From Moesziomyces globuligerus (taxonomy: Eukaryota; Basidiomycota; Ustilaginomycetes; Ustilaginales; Ustilaginaceae), in contig JARVLF010000019.1 in assembly GCA_030849465.1 (NCBI GenBank), positions 620,001-684,000 of the forward strand: 64,000 bases of DNA, written 5' to 3'. The notes below the pieces were generated by a model. The model was not told the origin of the DNA and searched no databases. It was given only the letters and a program-made list of their open reading frames with translations. How positions within the stretch are numbered: the stretch's first letter is position 1; each line of letters starts with the position of its first letter. Both the position numbers and the translations under genes were made by a program. Positions 1-64,000 of the stretch are shown here, one piece after another.

Positions 1-1752
1 ACGCTACCAACACGCTCGGCAACCACGGTACCCTGTTTGGCATCATCGCGACGGTCGAAGCCATCATCAGTGAGTCTTTCTTGCTCTGTTATGGAGCTTG
101 ATGCATCGATCGGTGCTTGATACTGACTTCGTCCCTGTGTCGCTTGACGAATGCGCATTTCCGACTCGACAGACGCTGTATCCAAGCCTTTCATCGCCAA
201 GATTTGCGACATTTTCTCGCGACAGACGGCCTATCTCATGGTCGCCATCTTCTATACCTTGGGCTTTGTTATCTGCGCGGCTTCGCACACTCCGGCCGCC
301 TTTGCCGTTGGACGCATCATCACTGAGGTTGGTCAGGCAGGCTTCGATCTGGTGACCGACATCGTCGTTGCTGATCTGAGCCCTCTGCAATGGCGAGGCG
401 TGGCCACCGCCTTGACTTCGTTCCCGTTTATCTTCCTCCCCTACTGCGGCAGCAACATTCAGGCGCGTCTCGCGCCACCGGGATACCCTGAGGGCTGGCG
501 ATGGGGTTATGGGATGTTTGCCATCATGGCTCCTGTCTGCGTCACACCCATCATCCTGGTGCTCACGTACTCGGATAGTAAAGCCCGCAAGGCCGGTGAG
601 CTCTCGTTTGCTTCCAGTCGACTCGAAACGCAGCGCGCTCAGGAGCAAGGAACTCTGCAGGTGCGACGCGACTCGCTCAAGGACCGCTACGCTACCCTTA
701 TCCGGCTTTGCAAGGAGATGGATCTCATTGGACTGTTCCTTCTGGCAATGTCGTTTGCTCTCATCCTGGTGCCCTTCAGCATCTACAAGACGGCGGACAA
801 GCAGTGGCGCAACCCTTCGATCATCGCCATGTTTGTCTGCGGCGGTATCGTTCTGGCGATGTTCGTGGCTTGGGAGGTGCTTTACGCTACTCATCCGGTG
901 ATGAACAAGAGGGTGTGGTACAATCGCACTTTCCTGCTCGCCGTTACCATCGACATTTTCTACTTCATGGGTGGCAACATACGGTCGGTCTACTACGCCA
1001 CCTATGTCAACGTTGGAACCAACCTGTCCAGCGTCGACTGGGGCTACGTTGCGAATGCGCTGCCGACGTCTGCACTGTCTCTATTTGGTCTTCTTGCTGG
1101 CCTCTACCTGCGATACTTCCACCGATACAAGATGCTCCAGATCTGTGGCTTGGCCATTCGAATTGTTGCCATGGGCCTTTATCTGTACGGACGAGATCGC
1201 AACCTCACCACGATGGTGATTGTATGGGCGCAGATTCTCAACTCGCTCGGCGGCGCCTGTTCGGTCGTAGGCACGCGAGTGGCGTCGCAAGCATCGGTGC
1301 CGCATCAGGATCTCGCTTCCATCATCGCTCAGCTGGGCTTGTGGACGCGTCTTGGTGGTGCGATTGGATCCGCGGTTGCAGCCGGCATCTGGACGGGCAC
1401 CCTCGACGATCATCTGGCTCAAACCGATCTGACCCCTGCCCAGCAAAAAACGGTCTACGGAAAGCCCGCCAGTGCCAAAACCGCGTTCAAGTGGGGAACG
1501 CCTCTTCGCAATCAGATCATCGCTGCAATGAGCCAGACGATGAAGCCTATCTTGATTGCTTCGCTGGTTCTCGCGTTCGTTCCTCTCTTCGCAGGTCTCA
1601 TGATGCCCAACTACTACCTTGGCAAGACGCAAAACGCGGTAGACGGCACCGACAACTCGGGCCGTATGATCGAGTCGGCCGAGGAGAACCCCAACGCAAG
1701 GATCAACAAGAAGAAGAGTATCTTTGCTCGTTTCCCTCTTGGCAGAAGGTAG
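1..1752 (+). CDS. Siderophore-iron MFS transporter, 3' part (5' end outside window)
   Basis: This is the C-terminal majority of a major facilitator superfamily transporter of the fungal siderophore-iron:H+ symporter type (Sit1/Str/Mir group), expected in the plasma membrane or endosomes. The window opens inside exon coding ATNTLGNHGTLFGIIATVEA. An intron with donor GTGAGT at 70 and acceptor CAG ending at 172 joins in frame (II-N-AVSKPFIAKICDIFSR), and the frame then stays open to the stop at 1752. The segment after the second visible helix carries the family-typical 'KICD.FSR' loop followed by many hydrophobic helices and a basic C-terminal tail (RINKKKSIFARFPLGRR). The first helices and start codon are missing only because the window begins here. 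The siderophore class is inferred from remembered family sequence; the MFS assignment is firmer. Confidence 0.85.
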
Positions 1753-2650
1753 ACTACACGTCAGTGATGCCACACACCGGATGCAACGTCTGCATATTAT
1801 TCATAAAATGAAGGGCCTTTGTTTACTGTACTCGTACCGTTACTCCTATCGCCGGATGTTCCGCGGCAAGATGGCAAGGAGAAAAAGAAAGCACCAAACA
1901 AGCTCAAATGAAGAGACTTGACCACGCCAGATCCAGCATTTGTGACCTCTCACCGCCAAAGCCGGGCTCGTGCTTTCAGCCGTCACCGCATGAGAGGAAC
2001 GATCGGACCAAGCTGGTCCGAGAGCGTGCGGAAAGTCACACAATGGCGGAAGGCTCGCGGCAGCAAGGTGTGCTTTCCATTGGCTGTCGCTTGCCGCGCC
2101 GCAGCCGAGGAGGAGAAACTGGGTGTCGAGGAAGATGTTGCTCGCTTATTCTTCGCTTCCTTTTTTGGCGTTTTGAGTTCTTTTTATTATCAGATAAAAC
2201 GAAGGTGGATTCAGCAGACAGGTTGCGCGTAGATAGCCGATGTGGGCGGTTTTCCGCGTTGGTGAGCTGATTGGCTACGAGTGAATTGTGGCTGCAGCAG
2301 ACCGGCAGAAGCACAGGAACCGCAGCAAAGGGTTGCACTTCTCGGAAAGAGCCGGCACCTCCTTGCTTGCGTACCCTTGTGTGCGACACGCAAGTCTGGA
2401 TTGCGAAGGTGTCGTTCTCGAGCCCACAAAGCTCTGCGCGCGCGTGTCTGTGCGTGCTGTGTTGTGCTGGGCTCGAGTCACCAAGACGTTGTCCCTGATC
2501 TCTTTCGAGTTTCTTTGAGGCCTAGCTTCAGAGGCTCTTTTTCTTGATCACGGATGTCGTCTCTCCATCAGATCCCTCCCGTCTCTGGCTAGCACATCAT
2601 TCCAAGCTGCCCCTGGATTCTTCATCTCTTCGATCGCCACATTCGCCGCG
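1753..2650. other. Intergenic region, promoter of the FAD oxidoreductase gene
   Basis: No convincing ORF. The stretch holds an AT-rich patch near 2155-2200 and pyrimidine-rich sequence before the ATG at 2651, as expected for a 5' flank. A GTTTACTGTAC motif lies near 1821. Confidence 0.5.
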
Positions 2651-4039
2651 ATGACGGTCGATATCAACCTTGCGGCGCCAGGCGCCGCAAAGACGATCGT
2701 GGTCTTAGGAGCATCGTACGCAGGACACCGGGTGATCCAGGTGCTGGTTGCAAACTTGCCCCAGGACTGGCGGGTGGTCGTATTGGAACGCAATACGCAT
2801 GCCAATCATCTGTACGCCTTTCCACGGATGAGTGTGGTGCGAGGACACGAGCAAAAAGTGTTCATTCCCTACACCAACATATTCAAGCCCGCGCTCGCTC
2901 AGAGGGAGCAGCATCAGCTTCTGCACGCCAATATCTTGGAGCTTGATCAGCGGAATCGACGAGTCGCGTACAGGCTGATCAACGACAAAGAGACAGACGT
3001 GCAATGGCTGCACTGGGACTTTCTCGTCTATGCTCTAGGAAGCCATCTTCCGGATCCGATCAACGTGTGGAGCAGCAGCGGAGAGCAAGGTAGCTGCCAG
3101 CACGATGGAAGCAAGACCATGGGGATGCAGTGGCTCAGGGATGCGCAGGACAGGATCGAAAAGGCAGAGTCGATCGTGATCGTCGGCGGAGGAGCTTTGG
3201 GCGTCCGTAAGTATCTTACGGACCCATGCTGTTGCCGATTGCTTGGCTGAGACACTTAGCACACGAAACTCACGAGATGTTCATCTTACTTTGTTTGGGC
3301 GATACCAGAACTGGCAACGGACATTGCCGTGACCTATGGTCGTTCCAAGAGAGTAACCTTGACTCACTCTCGCACACAGCTGCTGCCTCGGTTCGATCCG
3401 TGGATGCACGAGAGAGCGGCTGCGCGGCTGTCCGAGTTAGGAGTCGAGCTCGTTCTTGGCAGTCGCGTCAATCTTGGCTCTCTGAGCAGCGACAAGAGAT
3501 CCTTCCAGCTCTTCGATGGGCGTCAGCTCGAAGGTGATCTGACGGTAAGTTAGAGGGAGGATTATCGTAGGAGATTTCAAGCGCTAACCGTGCTTTTTGA
3601 TTATGCTGTGCACTGACAGCTGTTTTGCCTGGGTCAAACGCCCAACACGCTCCTGTTGGGTGAATCTTCGTTGAGCGAGTCGGGCATGGCCAGGGTCGAA
3701 CCGACACTCCAACTCTCAAGCAATCCACGCATATTCGTAATTGGTGATGCTGCAGATGCCTTCGGAGCCATCAACGCAGGCCACACGGCGTGGGACCAGG
3801 CCGAGGTGGCCGCCAAGAACATCCTTGCGCTCATCAACACCGAGCAAAGCCAAGAAGCGGCCGAGCTGCAAGAGTACAAGCCAACGCCCCCAGCCATCAA
3901 GGTATCCTTGGGCATCGATCGAGCCATTCGGCAGACAATGGGGGGCGAGCTGATTGAGGTTGACGGTGGCGTGATCGATCTCAACTCGACAAGCATGTGG
4001 ACTCGACGAGGTCTTGGCACCGACAATCTTTGGCTTTAA
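2651..4039 (+). CDS. AIF/FSP1-like FAD-dependent pyridine nucleotide oxidoreductase
   Basis: Predicted NAD(P)H:acceptor oxidoreductase of the AIF/AMID (FSP1) pyridine nucleotide-disulphide reductase-like family, about 403 aa from three exons: 2651-3206, 3309-3544 and 3620-4039. Both introns have GTAAGT donors and CAG acceptors and keep phase. The N-terminal FAD-binding Rossmann motif is VVLGASYAGHRV (about residues 17-28). A second dinucleotide-binding motif, VGGGALGVQLATDIA, is created across the first splice. The C-terminal FAD motif FVIGDAADAFG and the 'INAGHTAWDQAEVAAKNI' helix match the family. There is no signal peptide or clear membrane anchor. Family members act in mitochondria-associated or cytosolic quinone reduction; the exact substrate cannot be read from sequence. 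The neighbouring genes give no functional hint. Confidence 0.85.
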
Positions 4040-5012
4040 GCTATACAAGAGAGGGGGTGCAGTCGCCAGTTGATAGGATCATTCTCATTGGATATATGAT
4101 CTCAAAACAACGCCGCACAGACGCAACGCTTCGGTTGCCAGCTGTCGGAAATCGATCTGTCAAGTTTGTCATGAAACCAAGCATAGTGTGCGACGGATGC
4201 GCCCGTCGAGATGCTGTTGCTACCGCAAATTTCCCCATTTCAGATAGTGGATTTGCTGCTGCATATTTTTGTTTAACACATCACGACGACAAAAGAGGTG
4301 CTTCGAGACCTGATCCTCTAAATTTGTCGTCGCAATGCGTTAAACGCTGTCGGCACGTTTCGATCTGACATCGGTTTATGCGCGTTCGCCAGCACCAGCC
4401 CCCACCTCGCAGAGCTCATATATCACTCACCCCCTCCCAGACACACAGGCGCACGCACACACGGGAATAGAATCTGAGGTTTCAGACACGCGACCCAGGC
4501 GGACATACGATGACCGCTACACTAAGTGGCTTGGTCAAGCATCTCTGGCCTCCGAAGGCGTGTGTGCATTGTACTGTACGGGGCTCCAAGTGCTTCGGAA
4601 AATCGACTTTCCTCTGTGTTAGCAACGCACGCACAGACGCGATGCACTCAAATCCCAAGTCGCGGCCGAGTTGCGGGATGTCGAACTGCATTGGCTGAGG
4701 TCTGGAATTGCGACCCTTCCGTCCTCACCACCATACACCTCAGATGTTGGGCAACGGCTACACTACGCAGATCAGCTCATGATTCGTAGAGCCGCGAATC
4801 ACATCGCAGGCGGGACCTTCGATTCCAAAGCTGGCTGACACCCGCGAAGCTCGCTTCAACGTCCCGACGACATGCATGCATCTTACTCGCCGCGCGTAGG
4901 CCTACATGCTCGTTCGCTAAAGACTACACCGGCCTCTTGCGCAAGACACGTTACAGCCTCGTAGCTGCGCAATGCGCAAGTCGCTGTCCTCCTTGCGCTC
5001 ACTACAGCCCCA
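4040..5012. other. Intergenic region before the first Zn2Cys6 regulator
   Basis: No supported gene; small ORFs here lack coding character. It contains a 75-bp inverted-repeat hairpin (listed separately), a CA-rich stretch near 4440-4460, and a GTACTGTAC motif at 4571-4579. Confidence 0.5.
4271..4345. repeat. 75-bp imperfect inverted repeat, copy 1 of a dispersed hairpin
   Basis: The element begins GTTTAAC and ends GTTAAAC. Arms of about 23 bp pair with few mismatches: GTTTAAC..CGACGACAAA against TTTGTCGTCG..GTTAAAC. A second copy with the same termini, the same CGACGACAAA arm and a TGCTTCGA loop lies at 48365-48440. Both copies are followed by GCTGT. It resembles a tiny MITE-like or structured element. 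Confidence 0.6.
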
Positions 5013-6773
5013 ATGAGCGACCCGAGAACTACGGCTGTCCACTCACAAAAGCGGCGTCGCATCACACGCGCATGCGACCGATGCAGCGCTCGTAGCGTCA
5101 AGTGCACATTCCAGCCTGCCAGTCCATCCCGATGCGACAACTGTCTGGATTATGGCGAGGAGTGTACCTTTGAACGCCCCATGCGCAAGCGAGGTGCAAG
5201 GCCCAGAGAAGCCAGAACATCACCAGCGGTTGAGAGTGAATCCGGTCAATCTCCTCTTTCCGCCGCTTCTGCATCAAGGCGGCAAAGGCGGCACAACGCG
5301 CTCCACCGCCGACCAGACAACACCACCGACAAAAGCGACAAGTGCGAGTCATGGAAGCCTGACACGTTTCCTAGCCAGGCAATCGTCATGGACCTGACCG
5401 AGATCTACTTTGAAGTCGTCTATCCCGTCTTTCCCTTCTTCCACCATCCGACTCTGCTACGCAACGTTGCGCGAGGAGAATATGCCACCAGTCGACCACT
5501 CTTTGCCGCGGTCATGGCGCTCTGCGCACTCTCTTCAGCTCGCGTCCGTGACGGCGCGCTCTATACGGAACGATGGGATACGCACCGGCTCCAAACGCCC
5601 TCCTGCAAGGATTTCCTCCAGATCGCAGCTAATGCCATCCCCAGCGATGCGCCGTTATCCCAGGAATTCGACTACATGAGGGCGTACGCGCTTCTGGCCA
5701 TCGCCTCCATCCAGCTCGGAGATTCGCGCAAGATGAACTACTACCTCTGCCTCTATCACGGATGTACAGCAGTGGCCTCGCTCCATGATGAGCGGAACTG
5801 GCCTCAGGGCATCGGGTTCGTCGAGGTCGAGATGCGCAGACGCCTGTTCTGGTCAACGTACACCTTGGATGTCTTCTCGTCCATCATCTGGGGCGGCGTT
5901 GTCAAGAGCAGGGAAGCCTGCTATAGCGTAACGTACCCGACCGAGTGCAATGACGAGGCTTTCAGCGACACCGTTGCTCCCGAGCAAGCACCGTCCGAGG
6001 CATCTTGTTGGCTCAGAGGCTGGAACTTCGTCACGGACCTCTATCGAAAGCTGGAGCACACGGTGGATTCTCTGGGCAATCTGCGCGACTTGGCGCTTAC
6101 ACCGTCTCCGACCAATACAATCGAGCCATCCGCTCGCGTCACGGGCTCCGCCGTCCTCAGCAACGCGATGGACCTCTACGATCAACTGCCGCCCATCTTT
6201 AAGGATATTCAGCCTATCACGGGAAGGCTCAACACCGACCTCTTTGGCTTTCAAGCCGCCAACATTGCAGCCACGTTGCAACTTGTGCGCATGTCTGTCC
6301 TTGCGACCGAGCACTCCACCGTGATCCAGAAGTGCGAGATCGCCGGCGAAGTGATCGAAAGCTTTGCACGTATCCCCGTGGCGTATCTGCGCGCGATCAG
6401 TACGCCCCTTCTGCATCATCTCGCTGGGATTGGCACCATCATGGGCTCGGCATTCGAGGAAGGCCTGACGGAATCGTCGTATCAGCGCGTCCGGTCGGTG
6501 CTCATCGATTTGGCGCATCTGCTGGCCAACCTGGAGGTGCATCTCTTTGCTAAAGCGGGCACGAGCGACAAGCTGCGAGATCAGGTTGCAAGGATCGATG
6601 CGTTCATGCACGTGCAGCGCTCGATGGAAAGGACCGGACCACAGGCCGAACAATCGCTCGACTCTTCGCGTTCTGCCATGAGCATCGACTTTATGAACGG
6701 AGACGAGATGCCTCAGATCCACTTCCCTGCGGACCTGTTTGATGACTGGGATTGGATCTTCGACGCGACATAG
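5013..6773 (+). CDS. Zn2Cys6 transcription factor with fungal-specific TF domain
   Basis: Nuclear DNA-binding regulator of 586 aa in a single exon. The binuclear zinc cluster is near residues 20-54 (CDRCSARSVKC ... CDNCLDYGEEC) and is followed by the usual basic linker. The middle part fits the fungal_trans 'middle homology region': a hydrophobic stretch around YFEVVYPVFPFFHHPTLL and a later EMRRRLFWSTYTLDVF segment that is diagnostic of these factors. The C-terminus is acidic and aromatic (DLFDDWDWIFDAT), a plausible activation tail. The stop lies only 71 bp from the convergent stop of the MFS sugar transporter, so it probably regulates the adjacent transporter and kinase genes; this is inference from position. 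The target sugar is not determined by sequence. Confidence 0.9.
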   Translation: MSDPRTTAVHSQKRRRITRACDRCSARSVKCTFQPASPSRCDNCLDYGEECTFERPMRKRGARPREARTSPAVESESGQSPLSAASASRRQRRHNALHRRPDNTTDKSDKCESWKPDTFPSQAIVMDLTEIYFEVVYPVFPFFHHPTLLRNVARGEYATSRPLFAAVMALCALSSARVRDGALYTERWDTHRLQTPSCKDFLQIAANAIPSDAPLSQEFDYMRAYALLAIASIQLGDSRKMNYYLCLYHGCTAVASLHDERNWPQGIGFVEVEMRRRLFWSTYTLDVFSSIIWGGVVKSREACYSVTYPTECNDEAFSDTVAPEQAPSEASCWLRGWNFVTDLYRKLEHTVDSLGNLRDLALTPSPTNTIEPSARVTGSAVLSNAMDLYDQLPPIFKDIQPITGRLNTDLFGFQAANIAATLQLVRMSVLATEHSTVIQKCEIAGEVIESFARIPVAYLRAISTPLLHHLAGIGTIMGSAFEEGLTESSYQRVRSVLIDLAHLLANLEVHLFAKAGTSDKLRDQVARIDAFMHVQRSMERTGPQAEQSLDSSRSAMSIDFMNGDEMPQIHFPADLFDDWDWIFDAT

Positions 6774-6844
6774 GTGTGTTTTTGAACTACATGTACATAC
6801 TCCCACGTTTGGATGACTCGTCACAGTACCGCTCATGAGCGTTG

Positions 6845-8621
6845 TCAAGCCATCGACTTGTCCGTGGACTTTCCCTGCGATGAGGCGGCGTCATCCTCGG
6901 CGCCCGCAGTCCATCTTGCGTGATCCTCCTTGTCGACAAAGAGGGTCTGCTTGTTCTCGGCATACGCCTTCTCCATGTTCCAATAGAAGGGCGACGGTGT
7001 GCTGAACATGGCCTCGATGGATTCGAGCGAGCGGTTGGAAGTCTCTGGGTAGAGGAGGTAGACGATCCAGATCCAGACAAAGTTGAGACCGGCGAAAAGG
7101 AAGTAGGTGCGGCTCTCAATGCTGCCAAACATGATGGGGTTGACGAGGACCGTCATGCCCACGCCGATGGCCCAGCCGGTGATGCCAAAGCCGTTTCCTT
7201 GCGCCCTCATCTTGCTCGGGAAGATCTCGGTGGGGATGAGGAAGGCAACGGTTCCCCACGTGGCGGCGTAGATCAGGTTGAAGAGGAAGAGCATCGTCAC
7301 CGCCGCGGGTGCGATCTGGCTGGCGAGCGATGGATTGTGGCGCGAGGCCTCGTACAGCGAAGCAGCGATGAGGTTGACGATGGCGAGACCCGCGGCTCCG
7401 GCCATGAGGCATGCACGTCTACCGTACTTGTCGACGATCTGTGCCGAGATGATGGTGCCAATGATGCCGATCGTGTTGAGTCCTCCGGCAAGACCGTTCT
7501 GTTTGATGGCGCTGTATCCGGCTTGACGGAGCAGCACGGGCGAGTAGGCTGTGACAGCAGTGATCCCGGACCAGGAAGCCATGATTTGGAGCCAGATGCA
7601 TAGCCAAGCCCTGCGACCGAGGTTGGCACCGTGAGTCTTGTCCATGCCGAGGATGATCTTGACGAATTCGACGGGCGAGCTGGGCTTGGTGTGTTGAGCC
7701 ATGGCCGCAATCTCGCTGAACTCTTGCTCCACATCGGCATCGTAGCTGCCACGGATATGTTCGAGAACCTCGCGGGCTTCATCCGTCTTGCCTACCGAAG
7801 CAAGGTAACGGGGCGAGTCCGGAAGCATCTTGATACCGACCAGTAGGAGAAGCGCAGGCAAGCACTGGAATGCGAGCAGGAATCGCCAGCGGACCGCAGA
7901 GTATCCTCCGTCGACAAAGCTGAGGCCAAAGTCGAGCCAGTATGCGACAGAGATGCCAAGGTAGTTTGCGATAAAGACGTAGCCAAGGAAAGCACCGCGA
8001 TGTTGAGCGGCGGAGACCTCCGAGATGAAGACCGGGGTGATGCCGGTAAGAGCTGTGGAGGCGACGCAAACGAAAGTGTCAGCCAACGTGCAAGGGCGGA
8101 TGCACAAGGTGAAATGCTTCTTGTGTTTCACTTACCTCCCGTACCAAGACCTGTGACTACACGAGCAATGATTATGAAGTCAGCGCTCTGCGTGGCAGCT
8201 TGGAGAGCGCCTCCGATGCATGCAAAGATGGCGGAGAAGAAGAGTCCGTTGATGCGGCCGATGCGATCGGCTGCCCAACCGCCAAGGAAGCATCCGATGA
8301 TGCATCCGAGATAGTAGACGCTGACGATGCCGCCCTGTTTGGTGGTGTTTGTGACCGTGCCATCGGCGATACCAATGTCGACTTCAGTGACATAGTTTGG
8401 CGAGGCGTTGACGCCGCCCATGACACCCTGGTCTGTGCGCAGTTGAAAGGACACGCCAAAGAGATACGTCAGCGAAAAAGAGTGGTACAAACTTGGCGGT
8501 AACACAGTCAATCAGAGAACTTACCATAACCCTCGAAGAAGATGGCAATCAGGGAGAAGGCCTGGATGGCAATGTTGAGCTGGGTAGGCGAGAGCCTCTT
8601 CCACGCGTTTGTATAGCCCAT
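6845..8621 (-). CDS. MFS sugar transporter (hexose/H+ symporter family)
   Basis: Twelve-helix plasma-membrane sugar porter, about 533 aa, from three exons read on the minus strand: 8621-8525, 8432-8136 and 8052-6845. Splicing (GTAAGT donors; CAG acceptors) restores the family block FFEGYDQGVMGGVN, and the second junction gives GLGTGGALTGITPVFISE. Other sugar-porter signatures are GWAADRIGR, LPDSPRYL, R/KYGRR, IPTEIFPSKMRAQGNG and the terminal YPETSNRSLESIEAMF. I chose the ATG at 8621 rather than the in-frame codon at 8696 because the family starts close to the first helix. A minus-strand ATAAAAG at 8730-8724 sits about 105 bp upstream as a TATA-like box. It diverges from the anhydrosugar kinase at 9360 and faces the Zn2Cys6 regulator, so it is probably the importer of that module. 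Confidence 0.9.
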
Positions 8622-9359
8622 AGTTTCGGCGTGTTCAGGCTGTTGCGATCGGAATGGGGCAGGTGATGGGAGACGAAGCGAGCGTGGGATAAGCAAAGCA
8701 GCGGGTCCGGCGTCGCTTGCTCCCTTTTATGTCGATTGATCAGGCACGGAGGATATGATGGAGTTGCAACGCAGCGTTGGCAGCGGCATTACGAAGGAGA
8801 TCAGACCATGTTGTCGCTTGTGTGCAGCTCTGCTCGGTTAGGCACCGCATGAAACGCGGGGCCCACGCCTCGTGCCTCGCGGGGTTATTCGGATGTTGCT
8901 CTCGCTTCGAGGATAGGTCCAGCCGAAAGGCATGCTTGAACGGATGCGTCGAGGTCCGCGCTCTGTTGTGCGTCTACTGCATTGTGCAGTTCGATGGTGT
9001 TGGCCACGTCGTGCCCGAAACGCCGAAAAACTTTCGAGAGTCGCGCAACCCGGGGCCCCCCATTGTACGCGACAACACAACCCTTGCAAGACTGCTGCAG
9101 TTGGCGTTATGGCGCACTGTTGCCTCGCCTATTCGCCTAAATGCTGCCGAATTAATTGGAGCATTTAGGCGAATAAGCGAAAGCGCGACCTGCCCGCAAC
9201 CATCAGGTATCGCCGAACCGTTTTTACGACAGCTGGCCCTGGCAAGCACCCTTCTTTACCGTATGATTTGTTTTCGAGGTCGGAATCGGATTAGAGCAGT
9301 ACATAAATACTAGGAGAGGGCCGATCGCCACCAAACGACGACACAGGTACACCTCCAAC
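8622..9359. promoter_or_regulatory. Bidirectional promoter between sugar transporter and anhydrosugar kinase
   Basis: This 738-bp divergent region holds no gene. It contains an ATAAAAG (minus, 8730-8724) and a CATAAATA (plus, 9302-9309), both TATA-like, for the two flanking genes. GCGGGG (SYGGRG, Mig1/CreA-like) motifs lie near 8856 and 8879, with a CCGGGGCCCC run at 9050. A strong palindrome at 9125-9180 is listed separately. Confidence 0.55.
9125..9180. repeat. Palindrome with 21-bp arms in the kinase promoter
   Basis: Left arm TCGCCTATTCGCCTAAATGCT (9125-9145, first 20 bases TCGCCTATTCGCCTAAATGC) pairs with the right arm at 9160-9180 at 20 of 21 positions. The loop is 14 bp and AT-rich. 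It lies 180 bp upstream of the kinase ATG. It could be an operator, a hairpin or a miniature transposon. Confidence 0.75.
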
Positions 9360-10697
9360 ATGACGATCACCAACGGGCATACAAACGGCGTTGATGCGCA
9401 TGGCGCTGCCACAGGCCTCGACTTGACGGTCCTCGGACTCAACAGCGGTACAAGCATGGATGGCATCGACTGTGCTCTCTGCCGCTTTCGTCAGCAAAGT
9501 CCGGAAGCGCCAATGCACTTTGAGCTGCTCAAGTACGCCGAGATCCCTCTCGAGCCAAAGATCAAGAAGCGTGTGATGGACATGATCTACTACAACCGCA
9601 CCACTCCCGAAGAGCTCTCCGAAGTGAATGTGCTGCTCGGAGAGACGTTTGCCTCGGCGGTGCAACAGTTCTGCAAAGAGAACAGCGTTGCGATGGAGAG
9701 CATCGATGTGATTGGCTCGCATGGACAGACCATCTGGCTGCTCAGCATGCCCAAGCAAGGCCAGACCAAGTCGGCGCTCACCATGGCAGAGGGCACTTTT
9801 ATCGCCTCTCGCACTGGCATTACCACCGTGACGGACTTTCGCGTCTCAGATCAAGCTGCAGGTCGGCAGGGCGCTCCACTGATTGCCTTTTTCGACGCCC
9901 TGCTGCTCCATCATCCGACCAAGCTTCGCGCGTGCCAAAACATCGGTGGCATTGCCAACGTGTGCTTTATCCCGCCTGACAATGCGGGTGGCATCGACAA
10001 GTGCTTTGACTTCGACACGGGACCGGGCAACGTGTTTATCGATGCAGTGGTGCGTCACTTTACAAACGGCAGCCAAGAGTACGACAAGGACGGCGCCATG
10101 GGCAGCCGAGGAACCGTCCACCAGCCTCTCGTCGACGAGTTTTTGGAGTTCGAATACTTTAAGCTTGAACCGCCAAAGACTACCGGTAGGGAAGTGTTCC
10201 GCGATACAATGGCGCACGAGCTCATCCGAAAAGCCGAGAAGCTCGGGCTGTCGCAGGACGACATTGTTGCAACCGTTACCAGGATCACGGCGCAAGCGAT
10301 CGTGGATCACTACCGCCGGTATGCGCCTCGGCAAGAGATTGACGAAATCTTCATGTGCGGTGGGGGCGCGTACAATCCCAACATCACCGCGTACATTCAG
10401 CAGCACTATCCCAACACCAAGATCTACATGCTCGACACCGCCGGCGTCCCTGCGAGTGCCAAGGAAGCCATCACATTTGCGTGGCAAGCCATGGAAGCCG
10501 TGGTCGGAAGGTCCATCCCTGTCCCCGATCGCGTCGAGACCAGGCAGGAGTACGTGCTAGGCAAGGTCAACCCGGGCAAGAATTATCGGAACGTGATGAA
10601 GAAGGGCATCATGTTCGGACACGGTGATAGGCTACCTCCGGTCGCCGAGATGGTCAACTACGTTGGTGGCGAGGTATTCAGCAACAAGTGGGACTAG
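9360..10697 (+). CDS. AnmK-family anhydrosugar kinase, probable levoglucosan kinase
   Basis: Cytosolic 445-aa kinase of the AnmK (anhydro-N-acetylmuramic acid kinase) family. Visible motifs in order are [15 protein letters not shown] near residues 26-40 (phosphate-binding loop), SHGQTIW near 120, NIGGIANV near 198, [15 protein letters not shown] near 219, and [11 protein letters not shown] near 333. Fungi make no peptidoglycan. From memory of the family, the closest characterised fungal homologue type is levoglucosan kinase of Lipomyces starkeyi (about 440 aa), which opens 1,6-anhydroglucose to glucose 6-phosphate using ATP. Length and blocks such as [15 protein letters not shown] and [20 protein letters not shown] fit that branch better than bacterial AnmK. 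A divergent sugar transporter and a Zn2Cys6 gene support a catabolic role. The substrate (levoglucosan versus anhydroMurNAc) remains inference. Confidence 0.85.
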
Positions 10698-10863
10698 AGC
10701 CTCTTGCAATTCGATCTTGATTTCAATGGGCATGTTCTGGGACCTGGCAGTAAACTAGATTTTGCGGAGGATCAACTGATCATACGTGAGTTGCCAACAG
10801 CACCGGGCTGCACCGTAGGATCTGCCGGTGAACGAGGTCTGGGGTCTTTGCAGCGCGTACGTT

Positions 10864-11340
10864 TCACAACCCTTTCCGACAGACATCGTCCATCGAGGAC
10901 CACTCCAAGCTCTGCTTCCAGAGCACGCGAGCGTTCTCAAAGTCGACTGCATCACGACTCGGAGCTTCGAGATTGTAGCGGTTGTAGTACTGTCCTGTAA
11001 TGCCCTCGAGGTCGGTGGAAGTTGCAAGCCAGACAAGTACGTTCCCGCCTTCCTCTGTACTTCGACCAAACACTCGTGGAAGTAGCCAGAAGAAGGGCTT
11101 CAAAAGACCAAATTGCCAATCGCCAATATTGGATCGAATAAGACCCGGACGGCAGCAGTTGGCGCTGATCCCCTCGCTGGTAGCCCAGAGCTGAGAAAGT
11201 CGGAGAGTGAACAAGACATTGTAGAGCTTGGAGCAATTGTAGTTGTCGAAACCGTTCAAGAGGCCGTAATGGTTCCCTGCCCGCAGCTCCAAATTGTCTC
11301 CTTCGAATCGAGTTGAGCGATGCAGACGGCTCGAAGTGTT
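10864..11340 (-). pseudogene. Truncated short-chain dehydrogenase (retinol dehydrogenase-like), C-terminal part
   Basis: The minus-strand frame encodes the C-terminal half of an SDR: SSRLHRSTRFEG, then DNYNCSKLYNVLF with the catalytic Tyr-x3-Lys, NCCRPGLIRSNI, the KPFFWLLP and STEEGGN blocks, and LEGITGQYYNR near the end. The whole N-terminal Rossmann half (TGxxxGIG and NNAG motifs, about 130-170 aa) is absent. The frame meets a stop at 11347-11349. Beyond about 11340 the sequence belongs to another dehydrogenase on the other strand. It is therefore a relic with a sharp 5' break, not an intact enzyme. Confidence 0.75.
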
Positions 11341-11925
11341 AAGATTCTACGGCCGGACCGCAAAGTCATCGCCACAGCTTCGCCGGGCAAGCACGATCTC
11401 CTGCGATCGTTGGGCGCAGACTTTTGCTTCGACTATTCTGACCCGGACGTCGTTGAAAAAATTCGCGAGCTGGAACCCATCCGCGCTGCCATCGACGCCT
11501 TTGGCGAAGCAGCGACTACCGAACAGGCAGCGAGATGTCTAACCGTTTCTGATGAAGGCGAGGCAGTGATCGTTTCGAGTCAACCAAGCATGCCGTTTGC
11601 TGCATCAAAGCTTCCTCGAGGTGTCCGCCTCGCCGCGGTTATGTCATACACCGCATCTGGCCAGCCCGTCCGAATCGCCTTCGCCCTCACCTGGCCCGCT
11701 TCCCCTGACGACGCGCGAGAAGCTGCCAAGATGATGGAATCAATGCCAGAATGGATCGAGTCTCGACGCCTTCGAACAATGCCTACAAGGGACATTTTGA
11801 AATCACTCCGCCGGCCAGCGAGCGTTCAGAGCGTGCTGAAATGCATTTTGGAAGACGGACTGCCTCTCATTGCGGCCGGAAAGGTCAGAGGCGAAAAGCT
11901 CATTGCAGTCTTGCAGGAAGAATGA
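11341..11925 (+). pseudogene. Truncated MDR alcohol dehydrogenase-like, C-terminal part
   Basis: The plus-strand frame (open from 11320, stop at 11925) encodes the second half of a medium-chain dehydrogenase/quinone oxidoreductase. From about 11365 it matches the cofactor-domain pattern KVIATASPGKHDLLRSLGAD followed by FDYSDPDVVEKI and an AIDAFGEA strand. The C-terminal 'GKVRGEKLIAVL' tail resembles enoyl-reductase-like MDRs. The GroES-like catalytic domain and the GxGxxG entry of the Rossmann fold are missing, so only about 190 of some 350 residues remain. It sits head-to-head with the SDR relic, with the junction around 11340-11365. Confidence 0.7.
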
Positions 11926-12476
11926 GTTCACCCTCATCCGCATCGAGACATCACTTGGGGCTGCGCCTGGCCGTGCAGGTTGGCTGAGAAGGCTCGGTTG
12001 AATCAGAGAGCGTTGCGCCTAAGCTGTTTTACTGCGAGACGGGATGACACGGACGTCATCATTCGCCTGAGCTGGAGTCATGCACTTGCTTGTGATGGTT
12101 CAGCACTGGTATGCGTGTTCTACTGTATGCAGATTCGTCCAAGGGCGCAAGCGCGCACTTGATCGGGGACGCGGGACGTTGGACTGGATCAAACGGGGTC
12201 ACACAGTTAGGCTCGCGGAACATCGACGATCCTCTCGCCCCGCTGATGGCGCTCTTGCAAGATACAGTCCGCTACATCTCTTTTACGGCAAACGGTCGTC
12301 CATTCCAGCTAGCCACGAGATTGGCGTCGGAGGACAAGACAGCGGCAAGATCAACTACGTCGCGTGGGAAGAGTGTGAAAATGATTCGTACACATTGACT
12401 CGGTCAGCCCCGCCACTGCCTGATGCTACCATCAGAACCTCGCGCTATCGTACCTGCAGGAAGTGCTCCCGTGTGA
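11926..12476. other. Intergenic flank of retroelement A
   Basis: I see no supported gene. Small ORFs here lack recognisable motifs. The stretch ends at the B2 terminal repeat of the retroelement. Confidence 0.5.
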
Positions 12477-12596
12477 TCAACTTCCTGGCTCAGCCCAAGA
12501 TCATCCGCGCTCGAGCAGCCTGGAAGAAGTGTGGTGATTGAGAACTTAGATTGCCTTACTCGTGGGAGAGTCGCTTGCGAGCTCCCAGCCGTGGCC
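12477..12596 (-). repeat. Terminal split repeat B2 of element A
   Basis: This 120-bp sequence matches 12900-13019 (B1) by direct comparison, starting TCAACTTCCTGGCTCAGCCC and ending CCAGCCGTGGCC on the plus strand. It marks the 3' end of the element. Confidence 0.9.
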
Positions 12597-12712
12597 GTAA
12601 GGGGCACGGTTGGTCGAGCGTCGCGTGGGAGCGGGGCGGAGCGCGCGGGAGACCTAATGGACATACACTAAACGGCGGTAGAAGACCGCGAAGGGAACAG
12701 AGGGGGGCGGGT

Positions 12713-12899
12713 GAAAATTTGAAGAAGCGCTGGAGGGGTCAGCGCGAGAAGAGATGATGGTGATGAGGAAGGGAGACGGAGTGAGTCGAGCGACTCGATT
12801 AATGCGCAGAGAGACTGAGCTCTGCGCTGGCGCACGCGTGTTGATCATGTGCAGCCGCACAGGCCATTGAAATGCGCGTCTGTGCCATTCGCGCTGCCA
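12713..12899 (-). repeat. Internal split repeat A2 of element A
   Basis: This 187-bp sequence, GAAAATTTGAAGAAGCGCTG ... GCGCTGCCA, matches 18249-18435 (A1) with no difference that I can see. Confidence 0.9.
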
Positions 12900-15800
12900 T
12901 CAACTTCCTGGCTCAGCCCAAGATCATCCGCGCTCGAGCAGCCTGGAAGAAGTGTGGTGATTGAGAACTTAGATTGCCTTACTCGTGGGAGAGTCGCTTG
13001 CGAGCTCCCAGCCGTGGCCATGCAGTGTGCGAGTGGCGTACCGTATGGTGGAACGGTCATGAGCTGAGGCTGGGGCGTGAGCGTAGGAAGCGATCCCAGA
13101 GTGGCCAAATCAGAAGTCTCTCCAGGCCGGGGTGGCAAGGTGCGTCGCCGTATCGGCGTTGGAGTAAAGGGTGGTGCGCGTGGTCGCGGCGCGATCGACC
13201 GCCGACTTGTCGATGTAGCGGCGGAAGCAATCGCTGCGCCACCGCCCAAGCGCGCGAATGGTGTCGTCGTCGGCGCCATTGGCGGCGGCCCAGGTGGCGG
13301 CGCCTCGGCGGAACGAATGGCCCGAGTACGAGCCCGAGGGAACGCCGATTGCGTCCAGGCACCGCCGCAGGGTGGTGCTGAAGGCACCGCGGTCGAAGGG
13401 CCGGTTGCCCTCCAATTGGAAGAGCGGTTCCTGCGGCCGCCGTCGGTGGCAAATGACGCGGAGGCACGCCACTGGGCAGACGCTGAGGGGGACTGCTGGT
13501 GCGGTGAGCGTGGCGCCGTGCCGGAAAGGGTCCGTCTTGCTCCCTGGGAGTGCAAGCGTGGCGTATGAATTGTCCTCGGCGAAGGAGACGGACGCGACAG
13601 TGAGCACGTTGGGCCCGAGAGTACCCCATGTGAGTTCGCCTGCTCGCAGGAAGCAGGCGAAGGCCAAGCAGAAGGCGGCACGGAACATGCGGCGATCGTG
13701 GCGACTCGTGACGACGATGGGGAGGACTCGAACGAGCTGTCGCAGGAGTGGTAAAGTGATTGGGAGCTTGGCGACGGGGAGGGGGGCGCCGACCACTCGC
13801 TTGAAACCCCGTACCACGCGCTCGAGGCGTGGGGAGTCGAAAGCGTCGATGGAGAGGCCAAGGTCGATGTGCCAGGACTTGAGCACGGCAAGGTCGCGCT
13901 TGACGGTGTTGTAAGTCCGCCCAGCGGCGTGATGGTGAGCGACCCACTCGATGAGCGAGGTGGGGGTCGCTGGTAAGGGGTGGGCGAGGCCCAGAGTGGA
14001 GCTGGCAAAGGCGCGGTAAGCGTCGTACACGGCCGAGGAGCGTGCTCGCGTGGTTGGTGCGAGGCCGTTCCAAAGGAGGGAGGCCGCACAAGCAGAGAGG
14101 CCGGTGGCGGCGACGAAGGCACCGGGTGGGGTCGGAGGGATCGGAACCGGAGCAGGGCGTACGCTGGTGGGAAGTGCTGCTGGATGAAGGAAAAACGGCG
14201 GCGGGAGAGGGCGTCAGCGAGCACGTTATCTTCCGAGCTGACGCGAACGGGAACCAGGTTGAGATGGTGGCGCAAGCAGAAAGCGAAGATCTCGCGGAAA
14301 AGCGTCTGTGTCTGCGGGTCACGGATGGACCCTTTGCGCAAGCCGTACTCGACGTTCTCGTTGTCCACATGGACCACCACGCGCCGGTGACCAGACCAAC
14401 CCGGAGCGAAACGGCGCAGAGCCTCCAATACAGCAAGAGCCTCCAGGAAACGAATGTCCTTCTTGCGATGGCGTCGAGAGAGCTCGTGAGAGAAGACCGC
14501 GGAGGGGTGATGCATGCTGCCCCAATGAGCGCCAATGGAGCGCTTGGACGCGTCCGTCCAGATGTGTTCGACCAGCAGTGGCGATGGCTGGAGGAGCGAG
14601 ACACCGTCCCAGGAGGTGAGGGTGTCGGTCCACCACAAGAGCTCGGCGCGCGTGGCCTTGCTGATGCGACGACCAAAGGGAGCCTTGTAGTGGGCCCGCA
14701 CGGCGTCGTAGATGCGGCGCAAGAAAGCGCGGCCGTGCGGGGCTACGCGAGTCACGAACTGGAGGTGACCGGCAATCTGTTGTAGCTCCAAGAGAGAGGC
14801 GCGACCGCGGGCGAGAACACGGGCGCAGAGCTGCAGGATGCGCTGACGGCGTGTGCTGGTGATGGACGCAGTCTGAGCGATCGAATCGACTTCGATGCCC
14901 AGGATTTCCAGCTGAGTGACGCCCCAGACGGTTTTCTTGGTGCTGAGCTTGAAACCTAGCGCGGCGGCGGCGAGGCTGAGGGCTTGGATGGGGATGGCGG
15001 CGTTGATGCTGCTGTCGGAGGCCCCAAAGAAGTCATCGAGGTAGTGCGACACCTCGGAGAAGGACGACGGGCTAGTGGTCGCAGACTGCAGGGCGTATGA
15101 GGTGAGCCAGTGCAGAAACTCGGCGAAGAGGTTGAAAAGGAAAGGCGAGGAGCGAGCGCCAAAAGCAAGGGCGCACTCCTGGTAGAAAGCGTCCTCAAAA
15201 TGGATGCCCATGAGGCGAGCGTCCGACTCGGCGACAATGACGTGTCTGAACGCGTCCTCCAAGTCGGCCTTCCAGAGCAGGGCGCCAGGATGGCCGCTAA
15301 CAAAAGCCAGAACCCGGTCCAGGGTCTCGTATTGAATGGTGACGAAAGCTTCGTGAAGGCCGGCATTGACCGAAGGTAGGCGCGTGCCCGGTCGACGCGG
15401 ATGCGACAAGTGATAGATGGTACGGCGCTTGTCGCTGTGGGGTTTCGGCACGACCCCAATAGGAGAGCAGACGAGGTTGGCCGCGATGGGATCCGAGACT
15501 CGTCGCAGACGGCCTTCTACCAGCCGGGCCTCGATCTCGCGTCGAAGATGGAGGACATCGTCGTGGTCCATCGGCAGGTTGGAGGTGGTAACACGTGCCG
15601 TGGAGCGCAGGGGCCCGTCGTATCCCAGTCTGACGCCGTGGCGCAGGGCGCCGCGCAGCTGATCTGCGAAAACCTGGTCGGGGTACAAGGAGAGGAAACG
15701 CGACCAGATGTGCGAGAGCAAAGAACCGGCTGTGGCTGGAACGTCCTCTGGGTCGAAGATGGGGAGGCGGCACAAGGTGTTAGGTCGCGGTGGTGGTGGT

Positions 15801-16249
15801 GGTCCTGCCAGCAGAGGGAAAAGTAAGTCTGCGGCAGAGTCAGGCGACATGTCCACGATGCCGAGGGGGAGGGTGGCAAAAGGGGCCGCGCTTGAAGGCG
15901 GGGTGGGCCTGGACGTTGGAGGTGTGCCTGACCTGTGCGAGGACGTTGAGGGTGTCCTTGACCGCGGAAGCGTGTGCGCAAGTGAGGGAGGCGACCGGCC
16001 TCGGTGTGGCGGCGTTGACGGTGCCGCGGACCAGTGCGAAGGCGTTGACGGTGCCTCAGACCAAGACGAAGGCGTTGACGGTGCCTCTGACCAAGACGAA
16101 GGCGTTGACGGTGCCAGGGACCCGAGTGGCGTTGAAGGTGCCAGAGACCGTAGGGGTGGCGTTGAGGGTGCCGAAGACCGCGTCGGCGCGCTCGGGAGCG
16201 GCGCCGGTGGTGGCGATGTGTCGCCTGAGTGAGAAGGCGTACTCACCAT
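12845..16249 (-). CDS. Pol ORF of element A: reverse transcriptase and RNase H
   Basis: ORF2 of the retroelement starts with an ATG (16249-16247) that overlaps the Gag stop as TAATG. The N-terminal 190 residues or so are Ser/Pro/Thr repeats. The reverse transcriptase follows, with VCSPIGVVPKPHSDKRR, LWKADLEDAFRH (motif A), YQECALAFGARSSPFLFN (motif B) and the active site HYLDDFFG (YxDD). RNase H shows HIWTDASKRSIGAHWG, FLEALAVLEAL, VVVHVDNENVEYG and DNVLADALSRR, giving the D-E-D-D set. Recognisable protein ends near 14170; the frame nevertheless stays open through the overlapping recombinase gene to a stop in A2, giving a low-complexity Ser/Pro tail that is probably not functional. It makes the cDNA used for integration. 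Confidence 0.85.
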   Translation of the reverse strand: MVSTPSHSGDTSPPPAPLPSAPTRSSAPSTPPLRSLAPSTPLGSLAPSTPSSWSEAPSTPSSWSEAPSTPSHWSAAPSTPPHRGRSPPSLAHTLPRSRTPSTSSHRSGTPPTSRPTPPSSAAPFATLPLGIVDMSPDSAADLLFPLLAGPPPPPRPNTLCRLPIFDPEDVPATAGSLLSHIWSRFLSLYPDQVFADQLRGALRHGVRLGYDGPLRSTARVTTSNLPMDHDDVLHLRREIEARLVEGRLRRVSDPIAANLVCSPIGVVPKPHSDKRRTIYHLSHPRRPGTRLPSVNAGLHEAFVTIQYETLDRVLAFVSGHPGALLWKADLEDAFRHVIVAESDARLMGIHFEDAFYQECALAFGARSSPFLFNLFAEFLHWLTSYALQSATTSPSSFSEVSHYLDDFFGASDSSINAAIPIQALSLAAAALGFKLSTKKTVWGVTQLEILGIEVDSIAQTASITSTRRQRILQLCARVLARGRASLLELQQIAGHLQFVTRVAPHGRAFLRRIYDAVRAHYKAPFGRRISKATRAELLWWTDTLTSWDGVSLLQPSPLLVEHIWTDASKRSIGAHWGSMHHPSAVFSHELSRRHRKKDIRFLEALAVLEALRRFAPGWSGHRRVVVHVDNENVEYGLRKGSIRDPQTQTLFREIFAFCLRHHLNLVPVRVSSEDNVLADALSRRRFSFIQQHFPPAYALLRFRSLRPHPVPSSPPPASLLVRPPSFGTASHQPREHAPRPCTTLTAPLPAPLWASPTPYQRPPPRSSSGSLTITPLGGLTTPSSATLPCSSPGTSTLASPSTLSTPHASSAWYGVSSEWSAPPSPSPSSQSLYHSCDSSFESSPSSSRVATIAACSVPPSAWPSPASCEQANSHGVLSGPTCSLSRPSPSPRTIHTPRLHSQGARRTLSGTAPRSPHQQSPSASAQWRASASFATDGGRRNRSSNWRATGPSTAVPSAPPCGGAWTQSAFPRARTRAIRSAEAPPPGPPPMAPTTTPFARLGGGAAIASAATSTSRRSIAPRPRAPPFTPTPIRRRTLPPRPGETSDLATLGSLPTLTPQPQLMTVPPYGTPLAHCMATAGSSQATLPRVRQSKFSITTLLPGCSSADDLGLSQEVDGSANGTDAHFNGLCGCT
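12900..13019 (-). repeat. Internal split repeat B1 of element A
   Basis: A 120-bp direct copy of B2 (12477-12596), directly abutting A2. In element orientation the B1/A2 junction reads TTGATGG, as in element B. Confidence 0.9.
13110..14078 (-). CDS. Tyrosine recombinase (integrase) of element A
   Basis: ORF3 encodes a phage-integrase-like tyrosine recombinase of at least 320 aa, expected to integrate a circular cDNA. Catalytic motifs are FACFLRAGELTW (first Arg), GHSFRRGAATWAA (His-x-x-Arg), LGRWRSDCFRRYI (Trp and the nucleophile Tyr). No in-frame ATG is present at the N-terminus (conserved block LLWNGLAPTTRARSSAVYDAYR begins at 14078). The frame lies at minus one relative to Pol and overlaps it, so a ribosomal frameshift or reinitiation is likely. 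Element B has the same arrangement. The start given is the first residue of conserved protein, not a proven initiation codon. Confidence 0.85.
   Translation of the reverse strand, partial: LLWNGLAPTTRARSSAVYDAYRAFASSTLGLAHPLPATPTSLIEWVAHHHAAGRTYNTVKRDLAVLKSWHIDLGLSIDAFDSPRLERVVRGFKRVVGAPLPVAKLPITLPLLRQLVRVLPIVVTSRHDRRMFRAAFCLAFACFLRAGELTWGTLGPNVLTVASVSFAEDNSYATLALPGSKTDPFRHGATLTAPAVPLSVCPVACLRVICHRRRPQEPLFQLEGNRPFDRGAFSTTLRRCLDAIGVPSGSYSGHSFRRGAATWAAANGADDDTIRALGRWRSDCFRRYIDKSAVDRAATTRTTLYSNADTATHLATPAWRDF
16011..16170 (-). repeat. 30-bp tandem repeat in the Pol N-terminus of element A
   Basis: About five units of period near 30 bp (GGCGTTGACGGTGCC plus a variable half) encode repeated APSTP(S/H)xWS blocks. 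Element B has a similar repeat around 44430-44540. Confidence 0.75.
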
Positions 16250-17472
16250 TAGGCCACCTTCTTGGGTAACACGTTGGTGGAGGGTTTGCTTGCAAAGGCA
16301 GTGCAGCTCAGCAACGGGTGAGCGCCTCTGCAGTGGATGCACGTGTGGGGTCGGCTGCAACCCGAACACGGATGGCCGGCGTTGAAGCGGCGGCAGGGAT
16401 CGTTGGGGTCGGAAGCGGCGGCAGGAGCGGCGGGAGGACGGCCGCGTGGTCGCGTGAGACGAGCTGGCTGCGACCTAGAGCTGGAGCCAGCGGCGAGTTC
16501 GGGCCGGGGCTGGTGCAGCGGCTTGAGGTAAGGAAAGAGAACTCGGCCTGCAATCTGAGGGTCGTACGACGCCCACTCGGCTACCGCTGTGGTGCCGAAA
16601 CGCTGACGACAGACCGCCAAGTGGTAGTCGGCCACTGCTCGCCACGAGTAGAGGTGGTCAAACTCGATGAGCTGTTCGAGGTGGGCCAGGAGGGCGGCGT
16701 TGAGGTCGAGATTAGCTGTGTGGCTAGCACGGATGGCGACGTAGACCAGCCAAACCTGCGCAAGGGCTGCGATGTTGGGGATGGCCTTGACGAAGGTGGA
16801 GGTGCGCGAGTCCGTGGAGTCCTCGATGACGGCGAGCTGACCGTCCGTGAGAGTGAGTCCAGTGGAGCGCGAGGCCTCGCGCGAAACGCGGGATTCAGGG
16901 TTACGGAGCTTGACAAGGTGCTCCGGCTTGAGCTGGTCACGTTCGACCAAAGCGACGATCTCGACCGGAACCCAGGCGAAAGAGCGCGACACGGAGAGAG
17001 GCGTAGACTCACCTGTCGGGGCCGAGGCCGGCAGCTGGCCGAGAGGGGGGTCGAGGCCCGGCTGGGAAGGGCGAGGAGGCGTTAGGCCCGTGGTGTGTGC
17101 TTGGGGTGAGGCCTGGGAGGCTCGAACGGCAGCGAGGAGTTCGTTGAACTGCGTGCCGAGGCGCTGTTCCAGGCTGGCAAAACGCTGTTCCACTCTGTGT
17201 TCGAGGGCGGCTACCGAGGACGACGTGGCGTAGACGAGCTGGGTCGCGGCGGGTCGGATTGGGGAACGCGAGCGCGAGCGCGCGGCGCGAGTAGCTGGGG
17301 AGCTCGAACGGGAGCGAGGTGCAACCGAAGGAGGAGCGGTGGAAGGTGTGGCGGGCAAGGGTGTTATGCCGCGACAGGAGGCGCAGAGCCGAACCTCTCT
17401 GCCTCGAACGCCGATGAAGGTCGGGACGATGGGCTGCACGCGCTTGCACCGAAGACACCGTTTGTCGGCCAT
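16249..17472 (-). CDS. Gag-like ORF1 of element A
   Basis: Structural/nucleocapsid candidate of 407 aa, taken from the ATG at 17472 because conservation with element B begins there (MADKRCLRCKRVQP). The N-terminus has a CxxC ... CxxC pair (CLRC ... CASC), a possible zinc finger. Ser/Arg-rich sequence follows, then a predicted coiled region (VAALEHRVEQRFASLEQRLG). The highly conserved core is SVSRSFAWVPVE through to RVLFPYLK. The C-terminus carries CRRFNAGHPCSGCSRPHTC with further Cys and His, a zinc-knuckle-like module for RNA binding. The stop overlaps the Pol ATG. Longer in-frame sequence upstream to 17832 is probably leader. Confidence 0.8.
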   Translation of the reverse strand: MADKRCLRCKRVQPIVPTFIGVRGREVRLCASCRGITPLPATPSTAPPSVAPRSRSSSPATRAARSRSRSPIRPAATQLVYATSSSVAALEHRVEQRFASLEQRLGTQFNELLAAVRASQASPQAHTTGLTPPRPSQPGLDPPLGQLPASAPTGESTPLSVSRSFAWVPVEIVALVERDQLKPEHLVKLRNPESRVSREASRSTGLTLTDGQLAVIEDSTDSRTSTFVKAIPNIAALAQVWLVYVAIRASHTANLDLNAALLAHLEQLIEFDHLYSWRAVADYHLAVCRQRFGTTAVAEWASYDPQIAGRVLFPYLKPLHQPRPELAAGSSSRSQPARLTRPRGRPPAAPAAASDPNDPCRRFNAGHPCSGCSRPHTCIHCRGAHPLLSCTAFASKPSTNVLPKKVA

Positions 17473-18248
17473 ACAGAGACCGAGGAGGCGGGCGGACGTG
17501 TCAGCGAGGTGGCTGAGGACGGGCCCGAGGGGAACAAGAGAGAGACAAAGGAGAGCTCGAGGCGGCGTGCCAGACCGAAACTCGAGGTACACGATGCTGT
17601 CAACGGCGGCAAAGCCGGCGCGTTCGCTCGTCGGGACCAAGTCTTGACGTTGTTGAGCTCCACAACGATGGTGTTCACCGCAAGGCGGCGGTGCTGCTGC
17701 CACCGGGTCGGGCGCGGTGGATGGATCGGCGTGCTTGAACACGACGAGCCCGGCGAAACCTGGTCTTGACGCTGTTGGGCCCCAGCGCAGGTGGACGGGC
17801 GGCGGAAGAAAGGAGAGAAGCCGATCGCACAAGTCGCGCCGTATTGCACGGCGGCCACCACACGAGGGTGTTCCTTGGGCCGTCAGGCCAAGGGGCGAGT
17901 TACTCCCGAGCGGAGCCTGCCGGACACGGTTTCGTTACCGAGTCGGTCGGTGTGAGCCACTTGTTGGTACTGAAAGGCGACCAAACCCAAGCAGCGTGAC
18001 TAAGTCGATCGCTCTGCACTGGGTCACGGCCCTGCGGGTGCGTCGAGGCGAGCGATATGGGCAGCGGTCGCAGAAAGGAAAGGAAGAAAGGAAGGGGGGG
18101 AAGACGTGGCGAGGAGCGCTGAGTCGAGGGAAGGGAGCAAAGGCGAGCGGGATGTGCCGCAGCGCCAACAAAGGAGAGGCGAGAGATGATCGAAGCGAGA
18201 TACGAAAGGACTGTGACGTCAACGTAAGATCGTGACGAAGAACTTGAG

Positions 18249-18435
18249 GAAAATTTGAAGAAGCGCTGGAGGGGTCAGCGCGAGAAGAGATGATGGTGAT
18301 GAGGAAGGGAGACGGAGTGAGTCGAGCGACTCGATTAATGCGCAGAGAGACTGAGCTCTGCGCTGGCGCACGCGTGTTGATCATGTGCAGCCGCACAGGC
18401 CATTGAAATGCGCGTCTGTGCCATTCGCGCTGCCA
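18249..18435 (-). repeat. Terminal split repeat A1 of element A
   Basis: This 187-bp sequence marks the 5' end of the element and matches A2 (12713-12899). The host flank begins GAATTCGCATG at 18436. Confidence 0.9.
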
Positions 18436-19231
18436 GAATTCGCATGTCTTTGCATGAAACTCAGGGGCTGTCTCATCGCACCTCTGCAAGCATGTCTGCG
18501 CGCGTGCACATACGCTTGCTTTCTGTATGCTGGTCGTGCGCTCGACGCTCAGTCCTGCTCGCTCCCGTCAATACATGAGCGTGGTCCGCCGTCAGCAATC
18601 ATATCGATTTGTCCGTTCAGCTCGGTGCTCTGACCGCGCGATTGCCCAACCATCAGAACGAGAATGGCCACCAAGCAGCTTTGGGACCTTTTCTCCTGCC
18701 CCGCCGCGCTTTGTTCCGACCGCCTTGCTGGCCTATTGTTTTCAAAAGTCCTTTGCCACTTTGGAAGCCGTCTTTTGCTGCATTCTGATGTAGGTTCCTG
18801 CCTTGAAGCATTTCATAGCTCGCTTCCGAGACGCTGAAGGGATGCGTCAGAGGTACAAACCAGATGCATAGCGGTGAGATCAATATCAACGAGAAAGACC
18901 AACGAAGGTCGGTTTTGTTGGAATGCGGCGGCATTAGGGAAGGTTACGCACGCGCGTCAGGACCGTGAGCATCGGAAATGACAATCAGACGCTGTCCGAG
19001 GTTGGCAAGGAAGTACAAGCAGCATCGGGCGTGAGAATCGCTGTAGATTGTGACAGCATTGTGAATTCGGCGGCTCGAGTGCGTAAGGGCAGTACTGCGA
19101 CGGTCCGAAGACGCACGAACGTTCAATCGTCAAAGTCCGCACGGGCCGGCCTGGCTGAAGAATAAGGCAGCGTGTCTTGGTGAAGACGAACACGATACTA
19201 AGTTGAATCATCCGCGAAGCCGCTTCAGCCC
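18436..19231. other. Intergenic region
   Basis: I see no supported gene or repeat here; it separates element A from the 3' end of the 945-aa gene. Confidence 0.5.
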
Positions 19232-22069
19232 TCACAGTCGCAGTCCCTCGAGCTCCGGTGTACCGCGGAAGAAAGCTCGACGACCGATACCGAGGCTGTC
19301 GATGTGAAGGATTGAGTAGCGTTGTTCGTCTGTGGGCGCCAAGCGTGAAGCCTCGAGCGTCTTCATCCGTTGAGGTTGCGCTGCGGGCTCGATCGCGGGC
19401 GACTCTCCGCTCTTGCCAGCCTCGGCTGAGTTTCGGGCCCCCGAGATATTGAAACCGTTCATGGCCGAGGGGACAGGCCGCGCGCGACGGTAGATAGGCC
19501 TGGGGGTGTGCGCCATGGAGCTTGGGTCAAAGTCCGGGATGGCGTACTCCCAGTCTTCGGCTCGAGATGAGTCGCCCAGGGCCTCTGGCTCTCCAGCGCC
19601 TGCTCTAGGCTCGCTTCCTGAGCTTGAAGAGATGCGGCCAAAGAGGTCTGTGACCCAGTCGGATGCTTCCGTGAGCAAACCGCCTAGACTCGGCATCCAC
19701 AGGTTTGAAAGATACGAGCTGACTCGGGCTCCTGTCGTCTGCGATAGAGGGCACGGCGCATCTTCAAGCTGCGCCTGCTGCGCCGAGCGGGAGCCCAGAC
19801 CGAGGAAGCTTAGCAGATGTTGCGGAAGGAGGGGCACATAGGTGGGTATGTTCGAGGTTGCCTCTTCTCTGGCTGAAAGTGGACCCCGCACATCGTCAGC
19901 CTCTTTTCCATCCTTTGCATGACCGCTAGGGGCGGAAGAGGCTTCGTAGCCTGCACTTCGGATAAGACTGGCACCAATGCGAGTCGAGCCTGCGAGAAAT
20001 TCGATAAGAACCGTCCCTCCTTGCATGTTTTTGATGCGTTCGGCGCGCTGATTCTGCTTGTGCAACTCAGCTTTTCTGCAATGAACTTGACGGAGCTTGT
20101 CTTCAGCCGAGAGTAGCTCGATGGCAGATCCATCGGCAACTGATCGCGGGCTTGACAAGATCGATGAGGGATAGAATCCAGCCTCACCGCGAGCGGCAAG
20201 ATGAGTGTAGGGCGCATCAATTGGGAGTTGATCGGCATCGAAGGCCTCGCGCCAGACGCGATCCTCGACGGCGCGCACTTCGTCGGTTCGCAAGGCCGAG
20301 CGAGGAAGATGATGATCAGGAAGCGAAGAAGGCTGCGGCGACCTCAGCGGCACCACGTCTTCTCCAAAACCTGAGGGTGGCTCGGGATGGGCGGACGTGT
20401 CGGTCTTTACGTTGGGGTCCGGAGTTTGCTGGACCGCTTCGTCATCCGATACGGCCTCGGAGGCAGTCTCAGCTGTGCTCGTACGATCCGAGTGCTCGCT
20501 AGCTCGTCTGGAAGCGATGCGCTTTGGGGGCCGAGCAGACGGCGAAGCTGCCAGTTGTGGTGCACGAGCGGGCTTCTTCTTCGACTTGCCCCTTGCTTTA
20601 CGCCAAATTCGCAGGGCCGGTCCACCGGCAGTGCTACCACTAGCATCTGAGGCACTTTCGTCGTCGGAGTCTGGAGAAGTAACCGCATCTCGTAGGAGCT
20701 CTGGCCTGTGCTTTTCGATGTTCATCCAAGCGTGGCCTCGGATCGAGACAGAGCTGGACGAAAGGTTGCCGTGGGTGATGGAGCTGGCATCCAGCTCAGG
20801 CGCATCCGCATCATAGCTGGACATGACCTCCGCGTCCGACTCTGCAGTGTAGAATGCCGAGACAGTGCTGGTGCGACGTGAGGCGGGCTCTTCGGCTGGG
20901 TTCTGTGGATCACGGCGGACAGGACCGAGTGGTGGGTGTTTGGGGGGCAGAGGCGGCGGAGCAAAGGTGTCGGCGGCAAGAACAGATGCAGGACGAGAGG
21001 GCGAGCGCTGGGTGTCGGGATCGAGATAAATGGAGGCAGCATGATGAACAAAGTTGCTAGGCTTAGAACTGAGGGCGCCCCGTTCATGTTGGTCACTGCT
21101 CTTGTCCGCCAGAGATTTTGAAAGCAGGAGCGGCTCAGTGTGGAGACCGGAGATTTGCGACGACGGTTTTGGTGGAAGGGAGGGGATGACCTCGTCGAGA
21201 GGAGTGATAGCTTCGTGGTCCTCGTTAGCTTCGGCATCTGGCTCGGTCCTGCTGGCTGGAGAGGGTTGATCGGGCATGTCAGGCTCTTGCGAAGCAGGAT
21301 CGAGACAGATGTGCGAGGCAAGAACACCGATGATCTGACCAGTGCAGTTTTCGACGGCGATCAAGCTGTTTCGGTATTCAGGATGAGAAACAGGATGGCT
21401 GGAGAGGGCAGGGAAGTTGTCCTTGCTCGTGTACCCCTTTTCCTCTCTCGGCCAAGGCGGAAGGGGCGTAAGAGGAGCAGGGTAGGACTGCAGCAAGGCC
21501 TGGACGTGGTGGACAACGGGAGCGGGGGCGCTGATCAGCCAAACAGTCCAGATGGCGCGGCTGGCTACGCCATCCTTGTGCCGCCTGTACCGGTCGAGAG
21601 CACCGTCTTCTCCGATGTCTTCGTAGAACCAAAAGCTGCCACCGTCGAGGCCGTTGATACCGGTACCGATACCGGGGTAGAGGGTTCGGTCCGCTGCGTC
21701 GAAGTGCGAGATCTTGGACTGGGAGACCCTCTGTCCAGAGATGGGGTCGCGTTGAAACGAGCGGAAGGGGAGGACGAAGCGGCGAGCGGCGCCATGACGG
21801 TGTGGGTCACTGAAGTGCACGGAAAGCACAAGGGTGGCGATAGTCGGGTCGAGAGGATCGGGAACGACGTGGATGGAGAAAGGGCCGCAGACATCTGTGA
21901 GAACAACGTCTTGGGACAAGGCTCGACCCACGCCGATGTTGTCGCTGGGAGCTTGGCCGTCTATGCGGGTCGGTGGTTCAAGATGAGGAACAGTCTTGAT
22001 GAGCCGTGCATTTGGATGGGTGAAGACGGAGATGGTTGGCAACGTGCGAGATGGCATTGCCATCGACAT
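19232..22069 (-). CDS. Large low-complexity protein of unknown function (945 aa)
   Basis: I do not recognise this protein. The start is placed at the ATG 22069 (MSMAMPSRTLPTISVF) because upstream in-frame sequence contains a 14-base homopolymer and no conserved look. The N-terminal 250 residues or so look folded: FSIHVVPDPLDPTIATLVLSV, then GGSFWFYEDIGEDGALDRYR and RAIWTVWLISAP. A long Pro/Ser/Asp-rich, probably disordered middle follows. A second ordered patch is near GGTVLIEFLAGSTRIGASLI, and the C-terminal end HIDSLGIGRRAFFRGTPELEGLRL looks conserved. No signal peptide or membrane helix is clear. The N-terminal patch plus the hydrophobic C-terminal patch loosely recalls spartin/senescence-domain proteins, but I cannot support that assignment. 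It is one continuous exon. Confidence 0.7.
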   Translation of the reverse strand: MSMAMPSRTLPTISVFTHPNARLIKTVPHLEPPTRIDGQAPSDNIGVGRALSQDVVLTDVCGPFSIHVVPDPLDPTIATLVLSVHFSDPHRHGAARRFVLPFRSFQRDPISGQRVSQSKISHFDAADRTLYPGIGTGINGLDGGSFWFYEDIGEDGALDRYRRHKDGVASRAIWTVWLISAPAPVVHHVQALLQSYPAPLTPLPPWPREEKGYTSKDNFPALSSHPVSHPEYRNSLIAVENCTGQIIGVLASHICLDPASQEPDMPDQPSPASRTEPDAEANEDHEAITPLDEVIPSLPPKPSSQISGLHTEPLLLSKSLADKSSDQHERGALSSKPSNFVHHAASIYLDPDTQRSPSRPASVLAADTFAPPPLPPKHPPLGPVRRDPQNPAEEPASRRTSTVSAFYTAESDAEVMSSYDADAPELDASSITHGNLSSSSVSIRGHAWMNIEKHRPELLRDAVTSPDSDDESASDASGSTAGGPALRIWRKARGKSKKKPARAPQLAASPSARPPKRIASRRASEHSDRTSTAETASEAVSDDEAVQQTPDPNVKTDTSAHPEPPSGFGEDVVPLRSPQPSSLPDHHLPRSALRTDEVRAVEDRVWREAFDADQLPIDAPYTHLAARGEAGFYPSSILSSPRSVADGSAIELLSAEDKLRQVHCRKAELHKQNQRAERIKNMQGGTVLIEFLAGSTRIGASLIRSAGYEASSAPSGHAKDGKEADDVRGPLSAREEATSNIPTYVPLLPQHLLSFLGLGSRSAQQAQLEDAPCPLSQTTGARVSSYLSNLWMPSLGGLLTEASDWVTDLFGRISSSSGSEPRAGAGEPEALGDSSRAEDWEYAIPDFDPSSMAHTPRPIYRRARPVPSAMNGFNISGARNSAEAGKSGESPAIEPAAQPQRMKTLEASRLAPTDEQRYSILHIDSLGIGRRAFFRGTPELEGLRL

Positions 22070-22090
22070 GTCCGCAATACTGAAGCTGAA

Positions 22091-22104
22091 GGGGGGGGGG
22101 GGGG
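22091..22104. repeat. Homopolymer of 14 G (C on the coding strand) before the 945-aa gene
   Basis: The run of 14 G lies 22-35 bp upstream of the chosen ATG, in the presumed 5' leader of the minus-strand gene. Such tracts are length-unstable and also hinder assembly. Confidence 0.9.
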
Positions 22105-24935
22105 AGGTGTGGATGGGATGGTGGATAGGAAGCGCAAACCGCGAAAAGCCAGACAGGAGCTCGCCGCCTGGGGTGCTGGTCACAAGTGCGACCAGATTCA
22201 CAATCAAGGACAGGGGCGAGTGTGGATTTGTGCCTGTGCACGTCTGTGCGAGGTGCCCCTGAGTGGCCTGTCGCTTGATCTGCAGGGTGCAGAGCCCTGC
22301 ATAATCTAAAAAACACTCAAATCCGCCGGTCACGATTCGAAAATGCGCCAGTCGAATTCACGATTGCCAGTGCAAGCCTGTCTCTGCCAGGTCATGTGAT
22401 ACAGTAGGAAGACAGATCGATTTCACCTCGGACAGCACTCACGACTAGACTCGAGCTACTGCACGTGTGACTCGCAGCTCGCCTCATAATCGACCGTTTC
22501 ACCTTTACAGTATTGTAATTCGCCAAAGTGCTCTCGGCTTCTTCAGCTTCTTCAGCCATTTGAAGGTGGCGCCGGCGTCGGAGAGGCAATGACCGGGCAG
22601 AGCAGGTATTTTCATCCCGGAGGCCACACGGGCATGTCCGAGGGGACCTAAGGTGGCCTCGCGGACAGAAAGATCCAAAACATCCCAGGCCATACAGACT
22701 GGTGGTCCGAGCACCTTGAAGCGAGGCAAATACCACGCCGAAGCAGGCCTCTGTAGCCTCTCCGTCGTGCGGCATCATGCTCCTGGCACTTGGAGAACTT
22801 GATATCGATCTGACCCTCGAGGCTGTGTGAGACTCAAAGAACGTCTCGGGCGCTCCTTAGCGCGAATCATTCGGCGAGACAGTCATGGATGTTCTCGACG
22901 ACCACGCGGACAATGCGTTCTCCGCCAGCTCGGCAGCTATCACAGCCATACAGAACAACAGCTGCGTCCATCGCTTCGTCCTGACCTTCGTGCGACCCAG
23001 CATTGCTCCAGTCGCACACGACCACGAAACAGTGAGGTCGAGTTACGTGGACATGCGTTGATAAAGGGGCGAAGATGAGTTGGGGATGCAAGAGTCGCAA
23101 GCCAACGCGCGTGGCTGTGTCTCAACTTATCTTATCTTGACTCAACTTTAATATCTTATCTCATGACTCCGATGCGCTTCTGATCTCGATTCAAAAGCTC
23201 CGCCACAGCACCCCGATCCGGTCAAATCGAAGCCTTCGATTGAACCTCCTCTGCTTTCCCGAGAAAGGCCTTTTCTTTTCTTTTCCTTCTCCCTTTGCGG
23301 TTTTGTTCCTTCGCTCGCTCCATCAGGCCTCAAAGAAAAACCCGAGCTCGAAGATGCGGCGGATACAAGACGATAATCGGGAAGCGGTGTAGAAGCTGGC
23401 GATTGCTGCAGATCCAACTGACGTCGCTCAGCGATATGGTTCGTCTTGGGAAATGGCATCTGTTCCTGGATCTCGATCTCAGAACCATATGCAACTAGGG
23501 TGCGCAACACCGAGGGGACACCATTTCCGTTCCTTCATTTTGGTTAATATTAAAATTGCTCCCACCGTAGATTACTGTATAATAATTTCTGCTCGGGGCC
23601 TTCCAGCAGCTTCGCCCGCTCGTTGCCTGCTTCTTTGTGGCTTCCGTGGTGCGATCGAAAGTGCCAAATACGAGCAAAGCTGGCCGGTGGTTGTCTACAA
23701 CCCCGCGGTCACTGGCGTGTGTGGGACAGGTCGCCCAAAGGTCTCATGCGAGGAGGTACTGTGCATTGAATGTTAGCCGCGGGGAATGCGCGGGATACTG
23801 TACCACAATCCGATATGTCTATTGCGCCCAGGACATTCGACCCCGCAACTTCGGAAAAGTCAGCGCAGTGGACTAGGAAAGGAAACGAGATCTGCGTGAA
23901 GACACCTTAGCATAAATCCATCTGTCTTTGACAATTTGCGAAGCATTGATCACCGCGTACAGAAGCGAGGAGGTTGCCGGTGCTCGATGGAACACGCAAA
24001 TGCACGATGCCGGTCGGCGATCATTGCAAGAGCTCGCCGGTTGAAGTGAATCTGCGATGCTCAACGACATCGGACGTGATGGTTGAGGTGTGCGTGCAGT
24101 GACGAATATGGTCGTAGGCGAGTGAGGTGCTAGTCACCCGAGATCACCGAGATGGGTCGCATCAGCGACCAGTTTTCCGAAGCGCCGGTAAACTCAGTTT
24201 CGAAAAACAAAAACAAAAATATGCGGGGTCACAGGATTCACGTTCCCAGCTTCCTGACCCTTCAATTGCCTTACCAGGTGACCGAGCCGTCCAGGTTGAC
24301 AAAAAAAATGTCATAATTCTGCGTGGGGCACCTACAGTAGCTCCGCCGGGTCCGCCTCCGCATTCACAATGCTGCACATCCCTTAGTGTGGGGCGGAGTG
24401 AGCTCGGCTAACCACTGGTGTGCGGGGCTCCGCTCCCACAGCAATGGCACAGCTTCCCCTTGCCCGGATGTCATACTGGCTCATCCCGGGAAACTCTGCG
24501 CGCGTTTGGGAGCCTTGACCCTTTCAATGCTCCATGATTTCGCCGAAGAGCTCTCGCCGATCATCAGGTGAATGCGAGACCAGACGAAAGGGCGACCAGG
24601 TGGCAACCCGGCAGCTGACAAGTGAAGAAGACGCCAGACCCGTAGCAACGAGTAGCGTCGGACAGAGGGTGCGGGCAGCTTCGTCCTGCGTTCTGACGCG
24701 GCAGCTCAACCAGCTTTTGCCCGCTGAGCAAGATCGCTCAGGGATAGGTCGTCGCAGTATGAGAATGCGAGAGGAGAGGAAGGCTGAGGCTCAGACGATA
24801 GCATAAAAGAGCTCAATCAATGCTGGCAATATCGCACTTTTTGCCCGTCAGAGCTTCACACTCTTCAAGTAGACACCTTCCCTACACAACGACTGTGACT
24901 GGCAACGTCTTTCGGACGAACAAGAGCTCGAGACA
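22105..24935. other. Long intergenic region, 5' flank of the first secreted hydrolase
   Basis: No supported gene in about 2.8 kb. GATA-like sites (TTATCTTATC) cluster near 23127-23160. TGCGGGG motifs lie at 24222 and 24421. A TATA-like CATAAAAG at 24802-24809 precedes the hydrolase ATG by about 130 bp. Confidence 0.5.
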
Positions 24936-26336
24936 ATGAAGCTTTCATCGACTACTGGAGCCCTCGTCCTGGGAATGGCGGGTCTGGCACAGGCCGTCAG
25001 TCTCGGCGGAAAGGGTTACGTAGACTTGTCGGTGTACGGCAACACGCCGACCCATCTGGGTGCTGGGATCCTGTATGGTCTTCCGGACGATCCCGCCTTC
25101 AGCCCCAACAAAGCTCCCACGCTGCCGTCCAACCTTTTCACTGGTGCAGGTATCAACTTTGTACGCGCTGGGGGTGCCCAGACCCCGTACAACGGTTACA
25201 ATGGCGGCAATGTCACAGGCTACCGCTACCGCTTCCAGTCGACTCTGCAAAACTACCAGTATGCTAATGCCCGAGGCGCTCAGTTTGTGCTGCTTCCGCA
25301 CGACCTTTGGGGCGCGGACTCGGTAACGTCCTCGACCAACGTGTACCCTTGCGATGGTGGCGACTGCACGGCCTGGGGAACTTTCCTCGATATGCTGATC
25401 TCGGACCTCAAGTCGAACAACATGCTCAGTGGCCTTCACATTGACATTTGGAACGAGCCCGATGGCTCCAATTTCTGGCCTCGCAGCCAGGATCAGTTCC
25501 TGAAGGCGTATGCCTATGCACACAACAAGTATCGAGCTGCATTTGGAAGCAGCGTTCCCTTGCAAGGCCCCACGACTGCTGAGCCTGCGAACGCTCAGAG
25601 CACATGGTGGAAGAACTGGGCGTCGTACGTCAAGGCCAACAATGTCGTTCCTGACATCTACGCTTACCACCAGCTGTCAGGCCGTGGGTCTGCCAACTGC
25701 GGCAACGACCCTGTTGTGTCCAATGACCAGTTGAACAAGCTCAAACAGGCATACGGGCTGCCAGATCGTCCGGTGCAGATCAACGAGTTCGCAAACTCGG
25801 ACGAGCAGACGCCTGCGTACACCGCTTGGTTCTTCGGCCGATTCGAACGCACAGGCATTACAGGCCTGCGCGCCAACTGGGGAAGCAAGCAAGGTCTTCA
25901 TGACGATCTTGCACGTCTCCTGATTGTTTCGAACAATTACCAAACCTTCAAGACGGCGGGAGACTGGCACGTGAACAACTACTATACACAGAGGCAGAAA
26001 GGCCTCAAAACCTTGGCCGGGGCCACGGGGTCCGCCTGCTACGACCTGTACGTTACCCAAGACCGTGATGCTGGTCAGGTGCATATTTTGGCTGGCACTC
26101 GCGGTCAGGACGGGCCCTACCCCATCACCGTCTCGAACATCAACAGCCTGCCCGCATTCGCCGGAAAATCGCGCTTGCGCGCCTTGGTACAGGAGATCCC
26201 GTACAACAACGCTGGTGTCGTCGATGGACCGAAAGTGCTTTTCAACTCGTCAGTGGCCGTCTCCAACAACCAGCTCTTCTACAACCTCACTATGACCACC
26301 GACAGCGCCTACACGATCGACCTATATGCCAACTAG
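24936..26336 (+). CDS. Secreted clan-A glycoside hydrolase, GH39-like (paralogue 1)
   Basis: Predicted secreted hydrolase of 466 aa in one exon. A signal peptide (MKLSSTTGALVLGMAGLAQA) covers residues 1-20. The fold is a clan-A TIM barrel: LHIDIWNEPDGSNFW holds the acid/base Glu (about E174), and PVQINEFANSDEQ holds the nucleophile Glu (about E284). Other family-like blocks are GINFVRAGGAQ, FVLLPHDLWGAD and RTGITGLRANWG. A C-terminal beta domain follows (AGQVHILAGTRGQDGPYPITV). Several Asn-x-Ser/Thr sites suit the secretory pathway. I place it near GH39 from remembered fungal sequences; the substrate is unknown. It has a diverged paralogue at 35649 in the same island, next to GH31 and GH127 enzymes and a sugar transporter, which suggests plant cell-wall glycan release. 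Confidence 0.8.
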   Translation: MKLSSTTGALVLGMAGLAQAVSLGGKGYVDLSVYGNTPTHLGAGILYGLPDDPAFSPNKAPTLPSNLFTGAGINFVRAGGAQTPYNGYNGGNVTGYRYRFQSTLQNYQYANARGAQFVLLPHDLWGADSVTSSTNVYPCDGGDCTAWGTFLDMLISDLKSNNMLSGLHIDIWNEPDGSNFWPRSQDQFLKAYAYAHNKYRAAFGSSVPLQGPTTAEPANAQSTWWKNWASYVKANNVVPDIYAYHQLSGRGSANCGNDPVVSNDQLNKLKQAYGLPDRPVQINEFANSDEQTPAYTAWFFGRFERTGITGLRANWGSKQGLHDDLARLLIVSNNYQTFKTAGDWHVNNYYTQRQKGLKTLAGATGSACYDLYVTQDRDAGQVHILAGTRGQDGPYPITVSNINSLPAFAGKSRLRALVQEIPYNNAGVVDGPKVLFNSSVAVSNNQLFYNLTMTTDSAYTIDLYAN

Positions 26337-27842
26337 GCAGCCTCAGGCGTAAAAGGTCGCAACGCAAACTCGATCGTCGCCGTAGCGCAAGCTAGATCAT
26401 CGTCTGTCGGCCACGCTTGCACCGTACCTTGTTTACCATCCCCATTTCCTTCAGCTGTCACACCGGTTTGGCCCTTTCGTCTTCAGTCGCGCCCGTTGCC
26501 AACCTCCCAGCCTTGCACCCCGCCACGCGGTCGCGGGTCTGCTCCCGCCCACTTGAACTGTTGCGCACATTAGCCTTTTTTTTATCGAATCGAGTCAACA
26601 TTTTAGAGATTGACCTGTGTTTTTTATGCAGGAAGGTGCGTGAAATATAAAACATTATAAATAATGTTCCACGCAGCTCCAGCTCCCTGACCCCTTGTTG
26701 ACAGAGCGAGAGGGTCATCGGCTGCGTTCCAAGTTTTGAATCAACCTGATTCGCACAGTAGGGCTCGTGCGTCTGAACCAACTGTTCAAAGAAACGTGCC
26801 CAGCTTCGATGCTGCGAAAGCGGCTGTACTGCGTTCTACCCCGGAATCCGGCGTCCGCTGCACTGGCAGCTTTCAACTCCGACAGAGCACACAAGAAAGT
26901 ACAGTGGGAGATTGCCGGATCTCGGAGTTATTTGTTTTTGGACCCGGATACCTTGGTTGACTAGTTTCCATCTATCCACAATCACTTGTGAATAAATACA
27001 GTACTGTAATTGCAATCGGCCATCTAAGGCACTCGCCGAGATTGCCGGAAGAGCTGCGTCTACCGGGCTGACCTTGCACCGGGTCACGTTGTGGAGGACA
27101 TGGCCGTATTTGCGACATGTCAAATCTCGCAGCTTCTGCAGTCCGACCCACTTTGCAGCACAGCGCTCAGATGCATCGCACGCATCCCTTCGCCCTTTTC
27201 TGGTCAGGTTTGAACGCGCTCGGACTCGTACTCACGCTCGCTGTATAGATTGATCGATGGAGCTATCAGCACCGTCTCCACACGTCTGAGCAATGGAGCA
27301 CACAGGCTCAGCTGCACGTGCTCCTGCTTGTGCGGTGACAAATTGCTGGTGGGGCCCTGAACAGTGTTGAACGCTTGGCTCAAGTCAGGTTCCGTGAGCA
27401 AGCAAACGTCGCCGGTGCCCGGAGCTGCCTTGATCCCCGGATGTTCCGGGAATCTCTCTCAATTCTTTTCTCATTCCCGGCGAGCGTCGCTGCCGTGATT
27501 GTGCGATGCGACGGAGTTTGAACTTTGTAGTCAGACTCTGGGTGCGCTCTCGCCTTTTTGGCAAGACGTGCCAGCCTCGAGAAAGAACGTCCTTTCGTAG
27601 CCTTCTGGGATAGCGATGTGCGAACATGCGATGGAGATTTGTGCGGCGATCAAATTTACGGATGCTTGTTCCAGCGAGACGGTCCAGGCTGGCAGCCCCA
27701 CCGCTACCCGCCTGCGACGCTTCGTGAAGCGAGGCAATCCTTTAAATTACCGACTCAAAAGCTGTAGGTCGGCTCACAGGTTGCCCTCTAACCACATAAA
27801 ACTCAGCTGCTCGCTTAGCAGTTGAAAGTGACGATCACTACA
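26337..27842. other. Intergenic region, 5' flank of the GH31 gene
   Basis: No supported gene. It contains an AT-rich stretch near 26570-26670, the motif ACAGTACTGT at 26998-27007, and GTGGGGCCC near 27351, a candidate Mig1/CreA-type site about 490 bp before the GH31 ATG. Confidence 0.5.
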
Positions 27843-29876
27843 ATGATCGAATCCGAGGAACAAGCCCTTGTCTTCCGCTACGACAACGAGCTTCTTCGTA
27901 TCGATGCTTGGGGGCCCAATGCCGTCCGTGTCAGATCCACGCGCTTGCCCGACTTTCCTGAAGAGTCATGGGGCATCTTTTCGAGACCTCAAGTCAACTC
28001 GGTCGACTTCACGGAAGTCAAGACGCGGGAAGGGGGAATCGATGCGGGCGCCGTCGAGATGCGCAATGGCCAGATCAGAGCCTCGCTGACCGCGCGAGGC
28101 AAGCTTACTATTTACAATGTCACAAGCGGACAAGTACTGCTCGAAGAGTATAGTCGAAACCGCAACGATCCCTGTGACCCTAACTGTAGTGCTCTGCTCA
28201 TCGACGCGAGGGACTTCGTACCTATCCCTGGCGGCGACTATCAGCTTACGGCTCGGTTCCAGACGCAAGATCGAAGCGAGAAGATCTTCGGTATGGGCCA
28301 GTATCAACACGATCATCTCGACCTCATGGGCGTTGATCTGGAGCTCGCTCACCGAAATTCGCAGGCTAGTGTGCCTTTCTTTCAGTCCAGCCGCGGCTAC
28401 GGCTTCCTTTGGAACAATCCTGCAGTTGGAAGAGCGACGTTCGGCAAGAACATCATCTCCTTTGAGGCACGATGCACAAAGGTGCTTGACTACTGGATCG
28501 TCGCAGGCAAGACTCCTTCCGAGATCCAGCGAGCTTACTCCAACGTCGTCGGTAAGACACCCATGATGCCCGAGTGGGGACTCGGCTTCTGGCAGTGTAA
28601 GCTTCGCTACGAGACCCAGGAGCAACTGCTCTCAGTAGCCCGAAAGCACAAGTCGCTCGGTCTTCCGCTCGATGTGATCGTCTGCGACTTTTTCCACTGG
28701 CCCCGTCAGGGCGATTGGAGATTCGATCCAACCTATTGGCCGGATCCCAAAGCGATGGTCGACGAGCTTAGGTCCTTGGGCATCGAGCTTATGGTCTCCA
28801 TCTGGCCGACCGTTGACAAGCGCAGCGAGAACTATGAATCCTTCAAAGCACACGGCCATCTCATCCGCACCGAACGTGGCGCACGTACCACCTTCGATTT
28901 CCTCGGCGATTGCAGCACCGTAGACTTCACCAACCCGAAGGCTCGCGAGCACGTGTGGTCAATCGCTCGGAAGAACTACTACGATCTGGGCATCAAGACG
29001 TTTTGGCTCGACGAAGCCGAGCCGGAATATATGAAGTACGATTTCGATCACTTCCGCTACCACAAGGGCCCTTTGATGGCCGTGGGTAACGAGTATCCAC
29101 GGTCGTATGCTCGCTGCTTCTACGAAGGTCAGCAAGCCGAGGGGCAGACTGGAGTTGTCAACCTCATCCGTTGTGCATGGATCGGGGCACAGCGCTACGG
29201 CGCCCTCCTTTGGTCGGGAGACATTGCTTCGTCATGGTTGGTCATGCGAAGGCAGCTCGCCGCCGGCTTGAGCGTCTCGATCGCCGGCATTCCTTGGTGG
29301 AACAGCGACATCGGTGGCTTCCACGGCGGTGATCCGAACGATGCGAACTTCCGCGAACTCTTGGTTCGCTGGTTCCAGTGGGGCGCATTTTGCCCCGTCA
29401 TGCGCCTGCACGGCGACCGTGAGCCCCGTCAGCCCAAGCCCGGTGCTGCTCGAAATGATCCCGACTATTGTCAGTCCGGCGCAGACAACGAAGTATGGTC
29501 CTACGGTGAAGACAATTACCCCATCCTCAAGAAGTATATCCTGCTCCGAGAGGCACTTCGTGATTACACCAGGCAGATCATGAAGATCGCCTCTGAGCAT
29601 GGCGATCCTATCATGCGATTGCTGTGCTACGAGTTCCCGGCTGATGCCGAAGCCTGGCAGGTGGAAGACGAGTATCTGTACGGCCACAAGTACCTGGTGT
29701 GCCCCATCTTGTTTCCAGGAGCGAGGACGCGCAAGGTCTACCTGCCGGCCGGCGCCATATGGGCTCGCGTCTCATTCTCAGACTCGCTGAAGGCGAGCGG
29801 GAGCCTGCTCGAAGGTGGTCAGACGGTCGAGGTAGAGGCGCCACTGGATGACATGCCGGTGTTCCAGCGATTCTAG
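27843..29876 (+). CDS. GH31 alpha-xylosidase/alpha-glucosidase, intracellular
   Basis: Retaining glycoside hydrolase family 31 enzyme of 677 aa, without a signal peptide and so probably cytosolic. I start at the ATG 27843; the frame extends 21 bases further only through a TTG. The N-terminal beta domain has FGMGQYQHDHLDLMG and VPFFQSSRGYGFLWNNP. The catalytic barrel shows DVIVCDFFHWPRQGDWRFDP, the nucleophile Asp in KTFWLDEAEPE (about residue 390), and WSGDIASSW with the acid/base Asp (about residue 459). SDIGGFHGGDPNDANFRELLVRW and MRLHGDREP follow. The 'DFFHWP..GDWRFDP' layout resembles bacterial-type alpha-xylosidases (YicI-like) more than secreted fungal alpha-glucosidases, but sequence alone cannot fix specificity. 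It probably trims imported oligosaccharides together with the GH127 enzyme. Confidence 0.9.
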   Translation: MIESEEQALVFRYDNELLRIDAWGPNAVRVRSTRLPDFPEESWGIFSRPQVNSVDFTEVKTREGGIDAGAVEMRNGQIRASLTARGKLTIYNVTSGQVLLEEYSRNRNDPCDPNCSALLIDARDFVPIPGGDYQLTARFQTQDRSEKIFGMGQYQHDHLDLMGVDLELAHRNSQASVPFFQSSRGYGFLWNNPAVGRATFGKNIISFEARCTKVLDYWIVAGKTPSEIQRAYSNVVGKTPMMPEWGLGFWQCKLRYETQEQLLSVARKHKSLGLPLDVIVCDFFHWPRQGDWRFDPTYWPDPKAMVDELRSLGIELMVSIWPTVDKRSENYESFKAHGHLIRTERGARTTFDFLGDCSTVDFTNPKAREHVWSIARKNYYDLGIKTFWLDEAEPEYMKYDFDHFRYHKGPLMAVGNEYPRSYARCFYEGQQAEGQTGVVNLIRCAWIGAQRYGALLWSGDIASSWLVMRRQLAAGLSVSIAGIPWWNSDIGGFHGGDPNDANFRELLVRWFQWGAFCPVMRLHGDREPRQPKPGAARNDPDYCQSGADNEVWSYGEDNYPILKKYILLREALRDYTRQIMKIASEHGDPIMRLLCYEFPADAEAWQVEDEYLYGHKYLVCPILFPGARTRKVYLPAGAIWARVSFSDSLKASGSLLEGGQTVEVEAPLDDMPVFQRF

Positions 29877-32085
29877 CAGTAAGACAGACAACCTTCGATC
29901 CAGGCGGTGATGCCTGCTGCTTCCCTCACAAAATCCCTTTGAGAGCTAGCGTACCCGGATAAGCACAATACTTGTTGCGGGGCCCCAGATTGACGAGCTT
30001 GACCTGCCTGCCAGGCCGAGTTGATAGTTCCGCTTCTTAGCCTTGCACACCTCGATGGCTCGCTTTACAGACGCACGGAGATCTAGAGCTGGTTGCGACA
30101 TTCTTGATGCCTTTTTCGCGAATTTCTCTCCTCGGTTCAAAGGGAAGCGGATGGCATCATTCGGCTAGTCGCTGGCTCGATCGGCAAGGGAGGAGGTACA
30201 GTCGAAAACAGCTTGTTGGTGCCCTGCGTCGCTTAATTTACCTCGAGCACTTTTCCGGCGAAATCTGGAGGCTTCGTGTGTGGGCCTTGGAACCTCGCTC
30301 GGGAATCTCGGTTCACGCGTTCATGTCTCCTTACCAGTCTCGGCACATCCAAGACTTCGAGCTTTGGCACTCTCTGTAGTATTATTTTATAACCCGCTAT
30401 CTTGTATATATAATACAGGGCGTCAGCCTTACTGTTTTCGCCACCTGCTGAGGTGGAACTCGCGAATTCAAGGTGGAACGCCTTTGCAATCCTGAGGAGT
30501 CTGCCGATTCGACAAAATGTACTGATGGAGTATAAGAGCCCTTAATCTCGCAAATGTGGGTCTGAAGCGCGAATGCAATCAGATGAAGTGAGTGAATTGA
30601 TCGATCGACCAGCTGCATCGACACTGCGGTCGTGATCTCCTTTTGTGGTGGATTTTCTGGAAACTCCTCACAAAATCACAGGCCTTTCTCTGCCTTTTCA
30701 GACTGTATTTTTTCCTTCCTTCTTTTTCGCACGCGTTCATCGTCAAAATACAGGAAACCCACCAAACTGAGCACAAGCTTCAAGTCAGTCAACTGTATAG
30801 TAATAGCATCGGCCACAGGGCAGAGAAAATACGATAGCCTGAGGCACCTGCGTGGAAATACGGGAAAGTATGCATATGCGACCAAAACTCTGCAGGCTGC
30901 CCGCAGTAGGGAGATTTCGCCGCCGTCGTCGTCGACTCACCTCGCGTATGCAGCTCGGCTGCAAGGATCTCGCCGATGATGATGTTTCGGGAGGATCTCG
31001 AGACGGCGCCGTCGTCAATTGATCCCACGAACGGATCCGACTTAGTCTGAAAGATATTTTCTATCATTCCGTAGGGGAGGAGGACGATAGGGAGCGTGAA
31101 AGCTTGGATCCGGCCTCAAGGCTCGAGTCGCCGTCTCAGGAACCATGTCGAGACGTGCTCCTGCTAAGCTTCACGAGACATTTCTCGAAGAGGCCGTCTC
31201 GAGTATGCAGGTTGGACGGAATTTGAACAACATGCATAAACCTGCATACTCGAGCTCGAGATGGGCCTCTAGATGGCGCGGCGAAACCTCCCTAGTCGCG
31301 CGCCTCGACGTCGGTCTCAAACCCCACTGCGTTGATTGTTTTGCTTTTTATGACCCCCTTTTCAAAACTTATTCAATCACGCTTTACCTTATTGCAGCCT
31401 TTTTGCCCTGGCATCGTCTTCATGTACTGTACCGTACTGCACAACCCCGCGAGAAAGTGCTTTGACTGTGCGGATGAACAGATCCCATCCCCTTACTGGG
31501 ACTGGAACACCCCACGATGAGCCTTACAGAGATCCTCACATGCGTGTCTCCCGACGCAGCTTTAGAACAGCTCCTATCTCACTGGCAAAGTCGAGTCCAT
31601 TGCCGTCGACAAATGATAGACGATCGCTGGCTTCAAGGATTGTTGCTGCTATGGTGAAGGGCTCTCTCACGGCGCCGTGTACCAGTACGTCAGTTGTATT
31701 TTGGGTCCGGCACGTTCGCCGAACAGCCGCTCGACTTGCTCCAACTGTCACTTGAACCCGTCAGGTTGCTCCCTTGTTATGCATCTCTTCTCGCGCACGC
31801 GAGCTTAGTTATACGCCGGGATTCATGCATCTTCGCACCTGCGCACCGCGTCCCATCACACGCGTACAAGGCGACAGTGTCCACAAGGGCCCTGTAAGGA
31901 GCCATACTAACGACAGACACAACATCGATACCTCGTACAGTCTTCGGTCTTGTTGCCAAGGCGTTCGAGATCAAGTGGAACGAGTCGGGAAGCCAAAATG
32001 GTACAGTACGATCAAGGGTCAGGGCGTCAAGAAACAGGTGACTGAAAATAGCACTAAAGAACTTGGAATTGATTCGTTGATCGAT
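29877..32085. other. Intergenic region between GH31 and the permease
   Basis: No supported gene in 2.2 kb. It holds TTGCGGGGCCCC at 29976-29986, a 14-bp-arm inverted repeat at 31198-31254, and GTACTGTACCGTACTG at 31424-31439. A GTACAGTAC is at 32001-32009. Confidence 0.5.
31198..31254. repeat. Inverted repeat with perfect 14-bp arms
   Basis: CTCGAGTATGCAGG (31198-31211) is repeated as its exact reverse complement at 31241-31254 around a 29-bp loop. It lies in a long gene-free region and may be a transposon scar or hairpin. Confidence 0.75.
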
Positions 32086-33801
32086 TCAAGCGTCCAAGGT
32101 GGCGACGTCCAGGTTGTTTTCCAGTTCCTTTTCGTCCTTGCTGTCCTTATGATAGGTGGTTTGAGCACCACTCTCCGAAGTAGGGGATCGTCTAGCATGG
32201 TAGAGGTCGAGCTCCGTCGACGCGAACTTGCGCGCAGGGATGCCATGGTTGAAGAGTTCGTCCATCTCGGCCGTGGTGCGGAAGCGCGTTTCAGGCAAAT
32301 GGAAGAACAGGATGACGAGGATAAGACCGCAGGTGCCGAGGTACAGGAAGGCACCTCTGGCGCCCCAGTTCCAAGCATCTGGCGAGAGCATTCGCGGGGT
32401 GAGGGTGTTGGTCACGAGACCAGTGAGAACGTAGGTCAATCGAGCAAGAACAATGGACTTGGCAAGCAGGCGGCTCGAAGGGATCTCGGCGATGATCGTG
32501 TATGCGCCAGGGCCGATCGTGCAGTTGTAGGCAAGAGCAAAGGTGATGAGAAGCGAACCAATGGCCCAAGAGATCGACGTCGAGTTGAAGAAGCCAAGTG
32601 CGCCGATGAGGATCAGATGGAGGCAGCAAAGGCCAGCGCCAAGCAAGTAGAGCGTTCGACGACCCATACATCGAAGGATGAACCACGAGGAGACGACCCC
32701 GATCATGTAAGTCGTGTTCATGACGATGTTGAGGTTGAAAGCATTGTCTTGGCTGAGACCAGCACGACGGAAGAAGACGACCGAGTACGACATCAAGGGG
32801 TTGCCGCACCACCATTGAAGCGCATAGACGATGCAGACCAACAGGGTTCGTCGGATATTGGCCTTGCGGAAGCATTCCAGGTAGGAGGCACCACGAGTCT
32901 CTGCCTTTTCGAGTGCGTTTGTGTGACGCATGAGACAGACGTGATTCTCGATGTGTGTTTCGTCTTCGCCGCTTTGCGTGGTCTGCATCCTCCGAAGCGA
33001 AGCCTTGGCTTCCTCGAACCTTCCCTTGCGGGCATAGTGCCAAGGCGATTCAGGAGCGAAGTACGCAATCAGGAACAGTGGCACGGGCCAAACCCACTGC
33101 AGCGCAAATGGCATCCGCCATGCCCACTGACCGGCCATGTTGAGGGTCGCACGGACGACGATCGAGCTGAGGAAGATGCCAAGGCCCCAACAGAAGCACA
33201 CGTACGAGGTCATGTACGGGCGCAGCTGAGTAGGGCAAATCTCGGCCGCATAAGTCGTAGTGAGGGTTTGAAAGACGCCCCAAGGAATGCCCATGAGAAC
33301 TTCACCGGCGCTGAGCATCGGTAAAGACTGAGCGAAGACGGGGATAAAGATGGTGAGCGTCATGAAGACCATAGACGCCATGTAGACAGGTCGATAGCCC
33401 CAGCGGTCTGATGCCCAACCCTGTCCGAGCAAGCCAATGACTTCACCGACCAAAGCAGAGTTGGACAGACCGGTCTGCCAAGGAGCTGTAATGACCTTGG
33501 AATCCCCAACAACGGTCCCGAAGCGTTCGATAAAGGCGTTGGATCCATAGAAGGAGTTGATTACAACCACATCGTAGCCCTCCATGACTAACGCTGTGGA
33601 AAGCCCAAGACTCCAGAGAGCAGCTTTCCAATGCTTGCGGAAGGCGTTCACGACACCGAGGTCCTTCCTTTCATGGGTGGCTGCAGCTTCTGCACCGGCA
33701 ATGACCTTTTCGTAGTCACCGCCGAGCTCACTTTGAATAGCTTCGGCTTCATGCCCCTTGATATGAAGTACATCCTGCGATTCGCAGGAAGAGGTTGACA
33801 T
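32086..33801 (-). CDS. MFS transporter, maltose-permease/oligosaccharide type
   Basis: Plasma-membrane sugar:H+ symporter of 571 aa, single exon, started at the ATG 33801 (MSTSSCESQDVLHIKG); an in-frame extension to 33873 looks non-conserved. The sequence follows the alpha-glucoside permease (Mal31/Agt1) subfamily: LSTALVMEGYDVVVINSFYG at the first helix, GQGWASDRWGYRPVY, PTQLRPYMTSYV, FAPESPWHYARKGRFEEA, and the loop after helix 6 leading to ALQWWCGNPLMSY. The terminal LPETRFRTTAEMDELF replaces the usual PETKG motif. Its position between GH31 and the GH39-like/GH127 genes suggests it imports oligosaccharides released outside. The long plus-strand ORF over it (31774-33324) is a shadow. Confidence 0.88.
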   Translation of the reverse strand: MSTSSCESQDVLHIKGHEAEAIQSELGGDYEKVIAGAEAAATHERKDLGVVNAFRKHWKAALWSLGLSTALVMEGYDVVVINSFYGSNAFIERFGTVVGDSKVITAPWQTGLSNSALVGEVIGLLGQGWASDRWGYRPVYMASMVFMTLTIFIPVFAQSLPMLSAGEVLMGIPWGVFQTLTTTYAAEICPTQLRPYMTSYVCFCWGLGIFLSSIVVRATLNMAGQWAWRMPFALQWVWPVPLFLIAYFAPESPWHYARKGRFEEAKASLRRMQTTQSGEDETHIENHVCLMRHTNALEKAETRGASYLECFRKANIRRTLLVCIVYALQWWCGNPLMSYSVVFFRRAGLSQDNAFNLNIVMNTTYMIGVVSSWFILRCMGRRTLYLLGAGLCCLHLILIGALGFFNSTSISWAIGSLLITFALAYNCTIGPGAYTIIAEIPSSRLLAKSIVLARLTYVLTGLVTNTLTPRMLSPDAWNWGARGAFLYLGTCGLILVILFFHLPETRFRTTAEMDELFNHGIPARKFASTELDLYHARRSPTSESGAQTTYHKDSKDEKELENNLDVATLDA

Positions 33802-34654
33802 CTTGTATGGGCGTCGATGGGCGTTACTTCGGCTGTGCGGGAGCGGACAGTTTTGCAGGTGTTTCTGAGGCAAATAGTGGGAGGCGCACCGATCGTAAAT
33901 TGTGGGGTAATTTCGTAGCCACTTGCGAATTTCGCTTCGATTTTATGCGATTTTGGGGCCGAACATGCCGCTGTCAAAGATAGGCAAGTACGGATGCGCT
34001 GTTCCTGATTGCGGGGCCCCTTGGTTGTTGGCTGTTGCTTCTTTTGGCTATGCGCTCAAGATTGCCGGAGCAGATCACCTGAGCTTCTCACCATGTGGCC
34101 GAGAGACAGGGGGAAATGCACGCACACCTGACTCGGCAAACTGTCGGACACTCCCGAGTCGCCGGCAGATACGGAGTCTCCAGCGGATTTCCGACGGTCC
34201 GTTTTCCCCGTGCGCTTCCCTGACTGATTGGGTTTTTCTTGTAAGTAATAAAACAATAAATTAAAGGCTTTTCTCTAGTTGTCCGCCGGCCTCCAACCAA
34301 AGAGTACAACACAAGTAGGCCATAGTATCCAATGACCCTGCTTGCTCCTCAGCGTTTGCACAAAGGGTGATGGCCTGTGTTCGAGATTGAACCCTTCAGG
34401 GCTCGGATATCATATTTTCCGAGCCGAAACTTGACTCATTCGAAGAGAACCACAGGACTAGCGTAACACAACGGACGATGGTGACTCTCGGTGCGTGCAA
34501 AGTAAGGTGACGTCTGCGATGGGCAATGTGAAGGTCGACGACTTCTCCATGCGTTCAGTGCACAGCAGCACCTAGCACTACTGATGCCTGGCGTATGGCA
34601 CCAATGATTCGCAAGCAGACAACGGGATCTGAGTTAGATACAGTTCGGCCTGAG

Positions 34655-34790
34655 ATCTCGTTCTCGTCGGACATCTATCTCGTCCTCATCGGACATTCAT
34701 CTCGTGTCGTCGGACATCTCGTTCTCGTCGGGCATCTAGCCCGTTCTCGTCGGACATCACCACCTCGTCGGGCATCTTGTTCTCGTTGCG
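34655..34790. repeat. Degenerate minisatellite (about seven 17-22-bp units)
   Basis: Units of the form ATCTCGTTCTCGTCGGAC recur from 34655 to about 34790 with variable spacing and point changes (for example TCGTCGGGC variants). It is noncoding as far as I can see. Confidence 0.8.
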
Positions 34791-35572
34791 CGTCTCTCAC
34801 CTTAGCAGCAATGAATATTTTGATCCATGCGGGCCGCCTCTTCGATTCGCTCTTTTGATGCATCGAACGCCTAGCCAGGCAAGACGAGACGAGATGAAAT
34901 CCGCAAGCATCGAGAATTCAGGGCTTGCTTTGAGGAGATTGTTTGGCACAAAATCGCACTAATCTTGTGTCGGCAATCTTGGATCATCCCACCCTGTTTC
35001 GCTGAGGTTCTTCGGGAACACGCCTTGGGAACTTCCACGCTTCCGGACGTGTGATTTTCTTTTCTCTGCTTCGATCGCTTCTTTTTTTTCGACTATTAAT
35101 TTATTATTAATGCGTTGTGGCGTCTGTATTCAAAGCCACGCAGCAATTTGAAAGGTCGACGGGCATGCTTGAACCGCTGTGGGGTCAGCAGTTTTCCCCG
35201 CCACGCATCGGTAATCTTATCTCCTCACATCACAAGCGGGGCTTGAGCAGCAGATCTCCGGCGAAGGACCACCGACCCTTCGACATTTGCGGGGCCCCAC
35301 GACCTCGCGAAGAACAGTGTCCTCACAGTACAGTAAAAGAATCGAACGCACGTCAGGGGTAGTCAAAATTGCTGCGATCATGAATCAGTTGGGGTGTCTT
35401 ATGGTGCAGAGATGATCATTGCCACAGACGCTAATGTTGCACACTGAACGTCGCTGTCGTGCAGGGAGCGTCTTCGTACTAAGGAAATCGGTACGCTTCT
35501 GTTGCACTACACTTCGATGTACACTATCATGAACCGCAGACGTAGGTTTGTCGTGCTCAAGAGAACTTCAAG

Positions 35573-35580
35573 TATATAAG
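35573..35580 (+). promoter_or_regulatory. TATA box of the second secreted hydrolase
   Basis: TATATAAG lies 69-76 bp upstream of the ATG at 35649, a normal distance for a strongly regulated fungal gene. Confidence 0.65.
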
Positions 35581-35648
35581 CCTGTGATACGCCCGCTCCA
35601 TTCATGCAGTCAATCTATCCTTACCCTTTATCCGCTCAACTACCGAAA

Positions 35649-37031
35649 ATGAAGACCAACCCGAAGACCCTCCTTGTCACCGTTGCTACCGCTTTCACAG
35701 CGGTGACCGCTTCACCAGTCGCTCTGAAAAGAGCATCGGACACGACCGTCGTCCACCTAAACCAGTGCACCGGCAGCCCTCAGCACTTCGCTCAGGGAGT
35801 GCTTTACGGCGTCAACGGCACTAGCCCTCCCCAGTCGTACATTACCGATCTTGGCGTCAACTACCTCTCTGAGGGAGGCGCGCAGATCGATGCTCAACCA
35901 GCTGGCTATGCCGCCAACATGGCTTCATACCAGCGCCGATTCAATCAGCTGCTCGGAGGCTACCAGCGCATGCGGGCCGTCGGCGGAGTCACAATCGCCA
36001 AAATGGCCGACTTGTATGGCGCCGACGAGACCACGGGAAGCTCCTTCGTGTGGCCGGGCGACAATGGAGACTGGACCAAGTGGGACGCCTTTGTGCAGCA
36101 ATTTATCTCTGACATCAAAGCTCACAGTATGACGGCGGCCTATGTCCTACAGCTCGAGCCTTGGAATGAGCCCGATGTCAACTTCGGAGGTCGGCCTCAA
36201 TCGCAATTCAACGAGCTTTGGCGCAGAACCACCGTCGCTCTCCGCTCTGCTTTTGGTCCAAACACGAGCACTTATCTACCCATCGTCGGCCCGAGCACAG
36301 CAGGCAACCCAGGGTATAATAATGGTTGGTGGAACAGCTGGCTTTCGTCGATTCAGTCCAACGGGGGGACCTCGGTCCAGCCTGACGTATACAACTGGCA
36401 CATGGAAGGCGGCCTCCCCAATGATCCAGTTCCTCCAGCTCAAGCCCTGCCTGCTTACGTCAAGAAGTATGGACTCACTACCGGACTCGGCGTTCAGAAC
36501 AACGAGTTCGGACTACGGGAACAACAGGTTCCTGGATGGGCAGCTTGGTTTCACGCCCGTTACGAGCGTCTGAAGTTCAACGCCCTGCGCGGCAACTGGG
36601 CTCGCGGTGCGGCCTTGCTTGACAGTCTCGCAGATCTGCTAATCAAGAACTCGGATGGCTCCTACTCGCAGACGGGCGAGTACCAGACATACAAATTCTA
36701 CAAGCTGATGACAGGCGCGCCTTGCAACACGGACTCAGGGTCAAGCATCGATTCATATGCCGTCGGTGCAACCAACAACGTCACTGCGTTGATCGGAAGC
36801 GAAAATTTCTCCGGCACCTGGAACGTAAACTTCCAGAACATCAATTCGTATTTCGGAAGCGCTACTCAAGTTAAAGCCGATCTGATCTTCTTCCCGTATA
36901 GCAACGGCGGGGTCGTTAACGGGTGGACAACGAACTACACGAGAACGCTTGCTGTCAGCAACAATGCCGTTACAGCCTCGTTTAGCGTTGCGAACGGCAA
37001 GGACGCTTACGCAGTTCGGCTGCACACTTAA
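35649..37031 (+). CDS. Secreted clan-A glycoside hydrolase, GH39-like (paralogue 2)
   Basis: Predicted secreted hydrolase of 460 aa, from the ATG 35649 that opens a signal peptide (MKTNPKTLLVTVATAFTAVTA); an in-frame ATG at 35604 would mask it. Catalytic residues lie as in paralogue 1: LEPWNEPDVNFGG (acid/base about E174) and GVQNNEFGLREQQ (nucleophile about E286), with FNALRGNWARGAALLD following. The lysine-arginine pair soon after the signal (SPVALKRASD) could be a Kex2 site. Several N-glycosylation sequons are present. The two paralogues share layout and length but are clearly diverged (for example FVLLPHDLWGAD against TIAKMADLYGAD), so this is not a recent duplication. They may attack different linkages of the same plant polymer. 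The GH39-like placement is inferred from motifs. Confidence 0.8.
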   Translation: MKTNPKTLLVTVATAFTAVTASPVALKRASDTTVVHLNQCTGSPQHFAQGVLYGVNGTSPPQSYITDLGVNYLSEGGAQIDAQPAGYAANMASYQRRFNQLLGGYQRMRAVGGVTIAKMADLYGADETTGSSFVWPGDNGDWTKWDAFVQQFISDIKAHSMTAAYVLQLEPWNEPDVNFGGRPQSQFNELWRRTTVALRSAFGPNTSTYLPIVGPSTAGNPGYNNGWWNSWLSSIQSNGGTSVQPDVYNWHMEGGLPNDPVPPAQALPAYVKKYGLTTGLGVQNNEFGLREQQVPGWAAWFHARYERLKFNALRGNWARGAALLDSLADLLIKNSDGSYSQTGEYQTYKFYKLMTGAPCNTDSGSSIDSYAVGATNNVTALIGSENFSGTWNVNFQNINSYFGSATQVKADLIFFPYSNGGVVNGWTTNYTRTLAVSNNAVTASFSVANGKDAYAVRLHT

Positions 37032-38458
37032 CCCTCCGACACGAGGCAGGTCCGGTGAATCGTACAGCACCTCATCAACACCACTCGATGTCAAGATACA
37101 TCTAGAATGAAGCTTGTTGGAATGCATTGCTGTCAAGTCGCCTTCGAGCCCTGCATCGCTACTGGGAAGTGGCCAGAGAAAAGTCGGCTTTGATGTCCGA
37201 GTTCGACCTTGCTGCCATGCTGTTTGTTGGACCGCTGCACCGCTGGGAAGATTGAGCAGCTAATTTGGAGACTTTGGCCCTAGCAATGCTACGATCATGA
37301 GTGCAGTTATGAAACCCATCTCGACAGCGACAAGAATTCCACAATGGCCGTAGGGTAGACTCGCCGTTCCCAAAGGGATTCGGAAAGCCACAAAGATGCG
37401 GACTTGGTAAGAGACTTGATCCATGCAAAGGCAGCTACTCTGATAATCGGGTGATGCAATTTCGCTCGTCCATGTTGCGAAGGTGTCTTGGCGCGTAGAG
37501 ACCTCAATGCTTCACAGACCACTGCCACCGAGCAGCATGACTTTCCTGGGGCATGCTCTAGGAAATCAGGACGCCCCAGTCAGCGTGGCGTGCTAATCAC
37601 CATTGTCAATCGACGACCGAGCCGGAGACAATGAGAACGAACGGTCCCAGATACCTGATCCGTCTGCCGACACTGTTCAGGGCCGCGAAGGCTCCTCTCA
37701 AATACATGCCAGATTGGACCTCATCGTGACAGGCCGGATCTGGAGTGAGGCTAGCCTGCTAGCAATGTTGTAGTTCGAGAAAATATCCGCCAAGGCGAGA
37801 CCGGCGCAGGTAGCCAATGTGTCTGCGTCGCCACTCCAACTTGCTTGCGTCAAGATGATCGCCCGAGTTTTGCTCGACCGTGGGAGCAATTCGGGCTTAG
37901 AACAGGCCGAATTCGAAGGAAGTACCAACATCATCTTCTAAAGCTTCGGTCGTCGGCATATGGCGGTCCCACGCGACGAGCCACTGGAGGCTCAACGGGG
38001 ATACAGTGCTCAGCAGATGCAGCTGCAGAGCAGGTATCGCATTCGCCGTCTTATTGGCAGGGAGCTCACGGATCGCTGCAGTGGACGGCATTCTTGTTAG
38101 AAGGCGGGGTATTTGCCGAAGCGGAAGAGCCGAGATCGCCGGATTCGTCTCGAGATTGCCGCAACACCGTCTCGAAAGATTCCCTGCAGTTGACACCTGC
38201 AGGAATTCCGGCGGCAATCTTGATCCCGCAGGAACACCTACAATACATCATTCTCCTATTAATACTATTTCACCTTCCTATTTCCAACGGGCCAGATTGG
38301 TACTATTATACTGTACTGTACCGAACAGTACAATCAGATTTCATAGTACAGTACCGCCTGTACAAGAATGCCGAGACCGACGAGGAGAGTGACTGACAAC
38401 CTGTTTACCCGTCTGGGCGTCACGCGCTGCGCAGGAAGATGAGCACAGTGAGAGAGAG
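37032..38458. other. Intergenic region, 5' flank of the GH127 gene
   Basis: No supported gene. It holds a GCGGGGTA motif near 38104 (about 355 bp before the ATG). A dense cluster of GTAC-containing palindromes lies at 38311-38354 (CTGTACTGTACCGAACAGTAC and GTACAGTAC). Confidence 0.5.
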
Positions 38459-40582
38459 ATGGCCGTGCACGACATCCGCGGCTTCAAATCTCAGAACGTC
38501 AGTGCACCCGTTGTTCACACTTCTTATAATCTTACCATCCACCCTTCGGATTCGGGTTCCATCAGCGGTCCCATTTCCTGCAGCACAGCAATCATGGCGG
38601 GCGACTACCCGCAGGAAAAGTACGTCCATGCAGCGCTCGAAGCTGGCTCTTTCTGGGAACGGTGGCAGTCCGTGGCCCGGAAGGTGACCTTGCCTGTCCA
38701 GCTGGATTTGCTTCGCAAGACCGGCAGGTACGAAGCCTTCAATCTCAAGCGTATCTCTTACTATGATCGGGAACCCGCTGTCTGGCCCGTCCCAGACCAC
38801 CTTTTCTGGGAATCGGACGTCGCAAAGTGGATCGAAGGCGCTTGCTACCATCTTCATTCTCGTCCCGACCCAGAGATTCAGTCGCATGTGGACCATCTGG
38901 TCGACTTGATCGAAAAGGCACAACAGCCTGACGGATACCTCAACATTCACTTTGTGGTCAACAAGCCTGACGAGCGATGGACGAACCTACGTGACCTTCA
39001 CGAGCTGTACAATTTCGGCCATCTCATCGAAGGCGCGCTCGCTCATCAAGCGCAGAGCGGCTCGGATCGATTGATCAAGGTCATGCTTCGCTTTGTCGAC
39101 TACTGCTGCACAGTGTTCGGAAATGATTCCGATAAGCTTGCTGGCTATCCGGGCCATCCAGAGGTCGAATTGGCCTTGCTCAGGCTTTATCATCGCACTC
39201 GGTACGCCAAGTCCCTCGAGCTGGCAGCTTACTTTCTGACCGAGCGCGGCAAGAACGGAGGCCAATTCTACAAAGATGAGCAGGCCAAGCGTGGCGAGCA
39301 CAAACACACCGTTCCAGGCATGATGCCAAAGCCTTACAGCTTCTGGTACATGCAGGCGCACAAACCCATTGCGGAGCAGGATACCATCGAGGGTCACTCT
39401 GTTCGAGCAATGTACCTGCTCACTGCAGTGCAGGATCTAGTCGTCACTCCTGACAGCACTCGATTCGTATCGACACAGCAGATCGAGCAGCTTTCTGCAG
39501 CGATCATGCGGCTGTGGAGGAGCATGGTGCGAACCAAGATGTACGTCACGGGCGGTATCGGCAGCATCAAGCAGTGGGAGGGGTTTGGCATTCCGTACTC
39601 GCTTCCCCTCAGTACGGACGAGGGCGGATGCTACACGGAGACATGTGCTGGGATTGGTGTACTCATGCTGGCAGATCGACTGCTGCACGAGAAACTAGAC
39701 GGTGATGTCGGGGATGTGGCCGAGAGGGTGCTTTACAATTCGAGCATCACGACTGGTATGTCGGTCGACGGCAGAGCATTCACCTACGTTAATCAGCTCG
39801 CGAGCTCGCCCGAAGAGCCTTGCGAGCGCTTCGATTGGTTCGAGTGTGCCTGCTGCCCGCCCAATGTGATGCGCACCTTCGGCTGCTTGCAAGGCTACTT
39901 CTTTGGCAGCTTATCCAGTCGAACCTCGGATCTTGCGATTCACCAAATCTTCGCAGGCTGCATCGACTATCTTGGCAACAAGGTTCAAATGCGCACCAAC
40001 TATCCGCTGGACGGTCAAGTCAACATCCATGTAGAGGCAATCGCCCCAGCGGCCACCATTTGGCTACGTGTTCCAGGCTGGGCCAAGTCGACCTACACCT
40101 TCTCTGGTGAGGCGCAGTTAGTGGACGGCTACATCGCTATCGAGAAGGCCGGCGAGTATAGGCTAAGCTTGGAGCTTAAGCCCCGCCTACTCTACTCTCA
40201 TCCAGACAGCGGGCCCAGCCGCGTCAGCCTTGCGTACGGCCCGCTCATCTACTGCATAGAGGATGTAGACAACGCATGGATCGACGACCTTCCCGAAAAC
40301 GAGCATCACTTCAAGCGCCTCTGCTTCGATTTATCGTCCCATATCAGCGTGCTTCAAATAGATGACGCTGGTATCATCAAATTGCGAGCAGCAGCTGCAG
40401 GCTACACGCTCAGATGCGATGATGCTCAAGGCTTTGCTTCTGCTTTCGAGGAAGACAAGCTGCCCGACTTATACGAAGAGGCAGGGCAAGGTCACGATCT
40501 CGTCTTTATCCCGTACTTCTACCGCTGCAATCGAAACGGTACAAAGGGGCGGATGCGCACGTCTCTGCGTGTCAAGCAGTGA
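38459..40582 (+). CDS. GH127 beta-L-arabinofuranosidase-like enzyme
   Basis: Retaining glycoside hydrolase family 127 (formerly DUF1680) protein of 707 aa, no signal peptide, probably cytosolic. Family blocks appear in order: HLFWESDVAKWIEGACYHL, QQPDGYLNIHF, DLHELYNFGHLIEGALAH, EGHSVRAMYLLTAV, VTGGIGSIKQWEGFG, ETCAGIGVLMLADRLL, and FECACCPPNVMRTFG. The Cys of the CCPPN motif (about residue 463) is the nucleophile position in the characterised bifidobacterial enzyme, and its Cys/Glu zinc ligands are present as motif residues. A C-terminal beta-sandwich follows (IWLRVPGWA). Known family members cleave beta-L-arabinofuranose from hydroxyproline-linked or related plant arabinosides. It closes the carbohydrate island and probably acts on imported oligosaccharides. 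Confidence 0.9.
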   Translation: MAVHDIRGFKSQNVSAPVVHTSYNLTIHPSDSGSISGPISCSTAIMAGDYPQEKYVHAALEAGSFWERWQSVARKVTLPVQLDLLRKTGRYEAFNLKRISYYDREPAVWPVPDHLFWESDVAKWIEGACYHLHSRPDPEIQSHVDHLVDLIEKAQQPDGYLNIHFVVNKPDERWTNLRDLHELYNFGHLIEGALAHQAQSGSDRLIKVMLRFVDYCCTVFGNDSDKLAGYPGHPEVELALLRLYHRTRYAKSLELAAYFLTERGKNGGQFYKDEQAKRGEHKHTVPGMMPKPYSFWYMQAHKPIAEQDTIEGHSVRAMYLLTAVQDLVVTPDSTRFVSTQQIEQLSAAIMRLWRSMVRTKMYVTGGIGSIKQWEGFGIPYSLPLSTDEGGCYTETCAGIGVLMLADRLLHEKLDGDVGDVAERVLYNSSITTGMSVDGRAFTYVNQLASSPEEPCERFDWFECACCPPNVMRTFGCLQGYFFGSLSSRTSDLAIHQIFAGCIDYLGNKVQMRTNYPLDGQVNIHVEAIAPAATIWLRVPGWAKSTYTFSGEAQLVDGYIAIEKAGEYRLSLELKPRLLYSHPDSGPSRVSLAYGPLIYCIEDVDNAWIDDLPENEHHFKRLCFDLSSHISVLQIDDAGIIKLRAAAAGYTLRCDDAQGFASAFEEDKLPDLYEEAGQGHDLVFIPYFYRCNRNGTKGRMRTSLRVKQ

Positions 40583-41133
40583 CTCCAGAGCAGCACGAAG
40601 ATGATGCCAGACAAGCTCAGGTACGAGCAAAATGTTGCCGGATGTCTGGCAACAAACAAACCCGCCTCGCCTCAGTCCTGTATCGCTCGTTGCGCAATGC
40701 CAGGCTGCGGAAAATGGCACACATCGCGTACAAGCTGCTTTTGACTGTCTGAGTTTAAGGCGCGAATTGCGGTGCACCTCTACCGTCCCCCTGCTCAGAG
40801 GTGGTGCAGCACATTGTGTGGGATGATCGAGAGCTGTCGACGTCCAAGGGTAAGATAAAAGAGGTTTAGCACAGCGTCGAGAGTTGTGAGGAAGGCGCCG
40901 GCCATCGCTGGCGTCGTCGCTGTTGGAAGATACCGGGTGCCGGTCCTGGTCATGGTCCTGGCACTTCCGAGAAGCTTGGACCAGATGGCGTCGTGAGATC
41001 AGTGTGGTGCAAGGTAGCCCGCCTTGAGCTATCCAACTGCCGACCGGCGCCTGTTTTCTCTGCCCAGTTCTAGAGAACGGTCGGAAGATGAAGCGCCACA
41101 AAAGATGGTGATAGTGCACTTCAACTTCCGCAA
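40583..41133. other. Intergenic region between convergent genes
   Basis: I see nothing supported here: it lies between the stops of the GH127 gene and the dioxygenase-like gene. The long minus-strand frame across 40469-41284 shows no recognisable motif. Confidence 0.5.
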
Positions 41134-42237
41134 TCATCTTGTGCTCGTCCGATTTTCCCTCTTGCTTGTCCGCCTGGTCCCCTGCTGATCGGTAGTCGAG
41201 ACCTCTGTGATGGCTTGTGCTGTTCGTGCTTGAGAGAACGTATTGACTGGCCTCTTTTGAAGCACCGAGGTCCGCATGAAGCACCCAATCGCCCAGCGCC
41301 CAGATCCGGACACAGCATCACCTCCGCTGCTGTTTGCGCTGGCCACCGGCAATGTGTAGTGCGTATACTTGCTGGAAGCAAATACGACGGTATCAAGCGG
41401 ACGGAGCTTGATCTTGACGCCAAAGTCAGGCAATGCAAGCCATGCCTCTCCGCCAAAGTTGAACAGGAGCGAAGGACTATCGTCTTCGTTGTCTTTGTGT
41501 GGCTGGCCTGTGCTGTTTCCGAACAAGTACAGCGTCGTCCAGAACGAATGCAGAAGCTTCGCATCACGACCGAAGAGCCTGGTCAGGTATGGGCGGATTT
41601 TGCGGCGGGCTCGAAGCTTTTGACAGAATGACGCATGTATCCGGCTTCGTTTCTGCAAAGCGGCGTGCGTGTATCGTCGTCCCCAGTCTAGCAGCCGGAT
41701 GGCAAGGCTACGATACGCTTTGGTCATTGCTGTGAAGCCAAGCGAGCCGCAACCAATACTATGCCAGACACCAAATGCAGGAATGCTGGATCGTTGGCCT
41801 GTCCCGTGCTTTGCTGACTTCTGCCACAGGTTGTCAAAGAGCAGCTTGCCCTCGGCCTCCAAGGAGGCCAGCTTTGGTCTTCGAGCGTTTGCAGCAAACA
41901 CTTGCAGCACAGGCTCATCCTGCGAGGTGTCCTGAAACACGAGCCCATCTTTTGTGTCCAAAGGATCGAGGGTATGGCAAGGCTTGTCCCTCCGTTCCAG
42001 ATGGTGAATCCACCTGTCTTGATCAGTGCGATGTTGCGCTGCGCTATTGCATGGTGCCTCGCCCGCCACTTGCTGCTCTGCTGCTGACTGAGCTGCTCTG
42101 CGCGCGCGCTGTTGCCTTGTGAGGTGTCTTCGATGCGCAAGCAGGAGCTCTCGGGGGAGCTGGAATATCGAGGGCAACTCCTCGTCTAGGCCGGCTGGTG
42201 CAAGTGCCTCCTTCCTCCCTGCCCTACTGATCCTCAT
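41134..42237 (-). CDS. 2OG-Fe(II) dioxygenase-like protein
   Basis: A 367-aa protein from the first host-derived ATG (42237, MRISRAGRK). The recognisable part is C-terminal: GQPHKDNEDDSPSLLFNFGG supplies an HxD iron-binding pair, DFGVKIKLRPLDTVVFASSKYTHYTLP supplies the distal His, and RWAIGCFMR the 2-oxoglutarate-binding Arg. This order fits the double-stranded beta-helix dioxygenases, possibly the TET/JBP-like group common in basidiomycetes; the substrate is unknown. The rest is basic and not recognised. Retroelement B is inserted 24 bp upstream of this ATG, so the native promoter and perhaps an N-terminal exon are now about 5.9 kb away. In the reading frame the ORF runs on into the element's A1 repeat to 42348, which is probably not native. 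Confidence 0.6.
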   Translation of the reverse strand: MRISRAGRKEALAPAGLDEELPSIFQLPRELLLAHRRHLTRQQRARRAAQSAAEQQVAGEAPCNSAAQHRTDQDRWIHHLERRDKPCHTLDPLDTKDGLVFQDTSQDEPVLQVFAANARRPKLASLEAEGKLLFDNLWQKSAKHGTGQRSSIPAFGVWHSIGCGSLGFTAMTKAYRSLAIRLLDWGRRYTHAALQKRSRIHASFCQKLRARRKIRPYLTRLFGRDAKLLHSFWTTLYLFGNSTGQPHKDNEDDSPSLLFNFGGEAWLALPDFGVKIKLRPLDTVVFASSKYTHYTLPVASANSSGGDAVSGSGRWAIGCFMRTSVLQKRPVNTFSQARTAQAITEVSTTDQQGTRRTSKRENRTSTR

Positions 42238-42263
42238 CTTGTCGCGGTAATACTGCCGCTTGA

Positions 42264-42447
42264 TGGAGTGGCGCCCGGCACGGGCGCGTTCTTCAATGGC
42301 CTGAGCGCAGTTCGAGTGATTGGCACGTGACCACGAGCTGCGCAGCAATGCGCGAAGCCTTGTCTCTGCGCGCGCTTGTCTCCAACACTTCTCTCCACCA
42401 TCATCTCTCTTTCGCGCTCGTCAACTCGCAGCGCGCTTCAAGCAACA
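42264..42447 (+). repeat. Terminal split repeat A1 of element B
   Basis: This 184-bp repeat (TGGAGTGGCGCCCGGCACGG ... CTTCAAGCAACA) matches 47747-47930. A TGA shared with host or element precedes it at 42261. Confidence 0.9.
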
Positions 42448-43158
42448 TCGTCAAGCAACACGCTCTTACAGCGTTCTCTCCTTTTCTCCTCACTTTCGTT
42501 CGTCCTTCTCACGATTTGCACGACTGCTCGCTAACTGGCTTGAGCGCATCGTTCCTGCCGGCGCTGGAATCCATCCGCTTGGCTTTCACTTCTTCAAACG
42601 CCCCGCCCCTCCCTCCTCTTCCCCACTGCGACCGCTGCCCATATCGCTCGATCCGACGCACCCGCAGGGCTCGTGACCCAGTGCAGAGCGATCGACATTG
42701 CTGCGCTGCGTGGTTTGGTCGCCCGCAGCCGCCTTGATCTCGTCGCAGCCCGCCACGACCGACGAGCTATCGACATCTCGTCCAGCAGGCTCCTATAGGG
42801 AGTTACTCGCCCCTTGCCGCGGTACGGTTGGGAACACCGTCTTGGCGGCCGCCGTGCGATACGGCGTGACTTGTGCGATCGGCGCCTCTCTGCCCTCCTT
42901 GCCAACCTTCGCTGAGGCCAACAGCGTCCAGATTAGGTCCTCGCGGGCTCGGTGTGCTCAAACATATCGATCCATCCACCGCCTCCCAACCCGGTGGCGA
43001 CAGCACCGCCAACTCGCGGCGAACATCATCGGCCCAGACGCGGTCTGGCGCACCAGCCCAGCTCGCCTTCCTTTCTTGCGACCTTCCAAAGCTCGCCTTC
43101 CCCATCTTTGAGGGTGCTCGGCCTCGGTGCTGACTTCCACCCTCCCACTCATCGTTCT

Positions 43159-44358
43159 ATGGCCACTAAGCGCTGCTTCCGCTGCAAGCGCGTCCAGCCG
43201 ATCACCCCCAACTTCATCGGCGTGCGCGGCCGCGAAGTGCAAATTTGCGCTTCCTGCCGTGGCATCCGATTGCCCTCACCCTCACCCACTGGCACTACCG
43301 CCTCTCCTCGTACGCGCTCCGCCTCTCCAGCCCCAACTCAGGCGCGCGCGCGCTCGCGCTCGCCCACGCCTCGCGGCCCCCAGGCCTTGCCTTTCGCTTC
43401 CACGGCTTCCGTTGCCGCTCTCGAGCAGCGCTTTGAGGATCGCCTCACCCGCCTGGAGGATCGCCTGAACGGTCAATTTGGCGAACTCCTCGCTTCTATC
43501 CGGGCATCCCAGAGCACAGCGCTCGCGCCACAGGCTCCCGCCCCTCCCCCTCTTCCTGCCTTCGACACTCGCACCGGCCCACCCCAGCCTGCAACAGGTG
43601 AGTCGCAACTCCTTTCGGTGTCTCGCTCATTCGCCTGGGTCCCGGTTGAGGTCGTCGCCTTGGTCGAACGCGACCAACTTAAGCCCGAGCATCTCGTCAG
43701 GCTGCGCAACCCCGAGTCTCGGGTCTCTCGCGAAGCCTCCCGCTCTACCGGCCTCACGCTCACAGACGGGCAACTGGCCGTCGTGGAGGACTCTACCGAC
43801 TCGCGCACCTCCGCCTTTGTCAAGGCGATCCCTAGCATCGCCGCCCTGGCGCAAGTCTGGCTGGTCTACGTCGCCATTCGCGCCAGCCACACGGCCAATC
43901 TTGACCTTAACGCGGCACTCCTGGCTCATCTGGAGCAACTCATCGAGTTCGACCACCTGTATTCGTGGCGAGCCGTGGCCGACTACCACCTTGCAGTCTG
44001 CCGCCAGCGTTTCGGTACTGCTGCCGTCGGCGAGTGGGCCACCTACGACCCCCAAATTGCCGGAAGGGTGCTTTTCCCATACCTCAAGGCATCACAGCCA
44101 GCCGCACGCCTAGACTCCGGCGCGAGCTCTTCTCGCCTGCCGCAGTCCGGCCGCTCCTCCCGACCTCGCCCCCGACTGGCCGTCGGGCCTGCCAGCGACA
44201 CTGGTGAACCGTGCCGCCGGTTCAACGCTGGCCACCCCTGTTCAGGCTGCAACCGCCCGCACACCTGCATCCACTGCAAGGGCGCCCACGCCTTGCCGAA
44301 CTGTACCGCCTTCGCCTCGAAGTCCTTCGCCAACTCGGCGGTCAAGAAGACGGCTTAA
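43159..44358 (+). CDS. Gag-like ORF1 of element B
   Basis: A 399-aa counterpart of the element A Gag, beginning MATKRCFRCKRVQPITPNF. It has the N-terminal CxxC pair (CFRC ... CASC), a coiled stretch (SVAALEQRFEDRLTRLEDRL), and the nearly invariant core SVSRSFAWVPVEVVALVERD to RVLFPYLK. The C-terminal Cys/His module CRRFNAGHPCSGCNRPHTC ends the protein. The stop TAA overlaps the next ATG as TAATG at 44356-44360. The upstream in-frame extension to 42952 is treated as leader, because the homologous part of element A is not conserved as protein. Confidence 0.8.
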   Translation: MATKRCFRCKRVQPITPNFIGVRGREVQICASCRGIRLPSPSPTGTTASPRTRSASPAPTQARARSRSPTPRGPQALPFASTASVAALEQRFEDRLTRLEDRLNGQFGELLASIRASQSTALAPQAPAPPPLPAFDTRTGPPQPATGESQLLSVSRSFAWVPVEVVALVERDQLKPEHLVRLRNPESRVSREASRSTGLTLTDGQLAVVEDSTDSRTSAFVKAIPSIAALAQVWLVYVAIRASHTANLDLNAALLAHLEQLIEFDHLYSWRAVADYHLAVCRQRFGTAAVGEWATYDPQIAGRVLFPYLKASQPAARLDSGASSSRLPQSGRSSRPRPRLAVGPASDTGEPCRRFNAGHPCSGCNRPHTCIHCKGAHALPNCTAFASKSFANSAVKKTA

Positions 44359-47300
44359 TGGTGAGTACGCCATCTCACTCAGGCACCAGGTTGCCTCGGC
44401 CAGCACCGCCCTCAAGCGTGCCCACTAGGTCTGGGGCACCTCCAACGCCACCGCACAGGTCCGCGGCACCTTCAACGCCTGCACCAAGGTCCGGGGCACC
44501 TTCAACGCCATCGCCAAGGTCTGCGACACCTCCAACGTCGCCGAGCCAGCCCGCTTGGCCGGCCGCCAGGCCGTCTGCGCTCGAACAGCCCACCCTTGGG
44601 CAGCACACGTGGTCTTCGGCACCCGCAACGCCGCCGCGATGGGCCGCACCGCCCTCAAGCGTGCCTCCGAGGTCAGCGACACCCTCAACGTCCACCACAC
44701 ACAGGTCAGGCACACCTCCAACGTCCGGGCTCGCGTCGCCTTCAAGCACGCCCAACTTCACCCTGCCCGAGGGCATTGTCAACATGTCGCCTGACTCAGC
44801 AGCGGATCTGCTTTTCTCGCTGCTCACAGGCACCCCTCCCCCGCCGAGGCCCAACACATCATGCAAGCTTCCCATCTTCGACCCCACCGACTCACCAGCA
44901 ACGGTGGGATCCCTCCAACCCCGCCTTTGGTCCCGCTTCTTGGACCTGTACCCGGATCAGGCCTTCGCGTCCCAGCTGCGGGGTGCGTTGCAACACGGCG
45001 TGAAGCTTGGTTACGAGGGCCCGTTACGCACAGCCGGCCGCCTCCACACCGCCAACCTGCCCATGGACGAGAGTGGCGTTGCGCATCTCCGTCGCGAAAT
45101 CGACGCTCGTCTGCACGAAGGACGCCTGCGTCGAGTACACGACCCGGCGGCCGTGCACCTCGTATGCTCTCCGGTTGGTGTGGTGCCCAAACCCCACAGC
45201 GACAAGCTACGCACCATCTACCACCTCTCGCACCCACGCCACCCCGGCACGAGGCTGCCGTCGGTCAATGACGGCATCGACACAGCTTTTGTTGCCATTC
45301 ATTACGAGTCGCTCGACGCCGTCTTGGACTTCGTCCGGGAAAACCCAGGCGCTCTCCTCTGGAAGGCTGACCTGGAAGATGCCTTCCGGCATGTCATCGT
45401 CGCCGAGACCGACGCTCGCCTCATGGGCATCTCCTTCGATGACGCGTACTACCAAGAGTGCGCGCTCGCATTCGGCGCACGCTCGTCGCCGTTCCTCTTC
45501 AACCTCTTTGCCGAGTTCCTGCATTGGCTCGCTTCCTTCGCCCTGCAGGCGGTGACGGCACGAACGTCGGCGCACTCCGATGTGTCACATTACCTCGACG
45601 ACTTCTTCGGGGCCTCCGCCGGCACCGCTGACCCAAGCATCCCGATTACGGTACTCAGCCTCACCGCGGCGGCGCTAGGCTTCAAGCTCAGCGCCAAGAA
45701 AACGGTCTGGGCTGCCACCACCCTGGAGATCCTGGGGATCGAAATCGACTCGGTCGCCCAGACAGCGTCCATCACACAGCACCGCCGCCACCGCATTCAG
45801 CAGCTGTGCTCTCGCATCCTCAATCGGGGCCGTGCTTCGCTCCTTGAGCTGCAGCAGGTGGCTGGCCACCTTCAGTTCGTCACTCGCGTTGCACCCCATG
45901 GTCGCGCTTTCCTGCGTCGCATCTATGACGCCGTCAAGGCCCATTACAAGGCTCCCTTTGGTCGCCGCATCAGCAAGGCCACCCGCGCAGAGCTTCAATG
46001 GTGGTGCGACACCCTCTCCTCCTGGGACGGCACCTCGCTCCTCCAGCCCTCGCCTCTGCTGGTGGAGCATATCTGGACCGACGCGTCAAAACGCTGTATC
46101 GGGGCCCACTGGGGCAGCATGTCGCATCCGTCCGCCGCTTTCTCGCGCGAGCTTTCTCGCCGGCATCGCCAGAAGGACATCCGTTTCCTCGAGGCGCTGG
46201 CCGTGCTCGAGGCTCTGCGTCAGTTCTCACCGCAGTGGCAGGGCCACCGCCGGGTGGTCCTCCATGTCGACAATGAGAACGTCGAGTACGGCCTCCGGAA
46301 AGGCTCCATTCGCGACCCCCAGACGCAGACACTCTTCCGCGAGATCTTCGTTTTGTGCCTCCAGCGACACATCGACCTGGTTCCAGTGCGGGTTAGCTCG
46401 GCCGACAACGTGCTTGCTGACGCTCTTTCCCGCCGCCGTTTCGCTTTTGTTCAGCTGCACTACCCTCAGGCGTACTCGCTGTTGCACTTCAACCGCCCTC
46501 AGCTCCTCCCTCCTTCGTCGCCGCCTCCGGGCTCTCAACCCGCGCCGCCGCCCTGCTCTGGCACGGCCTTGCACCAGCTACAAGAGCTCGGTCCGCTGCC
46601 GTCTACGACGCCTATCGCTCCTTCGCCGCGTCCCGCCTTCACCTCTCCGACCCTCTCCCAGCCTCCACGTCGGTCCTCATCGAGTGGGTCGCACACCACC
46701 ACGCGGCTGGCCAGTCCTACATCACCGTCAAACGGGACCTCTCCGTGCTCAAGTCCTGGCACGTCGACCTCGGCCTCCCCACCTCTGCCTTCAACTCCCC
46801 GCGGCTCGAACGAGTGGTTCGAGGCTTCAAGCGGGTGGTCGGCAACCCCCTCCCCGCCGCCAAGCTGCCGATCACTCTTCCACTCCTGCGACAGCTGGTA
46901 CACGCCCTCCCGTCCGTCTGCGCGGGCCGGCACGACCGCCGCATGTTCCGTGCCGCCTTCTGCCTTGCCTTCGCGTGTTTCCTCCGTGCAGGAGAACTCA
47001 CGTGGGACACCTTTGGGGCCTCGGTGCTCACCGTCTCCTCGGTGGGTTTCGCCCCGGATGGCTCTTATGCCACCATCCGGCTGCCCAGTAGCAAAACGGA
47101 CCCGTTTCGGCAGGGCACCACGCTCACCGCCCCAGCTGTCCCCCTCAGCACCTGCGCCGTGGCGTGCCTCAAGGTCATCTGCCGCCATCGCGGACCTGAC
47201 GAACCCCTCTTTGTCCTCGACGGCGGCCGGCCATTCGACCGGAGCTCCTTTGGCTCCACCTTGCGCCGCTGTCTGGCAGCCTGTGGAGTCTCCCCATCAG

Positions 47301-47813
47301 CCTACTCTGGCCACTCTTTCCGACGCGGCGCCGCCACTTGGGCAGCCGCGAACGGCGCCGATGCCGACACCATCCGTGCGCTGGGCAGGTGGCGCAGCGA
47401 CTGTTTTCGGCGATACGTGGACAAGTCCGCTGTTGATCGGGCCGCCACGTCCCGGCAGGCCCTCTACGCCAACACCACCACCAGCCTGCCCGTCAACACG
47501 CCAGCCTGGCGTGACTTCTGATACGATTGCTTCTCTGGGATCGCCTGCGCTTACGCCCCAGCCTCAGCTCGCGACCGTTACACCATGCGGTACGCCACTC
47601 GCACACATGGTGGCCACGGCTGGGAGCTCGCAAGCGACTCTCCCACGAGTAAGGCAATCACACTCTTCGTCTCCCTCCTCCCACGGTGTGAGTGCAACTC
47701 CAACAACCTGGAGTGGCGATCACGAGCACAGGAGCCAGAACATTGATGGAGTGGCGCCCGGCACGGGCGCGTTCTTCAATGGCCTGAGCGCAGTTCGAGT
47801 GATTGGCACGTGA
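44358..47813 (+). CDS. Pol ORF of element B: reverse transcriptase and RNase H
   Basis: ORF2 starts at the ATG overlapping the Gag stop (MVSTPSHSGTRLPR). A Pro/Ser/Thr repeat region spans about 140 residues. Reverse transcriptase motifs follow: VCSPVGVVPKPHSDKLRT, LWKADLEDAFRH, YQECALAFGARSSPFLFN and HYLDDFFGAS (YxDD). RNase H motifs are HIWTDASKRCIGAHWG, FLEALAVLEAL, VVLHVDNENVEYG and DNVLADALSRR. Recognisable protein ends near 46480. The frame stays open through the recombinase region to 47813 inside A2, as in element A; the tail is Ser/Pro-rich and is probably a by-product of the overlapping frame. No inactivating change is visible in the conserved motifs. Confidence 0.85.
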   Translation: MVSTPSHSGTRLPRPAPPSSVPTRSGAPPTPPHRSAAPSTPAPRSGAPSTPSPRSATPPTSPSQPAWPAARPSALEQPTLGQHTWSSAPATPPRWAAPPSSVPPRSATPSTSTTHRSGTPPTSGLASPSSTPNFTLPEGIVNMSPDSAADLLFSLLTGTPPPPRPNTSCKLPIFDPTDSPATVGSLQPRLWSRFLDLYPDQAFASQLRGALQHGVKLGYEGPLRTAGRLHTANLPMDESGVAHLRREIDARLHEGRLRRVHDPAAVHLVCSPVGVVPKPHSDKLRTIYHLSHPRHPGTRLPSVNDGIDTAFVAIHYESLDAVLDFVRENPGALLWKADLEDAFRHVIVAETDARLMGISFDDAYYQECALAFGARSSPFLFNLFAEFLHWLASFALQAVTARTSAHSDVSHYLDDFFGASAGTADPSIPITVLSLTAAALGFKLSAKKTVWAATTLEILGIEIDSVAQTASITQHRRHRIQQLCSRILNRGRASLLELQQVAGHLQFVTRVAPHGRAFLRRIYDAVKAHYKAPFGRRISKATRAELQWWCDTLSSWDGTSLLQPSPLLVEHIWTDASKRCIGAHWGSMSHPSAAFSRELSRRHRQKDIRFLEALAVLEALRQFSPQWQGHRRVVLHVDNENVEYGLRKGSIRDPQTQTLFREIFVLCLQRHIDLVPVRVSSADNVLADALSRRRFAFVQLHYPQAYSLLHFNRPQLLPPSSPPPGSQPAPPPCSGTALHQLQELGPLPSTTPIAPSPRPAFTSPTLSQPPRRSSSSGSHTTTRLASPTSPSNGTSPCSSPGTSTSASPPLPSTPRGSNEWFEASSGWSATPSPPPSCRSLFHSCDSWYTPSRPSARAGTTAACSVPPSALPSRVSSVQENSRGTPLGPRCSPSPRWVSPRMALMPPSGCPVAKRTRFGRAPRSPPQLSPSAPAPWRASRSSAAIADLTNPSLSSTAAGHSTGAPLAPPCAAVWQPVESPHQPTLATLSDAAPPLGQPRTAPMPTPSVRWAGGAATVFGDTWTSPLLIGPPRPGRPSTPTPPPACPSTRQPGVTSDTIASLGSPALTPQPQLATVTPCGTPLAHMVATAGSSQATLPRVRQSHSSSPSSHGVSATPTTWSGDHEHRSQNIDGVAPGTGAFFNGLSAVRVIGT
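46553..47521 (+). CDS. Tyrosine recombinase (integrase) of element B
   Basis: ORF3 in the minus-one frame relative to Pol, at least 322 aa. Conserved protein begins at LLWHGLAPATRARSAAVYDA, and no in-frame ATG precedes it in the conserved block. Catalytic signatures are FACFLRAGELTW, GHSFRRGAATWAAANG and LGRWRSDCFRRYVD, so the Arg, His-x-x-Arg, Trp and Tyr set is complete. The end TPAWRDF is identical to element A. It is expected to integrate a circular double-stranded cDNA without target duplication. The initiation site is unknown; frameshift from Pol is the simplest reading. Confidence 0.85.
   Translation: MLWHGLAPATRARSAAVYDAYRSFAASRLHLSDPLPASTSVLIEWVAHHHAAGQSYITVKRDLSVLKSWHVDLGLPTSAFNSPRLERVVRGFKRVVGNPLPAAKLPITLPLLRQLVHALPSVCAGRHDRRMFRAAFCLAFACFLRAGELTWDTFGASVLTVSSVGFAPDGSYATIRLPSSKTDPFRQGTTLTAPAVPLSTCAVACLKVICRHRGPDEPLFVLDGGRPFDRSSFGSTLRRCLAACGVSPSAYSGHSFRRGAATWAAANGADADTIRALGRWRSDCFRRYVDKSAVDRAATSRQALYANTTTSLPVNTPAWRDF
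47612..47746 (+). repeat. Internal split repeat B1 of element B
   Basis: This 135-bp sequence, GGCCACGGCTGGGAGCTCGC ... CCAGAACATTGA, matches 48062-48196. It abuts A2 with the junction TTGATGG. Confidence 0.9.
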
Positions 47814-47930
47814 CCACGAGCTGCGCAGCAATGCGCGAAGCCTTGTCTCTGCGCGCGCTTGTCTCCAACACTTCTCTCCACCATCATCTCTCTTTCGCGC
47901 TCGTCAACTCGCAGCGCGCTTCAAGCAACA
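47747..47930 (+). repeat. Internal split repeat A2 of element B
   Basis: A 184-bp direct copy of A1 (42264-42447); I see no mismatch by eye. Confidence 0.9.
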
Positions 47931-48061
47931 CCCACCCCCCCGTATCCCTTGACACGGCCTCAGCCGTTTAGCACTCTTCATGTTTAGACTCGTTTCATGT
48001 ATAGGTCTCACGCACATTCCGCTCCGCTCTCACGCGACGCTCGACCAACCGTGCCCCTTAC

Positions 48062-48196
48062 GGCCACGGCTGGGAGCTCGCAAGCGACTCTCCCACGAGT
48101 AAGGCAATCACACTCTTCGTCTCCCTCCTCCCACGGTGTGAGTGCAACTCCAACAACCTGGAGTGGCGATCACGAGCACAGGAGCCAGAACATTGA
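48062..48196 (+). repeat. Terminal split repeat B2 of element B
   Basis: A 135-bp direct copy of B1 marking the 3' end; host DNA resumes with ACTCGGGCGG at 48197. The first 49 bases are shared with the B repeats of element A (reverse strand). Confidence 0.9.
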
Positions 48197-49358
48197 ACTC
48201 GGGCGGTTGCTTGCGGATTGGCAGATGCGGAAACGGGCGAGGTGTCGGGTTGTGCTTGGGCTGACTCATGGCTTAGGATGGCTTGTGTTGAGGATTCGTC
48301 GATGAGGGCAATCCGTCCCAAATCATATCTATTGCCCGCGACCGTGCAGGTGCGAGTCTGACATGTTTAACGGATCGCGACGACAAAATATGCTGCTTCG
48401 ACACGCGGTCACGGAAAATTGTCGTCGTGAACGGTTAAACGCTGTGCCAGCTCGATGGTCTAACAGTTTGACTCCCGGCTTCACTCGGGCTCATGGCCCC
48501 ACGCTTGCAGCTCCACAGTCTCCTCAATTGGCCTCCCCTCGCTGCCCACACTGTTGGCCTGGTCTACATTCCAGCCCTGGCACTTTGAAGCCCAATGTAT
48601 GGAGGCGGTATCTGCATGTTGGTGCGCATTCGACGTGCACCCAGCCTCACAGCGCTTGCGCCGCAGCAGGTGGGTCCGCGTGCCCGCCTATGCGCGCTCG
48701 CCTTTACCGGTCGAGCGCTCGACCCGCAGTCTCACTCGCTCAGTATCTACACTTGCTCATCCCATCTCGCTTGTACATACAGCCATTGCCTCACTCGATT
48801 GGCTCTGACATAGCGATACCGGTCCGCATTGCTATCATCCTTCTTGTTTGTCCACTGACTCTACCCCAGGTTTGCAATGACTCATTGAGCGGAGCAGAGC
48901 ATCACTCGCCCGTCCTTCGCTACGGGACTAGCAGCTCCAACGTCCTAGAGGTCAGTTCGGACAGCGGAGGATCGCGCGGCATCTCAAAGACGGGCATTGG
49001 GTTCACGTCGCAAGACGCGCAACGTCATGTACTTCCTCTTCACTTCTTCTTTGCGCTCGCTCACTTCGCAGACGTACAATAGCATCACAATGTATACAAC
49101 GAATGGATTCGAGAATGATCAGAGCGTGAGACTCTGCTCAGAGACCTCCACCGGCGTGAGCAGAGTCGCGGTGTCACTGCGCCAAGTCCGGACTCACCGG
49201 TCAGGATAACCAACTACTCCGTACAACCGTACTGGAAGGAGACGGGCATTGCATTAATAGAGTTTCATCTCAGCTCCTTTGCGCTGTTGGAGAGCCGAGG
49301 CTGCGCCTGATGACATGACGGACTGCGGCTGGACTGTGGTGCGATAGCATTGCGTGCA
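48197..49358. other. Intergenic region downstream of element B
   Basis: No supported gene. The first part (to about 48321, minus strand) is an open stretch, MGRIALIDESSTQAIL..., that would have lain directly upstream of the dioxygenase-like gene before the insertion. A 76-bp hairpin repeat lies at 48365-48440. A 239-aa plus-strand frame at 48363-49082 has no motif. Confidence 0.5.
48365..48440. repeat. 76-bp imperfect inverted repeat, copy 2 of a dispersed hairpin
   Basis: It begins GTTTAAC and ends GTTAAAC, with CGACGACAAA / ATTGTCGTCG arms and a TGCTTCGA segment shared with copy 1 at 4271-4345. Both copies lie in intergenic DNA. Confidence 0.6.
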
Positions 49359-52103
49359 TCAGAAGAGTTGGTCTATGTCTCTGAGGAAGGCCTCGAGATC
49401 AAAAGGGATTCCAGCGTCCATGCTGGTGTCCGATTGTGTGCTGTACAGCAGGTCGGAGAGTGGCACGGCTGAACTGATCGACGCCGGCAAGGCTAGCAGT
49501 GCACTGTCGTCGTGCAACTTGCAGCTGAGCGCTTCTCCGCCATGCTGCAGGGCATTGCTTGTCGGAACGGCAGAGATTGCCGCAAAGTCGTGGGCTCTCC
49601 CGTCCGAAGCTTCGTGAATCGCAGAGGGCAGTCCGGCAGACGCCATCCGAGGTTGGCTGGCTCGCTGGGCTCGGGTCTGTAGCGACGCCATGGAGGTCTG
49701 AGTTGAAGCGGCTGCGGAGCGAGGCTGCGTGGGGGATTCCGTCTGCGCTTCCAGCGTCTGCTCATGCTGATGCTGATGTGGGGCTGGGGGCGATTTCAGC
49801 ACCTCTCGCTGTCCCTCTGAGGTGGAAGCTGTGGCTGCAGCCGCCACTGGCTGGAGAGCAGGCCGGTAAACTCGATAATACAGCTCCCAGACCTGGGCTG
49901 TATTCACCATCTCGAAAAGGTAATTGGACGCGACCTCCGCCACGGTATCGACATCTTTCTGCGAGCACTTGGATGTCAGCTTGCTCACCCGATCAGCTGC
50001 AGCCTCTATGAGCGTAAGAGCCATGGCGAAATAGGATGGAGCGCCGCCCCAGGTGATGAAGACGAAGGCTATGCTCTCAAAGCAGCTCCTTGCTGTGTCC
50101 ACCGCCAGCGCGCTGATCAGCAGCGACGGCATTCGGTGCAGATAGTCGGACAAGGTGTTGCCGACAGCTGTCCGCTTGCCCAGAGCCGGTTGGCGATCCA
50201 GATGGGATAAAGCTGCAAGCACGTCATGATTGAGGTTGAGCCCTGCTTGTCCGATCTTCGAGACAAACTCCGTCGCGCCTGAGCTGTCTCGAAGGCTGCG
50301 AATCATGTCATCGACCTTGACCTTGCCGTCCGACTTGCCTGTACAAAGTGCCGAGATACAGTACTTGCCAAACATAGCACAGACGTACGAGCACTCGATG
50401 TGCAAAAGCTGTTCCCACAGACGAACGATGCGCTGCTCCACGTAGGCACCTTGTGACCGTAGGGTAGAAGCATTTCCATGAATCAGTATGGCGTCGTCGT
50501 AAAGGTATTGCAAAATCGCACGATCGGACTCACGCAAGTGGCCATCTCCGTCTCGGATTGCCAGTATGGCACGGCTATTGCTAGCGTACGAATCTGATAT
50601 GCGCTCCTGCTTTTCATGCAGCGTCAGACCTGGGTCAGACAGCGCTTCTTGTACCTGGCGCACCGAAGACGTGAGAAGGCAGAATGTTTGCAGGCGCAGG
50701 CAGGTGACGGTACGGCCTGCGGAACGCAAGGCCCCGTCCTTTCCCATCTGCCTCTCCATTTGACCAGCGAATGCATACACGTTGCGGTGTATGTTGCTAG
50801 ACGAGCCCGAAGGATCCTGACTTCGAGGCAAGTCCGGCAGTCTCTTCCCCTGGTCGTCGACGCTGTGCAGCACCCCGCGGATCTCGGATGCGAAAGTAGC
50901 ATCCAGACCGTCGGGAAAGCGGGCCCGGTTGGCAATGAGGCAAAAGAGGCCTTCCCATACTCGCAGGCAGGACCAAAGGCTGACCTCTTTGAGCATTGAC
51001 GCTGGATCCGACTGGTCGATGTGCGCGTGATCTAGTCCAAGTTCCTTTGCGACCTGAATCGCGCACGTCAGCAGATTTTCGGAAGCCAAGCCCAGGCCCC
51101 GTCCCTGCGGCTCGAATTGGGAGGCGGCAGTACCGACAAGACCGGGCTCTTGCGATAAAAGGAGCTCGAATGCCATTACCAAGTGGATGTCCCGAGGCGA
51201 AGATAAGAGCATCTGTGTGCCCAGACGATCCACGTAGTTTGACAGAGCGCGGATGTCGGACGAATCCAAGGCGTCTTCGAATCCTTTGAGGCCCAGGAGC
51301 GTCATGGTAGCAAGAAGCAGAGCTCGGGGACGAGTAGGGTTCTGCGACTGCTCAGAGTGAAGTTGAGAGAGAGACGGAAGATAAGGGTGGCCCACGAGGT
51401 AGACTTGAAGTTCGGCTTCAAGCCGTGCTGTCTTGCCACGGTCAAGGAACGTGACAATGTCTGGCGTTGATGGAGGAGCCTCGATGCGGAGGCTCAAATA
51501 CCTCGAGTAGTTTTCGCTGTTCTCCAGCCGTCCTATGAGGGTGAGGAGGTTCTTTGAGACGGTCCTCCATCCCTTTTGGTTTCCAAGCAGAAGTCGCTGA
51601 TCTCGCGTCACGTCTGATGCTCCGAGTTGTTCAATGTCGATGTTTGTGGAGGCCGTGAATCGTGTGGCAAAAGCAGAGGCACTTTGCGAGCTCGAAGAGC
51701 TCGTCATATCAGAGGCCCGTTCAAGACGATCTGTAGGAATGGAGCCAAGCCCATTGGACAAGGGTCTTTGGGGCGGCGCTACACGGGAAGACGTTGCAAC
51801 CTCTTGGTCCCCAGAGGTGCTGGCGGGAGATTTGGAGAGCTGCTCCAGTCTAGGCTTGCGCTTCCGGTCTCCATCCCAGACGACGCAGTCGATGCCGAGG
51901 ACGTTGCAGCGGTGGCATCGTTTTCCGGTGGGCAGAGGTGCTTTTGAGCTGTCGACGTATACGTCTGGAAGCTCGCATCTGGCCTTCTTTTCGCGGCACT
52001 TGAGGCAGCTCCGCCGCGCCAATGCGCGTTTTCGTGGCGTTGCCGTCAGCTCTGTCCGATCGGCTCGCATGGATGGTGGAGGTACGGTGTCACGTAGTGG
52101 CAT
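49359..52103 (-). CDS. Zn2Cys6 transcription factor (914 aa), divergent from the RTA1 gene
   Basis: Nuclear regulator with a binuclear zinc cluster near residues 32-75: SCLKCREKKARC, then a long loop (PDVYVDSSKAPLPTGKR), then CHRCNVLGIDC and a basic tail (GDRKRKPRLEQL). The ATG at 52103 is chosen because the frame extends upstream only through a TTG; a second ATG at 52070 is possible. The middle region has the helical repeats of fungal regulators (for example KEVSLWSCLRVWEGLFCLIANR). A Gln/Ser/Pro-rich linker precedes the C-terminal acidic segment DAGIPFDLEAFLRDIDQLF, a likely activation domain. It is divergent from the RTA1-family gene, and two TCCGNCGGA palindromes lie between them, so it probably controls that gene or itself; this is inference. 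Confidence 0.88.
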   Translation of the reverse strand: MPLRDTVPPPSMRADRTELTATPRKRALARRSCLKCREKKARCELPDVYVDSSKAPLPTGKRCHRCNVLGIDCVVWDGDRKRKPRLEQLSKSPASTSGDQEVATSSRVAPPQRPLSNGLGSIPTDRLERASDMTSSSSSQSASAFATRFTASTNIDIEQLGASDVTRDQRLLLGNQKGWRTVSKNLLTLIGRLENSENYSRYLSLRIEAPPSTPDIVTFLDRGKTARLEAELQVYLVGHPYLPSLSQLHSEQSQNPTRPRALLLATMTLLGLKGFEDALDSSDIRALSNYVDRLGTQMLLSSPRDIHLVMAFELLLSQEPGLVGTAASQFEPQGRGLGLASENLLTCAIQVAKELGLDHAHIDQSDPASMLKEVSLWSCLRVWEGLFCLIANRARFPDGLDATFASEIRGVLHSVDDQGKRLPDLPRSQDPSGSSSNIHRNVYAFAGQMERQMGKDGALRSAGRTVTCLRLQTFCLLTSSVRQVQEALSDPGLTLHEKQERISDSYASNSRAILAIRDGDGHLRESDRAILQYLYDDAILIHGNASTLRSQGAYVEQRIVRLWEQLLHIECSYVCAMFGKYCISALCTGKSDGKVKVDDMIRSLRDSSGATEFVSKIGQAGLNLNHDVLAALSHLDRQPALGKRTAVGNTLSDYLHRMPSLLISALAVDTARSCFESIAFVFITWGGAPSYFAMALTLIEAAADRVSKLTSKCSQKDVDTVAEVASNYLFEMVNTAQVWELYYRVYRPALQPVAAAATASTSEGQREVLKSPPAPHQHQHEQTLEAQTESPTQPRSAAASTQTSMASLQTRAQRASQPRMASAGLPSAIHEASDGRAHDFAAISAVPTSNALQHGGEALSCKLHDDSALLALPASISSAVPLSDLLYSTQSDTSMDAGIPFDLEAFLRDIDQLF

Positions 52104-52685
52104 CCACCTCGGCGCGAGGATCGGTAGTGAATGCAAGAGATGTCGAGGCTCCTCGGCTTGAATTTGCCGAAGTCTGTGTCAGTTTAGCAGGTCGTGCCCA
52201 GCTCTGAAGGAGCCGAGTCGGTCCGGGCGCAGCCAACTTGACGCGTCGAAACAACTCCGTCGGACCTGTCAAGACGCGCCCGGCTAAAATATTCTACTAC
52301 TCCCGCTGTTGCACGCGTCAAGTCCGACGGACTTCGAACTTGTCCGCTTCCAAGCACAGCCGCACCATCCGAGTCCGGCGGTGCACTTCCAGAAGACAAT
52401 GAATGCGCTTCTGAGAAACTCACTTGACACAGTTTCCGGAGCTTTCTAAGCGAGAGAGCATGCTCGACCTCCGCAGTGAGGTCTTGCTCCTCCAAGTCTC
52501 CGGTCACCCAATGGCCGTGCCCTTGTGATGGCTCGAAATGGTAGCCAGGGACCATCCACATGGGAGTGCAACTTGCGACATATAAAGGAGCGATCATCGG
52601 CCTCCTGCCTCTGGCACAAGCTCGCCCACCGCTCATACAGAACTCTCGCATCCCTTTCCCTGATTCAGTGCTGTCCAGTCTGATC
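52104..52685. promoter_or_regulatory. Divergent promoter with two CCG-N-CGG palindromes
   Basis: Contains TCCGTCGGA at 52256-52264 and AAGTCCGACGGACTT at 52320-52334, 64 bp apart, both of the everted CGG form bound by Zn2Cys6 dimers. A TATA box TATAAAGG at 52581-52588 lies about 100 bp before the RTA1-gene ATG. The sites are closer to the regulator's start than to the RTA1 start. Confidence 0.6.
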
Positions 52686-53973
52686 ATGCTCGGCGCCTTC
52701 ATCTTTACAAGCCTGGCTCTCGTTGGGCGAGCCGCTGCCTCGACCGGACCGACCCCAATCTCAGCGGCAGAGCGAGGCAGCAAGGTTGCTAGGGCTATCG
52801 CCGCCGCCTCGCCAAGCTCGACTGGCATCCTCAAATACGAGCCAAGCACTGGCGGCAACTATGCTGTCGGTGGCCTATACGCGCTGTACAGCTTGGTACT
52901 CTTCTTCTACGTCTTTCGAAGGAAAGAAAGGTGGGCGCTCTGCCTGCCGATTGGATGCCTTTTCTCGGCGATTGGCTTCTTTGTTCGTCCGTCCCTCGAT
53001 CCCTTCGACGTCAGCCTCGGGCTCTACATCGTTCAGAGCATGTTCGTTGTCATCTCGCCCGCCGCTTTTCTTGCCTTCAACTACCTGCTCTACGGACGAA
53101 TGATTCTGGCGGTAGATCAGGACTTTGGACGGTCCACGTTGGACGTGCACGAGCTCGAAATCCAACCCCTGAACACGGCGCAGAAACTCACCATGCTACA
53201 CAAAGCCGGAGGCCCCAAGCGGGAAAAGTCACGCTTCTCGTTCATCCCTCCCCGCATCGTTGGACGCGTCTTTGTCTGGAGCGACGTTGCCACTTTCATC
53301 GTACAGGTTGGTGCTGGCGGCCTGCAGGCTTCCGGCGGCTCGGGCGATGCAAAGTTGGCGGAGCTCGGAGACCATCTCTTCCTTGCAGGTGTGACCCTTC
53401 AGGGCGTGTCTTACATGCTCTTCACCCTGCTCTTGACCTACGCCACGGTTTTGGTGATCCGGGAAAGTGCCCGCAATCCGGCAGCCAGGGCACATGCACG
53501 CACAATCATGGGTCTGGAAGCCCCTGTCTTTGCTCTTGTCGCCGGTCTCTACTTTTCCTCGGTCTTCGTGATCGTAAGTCGAGCTACGACCTTCCGAGAC
53601 AAAGCAGCCGACAACTAAAGTTCGTCGCCTTTCTTGACGGTTTTCCCCATCACAGATCAGGTCTATCTATCGCATTATCGAGTTCTCTCAGGGTTACAGC
53701 GGCTACCTGGTGTCCCACGAAAGTAAGTCAATGTCTGCAGGCCAGATACATTGCTGTCGCTGCGTTCCACGCTGATCGCCGCATCTTTCGCTGACCTGTT
53801 GTCTTTGCGATCATCTGTGCGCTACAGTCTACCTGTTCATTCTGGATGCTGCGCCGCTTCTGCTCGCCGTTGGAGTCTGGGTGGTCATGTGGCCGTCAAC
53901 GCTTCTGCATAAGGTGTTTGAAAAGAGGTTCTCCGGGTACGGTGGCCATCACTTGGCAAAGACTTCGTCCTAG
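52686..53973 (+). CDS. RTA1-family multi-pass membrane protein
   Basis: Fungal RTA1/RSB1-like protein of 366 aa, expected with about seven transmembrane helices in the plasma membrane. Exons are 52686-53573, 53656-53722 and 53828-53973, with GTAAGT donors and CAG/ACAG acceptors. The second exon restores the family hallmark IRSIYRIIEFSQGYSGYL, and the third IYLFILDAAPLLLAVGVW. The ATG 52686 opens a signal-like helix (MLGAFIFTSLALVGRAAAS). Helices include YALYSLVLFFYVF, GLYIVQSMFVVISPAAFLAF and VFVWSDVATFIVQVGAGGLQ. Characterised members affect resistance to 7-aminocholesterol or export sphingoid bases, and in yeast they are under drug-response Zn2Cys6 factors. The divergent Zn2Cys6 gene here fits such control. 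Confidence 0.85.
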
Positions 53974-54468
53974 AGCATCGATTCCTGGCGTGCTTGCCAC
54001 AGTTGGTATACTTAGCTACCAATGCAAATAGATGCGAATACGTCTTAAAGGAGCCTTGGGAGTGTGATGCGAGCAAAGATATGCGAGCGCTACGTACGCA
54101 AAGGTAGCTGATGTTGCAAATGTCGAGGTGAGAAAGATGTGTTGCTGAGCGGAGTCAATAGATGTGCGGATTGCAGGCGCAAGAAGAGAAATCAGCCGAT
54201 AGGAGTGCGGTGACGCAGGTAATGTCGGTGGTTGTGCTCGTACGGACGGGTAGGACGCTGGCACAGTGATCGACACGCAATGGAACAGTCGTAATGCGAT
54301 GGTGCTAAGCACAGTGAACGAGTGTATTGAGAGAGAGATATGATGGTCCAGAGGCTACCTACGAGCGAGCGTGTAAGCGTCTAAGTGAGTGAGTGAGTCG
54401 CACGACCAGCGTGTGCTTTAGGGGCTACTGTGCGGGCGCACAGACCTGCTGCAGGCGCACAAAGCCCA
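53974..54468. other. Intergenic region
   Basis: No supported gene. It contains a short GTGA tandem repeat near 54386-54397 and GCGGGCGCACA-like repeats near 54430-54470. Confidence 0.4.
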
Positions 54469-55508
54469 ATGCGGGCGCGCATGTGGGCTGAGATGATGGA
54501 GGTACGCACGGGGCGCACCATATGCGGATACCTGCACCCCACACGGCAGGGTATGCAGGTACAGGAGTCGGACGACTGGGCCGGTAAGCACCAACCGGTC
54601 CAACAGGTAAGAGCTTCCCTTACTACCTGTAGCGGTGGCACACGAGCACGACAGCGGCGTTCGGCGAAACCTAGGCAGCCGCTCAAGCTGGCGGGTCTCG
54701 GTCAAGAAGAAAGGCCCCGGCCCCAGCTGCATCAGTGACAGCAACAGCAACAGCAACGGCAACAGCAGAACAGCAGCGGCGGCAGCACCACCTCTTCCAT
54801 CCCCGCCCCCGCTGCCAAGGACGCCGACGCCGTACTCTACGGGCGTTGGCGCGCTGCTCGCTCGGGCGCAGGCATCTTTGGATGCCTTGCAGATCAACGA
54901 GAAGCGCTGCAATGCTCGTCGGCGGCGATATCAGCCTCCGTCCCTCCTCCTTCCTTCGGCGACGAGGTGTGCGCGCCGCCGCTGCCTGCTCGGCCCGAGG
55001 ACGACGACGACGCCGACTTTGACGGCGCGGCTGGCATCGGCCTATACGAGGCCGCTTCCGCCGCTGCCGTGGCCCCCGAGGACGACTCTCCGCTCTCGCA
55101 GGCCAGTCGTCGTCTGATTCTGATCCGCTCGCTTGTCCAGGACGCCGCCACTACCACAGCCGCCACCAACGACGACGACCAGCACCCGCCCAGCCTCATT
55201 CCCGTGGAGACCCAGGCGGACCAACTGCAAGCTCTTTGCAGTCAGTTCATATGGGTCACGTACGTGTTTCTCATGTACCTCATGACGTTCCACGGGCTCT
55301 CCACGCGCTCTCCAACAGCGTGGCGACGATGATGCTCTCCCTGGTCGCCAACGTCCTGGGCCTTTGTGCTTGTCGCTCGTCTCTCGTCAAAGCAGCAGCA
55401 GCTGCTGCTACTGCTCCACCCAGCTGCTTTCTTGACCATTCATATTCAGCGACTAGCGGGCTCTACATCTTGCAGCATGCCGACGACGATTCGGCGTCTC
55501 CCTCGTGA
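54469..55508 (+). CDS. Uncertain spliced gene, C-terminal hydrophobic segment, unknown function
   Basis: I do not recognise the product. A model with exons 54469-54606, 54742-55259 and 55319-55508 keeps phase at both junctions (GTAAGA and GTACGT donors, CAG acceptors) and gives 281 aa. The best-supported part is acidic sequence followed by SQASRRLILIRSLVQDAA and TQADQLQALCSQFIWVTVAT, running into a hydrophobic helix (MMLSLVANVLGLCAC). Upstream, a competing frame at 54750-54920 reads ALLARAQASLDALQINEKRC and also looks coding, so the N-terminal model may be wrong or a frameshift may be present. A Gln run from CAA/CAG repeats starts exon 2. The 3' end overlaps the amine oxidase stop by 46 bp on the opposite strand. 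Confidence 0.35.
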
Positions 55509-57589
55509 GAGCTGAGCAGCGTCGAACGATTCACTGCCTGCGAGCTCGTGGCGATATCCAGGATCGGACACGTCTCCCAAAAGTCGTTGGGCTTGAGCGA
55601 CATCATGAGCGACTCGACCGGCATCACGGGGAAGTCCTCGACACGCGGGTTGTGCGTCAGTCCAAACACGGCCCACACCACCACGTCCTCGTTGACCGTG
55701 TTCTGCTTGCCCGCACTGTACGTCGCGAGTCCGCCCTGCTTGCCGTTGGACTGGTTGGTGTACTTGCCGCCCGCCCACAGCTCGTCGTCACGGTACTTGG
55801 TCACCCACACATGGTGTCGTGCAAACTCGGCGCGCGCATAGGCCACCGAGTCCGGGTGCGCCAGCAGCAGCTGTGTCGCGGGCAAGTGCATCTTGTAGCC
55901 GATCGGCTTCTGCGAGATGGCGTTGATCTTGTTCGGGTTGGTGATCTTGAACGTGCGGTTCTGCATCGGCGCCAGATCCGCTCCGCCCTCGTGCGCAAGC
56001 ACGGTCTTCTGCACCGTGTAGCCCACGCCGTGCGGGTTCGCCAGTTTGTCCGCCTCCGTGCTGAACGGCATGGGCACGCTGTCTTCGTAGTGCACCGTAT
56101 TGCCGTCGCCGTCGATGCGCGGGTCGACGCGCACGCAGAAGATGTGCTGATGGTTGGTACCCAGCACACCGCGCGACACCAAATTTCCGTACGGCGACGT
56201 CTTGCCAGCATCGATGGGCGACACGGACAGCACACCCGTGGCCCGCACCTCAAACGAGATCGCTCCCGTCTGGTCAAAGTGCCACAAGAAGATGTACTCG
56301 TAGTTGGCCACCGTGATGATGGTCTGCAGCACCAGCGTGCGGCGACGAACCACGTACGGGTTATTGGTTCGGTAGTTGGTGTGCTTCATGCCCAGACCGT
56401 CATCAACCTCGTGCATGCACACCACCTTCTGCTGCTGGAGCAGCTCGCCGTTGGGCAGCGCAAGATGGCCGTCAAAGTAGTGGATCGCACCCAGGCAGTC
56501 GCAACCCAGGCTGAGGCTGTTGGCCGTGAAACCACACGAGGCATCACCCACATCGAACGCCTGCTTGCGGTGCAGCGGCGGACGCGGGTCGCCGTAGGGC
56601 ACGGTCATCTCGGACATCGAAAGTCGGTGGAAGACGGATCGGCCCTTGAATCGAAGGTCGTGCAGCGCCAAGCCTTCCCTCGCAGTCCAGCTGATGCGGA
56701 AGTTCCATCCTTGCCACTCGACGTTCTTGCCGTTAACCGTGAACGACGCACCCTCGGGCTGCTGCACGATGAGCGGCTTGAGCCCCGGTCGCGCCTGGAA
56801 GTTGGGCTGGAGGTGCGGCATGTAGTCGCGATCCTCCATGTTGGACTGCGCCCATCCTTGCTTCCAGGTGTGCACCATGCCGTCGGCCGAGTCGCCCGTG
56901 TAGCACCAGTCGACGTGGGTGATCTTGCCCGTCAGCACGTCGACGACGGGTACAAACGGCAGCGGCCACGAGTAGTGGAACGAGTCGCCATCGTGTCCCG
57001 TGCGCGGCGACTTGAGGTACATGAGGAACTGCATCAGGTACGGCTGGTCTTCGAACGAGTCGGCACCAAAGATCCACGGATCGGAAGCGATGGGCGTGTC
57101 GGCCTCCAGACCGAGCTCCTTGAGCGCCTGGTGAACCAGTGGATCCTTCACAACCGCCTTCTCAAATTCCTCGAGCTGGGTGATGTCGAGGTTGGTGCGG
57201 TGGGCGCCCGCCACGACCGTGTGCGACTCGACGCTTTTGCCGGCTACGTCGACTACGGTCTCGTGGATCTTGGCCGTCTTGGGCTCAATATAGATCGCTT
57301 CGAGCTTGCGCGGCAGTGGCGCCGGATTCTTGCCGGCATGGCGGGCATCGAGCCAAGGAAGCAAAACCGCCTTGCGAGGCTCTTGTCGCTGAACCGACTT
57401 GAACCACGGTTCGAAGCCATCCTGCGCATGGTAGGCACGAATGAGCTCGACTGCCAGCTTGTTCTCGGCAGGAGTGATGTCGTCGAGCGGGTGAAGCGGA
57501 GTCTGCGCTACCGACTTTCCGCCCGCCGACTTGATGCCGCCAGACGATGCCGGGCCAGAGTCGATGACGTCTACTGCAGTGGGAGCCAT
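55463..57589 (-). CDS. Copper amine oxidase (TPQ-containing)
   Basis: Primary amine oxidase of 708 aa, single exon, converting primary amines to aldehydes with release of ammonia and hydrogen peroxide. The TPQ cofactor motif is TVANYEYIF (the Tyr near residue 430). The catalytic base region AIHYFDGHLALPNGE lies upstream. Copper ligands are the His-x-His of LGTNHQHIFC and a distal His in the C-terminal part (WAVFGLTHNPRVEDFPVMP). N-terminal D2/D3 domains contain HPLDDITPAENKLAVELIRA. No signal peptide is visible, so cytosolic or peroxisomal location is likely, though the C-terminus (ACCKM) is not a standard SKL signal. It is divergent from the permease at 59074, which probably supplies its substrate. 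Confidence 0.93.
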   Translation of the reverse strand: MAPTAVDVIDSGPASSGGIKSAGGKSVAQTPLHPLDDITPAENKLAVELIRAYHAQDGFEPWFKSVQRQEPRKAVLLPWLDARHAGKNPAPLPRKLEAIYIEPKTAKIHETVVDVAGKSVESHTVVAGAHRTNLDITQLEEFEKAVVKDPLVHQALKELGLEADTPIASDPWIFGADSFEDQPYLMQFLMYLKSPRTGHDGDSFHYSWPLPFVPVVDVLTGKITHVDWCYTGDSADGMVHTWKQGWAQSNMEDRDYMPHLQPNFQARPGLKPLIVQQPEGASFTVNGKNVEWQGWNFRISWTAREGLALHDLRFKGRSVFHRLSMSEMTVPYGDPRPPLHRKQAFDVGDASCGFTANSLSLGCDCLGAIHYFDGHLALPNGELLQQQKVVCMHEVDDGLGMKHTNYRTNNPYVVRRRTLVLQTIITVANYEYIFLWHFDQTGAISFEVRATGVLSVSPIDAGKTSPYGNLVSRGVLGTNHQHIFCVRVDPRIDGDGNTVHYEDSVPMPFSTEADKLANPHGVGYTVQKTVLAHEGGADLAPMQNRTFKITNPNKINAISQKPIGYKMHLPATQLLLAHPDSVAYARAEFARHHVWVTKYRDDELWAGGKYTNQSNGKQGGLATYSAGKQNTVNEDVVVWAVFGLTHNPRVEDFPVMPVESLMMSLKPNDFWETCPILDIATSSQAVNRSTLLSSHEGDAESSSACCKM

Positions 57590-59073
57590 CTTTGTCGTGA
57601 TAGAAGCTTCGCAACCAAAAAAGTCGTCGCGATGGTATGGAGAGGAGGTGGAGAGATGCGCAAGGGGCCAGGCTACTATAAGTACTCTGAAGCATCAACG
57701 AACAAGGCCAGAGCGACGACCTGTAGTTTGTCGGAATGTGTCTGTGCTGGAACCGGTGCGCACGGAAGATCTGGCTTTTGCAGTGCCACCTGCTGCAACT
57801 GTGCGGGGGTGCACTCGGCTTGTAAATGGCTCGCCCTATCGGATAGCGATCGGATAGCGTCGAGAGGTTGCGATTCTGTGCACGACTGTCTTGCGTCAAT
57901 GGTCGCGCGCATGGCTTCAACGGTACGCGAACCAGCCATACATTAGCCGCGCCCCTGCTCGCACTCGGGGCCAAAGTGCCGCAATAGGGTAACGGCCAAA
58001 AGGAAGCGCCTGGCGCTCTTATCGTTACGTAGCGTTGCGCACAAAGATTGGCCGCGCCGCTAAGCTAGGCTTCGACAGCCGTGTGAAATTAAGCGACGCG
58101 TTCCGATTGGCTCGCTTGCTCGCTTGCACGCTTAGTCGCTTGGCAGTGTCCACCGCCTGGGAGAGCAGCTCCAGGTATGCCCGTCCATCGGAGCCACAAT
58201 GCATGCCGTGTCACGTTGCGGTAGAAGACGCCGTACGACGGATCGCAGCCAATCGCTTACACCTTATCGAGCTTGCTCTTGCTGTGTGCTGACGCATGGT
58301 CGGAGCTTGTACGGCAAGCAGATGTCACAGGGTCTGATAGGCATGCTCGCGCGGCGTATCTGCGACACGGCGAGCCGACCAGCCGCATAGTGTTGGAAGA
58401 TAGCTACCAAATTTAACGCTACCCCGCATTTTGGTGCAACGTGCAGGCTCCCGCAGACCCTTGCCGATACCTTGCGCAGGGCTAGGTTCTTTATCCCGCG
58501 ATAACAGACTGTTGCGCCTCGCTTGGGCACGCGTCTCTGTACAGTGCACTGCCAACGGGGGTGTTTTGTGCTTGGCGTCTCGGCACTCGAGGCCGTGCGC
58601 TCGCCACTGTCCAGGGTCAGATGATCGTTGCCGTTTCTGCTAGTGGAGCCTGCGCCCGTCCCATATCACCGAGATGGGCTGGCCAGCATCCATAGGCGTG
58701 ATTGCGACCCTGGCGAGCGGAACTTGAATGTCAAGCTCTGTCAACCTTTCCCGCCCTTGGAGGCGGCTGAACCGCTTCGTTCCGCCCAAGCGCCAGCTCG
58801 CATCTCGGCACCATGTGGTCAGTGTCGATCGGATGCACCCATCATTGCCTCTCTCCGGCATATCATCCTTGAGCACGTACTGTTTGCACCTCTTTCGAAA
58901 CTCTCCTCGATGCAAGGACTCGAGCGGGATCTCTGTCAACGTCGTATAAGAAAGCAGTCCGAGTGTTGTTCGGACGTGCCGCCACCAGTTCCCATCGGAA
59001 GATTCTGCTAAGTGCAGTTCCGCCACAACATCAAGATCACCCGCGGTCCTACCAAGCAAGAACGTTTTCCATC
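57590..59073. other. Divergent intergenic region between amine oxidase and permease
   Basis: No supported gene in about 1.5 kb. A TACTATAAG stretch at 57673-57681 could serve as an imperfect TATA element on either strand. The long plus-strand ORF covering 55505-57946 is an antisense shadow of the amine oxidase. Confidence 0.5.
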
Positions 59074-60711
59074 ATGTCTCAAGAAAAGAAGATGAACGGG
59101 TCCTCCAAGCACTTTTCCTCGGGCGCCGAAATCACCGTGTCGGAGCTCGATCGTCAGGCGCCAGTCGGCTTTGTAGGCGATGGCGGCGAAGAGGCGAGGC
59201 TGGACCGCCCTGCCGAGCATGGCGTGCTGGGCAAGAAGCTGAGTACACTGGGGGCGATAGCGCTTGGATACACGTCACTCTCCACATGGATCGCCTACTC
59301 GGCTGTGGCTGCGACTGCGCTCTCAAGCGGAGGAGCCAATGTGCTGGTCTGGGGCATGATCATCGTAGGCTTCTGCAACATGGCGGCTGCCATCAGCATT
59401 GCCGAGCCGGCGTCGCAATTTCCCAATGCCTCGGGCCAGGCAGCATGGGTGTATCGACTGCATGGACGCTTTCTGTCGTATATGACGTCGTGGCTGGTGC
59501 TGCTGGGCTACATCTTCCTTAGCGTCGCGGCGCAGCTCATCACTACGCTCATCTTGCTCGCCATGATCGACCTAACGTTCCCTTCGTACGAGATCAAGAC
59601 GTGGCACGTGTCGGTATCGATCATTTGTACGGCGGCGTTCAGCTTTGCGGTGGCGGGTATCGCTTCGAAGCTGGTGTCGAGGCTCAACGTGTTTGCGTTT
59701 ACGTGGTCGGTGCTGGGACTGGTGGTGGTGGTGCTGACGCTGCTCATCCAATCGCGCGGAAACTACAACACGGTCGAATTTGCACTGGTGGACATCGTCA
59801 ACGTGTCGGGCTGGGGGAACAACTTTATCCCGTGGGTGTTGGGACTTTCGCAGGCGGCGCTGTCGACGACGGCGATGGATGTGCCGACGCACTTTTCGGA
59901 AGAGATGGCCAACCCGGCGCGCCAGGTGCCGATTGCAATCTTTGGTGGGCTTGGAACGAGCATCTTGGTGACGTTGGCGTACGCGTTTGTGCTCGTGTTT
60001 ACGCTGCCGGAGCTGGACGCGATCATCACCACCTCGACGGGCTTCCCGTTTGCCGAGATGCTGCGGCTCAAGACGTCGCGTTCGGGCGCGATTGTGCTGC
60101 TGCTGATCCCGCTCGTGTCGTTCCTGATCACGTCGGCGGATGTGGCCATGGCGGCGGGTCGATGCATCTACGGCTTTTCGCGCCAGCGTGGCTTCCCCTT
60201 CTCGACGTTCTTCGGCACGGTCAACACGAGGTTCGACTCGCCGCTGCGCGCGGGACTGCTCGTGCTGATGTGTCAGAGTTGCATCGGGCTGATCTACATT
60301 GGCAACACGGCGGCGTTCAACGCGATCATCTCGGTGCCGACGTTGCTGCTGGCGGTGTCGTATGCGATCGTAGCCGGAGTGTGCTTGGCCGCAAGGTACC
60401 GAGCAGGCCGAGCCGAGCCGCGTGTAGCCACGGGCGAGAAGCAAGTTGGCAGCATGGGATCCGACTCGTCCGAGGGCGACGGTGCTTGGGACCCGCCGTT
60501 CAAGATGCCCAAATGGCTGACCGTTCCGGCCAATTTGCTCACGATCACCTTTACGGTGCTGCTGTGCGTCTTCCTGTCGCTGCCTCCGGCGTGGCCGGTG
60601 ACGAGCGCCAACATGAACTACACGTCGGCTTTTTTGGTGGGCAGCTTTGCCATCCCGGCCGTGTGCTGGATCCGCTATCGCCATGCCTACCAAGGGCCTC
60701 TTGTACACTAG
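59074..60711 (+). CDS. APC-family amino-acid/amine permease
   Basis: Plasma-membrane permease of 545 aa of the amino acid-polyamine-choline (GABA/choline permease, ACT) subfamily. The ATG 59074 precedes a hydrophilic N-terminus; the frame also opens upstream to 58963 but that part is not conserved-looking. Family blocks are LSTLGAIALGYTSLSTWIAY at helix 1, EPASQFPNASGQAAWVYRL, the DVPTHFSEEMANPARQVPIA segment (a hallmark of this subfamily), and FSRQRGFPFSTFFGTVN. About twelve helices are visible. The neighbouring divergent copper amine oxidase suggests the substrate is an amine such as choline-like compounds, GABA or a polyamine; this cannot be narrowed further. It converges on the third Zn2Cys6 gene, 300 bp away. 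Confidence 0.88.
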   Translation: MSQEKKMNGSSKHFSSGAEITVSELDRQAPVGFVGDGGEEARLDRPAEHGVLGKKLSTLGAIALGYTSLSTWIAYSAVAATALSSGGANVLVWGMIIVGFCNMAAAISIAEPASQFPNASGQAAWVYRLHGRFLSYMTSWLVLLGYIFLSVAAQLITTLILLAMIDLTFPSYEIKTWHVSVSIICTAAFSFAVAGIASKLVSRLNVFAFTWSVLGLVVVVLTLLIQSRGNYNTVEFALVDIVNVSGWGNNFIPWVLGLSQAALSTTAMDVPTHFSEEMANPARQVPIAIFGGLGTSILVTLAYAFVLVFTLPELDAIITTSTGFPFAEMLRLKTSRSGAIVLLLIPLVSFLITSADVAMAAGRCIYGFSRQRGFPFSTFFGTVNTRFDSPLRAGLLVLMCQSCIGLIYIGNTAAFNAIISVPTLLLAVSYAIVAGVCLAARYRAGRAEPRVATGEKQVGSMGSDSSEGDGAWDPPFKMPKWLTVPANLLTITFTVLLCVFLSLPPAWPVTSANMNYTSAFLVGSFAIPAVCWIRYRHAYQGPLVH

Positions 60712-61011
60712 GTCATTTGCGCCCTGCTCGGCCGAATGCCGTGCAGAGTACAATGGTCACTAGACGCAGTCCTGCCCATGGTCTGCTTCTCTTCGTCCAG
60801 ATTGTTATCCGATCAGCTCCTCGCAGCAACAGAGCTTGGGCTGTCTCGAGTGTGCCGCCTGTTTTCCCACCGGCTGCCCTGTTCTTAGCGAGGATACAGC
60901 ATCTCTGCGCTGTTTGAGAGGCCCGGGTGAAGCCGAAGAGGTACTTGTCTATCATACATTGTCGCCAGGCTTCGTTACCCAGCAACGAGCGCGGGACTGT
61001 GAGGGCTGACT
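60712..61011. other. Short intergenic region between convergent genes
   Basis: I see nothing of note in these 300 bp between the permease stop and the regulator stop. Confidence 0.5.
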
Positions 61012-63813
61012 TCAAAAGATCAGAGGCTGGCGCCAACGCCGTTGTCGACAGATGTGCGCAAACTCGGTCGCTTGATCGTATCTACCAATGTCTCGAGGAG
61101 CATCGATCGAGGCCTGCGAGCTCGAGCCTTTGCCGAGACGCATCCTACGGCGCGTCTCGTGCTCGTACAGGTCGCGACCATCCCACACGGCCTTGAGCAG
61201 CTGTCGGCAAAGGAAGAGGCACTGGATCTCGTCGAACTTTTCCCACAACAGCAGCGAGCCGCGGCAGCGCTGCCTTCGCTCTGAACGCGATCGCGCGAAG
61301 CTGTCGTAGGCTTCGGCACCGATGACAATGTCCGATCCCAGCGCGAGCTTGATTGGGTCGCCTCTGCCGAATTGATGTCGTTGGTCGGGACGCTCGCCAA
61401 TCGATACAGCAAGCGGCGAACGTTCCAGCGACGCATCCAGTTCACCGAAAATCTCGGACGCACACTGAAAGTACGCCCAGATCAAAGCTCCGTCTGGTGC
61501 GCGGATCCACCACTTTCCTCGCGTCTCCATGGCGTGGGCCACCTGCAGGTCGCCGGTCAGATCCTGTGGGCCAGACGGACCTGCTGATTTGACTTCGCCG
61601 CTTGCGCCAAGACGCTGCTGTTTGCGCTCGAGGAACCGGGTGACCTTGTCGATCTCGAACCACACAGCATCGGTCGACTTGAGCAGCATCCTGCAAAAGT
61701 AGACGAGCGAGGCTGACTGGAGGCATTCAAAGATGAGATAGCGCAGCTCGGCGGCGAGGCTGTCGTCTTGGCTGAGCGGCACGGGCCTGGACAGTCGGAT
61801 CTGAGACTCGACGGCATCGATCTGCAGCTGTGTTTCGAGCGGCACGTGGCCTTCTAGTGCATGCGAGAGGGATCCGGACGGCATAACGAGCGGCACGGAA
61901 GATGCAGGCGGCGGCACAAAGGCCACAATTTCGGGAACGGCGCTGAGGCGATTGATGCGTTCGACGGCCTCGAGCAGATCCAGCGGCCAGCCTACGACGC
62001 ACTGGGTCGAGCACTCGATAGGGTCTTGTTGGCGGCTGTCGGATTCGTCCCATCGATAGACATGCTCAAAGATGTCGAGCACATCACCCTGCTCGCTGGC
62101 GGGGCCCATGGTGCGTGACATGGTCTCCCACCAGAGCAAAATGCGGACAAAAAAGCGGAACGCCGATGCTGGTCCCTGGTTGAGGTTGTTCACCCACCAC
62201 GAAGCCGGTGAGCCGTTCGGTGCACCGGCGAGCACCTGTCGTACAACGGTGATGGCGAGAGCCGTATAGGCTCGCGAGCCAGTAGCGAAGCCTCGGCTGA
62301 ACTGCTCAATGTGTGCGATGAGGATGGTACCGGCGAGCAGTTCGAGTGCGCGGTGGGCCGAGTTGACCTGTGCTGCGGCGTGTGCGATAAGCTCTGGCGT
62401 GTGTAGATTGCCGACAAAAGCGTCCCATTCGGTCTTGCAGCGGGAATAGTGAGCATGGGCGAGGCCCTTTTTGCGATGATCCTGAGTGAGGCTGAGATGG
62501 GTGAGACCGAGGCAGCCTGCGAGGTCGAGCACCATGGGAGACTCGGCAGCGAGCTGGGCAAAGAAGATGCGCCAGACGTTGGTGTCGGCGGAGAGCAGGT
62601 GGAAGCAGCGAGCGGTGGTGTTGAAGAAGAACGAGACGGATTCGAGCTGGATGCGCGTTACGCACAGCGCACGGATGCGCCTCTGCAGCTCGGCTTCGGG
62701 TATGTGCTGCAGGCCCGGGCGCGCGGCGGTGGTGCTTGCCGGGACTGGTGTGTCGGAAGCGCCATGGAAAGTGTGCTGGATGCTGGTTGGGCCGGCAGGA
62801 GAGGTGGTCCATGTCGACAACCAGTCGTCGTCGAGCCAGTTGGGCGAACGCGCCTCTGCACTTCCTAAAGCCAAGGTCTGGTCGGCGATGGCGGAAGCCG
62901 CAGCGGTTGGACGACCGTAGCGCGCTTTGAGGCGATCGAGAGAAGCAGAGCGAGCCGACTGCGAGTCGTTGACGCTGTGTGCGGAGCCCTGCCCAGTCGA
63001 CTGGCGGCAAGTGTCGCTGGGCTGGTCGTCGCTCCTGACGGCTGTCTGGGACGCATCGGCGGTGGCCGAGCCGCTAGCGTGTGGAATGTCGTTGCCAATG
63101 GAAGCGCACAAGAGATCGAGCCAGTCATCCAGATGCTTTGGCGAGGTCACTTGGCCAAATGTGCTGGCGACACGGGTGGGTACGGAGCCAAGCTGATGCG
63201 CTGGGCCGGGCCGTAAGTGGCGATGCGAGGTTTGGCGAGGTGAGTGGCGAGGCTGCTGATGTTGAGAGAGCCGCACTGGATTCTCCGCCGGCGCGATTGG
63301 GCACAAGTCGGCGCCGGAAGCTTGAGCTTGGACTTTCACTTCTGCCTCGATACGTGGCGAGCTGGCAGAACGATAGTACTCGCATTGCCTGTCATCCTCG
63401 AGACAGCGATGGCAGTGCGGACGTGTTTCGTCGCATTTGATCTTTCGAACGCGGCAGGTGGCGCAACCCGAGCGACTACGGGTAAACCTGCGCTTGCGAG
63501 CCGACGGAGGTGGCAGAGGGCCGGGCCGACTGCCACTCGCGCCGCAAGGCGGCTGGCGGTGCGCGGACGTGGAGCGAGATGATGGCGTGGCAACGGCAGT
63601 GCGTGCGGGCGAGCGTGCGGGCGAGCGTGCGGCTGCGAACGATGCGGTGTGCATCCGATTGGGAGATGCACCAGCTTCTGTCTGCATTTGGCTGCCTCGG
63701 GCAGGATCGACCCTCTGGCGTTTAGACGGAGGAGCTGTCCTCGCAGCGTTCGGCTGAGCCGCGACGGGCTCGGCACCTGCGCCGAATGTCGGGCGATGGC
63801 TGCTGGCTGTCAT
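61012..63813 (-). CDS. Zn2Cys6 transcription factor (933 aa) beside the amine module
   Basis: Nuclear regulator in a single exon. The zinc cluster is internal, near residues 113-145: RSGCATCRVRKIKCDETRPHCHRCLEDDRQCEYY, preceded by a long Ala/Pro/Ser/Arg-rich N-terminal region with ARSPARSPARTA repeats. Downstream, a central disordered stretch is followed by a fungal_trans_2-like helical region: ITVVRQVLAGAPNGSPASWW, RFFVRILLWWETMSRTMG, and near the end SLLLWEKFDEIQCLFLCRQL. The ATG 63813 is the first in frame. Its place next to the permease and amine oxidase suggests a local regulator of amine use, which is inference. The GC-rich, repetitive N-terminus could make the start uncertain. Confidence 0.88.
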   Translation of the reverse strand: MTASSHRPTFGAGAEPVAAQPNAARTAPPSKRQRVDPARGSQMQTEAGASPNRMHTASFAAARSPARSPARTAVATPSSRSTSAHRQPPCGASGSRPGPLPPPSARKRRFTRSRSGCATCRVRKIKCDETRPHCHRCLEDDRQCEYYRSASSPRIEAEVKVQAQASGADLCPIAPAENPVRLSQHQQPRHSPRQTSHRHLRPGPAHQLGSVPTRVASTFGQVTSPKHLDDWLDLLCASIGNDIPHASGSATADASQTAVRSDDQPSDTCRQSTGQGSAHSVNDSQSARSASLDRLKARYGRPTAAASAIADQTLALGSAEARSPNWLDDDWLSTWTTSPAGPTSIQHTFHGASDTPVPASTTAARPGLQHIPEAELQRRIRALCVTRIQLESVSFFFNTTARCFHLLSADTNVWRIFFAQLAAESPMVLDLAGCLGLTHLSLTQDHRKKGLAHAHYSRCKTEWDAFVGNLHTPELIAHAAAQVNSAHRALELLAGTILIAHIEQFSRGFATGSRAYTALAITVVRQVLAGAPNGSPASWWVNNLNQGPASAFRFFVRILLWWETMSRTMGPASEQGDVLDIFEHVYRWDESDSRQQDPIECSTQCVVGWPLDLLEAVERINRLSAVPEIVAFVPPPASSVPLVMPSGSLSHALEGHVPLETQLQIDAVESQIRLSRPVPLSQDDSLAAELRYLIFECLQSASLVYFCRMLLKSTDAVWFEIDKVTRFLERKQQRLGASGEVKSAGPSGPQDLTGDLQVAHAMETRGKWWIRAPDGALIWAYFQCASEIFGELDASLERSPLAVSIGERPDQRHQFGRGDPIKLALGSDIVIGAEAYDSFARSRSERRQRCRGSLLLWEKFDEIQCLFLCRQLLKAVWDGRDLYEHETRRRMRLGKGSSSQASIDAPRDIGRYDQATEFAHICRQRRWRQPLIF

Positions 63814-64000
63814 GGCGAATCGGCTCGTGTGTGTCGATCCGGCTCATGCTTCGGAGCTTGGACGCACCATTTTGCGCCGACACGCGCACGATCGCCCGAG
63901 ATGGTGGGCTCCGGCAAAGCTGAAAACGCCCAAAGCTCCGGGCGATAAAGGCCGCATCAGCTCTTTTCATTTTCGGCAGGCCCGAAAAGGTTTCCCTCCT
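63814..64000. other. 5' flank of the third regulator
   Basis: Short upstream region reaching the window edge; no feature is recognised. Confidence 0.4.

What the first reader, a model, noticed from the sequence alone, without database searches (positions are those of the whole stretch)
24936..40582. Fungal gene cluster resembling a polysaccharide-utilisation locus
Two secreted GH39-like enzymes, an intracellular-type GH31, an oligosaccharide-type permease and an intracellular-type GH127 lie together without other recognised genes. The split between secreted and unsecreted enzymes plus a transporter mirrors bacterial utilisation loci. GH127 points to beta-L-arabinofuranosides (extensin or arabinogalactan type) and GH31 to alpha-xylosyl or alpha-glucosyl residues. 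Such clusters are rarely described in fungi.
Basis: partly seen in the sequence, partly recalled or inferred. Interest (0 to 1): 0.8.

Follow-up and report, generated by a model that had tools for sequence, protein, structure and literature searches.

The report
Smut-yeast rare-arabinoside utilisation gene cluster
Five neighbouring genes near a chromosome end of a smut-type yeast look like a kit for clipping unusual two-sugar side chains off plant cell walls, importing them and splitting them inside the cell, much as some bacteria do.

Summary
Five intron-free genes (24936-40582) encode two signal-peptide-bearing GH39-like enzymes, an unsecreted-type GH31, an MFS sugar porter and an unsecreted-type GH127. 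Searches of the 18.5-Mb genome find GH39-like genes (2), GH127 (1) and this GH31 type (1) only here. GH31 is MeXyl31-type (alpha-xylosidase). GH127 keeps its Zn/Cys site. The GH39s are nearest to solved chains 8uwt and rumen-fungal arabinofuranobiosidase N2152. In bacteria this GH39 branch sits in sugar-import loci beside one exo-glycosidase: an MGH1-like GH in 49 of 80 loci, or MeXyl31-type GH31 in 3 of 80; those 3 genomes lack the MGH1-like gene. In Pseudozyma flocculosa GH39a and GH31 have consecutive locus tags, GH127 is elsewhere. I read it as a subtelomeric fungal counterpart of bacterial 'GH39 disaccharidase + importer + intracellular exo-glycosidase' modules, probably for arabinoxylan side chains: GH39a with GH31, perhaps GH39b with GH127. 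Activities, transport and co-expression are untested; no convincing shared promoter motif was found.

The parts
24936..26336 (+). GH39a, 466 aa, secreted-type, GH39-like (N2152 branch)
   Evidence: Pfam GH39 20.6 bits, below the cut-off of 26; 5u22 E 4.6e-15; profile A2 E 2.6e-45 to 5u22 and 2e-49 to 8uwt; WNEPD 172 and INEF 282 motifs, hydrophobic N-terminus
27843..29876 (+). GH31, 677 aa, unsecreted-type, MeXyl31-like alpha-xylosidase
   Evidence: Pfam 263.5 bits; 5zn6 MeXyl31 798.8 bits over residues 8-676, next solved chain 305.9
32086..33801 (-). MFS sugar porter, 571 aa
   Evidence: Sugar_tr 261 bits; TIGR00879 304.3 bits, cut-off 237.8; substrate unknown
35604..37031 (+). GH39b, 475 aa (start probably 35649), secreted-type, diverged GH39-like enzyme
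   Evidence: 31% identical to GH39a; 5u22 E 6.8e-15; keeps both catalytic Glu but only 51 of 66 conserved positions
38594..40582 (+). GH127, 662 aa, unsecreted-type beta-L-arabinofuranosidase family
   Evidence: PF07944 281.7 bits; 4qjy E 8e-100, 3wkw E 2.8e-81, Zn-site Glu/Cys conserved; start from relatives

Best explanation
A subtelomeric sugar-utilisation cluster of a Moesziomyces-like smut yeast that works like bacterial 'GH39 disaccharidase + importer + intracellular exo-glycosidase' modules. Proposed course: (1) secreted GH39a and GH39b clip whole two-sugar side chains, X-(1->n)-L-arabinose, off arabinoxylan or a related arabinosyl glycan; (2) the sugar porter brings the disaccharides in; (3) inside the cell GH31 splits those capped by alpha-D-xylose and GH127 those capped by beta-L-arabinofuranose, giving xylose and arabinose to pentose metabolism. 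Shown here: gene content, N-termini with and without a signal-peptide-like stretch, conserved catalytic residues, clustering, subtelomeric place, linkage of this GH39 branch with exo-glycosidases and importers in bacteria, and (from hit tables) linkage with GH31 in two other smuts. Inferred: substrates, transport, co-regulation, and the pairing GH39a-GH31 and GH39b-GH127.
For: Families found only here in the genome. MeXyl31-type GH31, GH127 with its Zn site, GH39 branch of N2152, which releases Araf-beta1,2-Araf, a sugar pair that GH127 HypBA1 splits (PMC10850190, passages). Bacterial GH39 relatives: MGH1-like GH in 49 of 80 loci although there are only 78 matches in the 78 genomes, so about 0.2 loci expected by chance (my arithmetic); MeXyl31-type GH31 in 3 of 80, 0.12 expected; the three genomes with GH31 there are among only 8 of 78 without any MGH1-like match, as if GH31 took its place. 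GH54 or GH62 arabinofuranosidase genes in 21 of 80. P. flocculosa PFL1_03995/03996 = GH39a/GH31; U. trichophora GH39a, GH31, GH127 on one 682,140-base contig. Published bifidobacterial GH39 clusters follow the same logic (PMC10688797, passages and discussion).
Against: No convincing shared promoter motif and no regulator among the five genes. GH127 apart in P. flocculosa and in 0 of 80 bacterial GH39 loci. GH39b has lost 15 of 66 conserved positions and may be inactive. In the two Chloroflexi loci GH39 itself seems to lack a signal peptide (L086), so secretion is not general. No expression data. The porter belongs to a family with 27 other matching stretches in the genome. Bacterial loci are mostly Actinomycetota and not independent; no chance control was made for LacI, SBP and permease counts.
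Confidence: 0.6

Rival explanations
1. A xyloglucan-type cluster: GH31 mainly splits isoprimeverose or alpha-xylosyl ends of imported xyloglucan fragments; GH39s and GH127 remove arabinosyl decorations of arabinoxyloglucan.
For: MeXyl31-type GH31; beta-linked Araf ends occur in arabinoxyloglucan of tomato cells (PMC10850190, passage).
Against: No endo-xyloglucanase, beta-galactosidase or beta-glucosidase in the cluster; in bacteria the neighbours are GH54/GH62 arabinofuranosidases in 21 of 80 loci, enzymes of arabinoxylan (family knowledge).
Confidence: 0.15
2. A cluster for hydroxyproline-rich glycoproteins (extensin, arabinogalactan protein): GH39s release arabinobiose or related ends, GH127 splits them; GH31 serves another end group.
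For: GH127 HypBA1 acts on Araf-beta1,2-Ara freed from Hyp-linked arabinans, and bifidobacterial GH39s act on AGP (PMC10850190; PMC10688797).
Against: GH127 is not linked with GH39a in P. flocculosa nor near GH39 in 80 bacterial loci; no GH43_24-, GH30- or GH121-type gene in the cluster; alpha-xylose is not a known part of these glycans (recalled).
Confidence: 0.13
3. No joint function: sugar genes that accumulate by chance in a gene-poor, low-GC subtelomeric region between retroelements.
For: The contig ends in (TTAGGG)n 79 kb to the right; GC 0.545 against 0.626 (sd 0.015) in 14 other stretches, and as low in 10-kb stretches outside the window; retroelements on both sides; no convincing shared motif; other sugar-transporter and Zn2Cys6 genes lie 17-20 kb to the left.
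Against: The GH39-GH31 pair recurs in P. flocculosa and in two bacterial lineages; three of the families share one contig in U. trichophora.
Confidence: 0.12

Closest known systems
Bifidobacterium GH39 (GAfase/AAfase) gene clusters for arabinogalactan side chains (PMC10688797; passages and discussion section seen)
   Same: Extracellular GH39 frees an X-L-Ara disaccharide; a transporter and an intracellular exo-glycosidase are encoded next to it
   Different: ABC transporter, LacI regulator and GH36 there; MFS porter, no regulator, GH31 and GH127 here; eukaryote
Actinobacterial and Chloroflexi GH39 loci found here (49 loci with MGH1-like GH, 3 with MeXyl31-type GH31)
   Same: Same GH39 branch; GH31 of the same type in 3; sugar importer nearby
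   Different: Bacterial ABC importer; GH39 often fused to ricin-type lectin; no GH127
Bifidobacterium longum HypBA2 (GH121) / HypBA1 (GH127) system (PMC10850190, passages)
   Same: A disaccharide-releasing enzyme followed by GH127 that splits Araf-beta1,2-Ara
   Different: GH121 instead of GH39; no GH31
NF2152/N2152, GH39 alpha-L-(beta-1,2)-arabinofuranobiosidase of a rumen fungus (cited in PMC10850190 and PMC10688797; original paper not held)
   Same: Closest characterised GH39 by profile (E 2.6e-45); catalytic Glu pair
   Different: Distant (about 59 bits with a single sequence); several residues conserved in the smut/actinobacterial branch differ; genomic context of NF2152 not seen
Subtelomeric CAZyme clusters of Trichoderma reesei (PMC4812632, passages)
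   Same: Clustered fungal CAZyme genes near chromosome ends
   Different: Described as loose clusters, five of them within 50 kb of ends, not as one secreted-import-intracellular pathway; GH39 and GH127 do not occur in its main text

Membership tests
GH127 beta-L-arabinofuranosidase | PF07944 catalytic domain and Cys3-Glu zinc site with acid/base Glu | tested here: met
   281.7 bits, cut-off 24.9; E349, C351, C420, C421 and E329 of the 662-aa form align with the HypBA1 residues (HypBA1 numbering recalled)
GH127 beta-L-arabinofuranosidase | Activity on beta-L-arabinofuranosides | not testable with these tools
   Nearest solved chains are beta-L-arabinofuranosidases; 5mqo is weaker; the NCBIfam aceric acid hydrolase model matches far below its cut-off (211 of 950 bits)
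GH31 alpha-xylosidase (MeXyl31 type) | Full-length similarity to MeXyl31 with both catalytic Asp regions | tested here: met
   798.8 bits over 8-676; WLDEAEPE 388 and WSGDI 457 aligned; no NCBIfam cut-off reached
GH39 | Pfam PF01229 gathering score | tested here: not met
   GH39a 20.6 of 26 bits, GH39b none; kept as 'GH39-like'. Many listed bacterial relatives carry PF01229
GH39 arabinofuranobiosidase (NF2152 branch) | Catalytic Glu pair and profile similarity to N2152 above the GH39 beta-xylosidases | tested here: met
   E 2.6e-45 against 7.6e-12 at best for beta-xylosidases; WNEPD and NEF motifs
GH39 arabinofuranobiosidase (NF2152 branch) | -2 subsite residues that set the released disaccharide | tested here: inconclusive
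   The region did not align with N2152 and structure prediction was off; GH39b differs at 15 of 66 conserved positions
Bacteroidetes polysaccharide utilisation locus | SusC/SusD pair | tested here: not met
   No such gene: Pfam hits of the five genes and gap scan; a eukaryote in any case
Bacterial GH39-importer-exo-GH module | GH39, sugar importer and unsecreted exo-GH together | tested here: met
Bacterial GH39-importer-exo-GH module | ABC importer and LacI regulator | tested here: not met
   MFS porter instead, no regulator among the five genes: same logic, not a member

The most novel reading that the evidence does not exclude
A eukaryotic two-branch disaccharide-harvest system with new GH39 specificities: GH39a is an alpha-D-xylosyl-alpha-L-arabinofuranosidase that frees alpha-D-Xyl-(1->3)-L-Ara from grass arabinoxylan for GH31, while the strongly diverged GH39b, seen so far in this genome alone, frees a beta-L-Araf-capped disaccharide for GH127; both enter by one porter.
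Probability: 0.25. Interest if true: 0.75.

Novelty: new variant of a known kind. Interest (0 to 1): 0.55.

Why it matters
If right, a smut yeast has put together the same 'clip the disaccharide outside, split it inside' strategy known from gut bacteria. The exo-glycosidase next to each GH39 would then predict the disaccharide which that GH39 releases, a rule that can be tested directly with purified enzymes on corn or rye arabinoxylan. It would also give enzymes for side chains that make cereal arabinoxylan resistant to digestion.

Tried and rejected
Structure prediction of the GH39s was switched off, so no fold search was made. Shared promoter motifs (patterns recalled): GGCTAA, GGCTRR, CreA-like and CGG/CCG patterns were not above shuffles; the AraR-like CGGDTAAW occurs once upstream of GH39b and once of GH127 (2, shuffled mean 1.0, as many in 48 of 200 shuffles; 0.11 per 5 kb in GC-rich background), and one 9-mer is shared by 4 of 5 upstream stretches (random sets mean 0.5, at most 4): not convincing. 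Genes missed between the five. Foreign origin from low GC: not supported, since 10-kb stretches outside the window (contig 610-620 and 684-694 kb) are as low. GH31 as a recent bacterial gene: not supported; the seven smut GH31s form one clade with P. flocculosa's in the neighbouring branch (quick tree). GH39b as a recent tandem copy of GH39a: rejected at 31% identity, further than GH39a or GH39b is from actinobacterial relatives. GH127 near GH39 in bacteria: 0 of 80 loci. In the first neighbour count single-linkage grouping put L086 into the MGH1 group; those counts were dropped for the direct search. Tree rows: one search used 72 of 122 (both queries, 19 rows taken as fungal, every second of the other 101); one search used the query and 39 of 120 listed hits.

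Literature limits: the NF2152 paper is not held; I saw it only as cited in PMC10850190 and PMC10688797. The alpha-xylosidase name of MeXyl31 rests on the PDB entry; the one paper naming it was seen only in a search listing. Searches bearing on novelty. None of the listed titles or abstract beginnings showed a fungal GH39-GH31-GH127-porter cluster; lists were capped and subscription journals are mostly missing. PMC9655821, PMC10176746, PMC5897528 and PMC7870139 were seen in passages and gave nothing on this cluster.

The plasmid collection gave three Streptomyces records with a GH39a relative; not used.
Full report
WHERE IT IS. The window is bases 620001-684000 of contig C19 (739,418 bases) of an 18.54-Mb assembly in 24 contigs. 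The GH31 protein is 91% identical to a Moesziomyces aphidis protein (P0241), so the organism is a smut yeast of that kind; the species was not determined. The contig ends in (TTAGGG)n repeats, so the cluster (contig 644,936-660,582) lies about 79 kb from a telomere. GC is 0.545 in the cluster against a mean of 0.626 (sd 0.015) in 14 stretches from other places; two 10-kb stretches outside the window (0.544 and 0.538) are as low, so this is a property of the region.

THE GENES. Single open frames: GH39a 24936-26336; GH31 27843-29876; sugar porter 32086-33801 on the minus strand; GH39b 35604-37031; GH127 38594-40582. Pfam: GH31 263.5 bits (cut-off 23.5), GH127 281.7 (24.9), Sugar_tr 261 (22.3), GH39a 20.6 (26, not reached), GH39b nothing. 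Both GH39s have a hydrophobic N-terminus of signal-peptide type; GH31 and GH127 do not (a crude hydrophobicity scan, no signal-peptide program). In the six gaps no ORF of 45 codons or more has a codon-usage score like the cluster genes'.

BOUNDARIES. Two LTR retroelements, each with 100%-identical LTRs of 187-188 bases, lie in opposite orientation at 12713-18435 and 42260-47930; their inner parts are about 72.5% identical. Between them lie the five genes, an unknown 945-aa ORF (19232-22069, minus) and unassigned ORFs. To the left lie a Zn2Cys6 transcription factor, another sugar transporter and an AnmK-type kinase.

IN THE GENOME. PF07944 has one match. GH39a finds itself and GH39b only. GH31 finds itself and four weak stretches of at most 45.1 bits on C2, C6 and C10. 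The porter has 27 other matching stretches, best 46% on C3, so it belongs to a large family. These searches are six-frame without introns and score the best candidates only.

WHAT THE ENZYMES ARE. GH31 aligns over its length with MeXyl31, a solved alpha-xylosidase, at 798.8 bits, the next solved chain at 305.9. GH127 aligns with GH127 chains 4qjy and 3wkw; the Zn-site Glu and Cys residues and the acid/base Glu are conserved (HypBA1 numbering recalled). A profile of 17 GH39-like proteins finds 8uwt (E 2e-49) and N2152 (E 2.6e-45) well ahead of GH39 beta-xylosidases (best E 7.6e-12). NF2152 is described as an alpha-L-(beta-1,2)-arabinofuranobiosidase that releases Araf-beta1,2-Araf, and GH127 HypBA1 as degrading Araf-beta1,2-Ara (PMC10850190, passages). 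GH39b keeps the two catalytic glutamates, but 15 of 66 positions conserved in at least 15 of the 16 other sequences are changed, among them R77, H122, W125, W181, H322 and W344 (GH39a numbering); each of the other 16 rows, tested likewise, keeps 57-61 of 61-69. This speaks for a changed substrate, or for loss of function.

RELATIVES AMONG FUNGI. GH127, GH39a and GH31 of Ustilago trichophora are all listed with a contig of 682,140 bases (P0003, P0122, P0245). In Pseudozyma flocculosa GH39a and GH31 carry tags PFL1_03995 and PFL1_03996 while GH127 is PFL1_06046 (P0124, P0249, P0007). These are inferences from hit tables; I could not view those contigs, and GH39b and the porter could not be traced there. 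Among the 120 GH127 hits listed (of 4961) none is named Ustilago maydis, Sporisorium reilianum or U. hordei, so the set may be patchy in smuts; many entries have no name. No GH39b orthologue was seen among the 120 GH39 hits listed (of 424): best match to GH39b 38.9% by BLASTP, 41% over 372 columns in the tree alignment. In the GH39 tree the smut GH39a clade is sister (support 90) to a clade of eight rows, five named Cercospora, Ramularia, Septoria or Zymoseptoria, one Hortaea, two unnamed, with Meira and Filobasidium outside (quick tree).

BACTERIAL CONTEXT. The 80 best of 147 confirmed loci with this GH39 branch, nearly all Actinomycetota, were scanned (its candidate list was itself capped). 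Direct search: MGH1-like GH in 49 of 80 (27 within 700 bases of GH39), LacI 54, solute-binding protein 47, permease 46, MGH1+SBP+LacI together 40, GH54 17, GH62 6, either of these 21, MeXyl31-type GH31 3; GH127 0. Control: the 78 genomes of these loci hold 78 matches to the MGH1-like protein (43 in 40 genomes, 35 in 38, two of them partial), so about 0.2 loci are expected by chance (78 x 20.5 kb / about 9.5 Mb, my arithmetic). They hold 49 MeXyl31-type GH31 copies, so 0.12 co-located loci are expected; three in two lineages were seen (Poisson P for two or more 0.006). The three genomes with GH31 beside GH39 are among the 8 of 78 without any MGH1-like match, as if GH31 filled the same slot; two of the three are incomplete, closely similar bins. 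No control was made for LacI, SBP and permease, which are large families. In Chloroflexi L086 the order is LacI (other strand), SBP, two permeases, GH31, GH39, with three bases between GH31 and GH39; L072 gives the same hits. There GH39 begins without a signal-peptide-like stretch. In Glycomyces L073 GH31 lies 5.2 kb and LacI 3.8 kb from the GH39-ricin frame.

READING. Bifidobacterial GH39s release alpha-D-Gal-(1->3)-L-Ara or beta-L-Arap-(1->3)-L-Ara; the authors propose import by the neighbouring ABC transporter and splitting by the neighbouring intracellular GH36 enzyme, and note a GH39 homologue next to GH127 in B. catenulatum (PMC10688797). So the exo-enzyme beside a GH39 hints at the capping sugar of its product. 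Here there are two GH39s and two exo-enzymes. GH39a goes with GH31 in P. flocculosa and this branch does in three bacterial loci, pointing to an alpha-xylose cap; alpha-D-xylose in corn xylan and a GH31 that releases xylose from it are on record (PMC4491172, passages; the 1->3 linkage to arabinose is recalled). By elimination GH39b may serve GH127. This pairing is my inference.

WHAT SPEAKS AGAINST. No convincing shared promoter motif, no regulator among the five genes, no expression data, GH127 unlinked in P. flocculosa and in 0 of 80 bacterial GH39 loci, GH39b perhaps unique or decayed, porter substrate unknown.

NOVELTY. Bacterial modules of this logic are known; fungal CAZyme clusters, some subtelomeric, are known (PMC4812632, passages). 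In the listings of my searches I saw no fungal cluster of this content. I call it a new variant of a known kind.

Noticed in passing
12713-18435 and 42260-47930: Two LTR retroelements in opposite orientation with 100%-identical LTRs (187 and 188 bases) bracket the cluster; inner parts about 72.5% identical to each other.
   Followed up: partly
5013-10697: Zn2Cys6 transcription factor (5013-6773), sugar transporter (6845-8131, minus) and AnmK-type kinase (9360-10697) left of the retroelement: perhaps a second small sugar-use cluster or the source of a regulator.
   Followed up: no
19232-22069 (-): 945-aa ORF without a Pfam match between the left retroelement and GH39a.
   Followed up: no
41134-42237 (-): Long open frame beside the right retroelement with no Pfam match and poor codon score; gene or chance unclear.
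   Followed up: no
34652-34795: Short imperfect tandem repeat (TCGTCGGACATCTCGTTC-like) between the porter and GH39b.
   Followed up: no
P0121-P0132, P0193, P0204: In the fungal GH39a tree a clade of mostly Cercospora/Ramularia/Septoria/Zymoseptoria rows is sister to the smut clade with other basidiomycetes outside, which suggests transfer between phyla of plant-dwelling fungi (quick tree).
   Followed up: partly
P0008, P0022, P0108: Fungal-type GH127 proteins under the names of plants (Cichorium endivia, Adiantum nelumboides, Carpinus fangiana): probably fungal contamination of plant assemblies.
   Followed up: no
L018:3787-11710 and other bacterial loci: A frequent actinobacterial set LacI - SBP - permease - MGH1-like GH - GH39 (MGH1-like GH in 49 of 80 loci); no function for it was looked up.
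   Followed up: partly
55463-57589 (-) and 61012-63813 (-): Copper amine oxidase and a second Zn2Cys6 transcription factor right of the retroelement.
   Followed up: no
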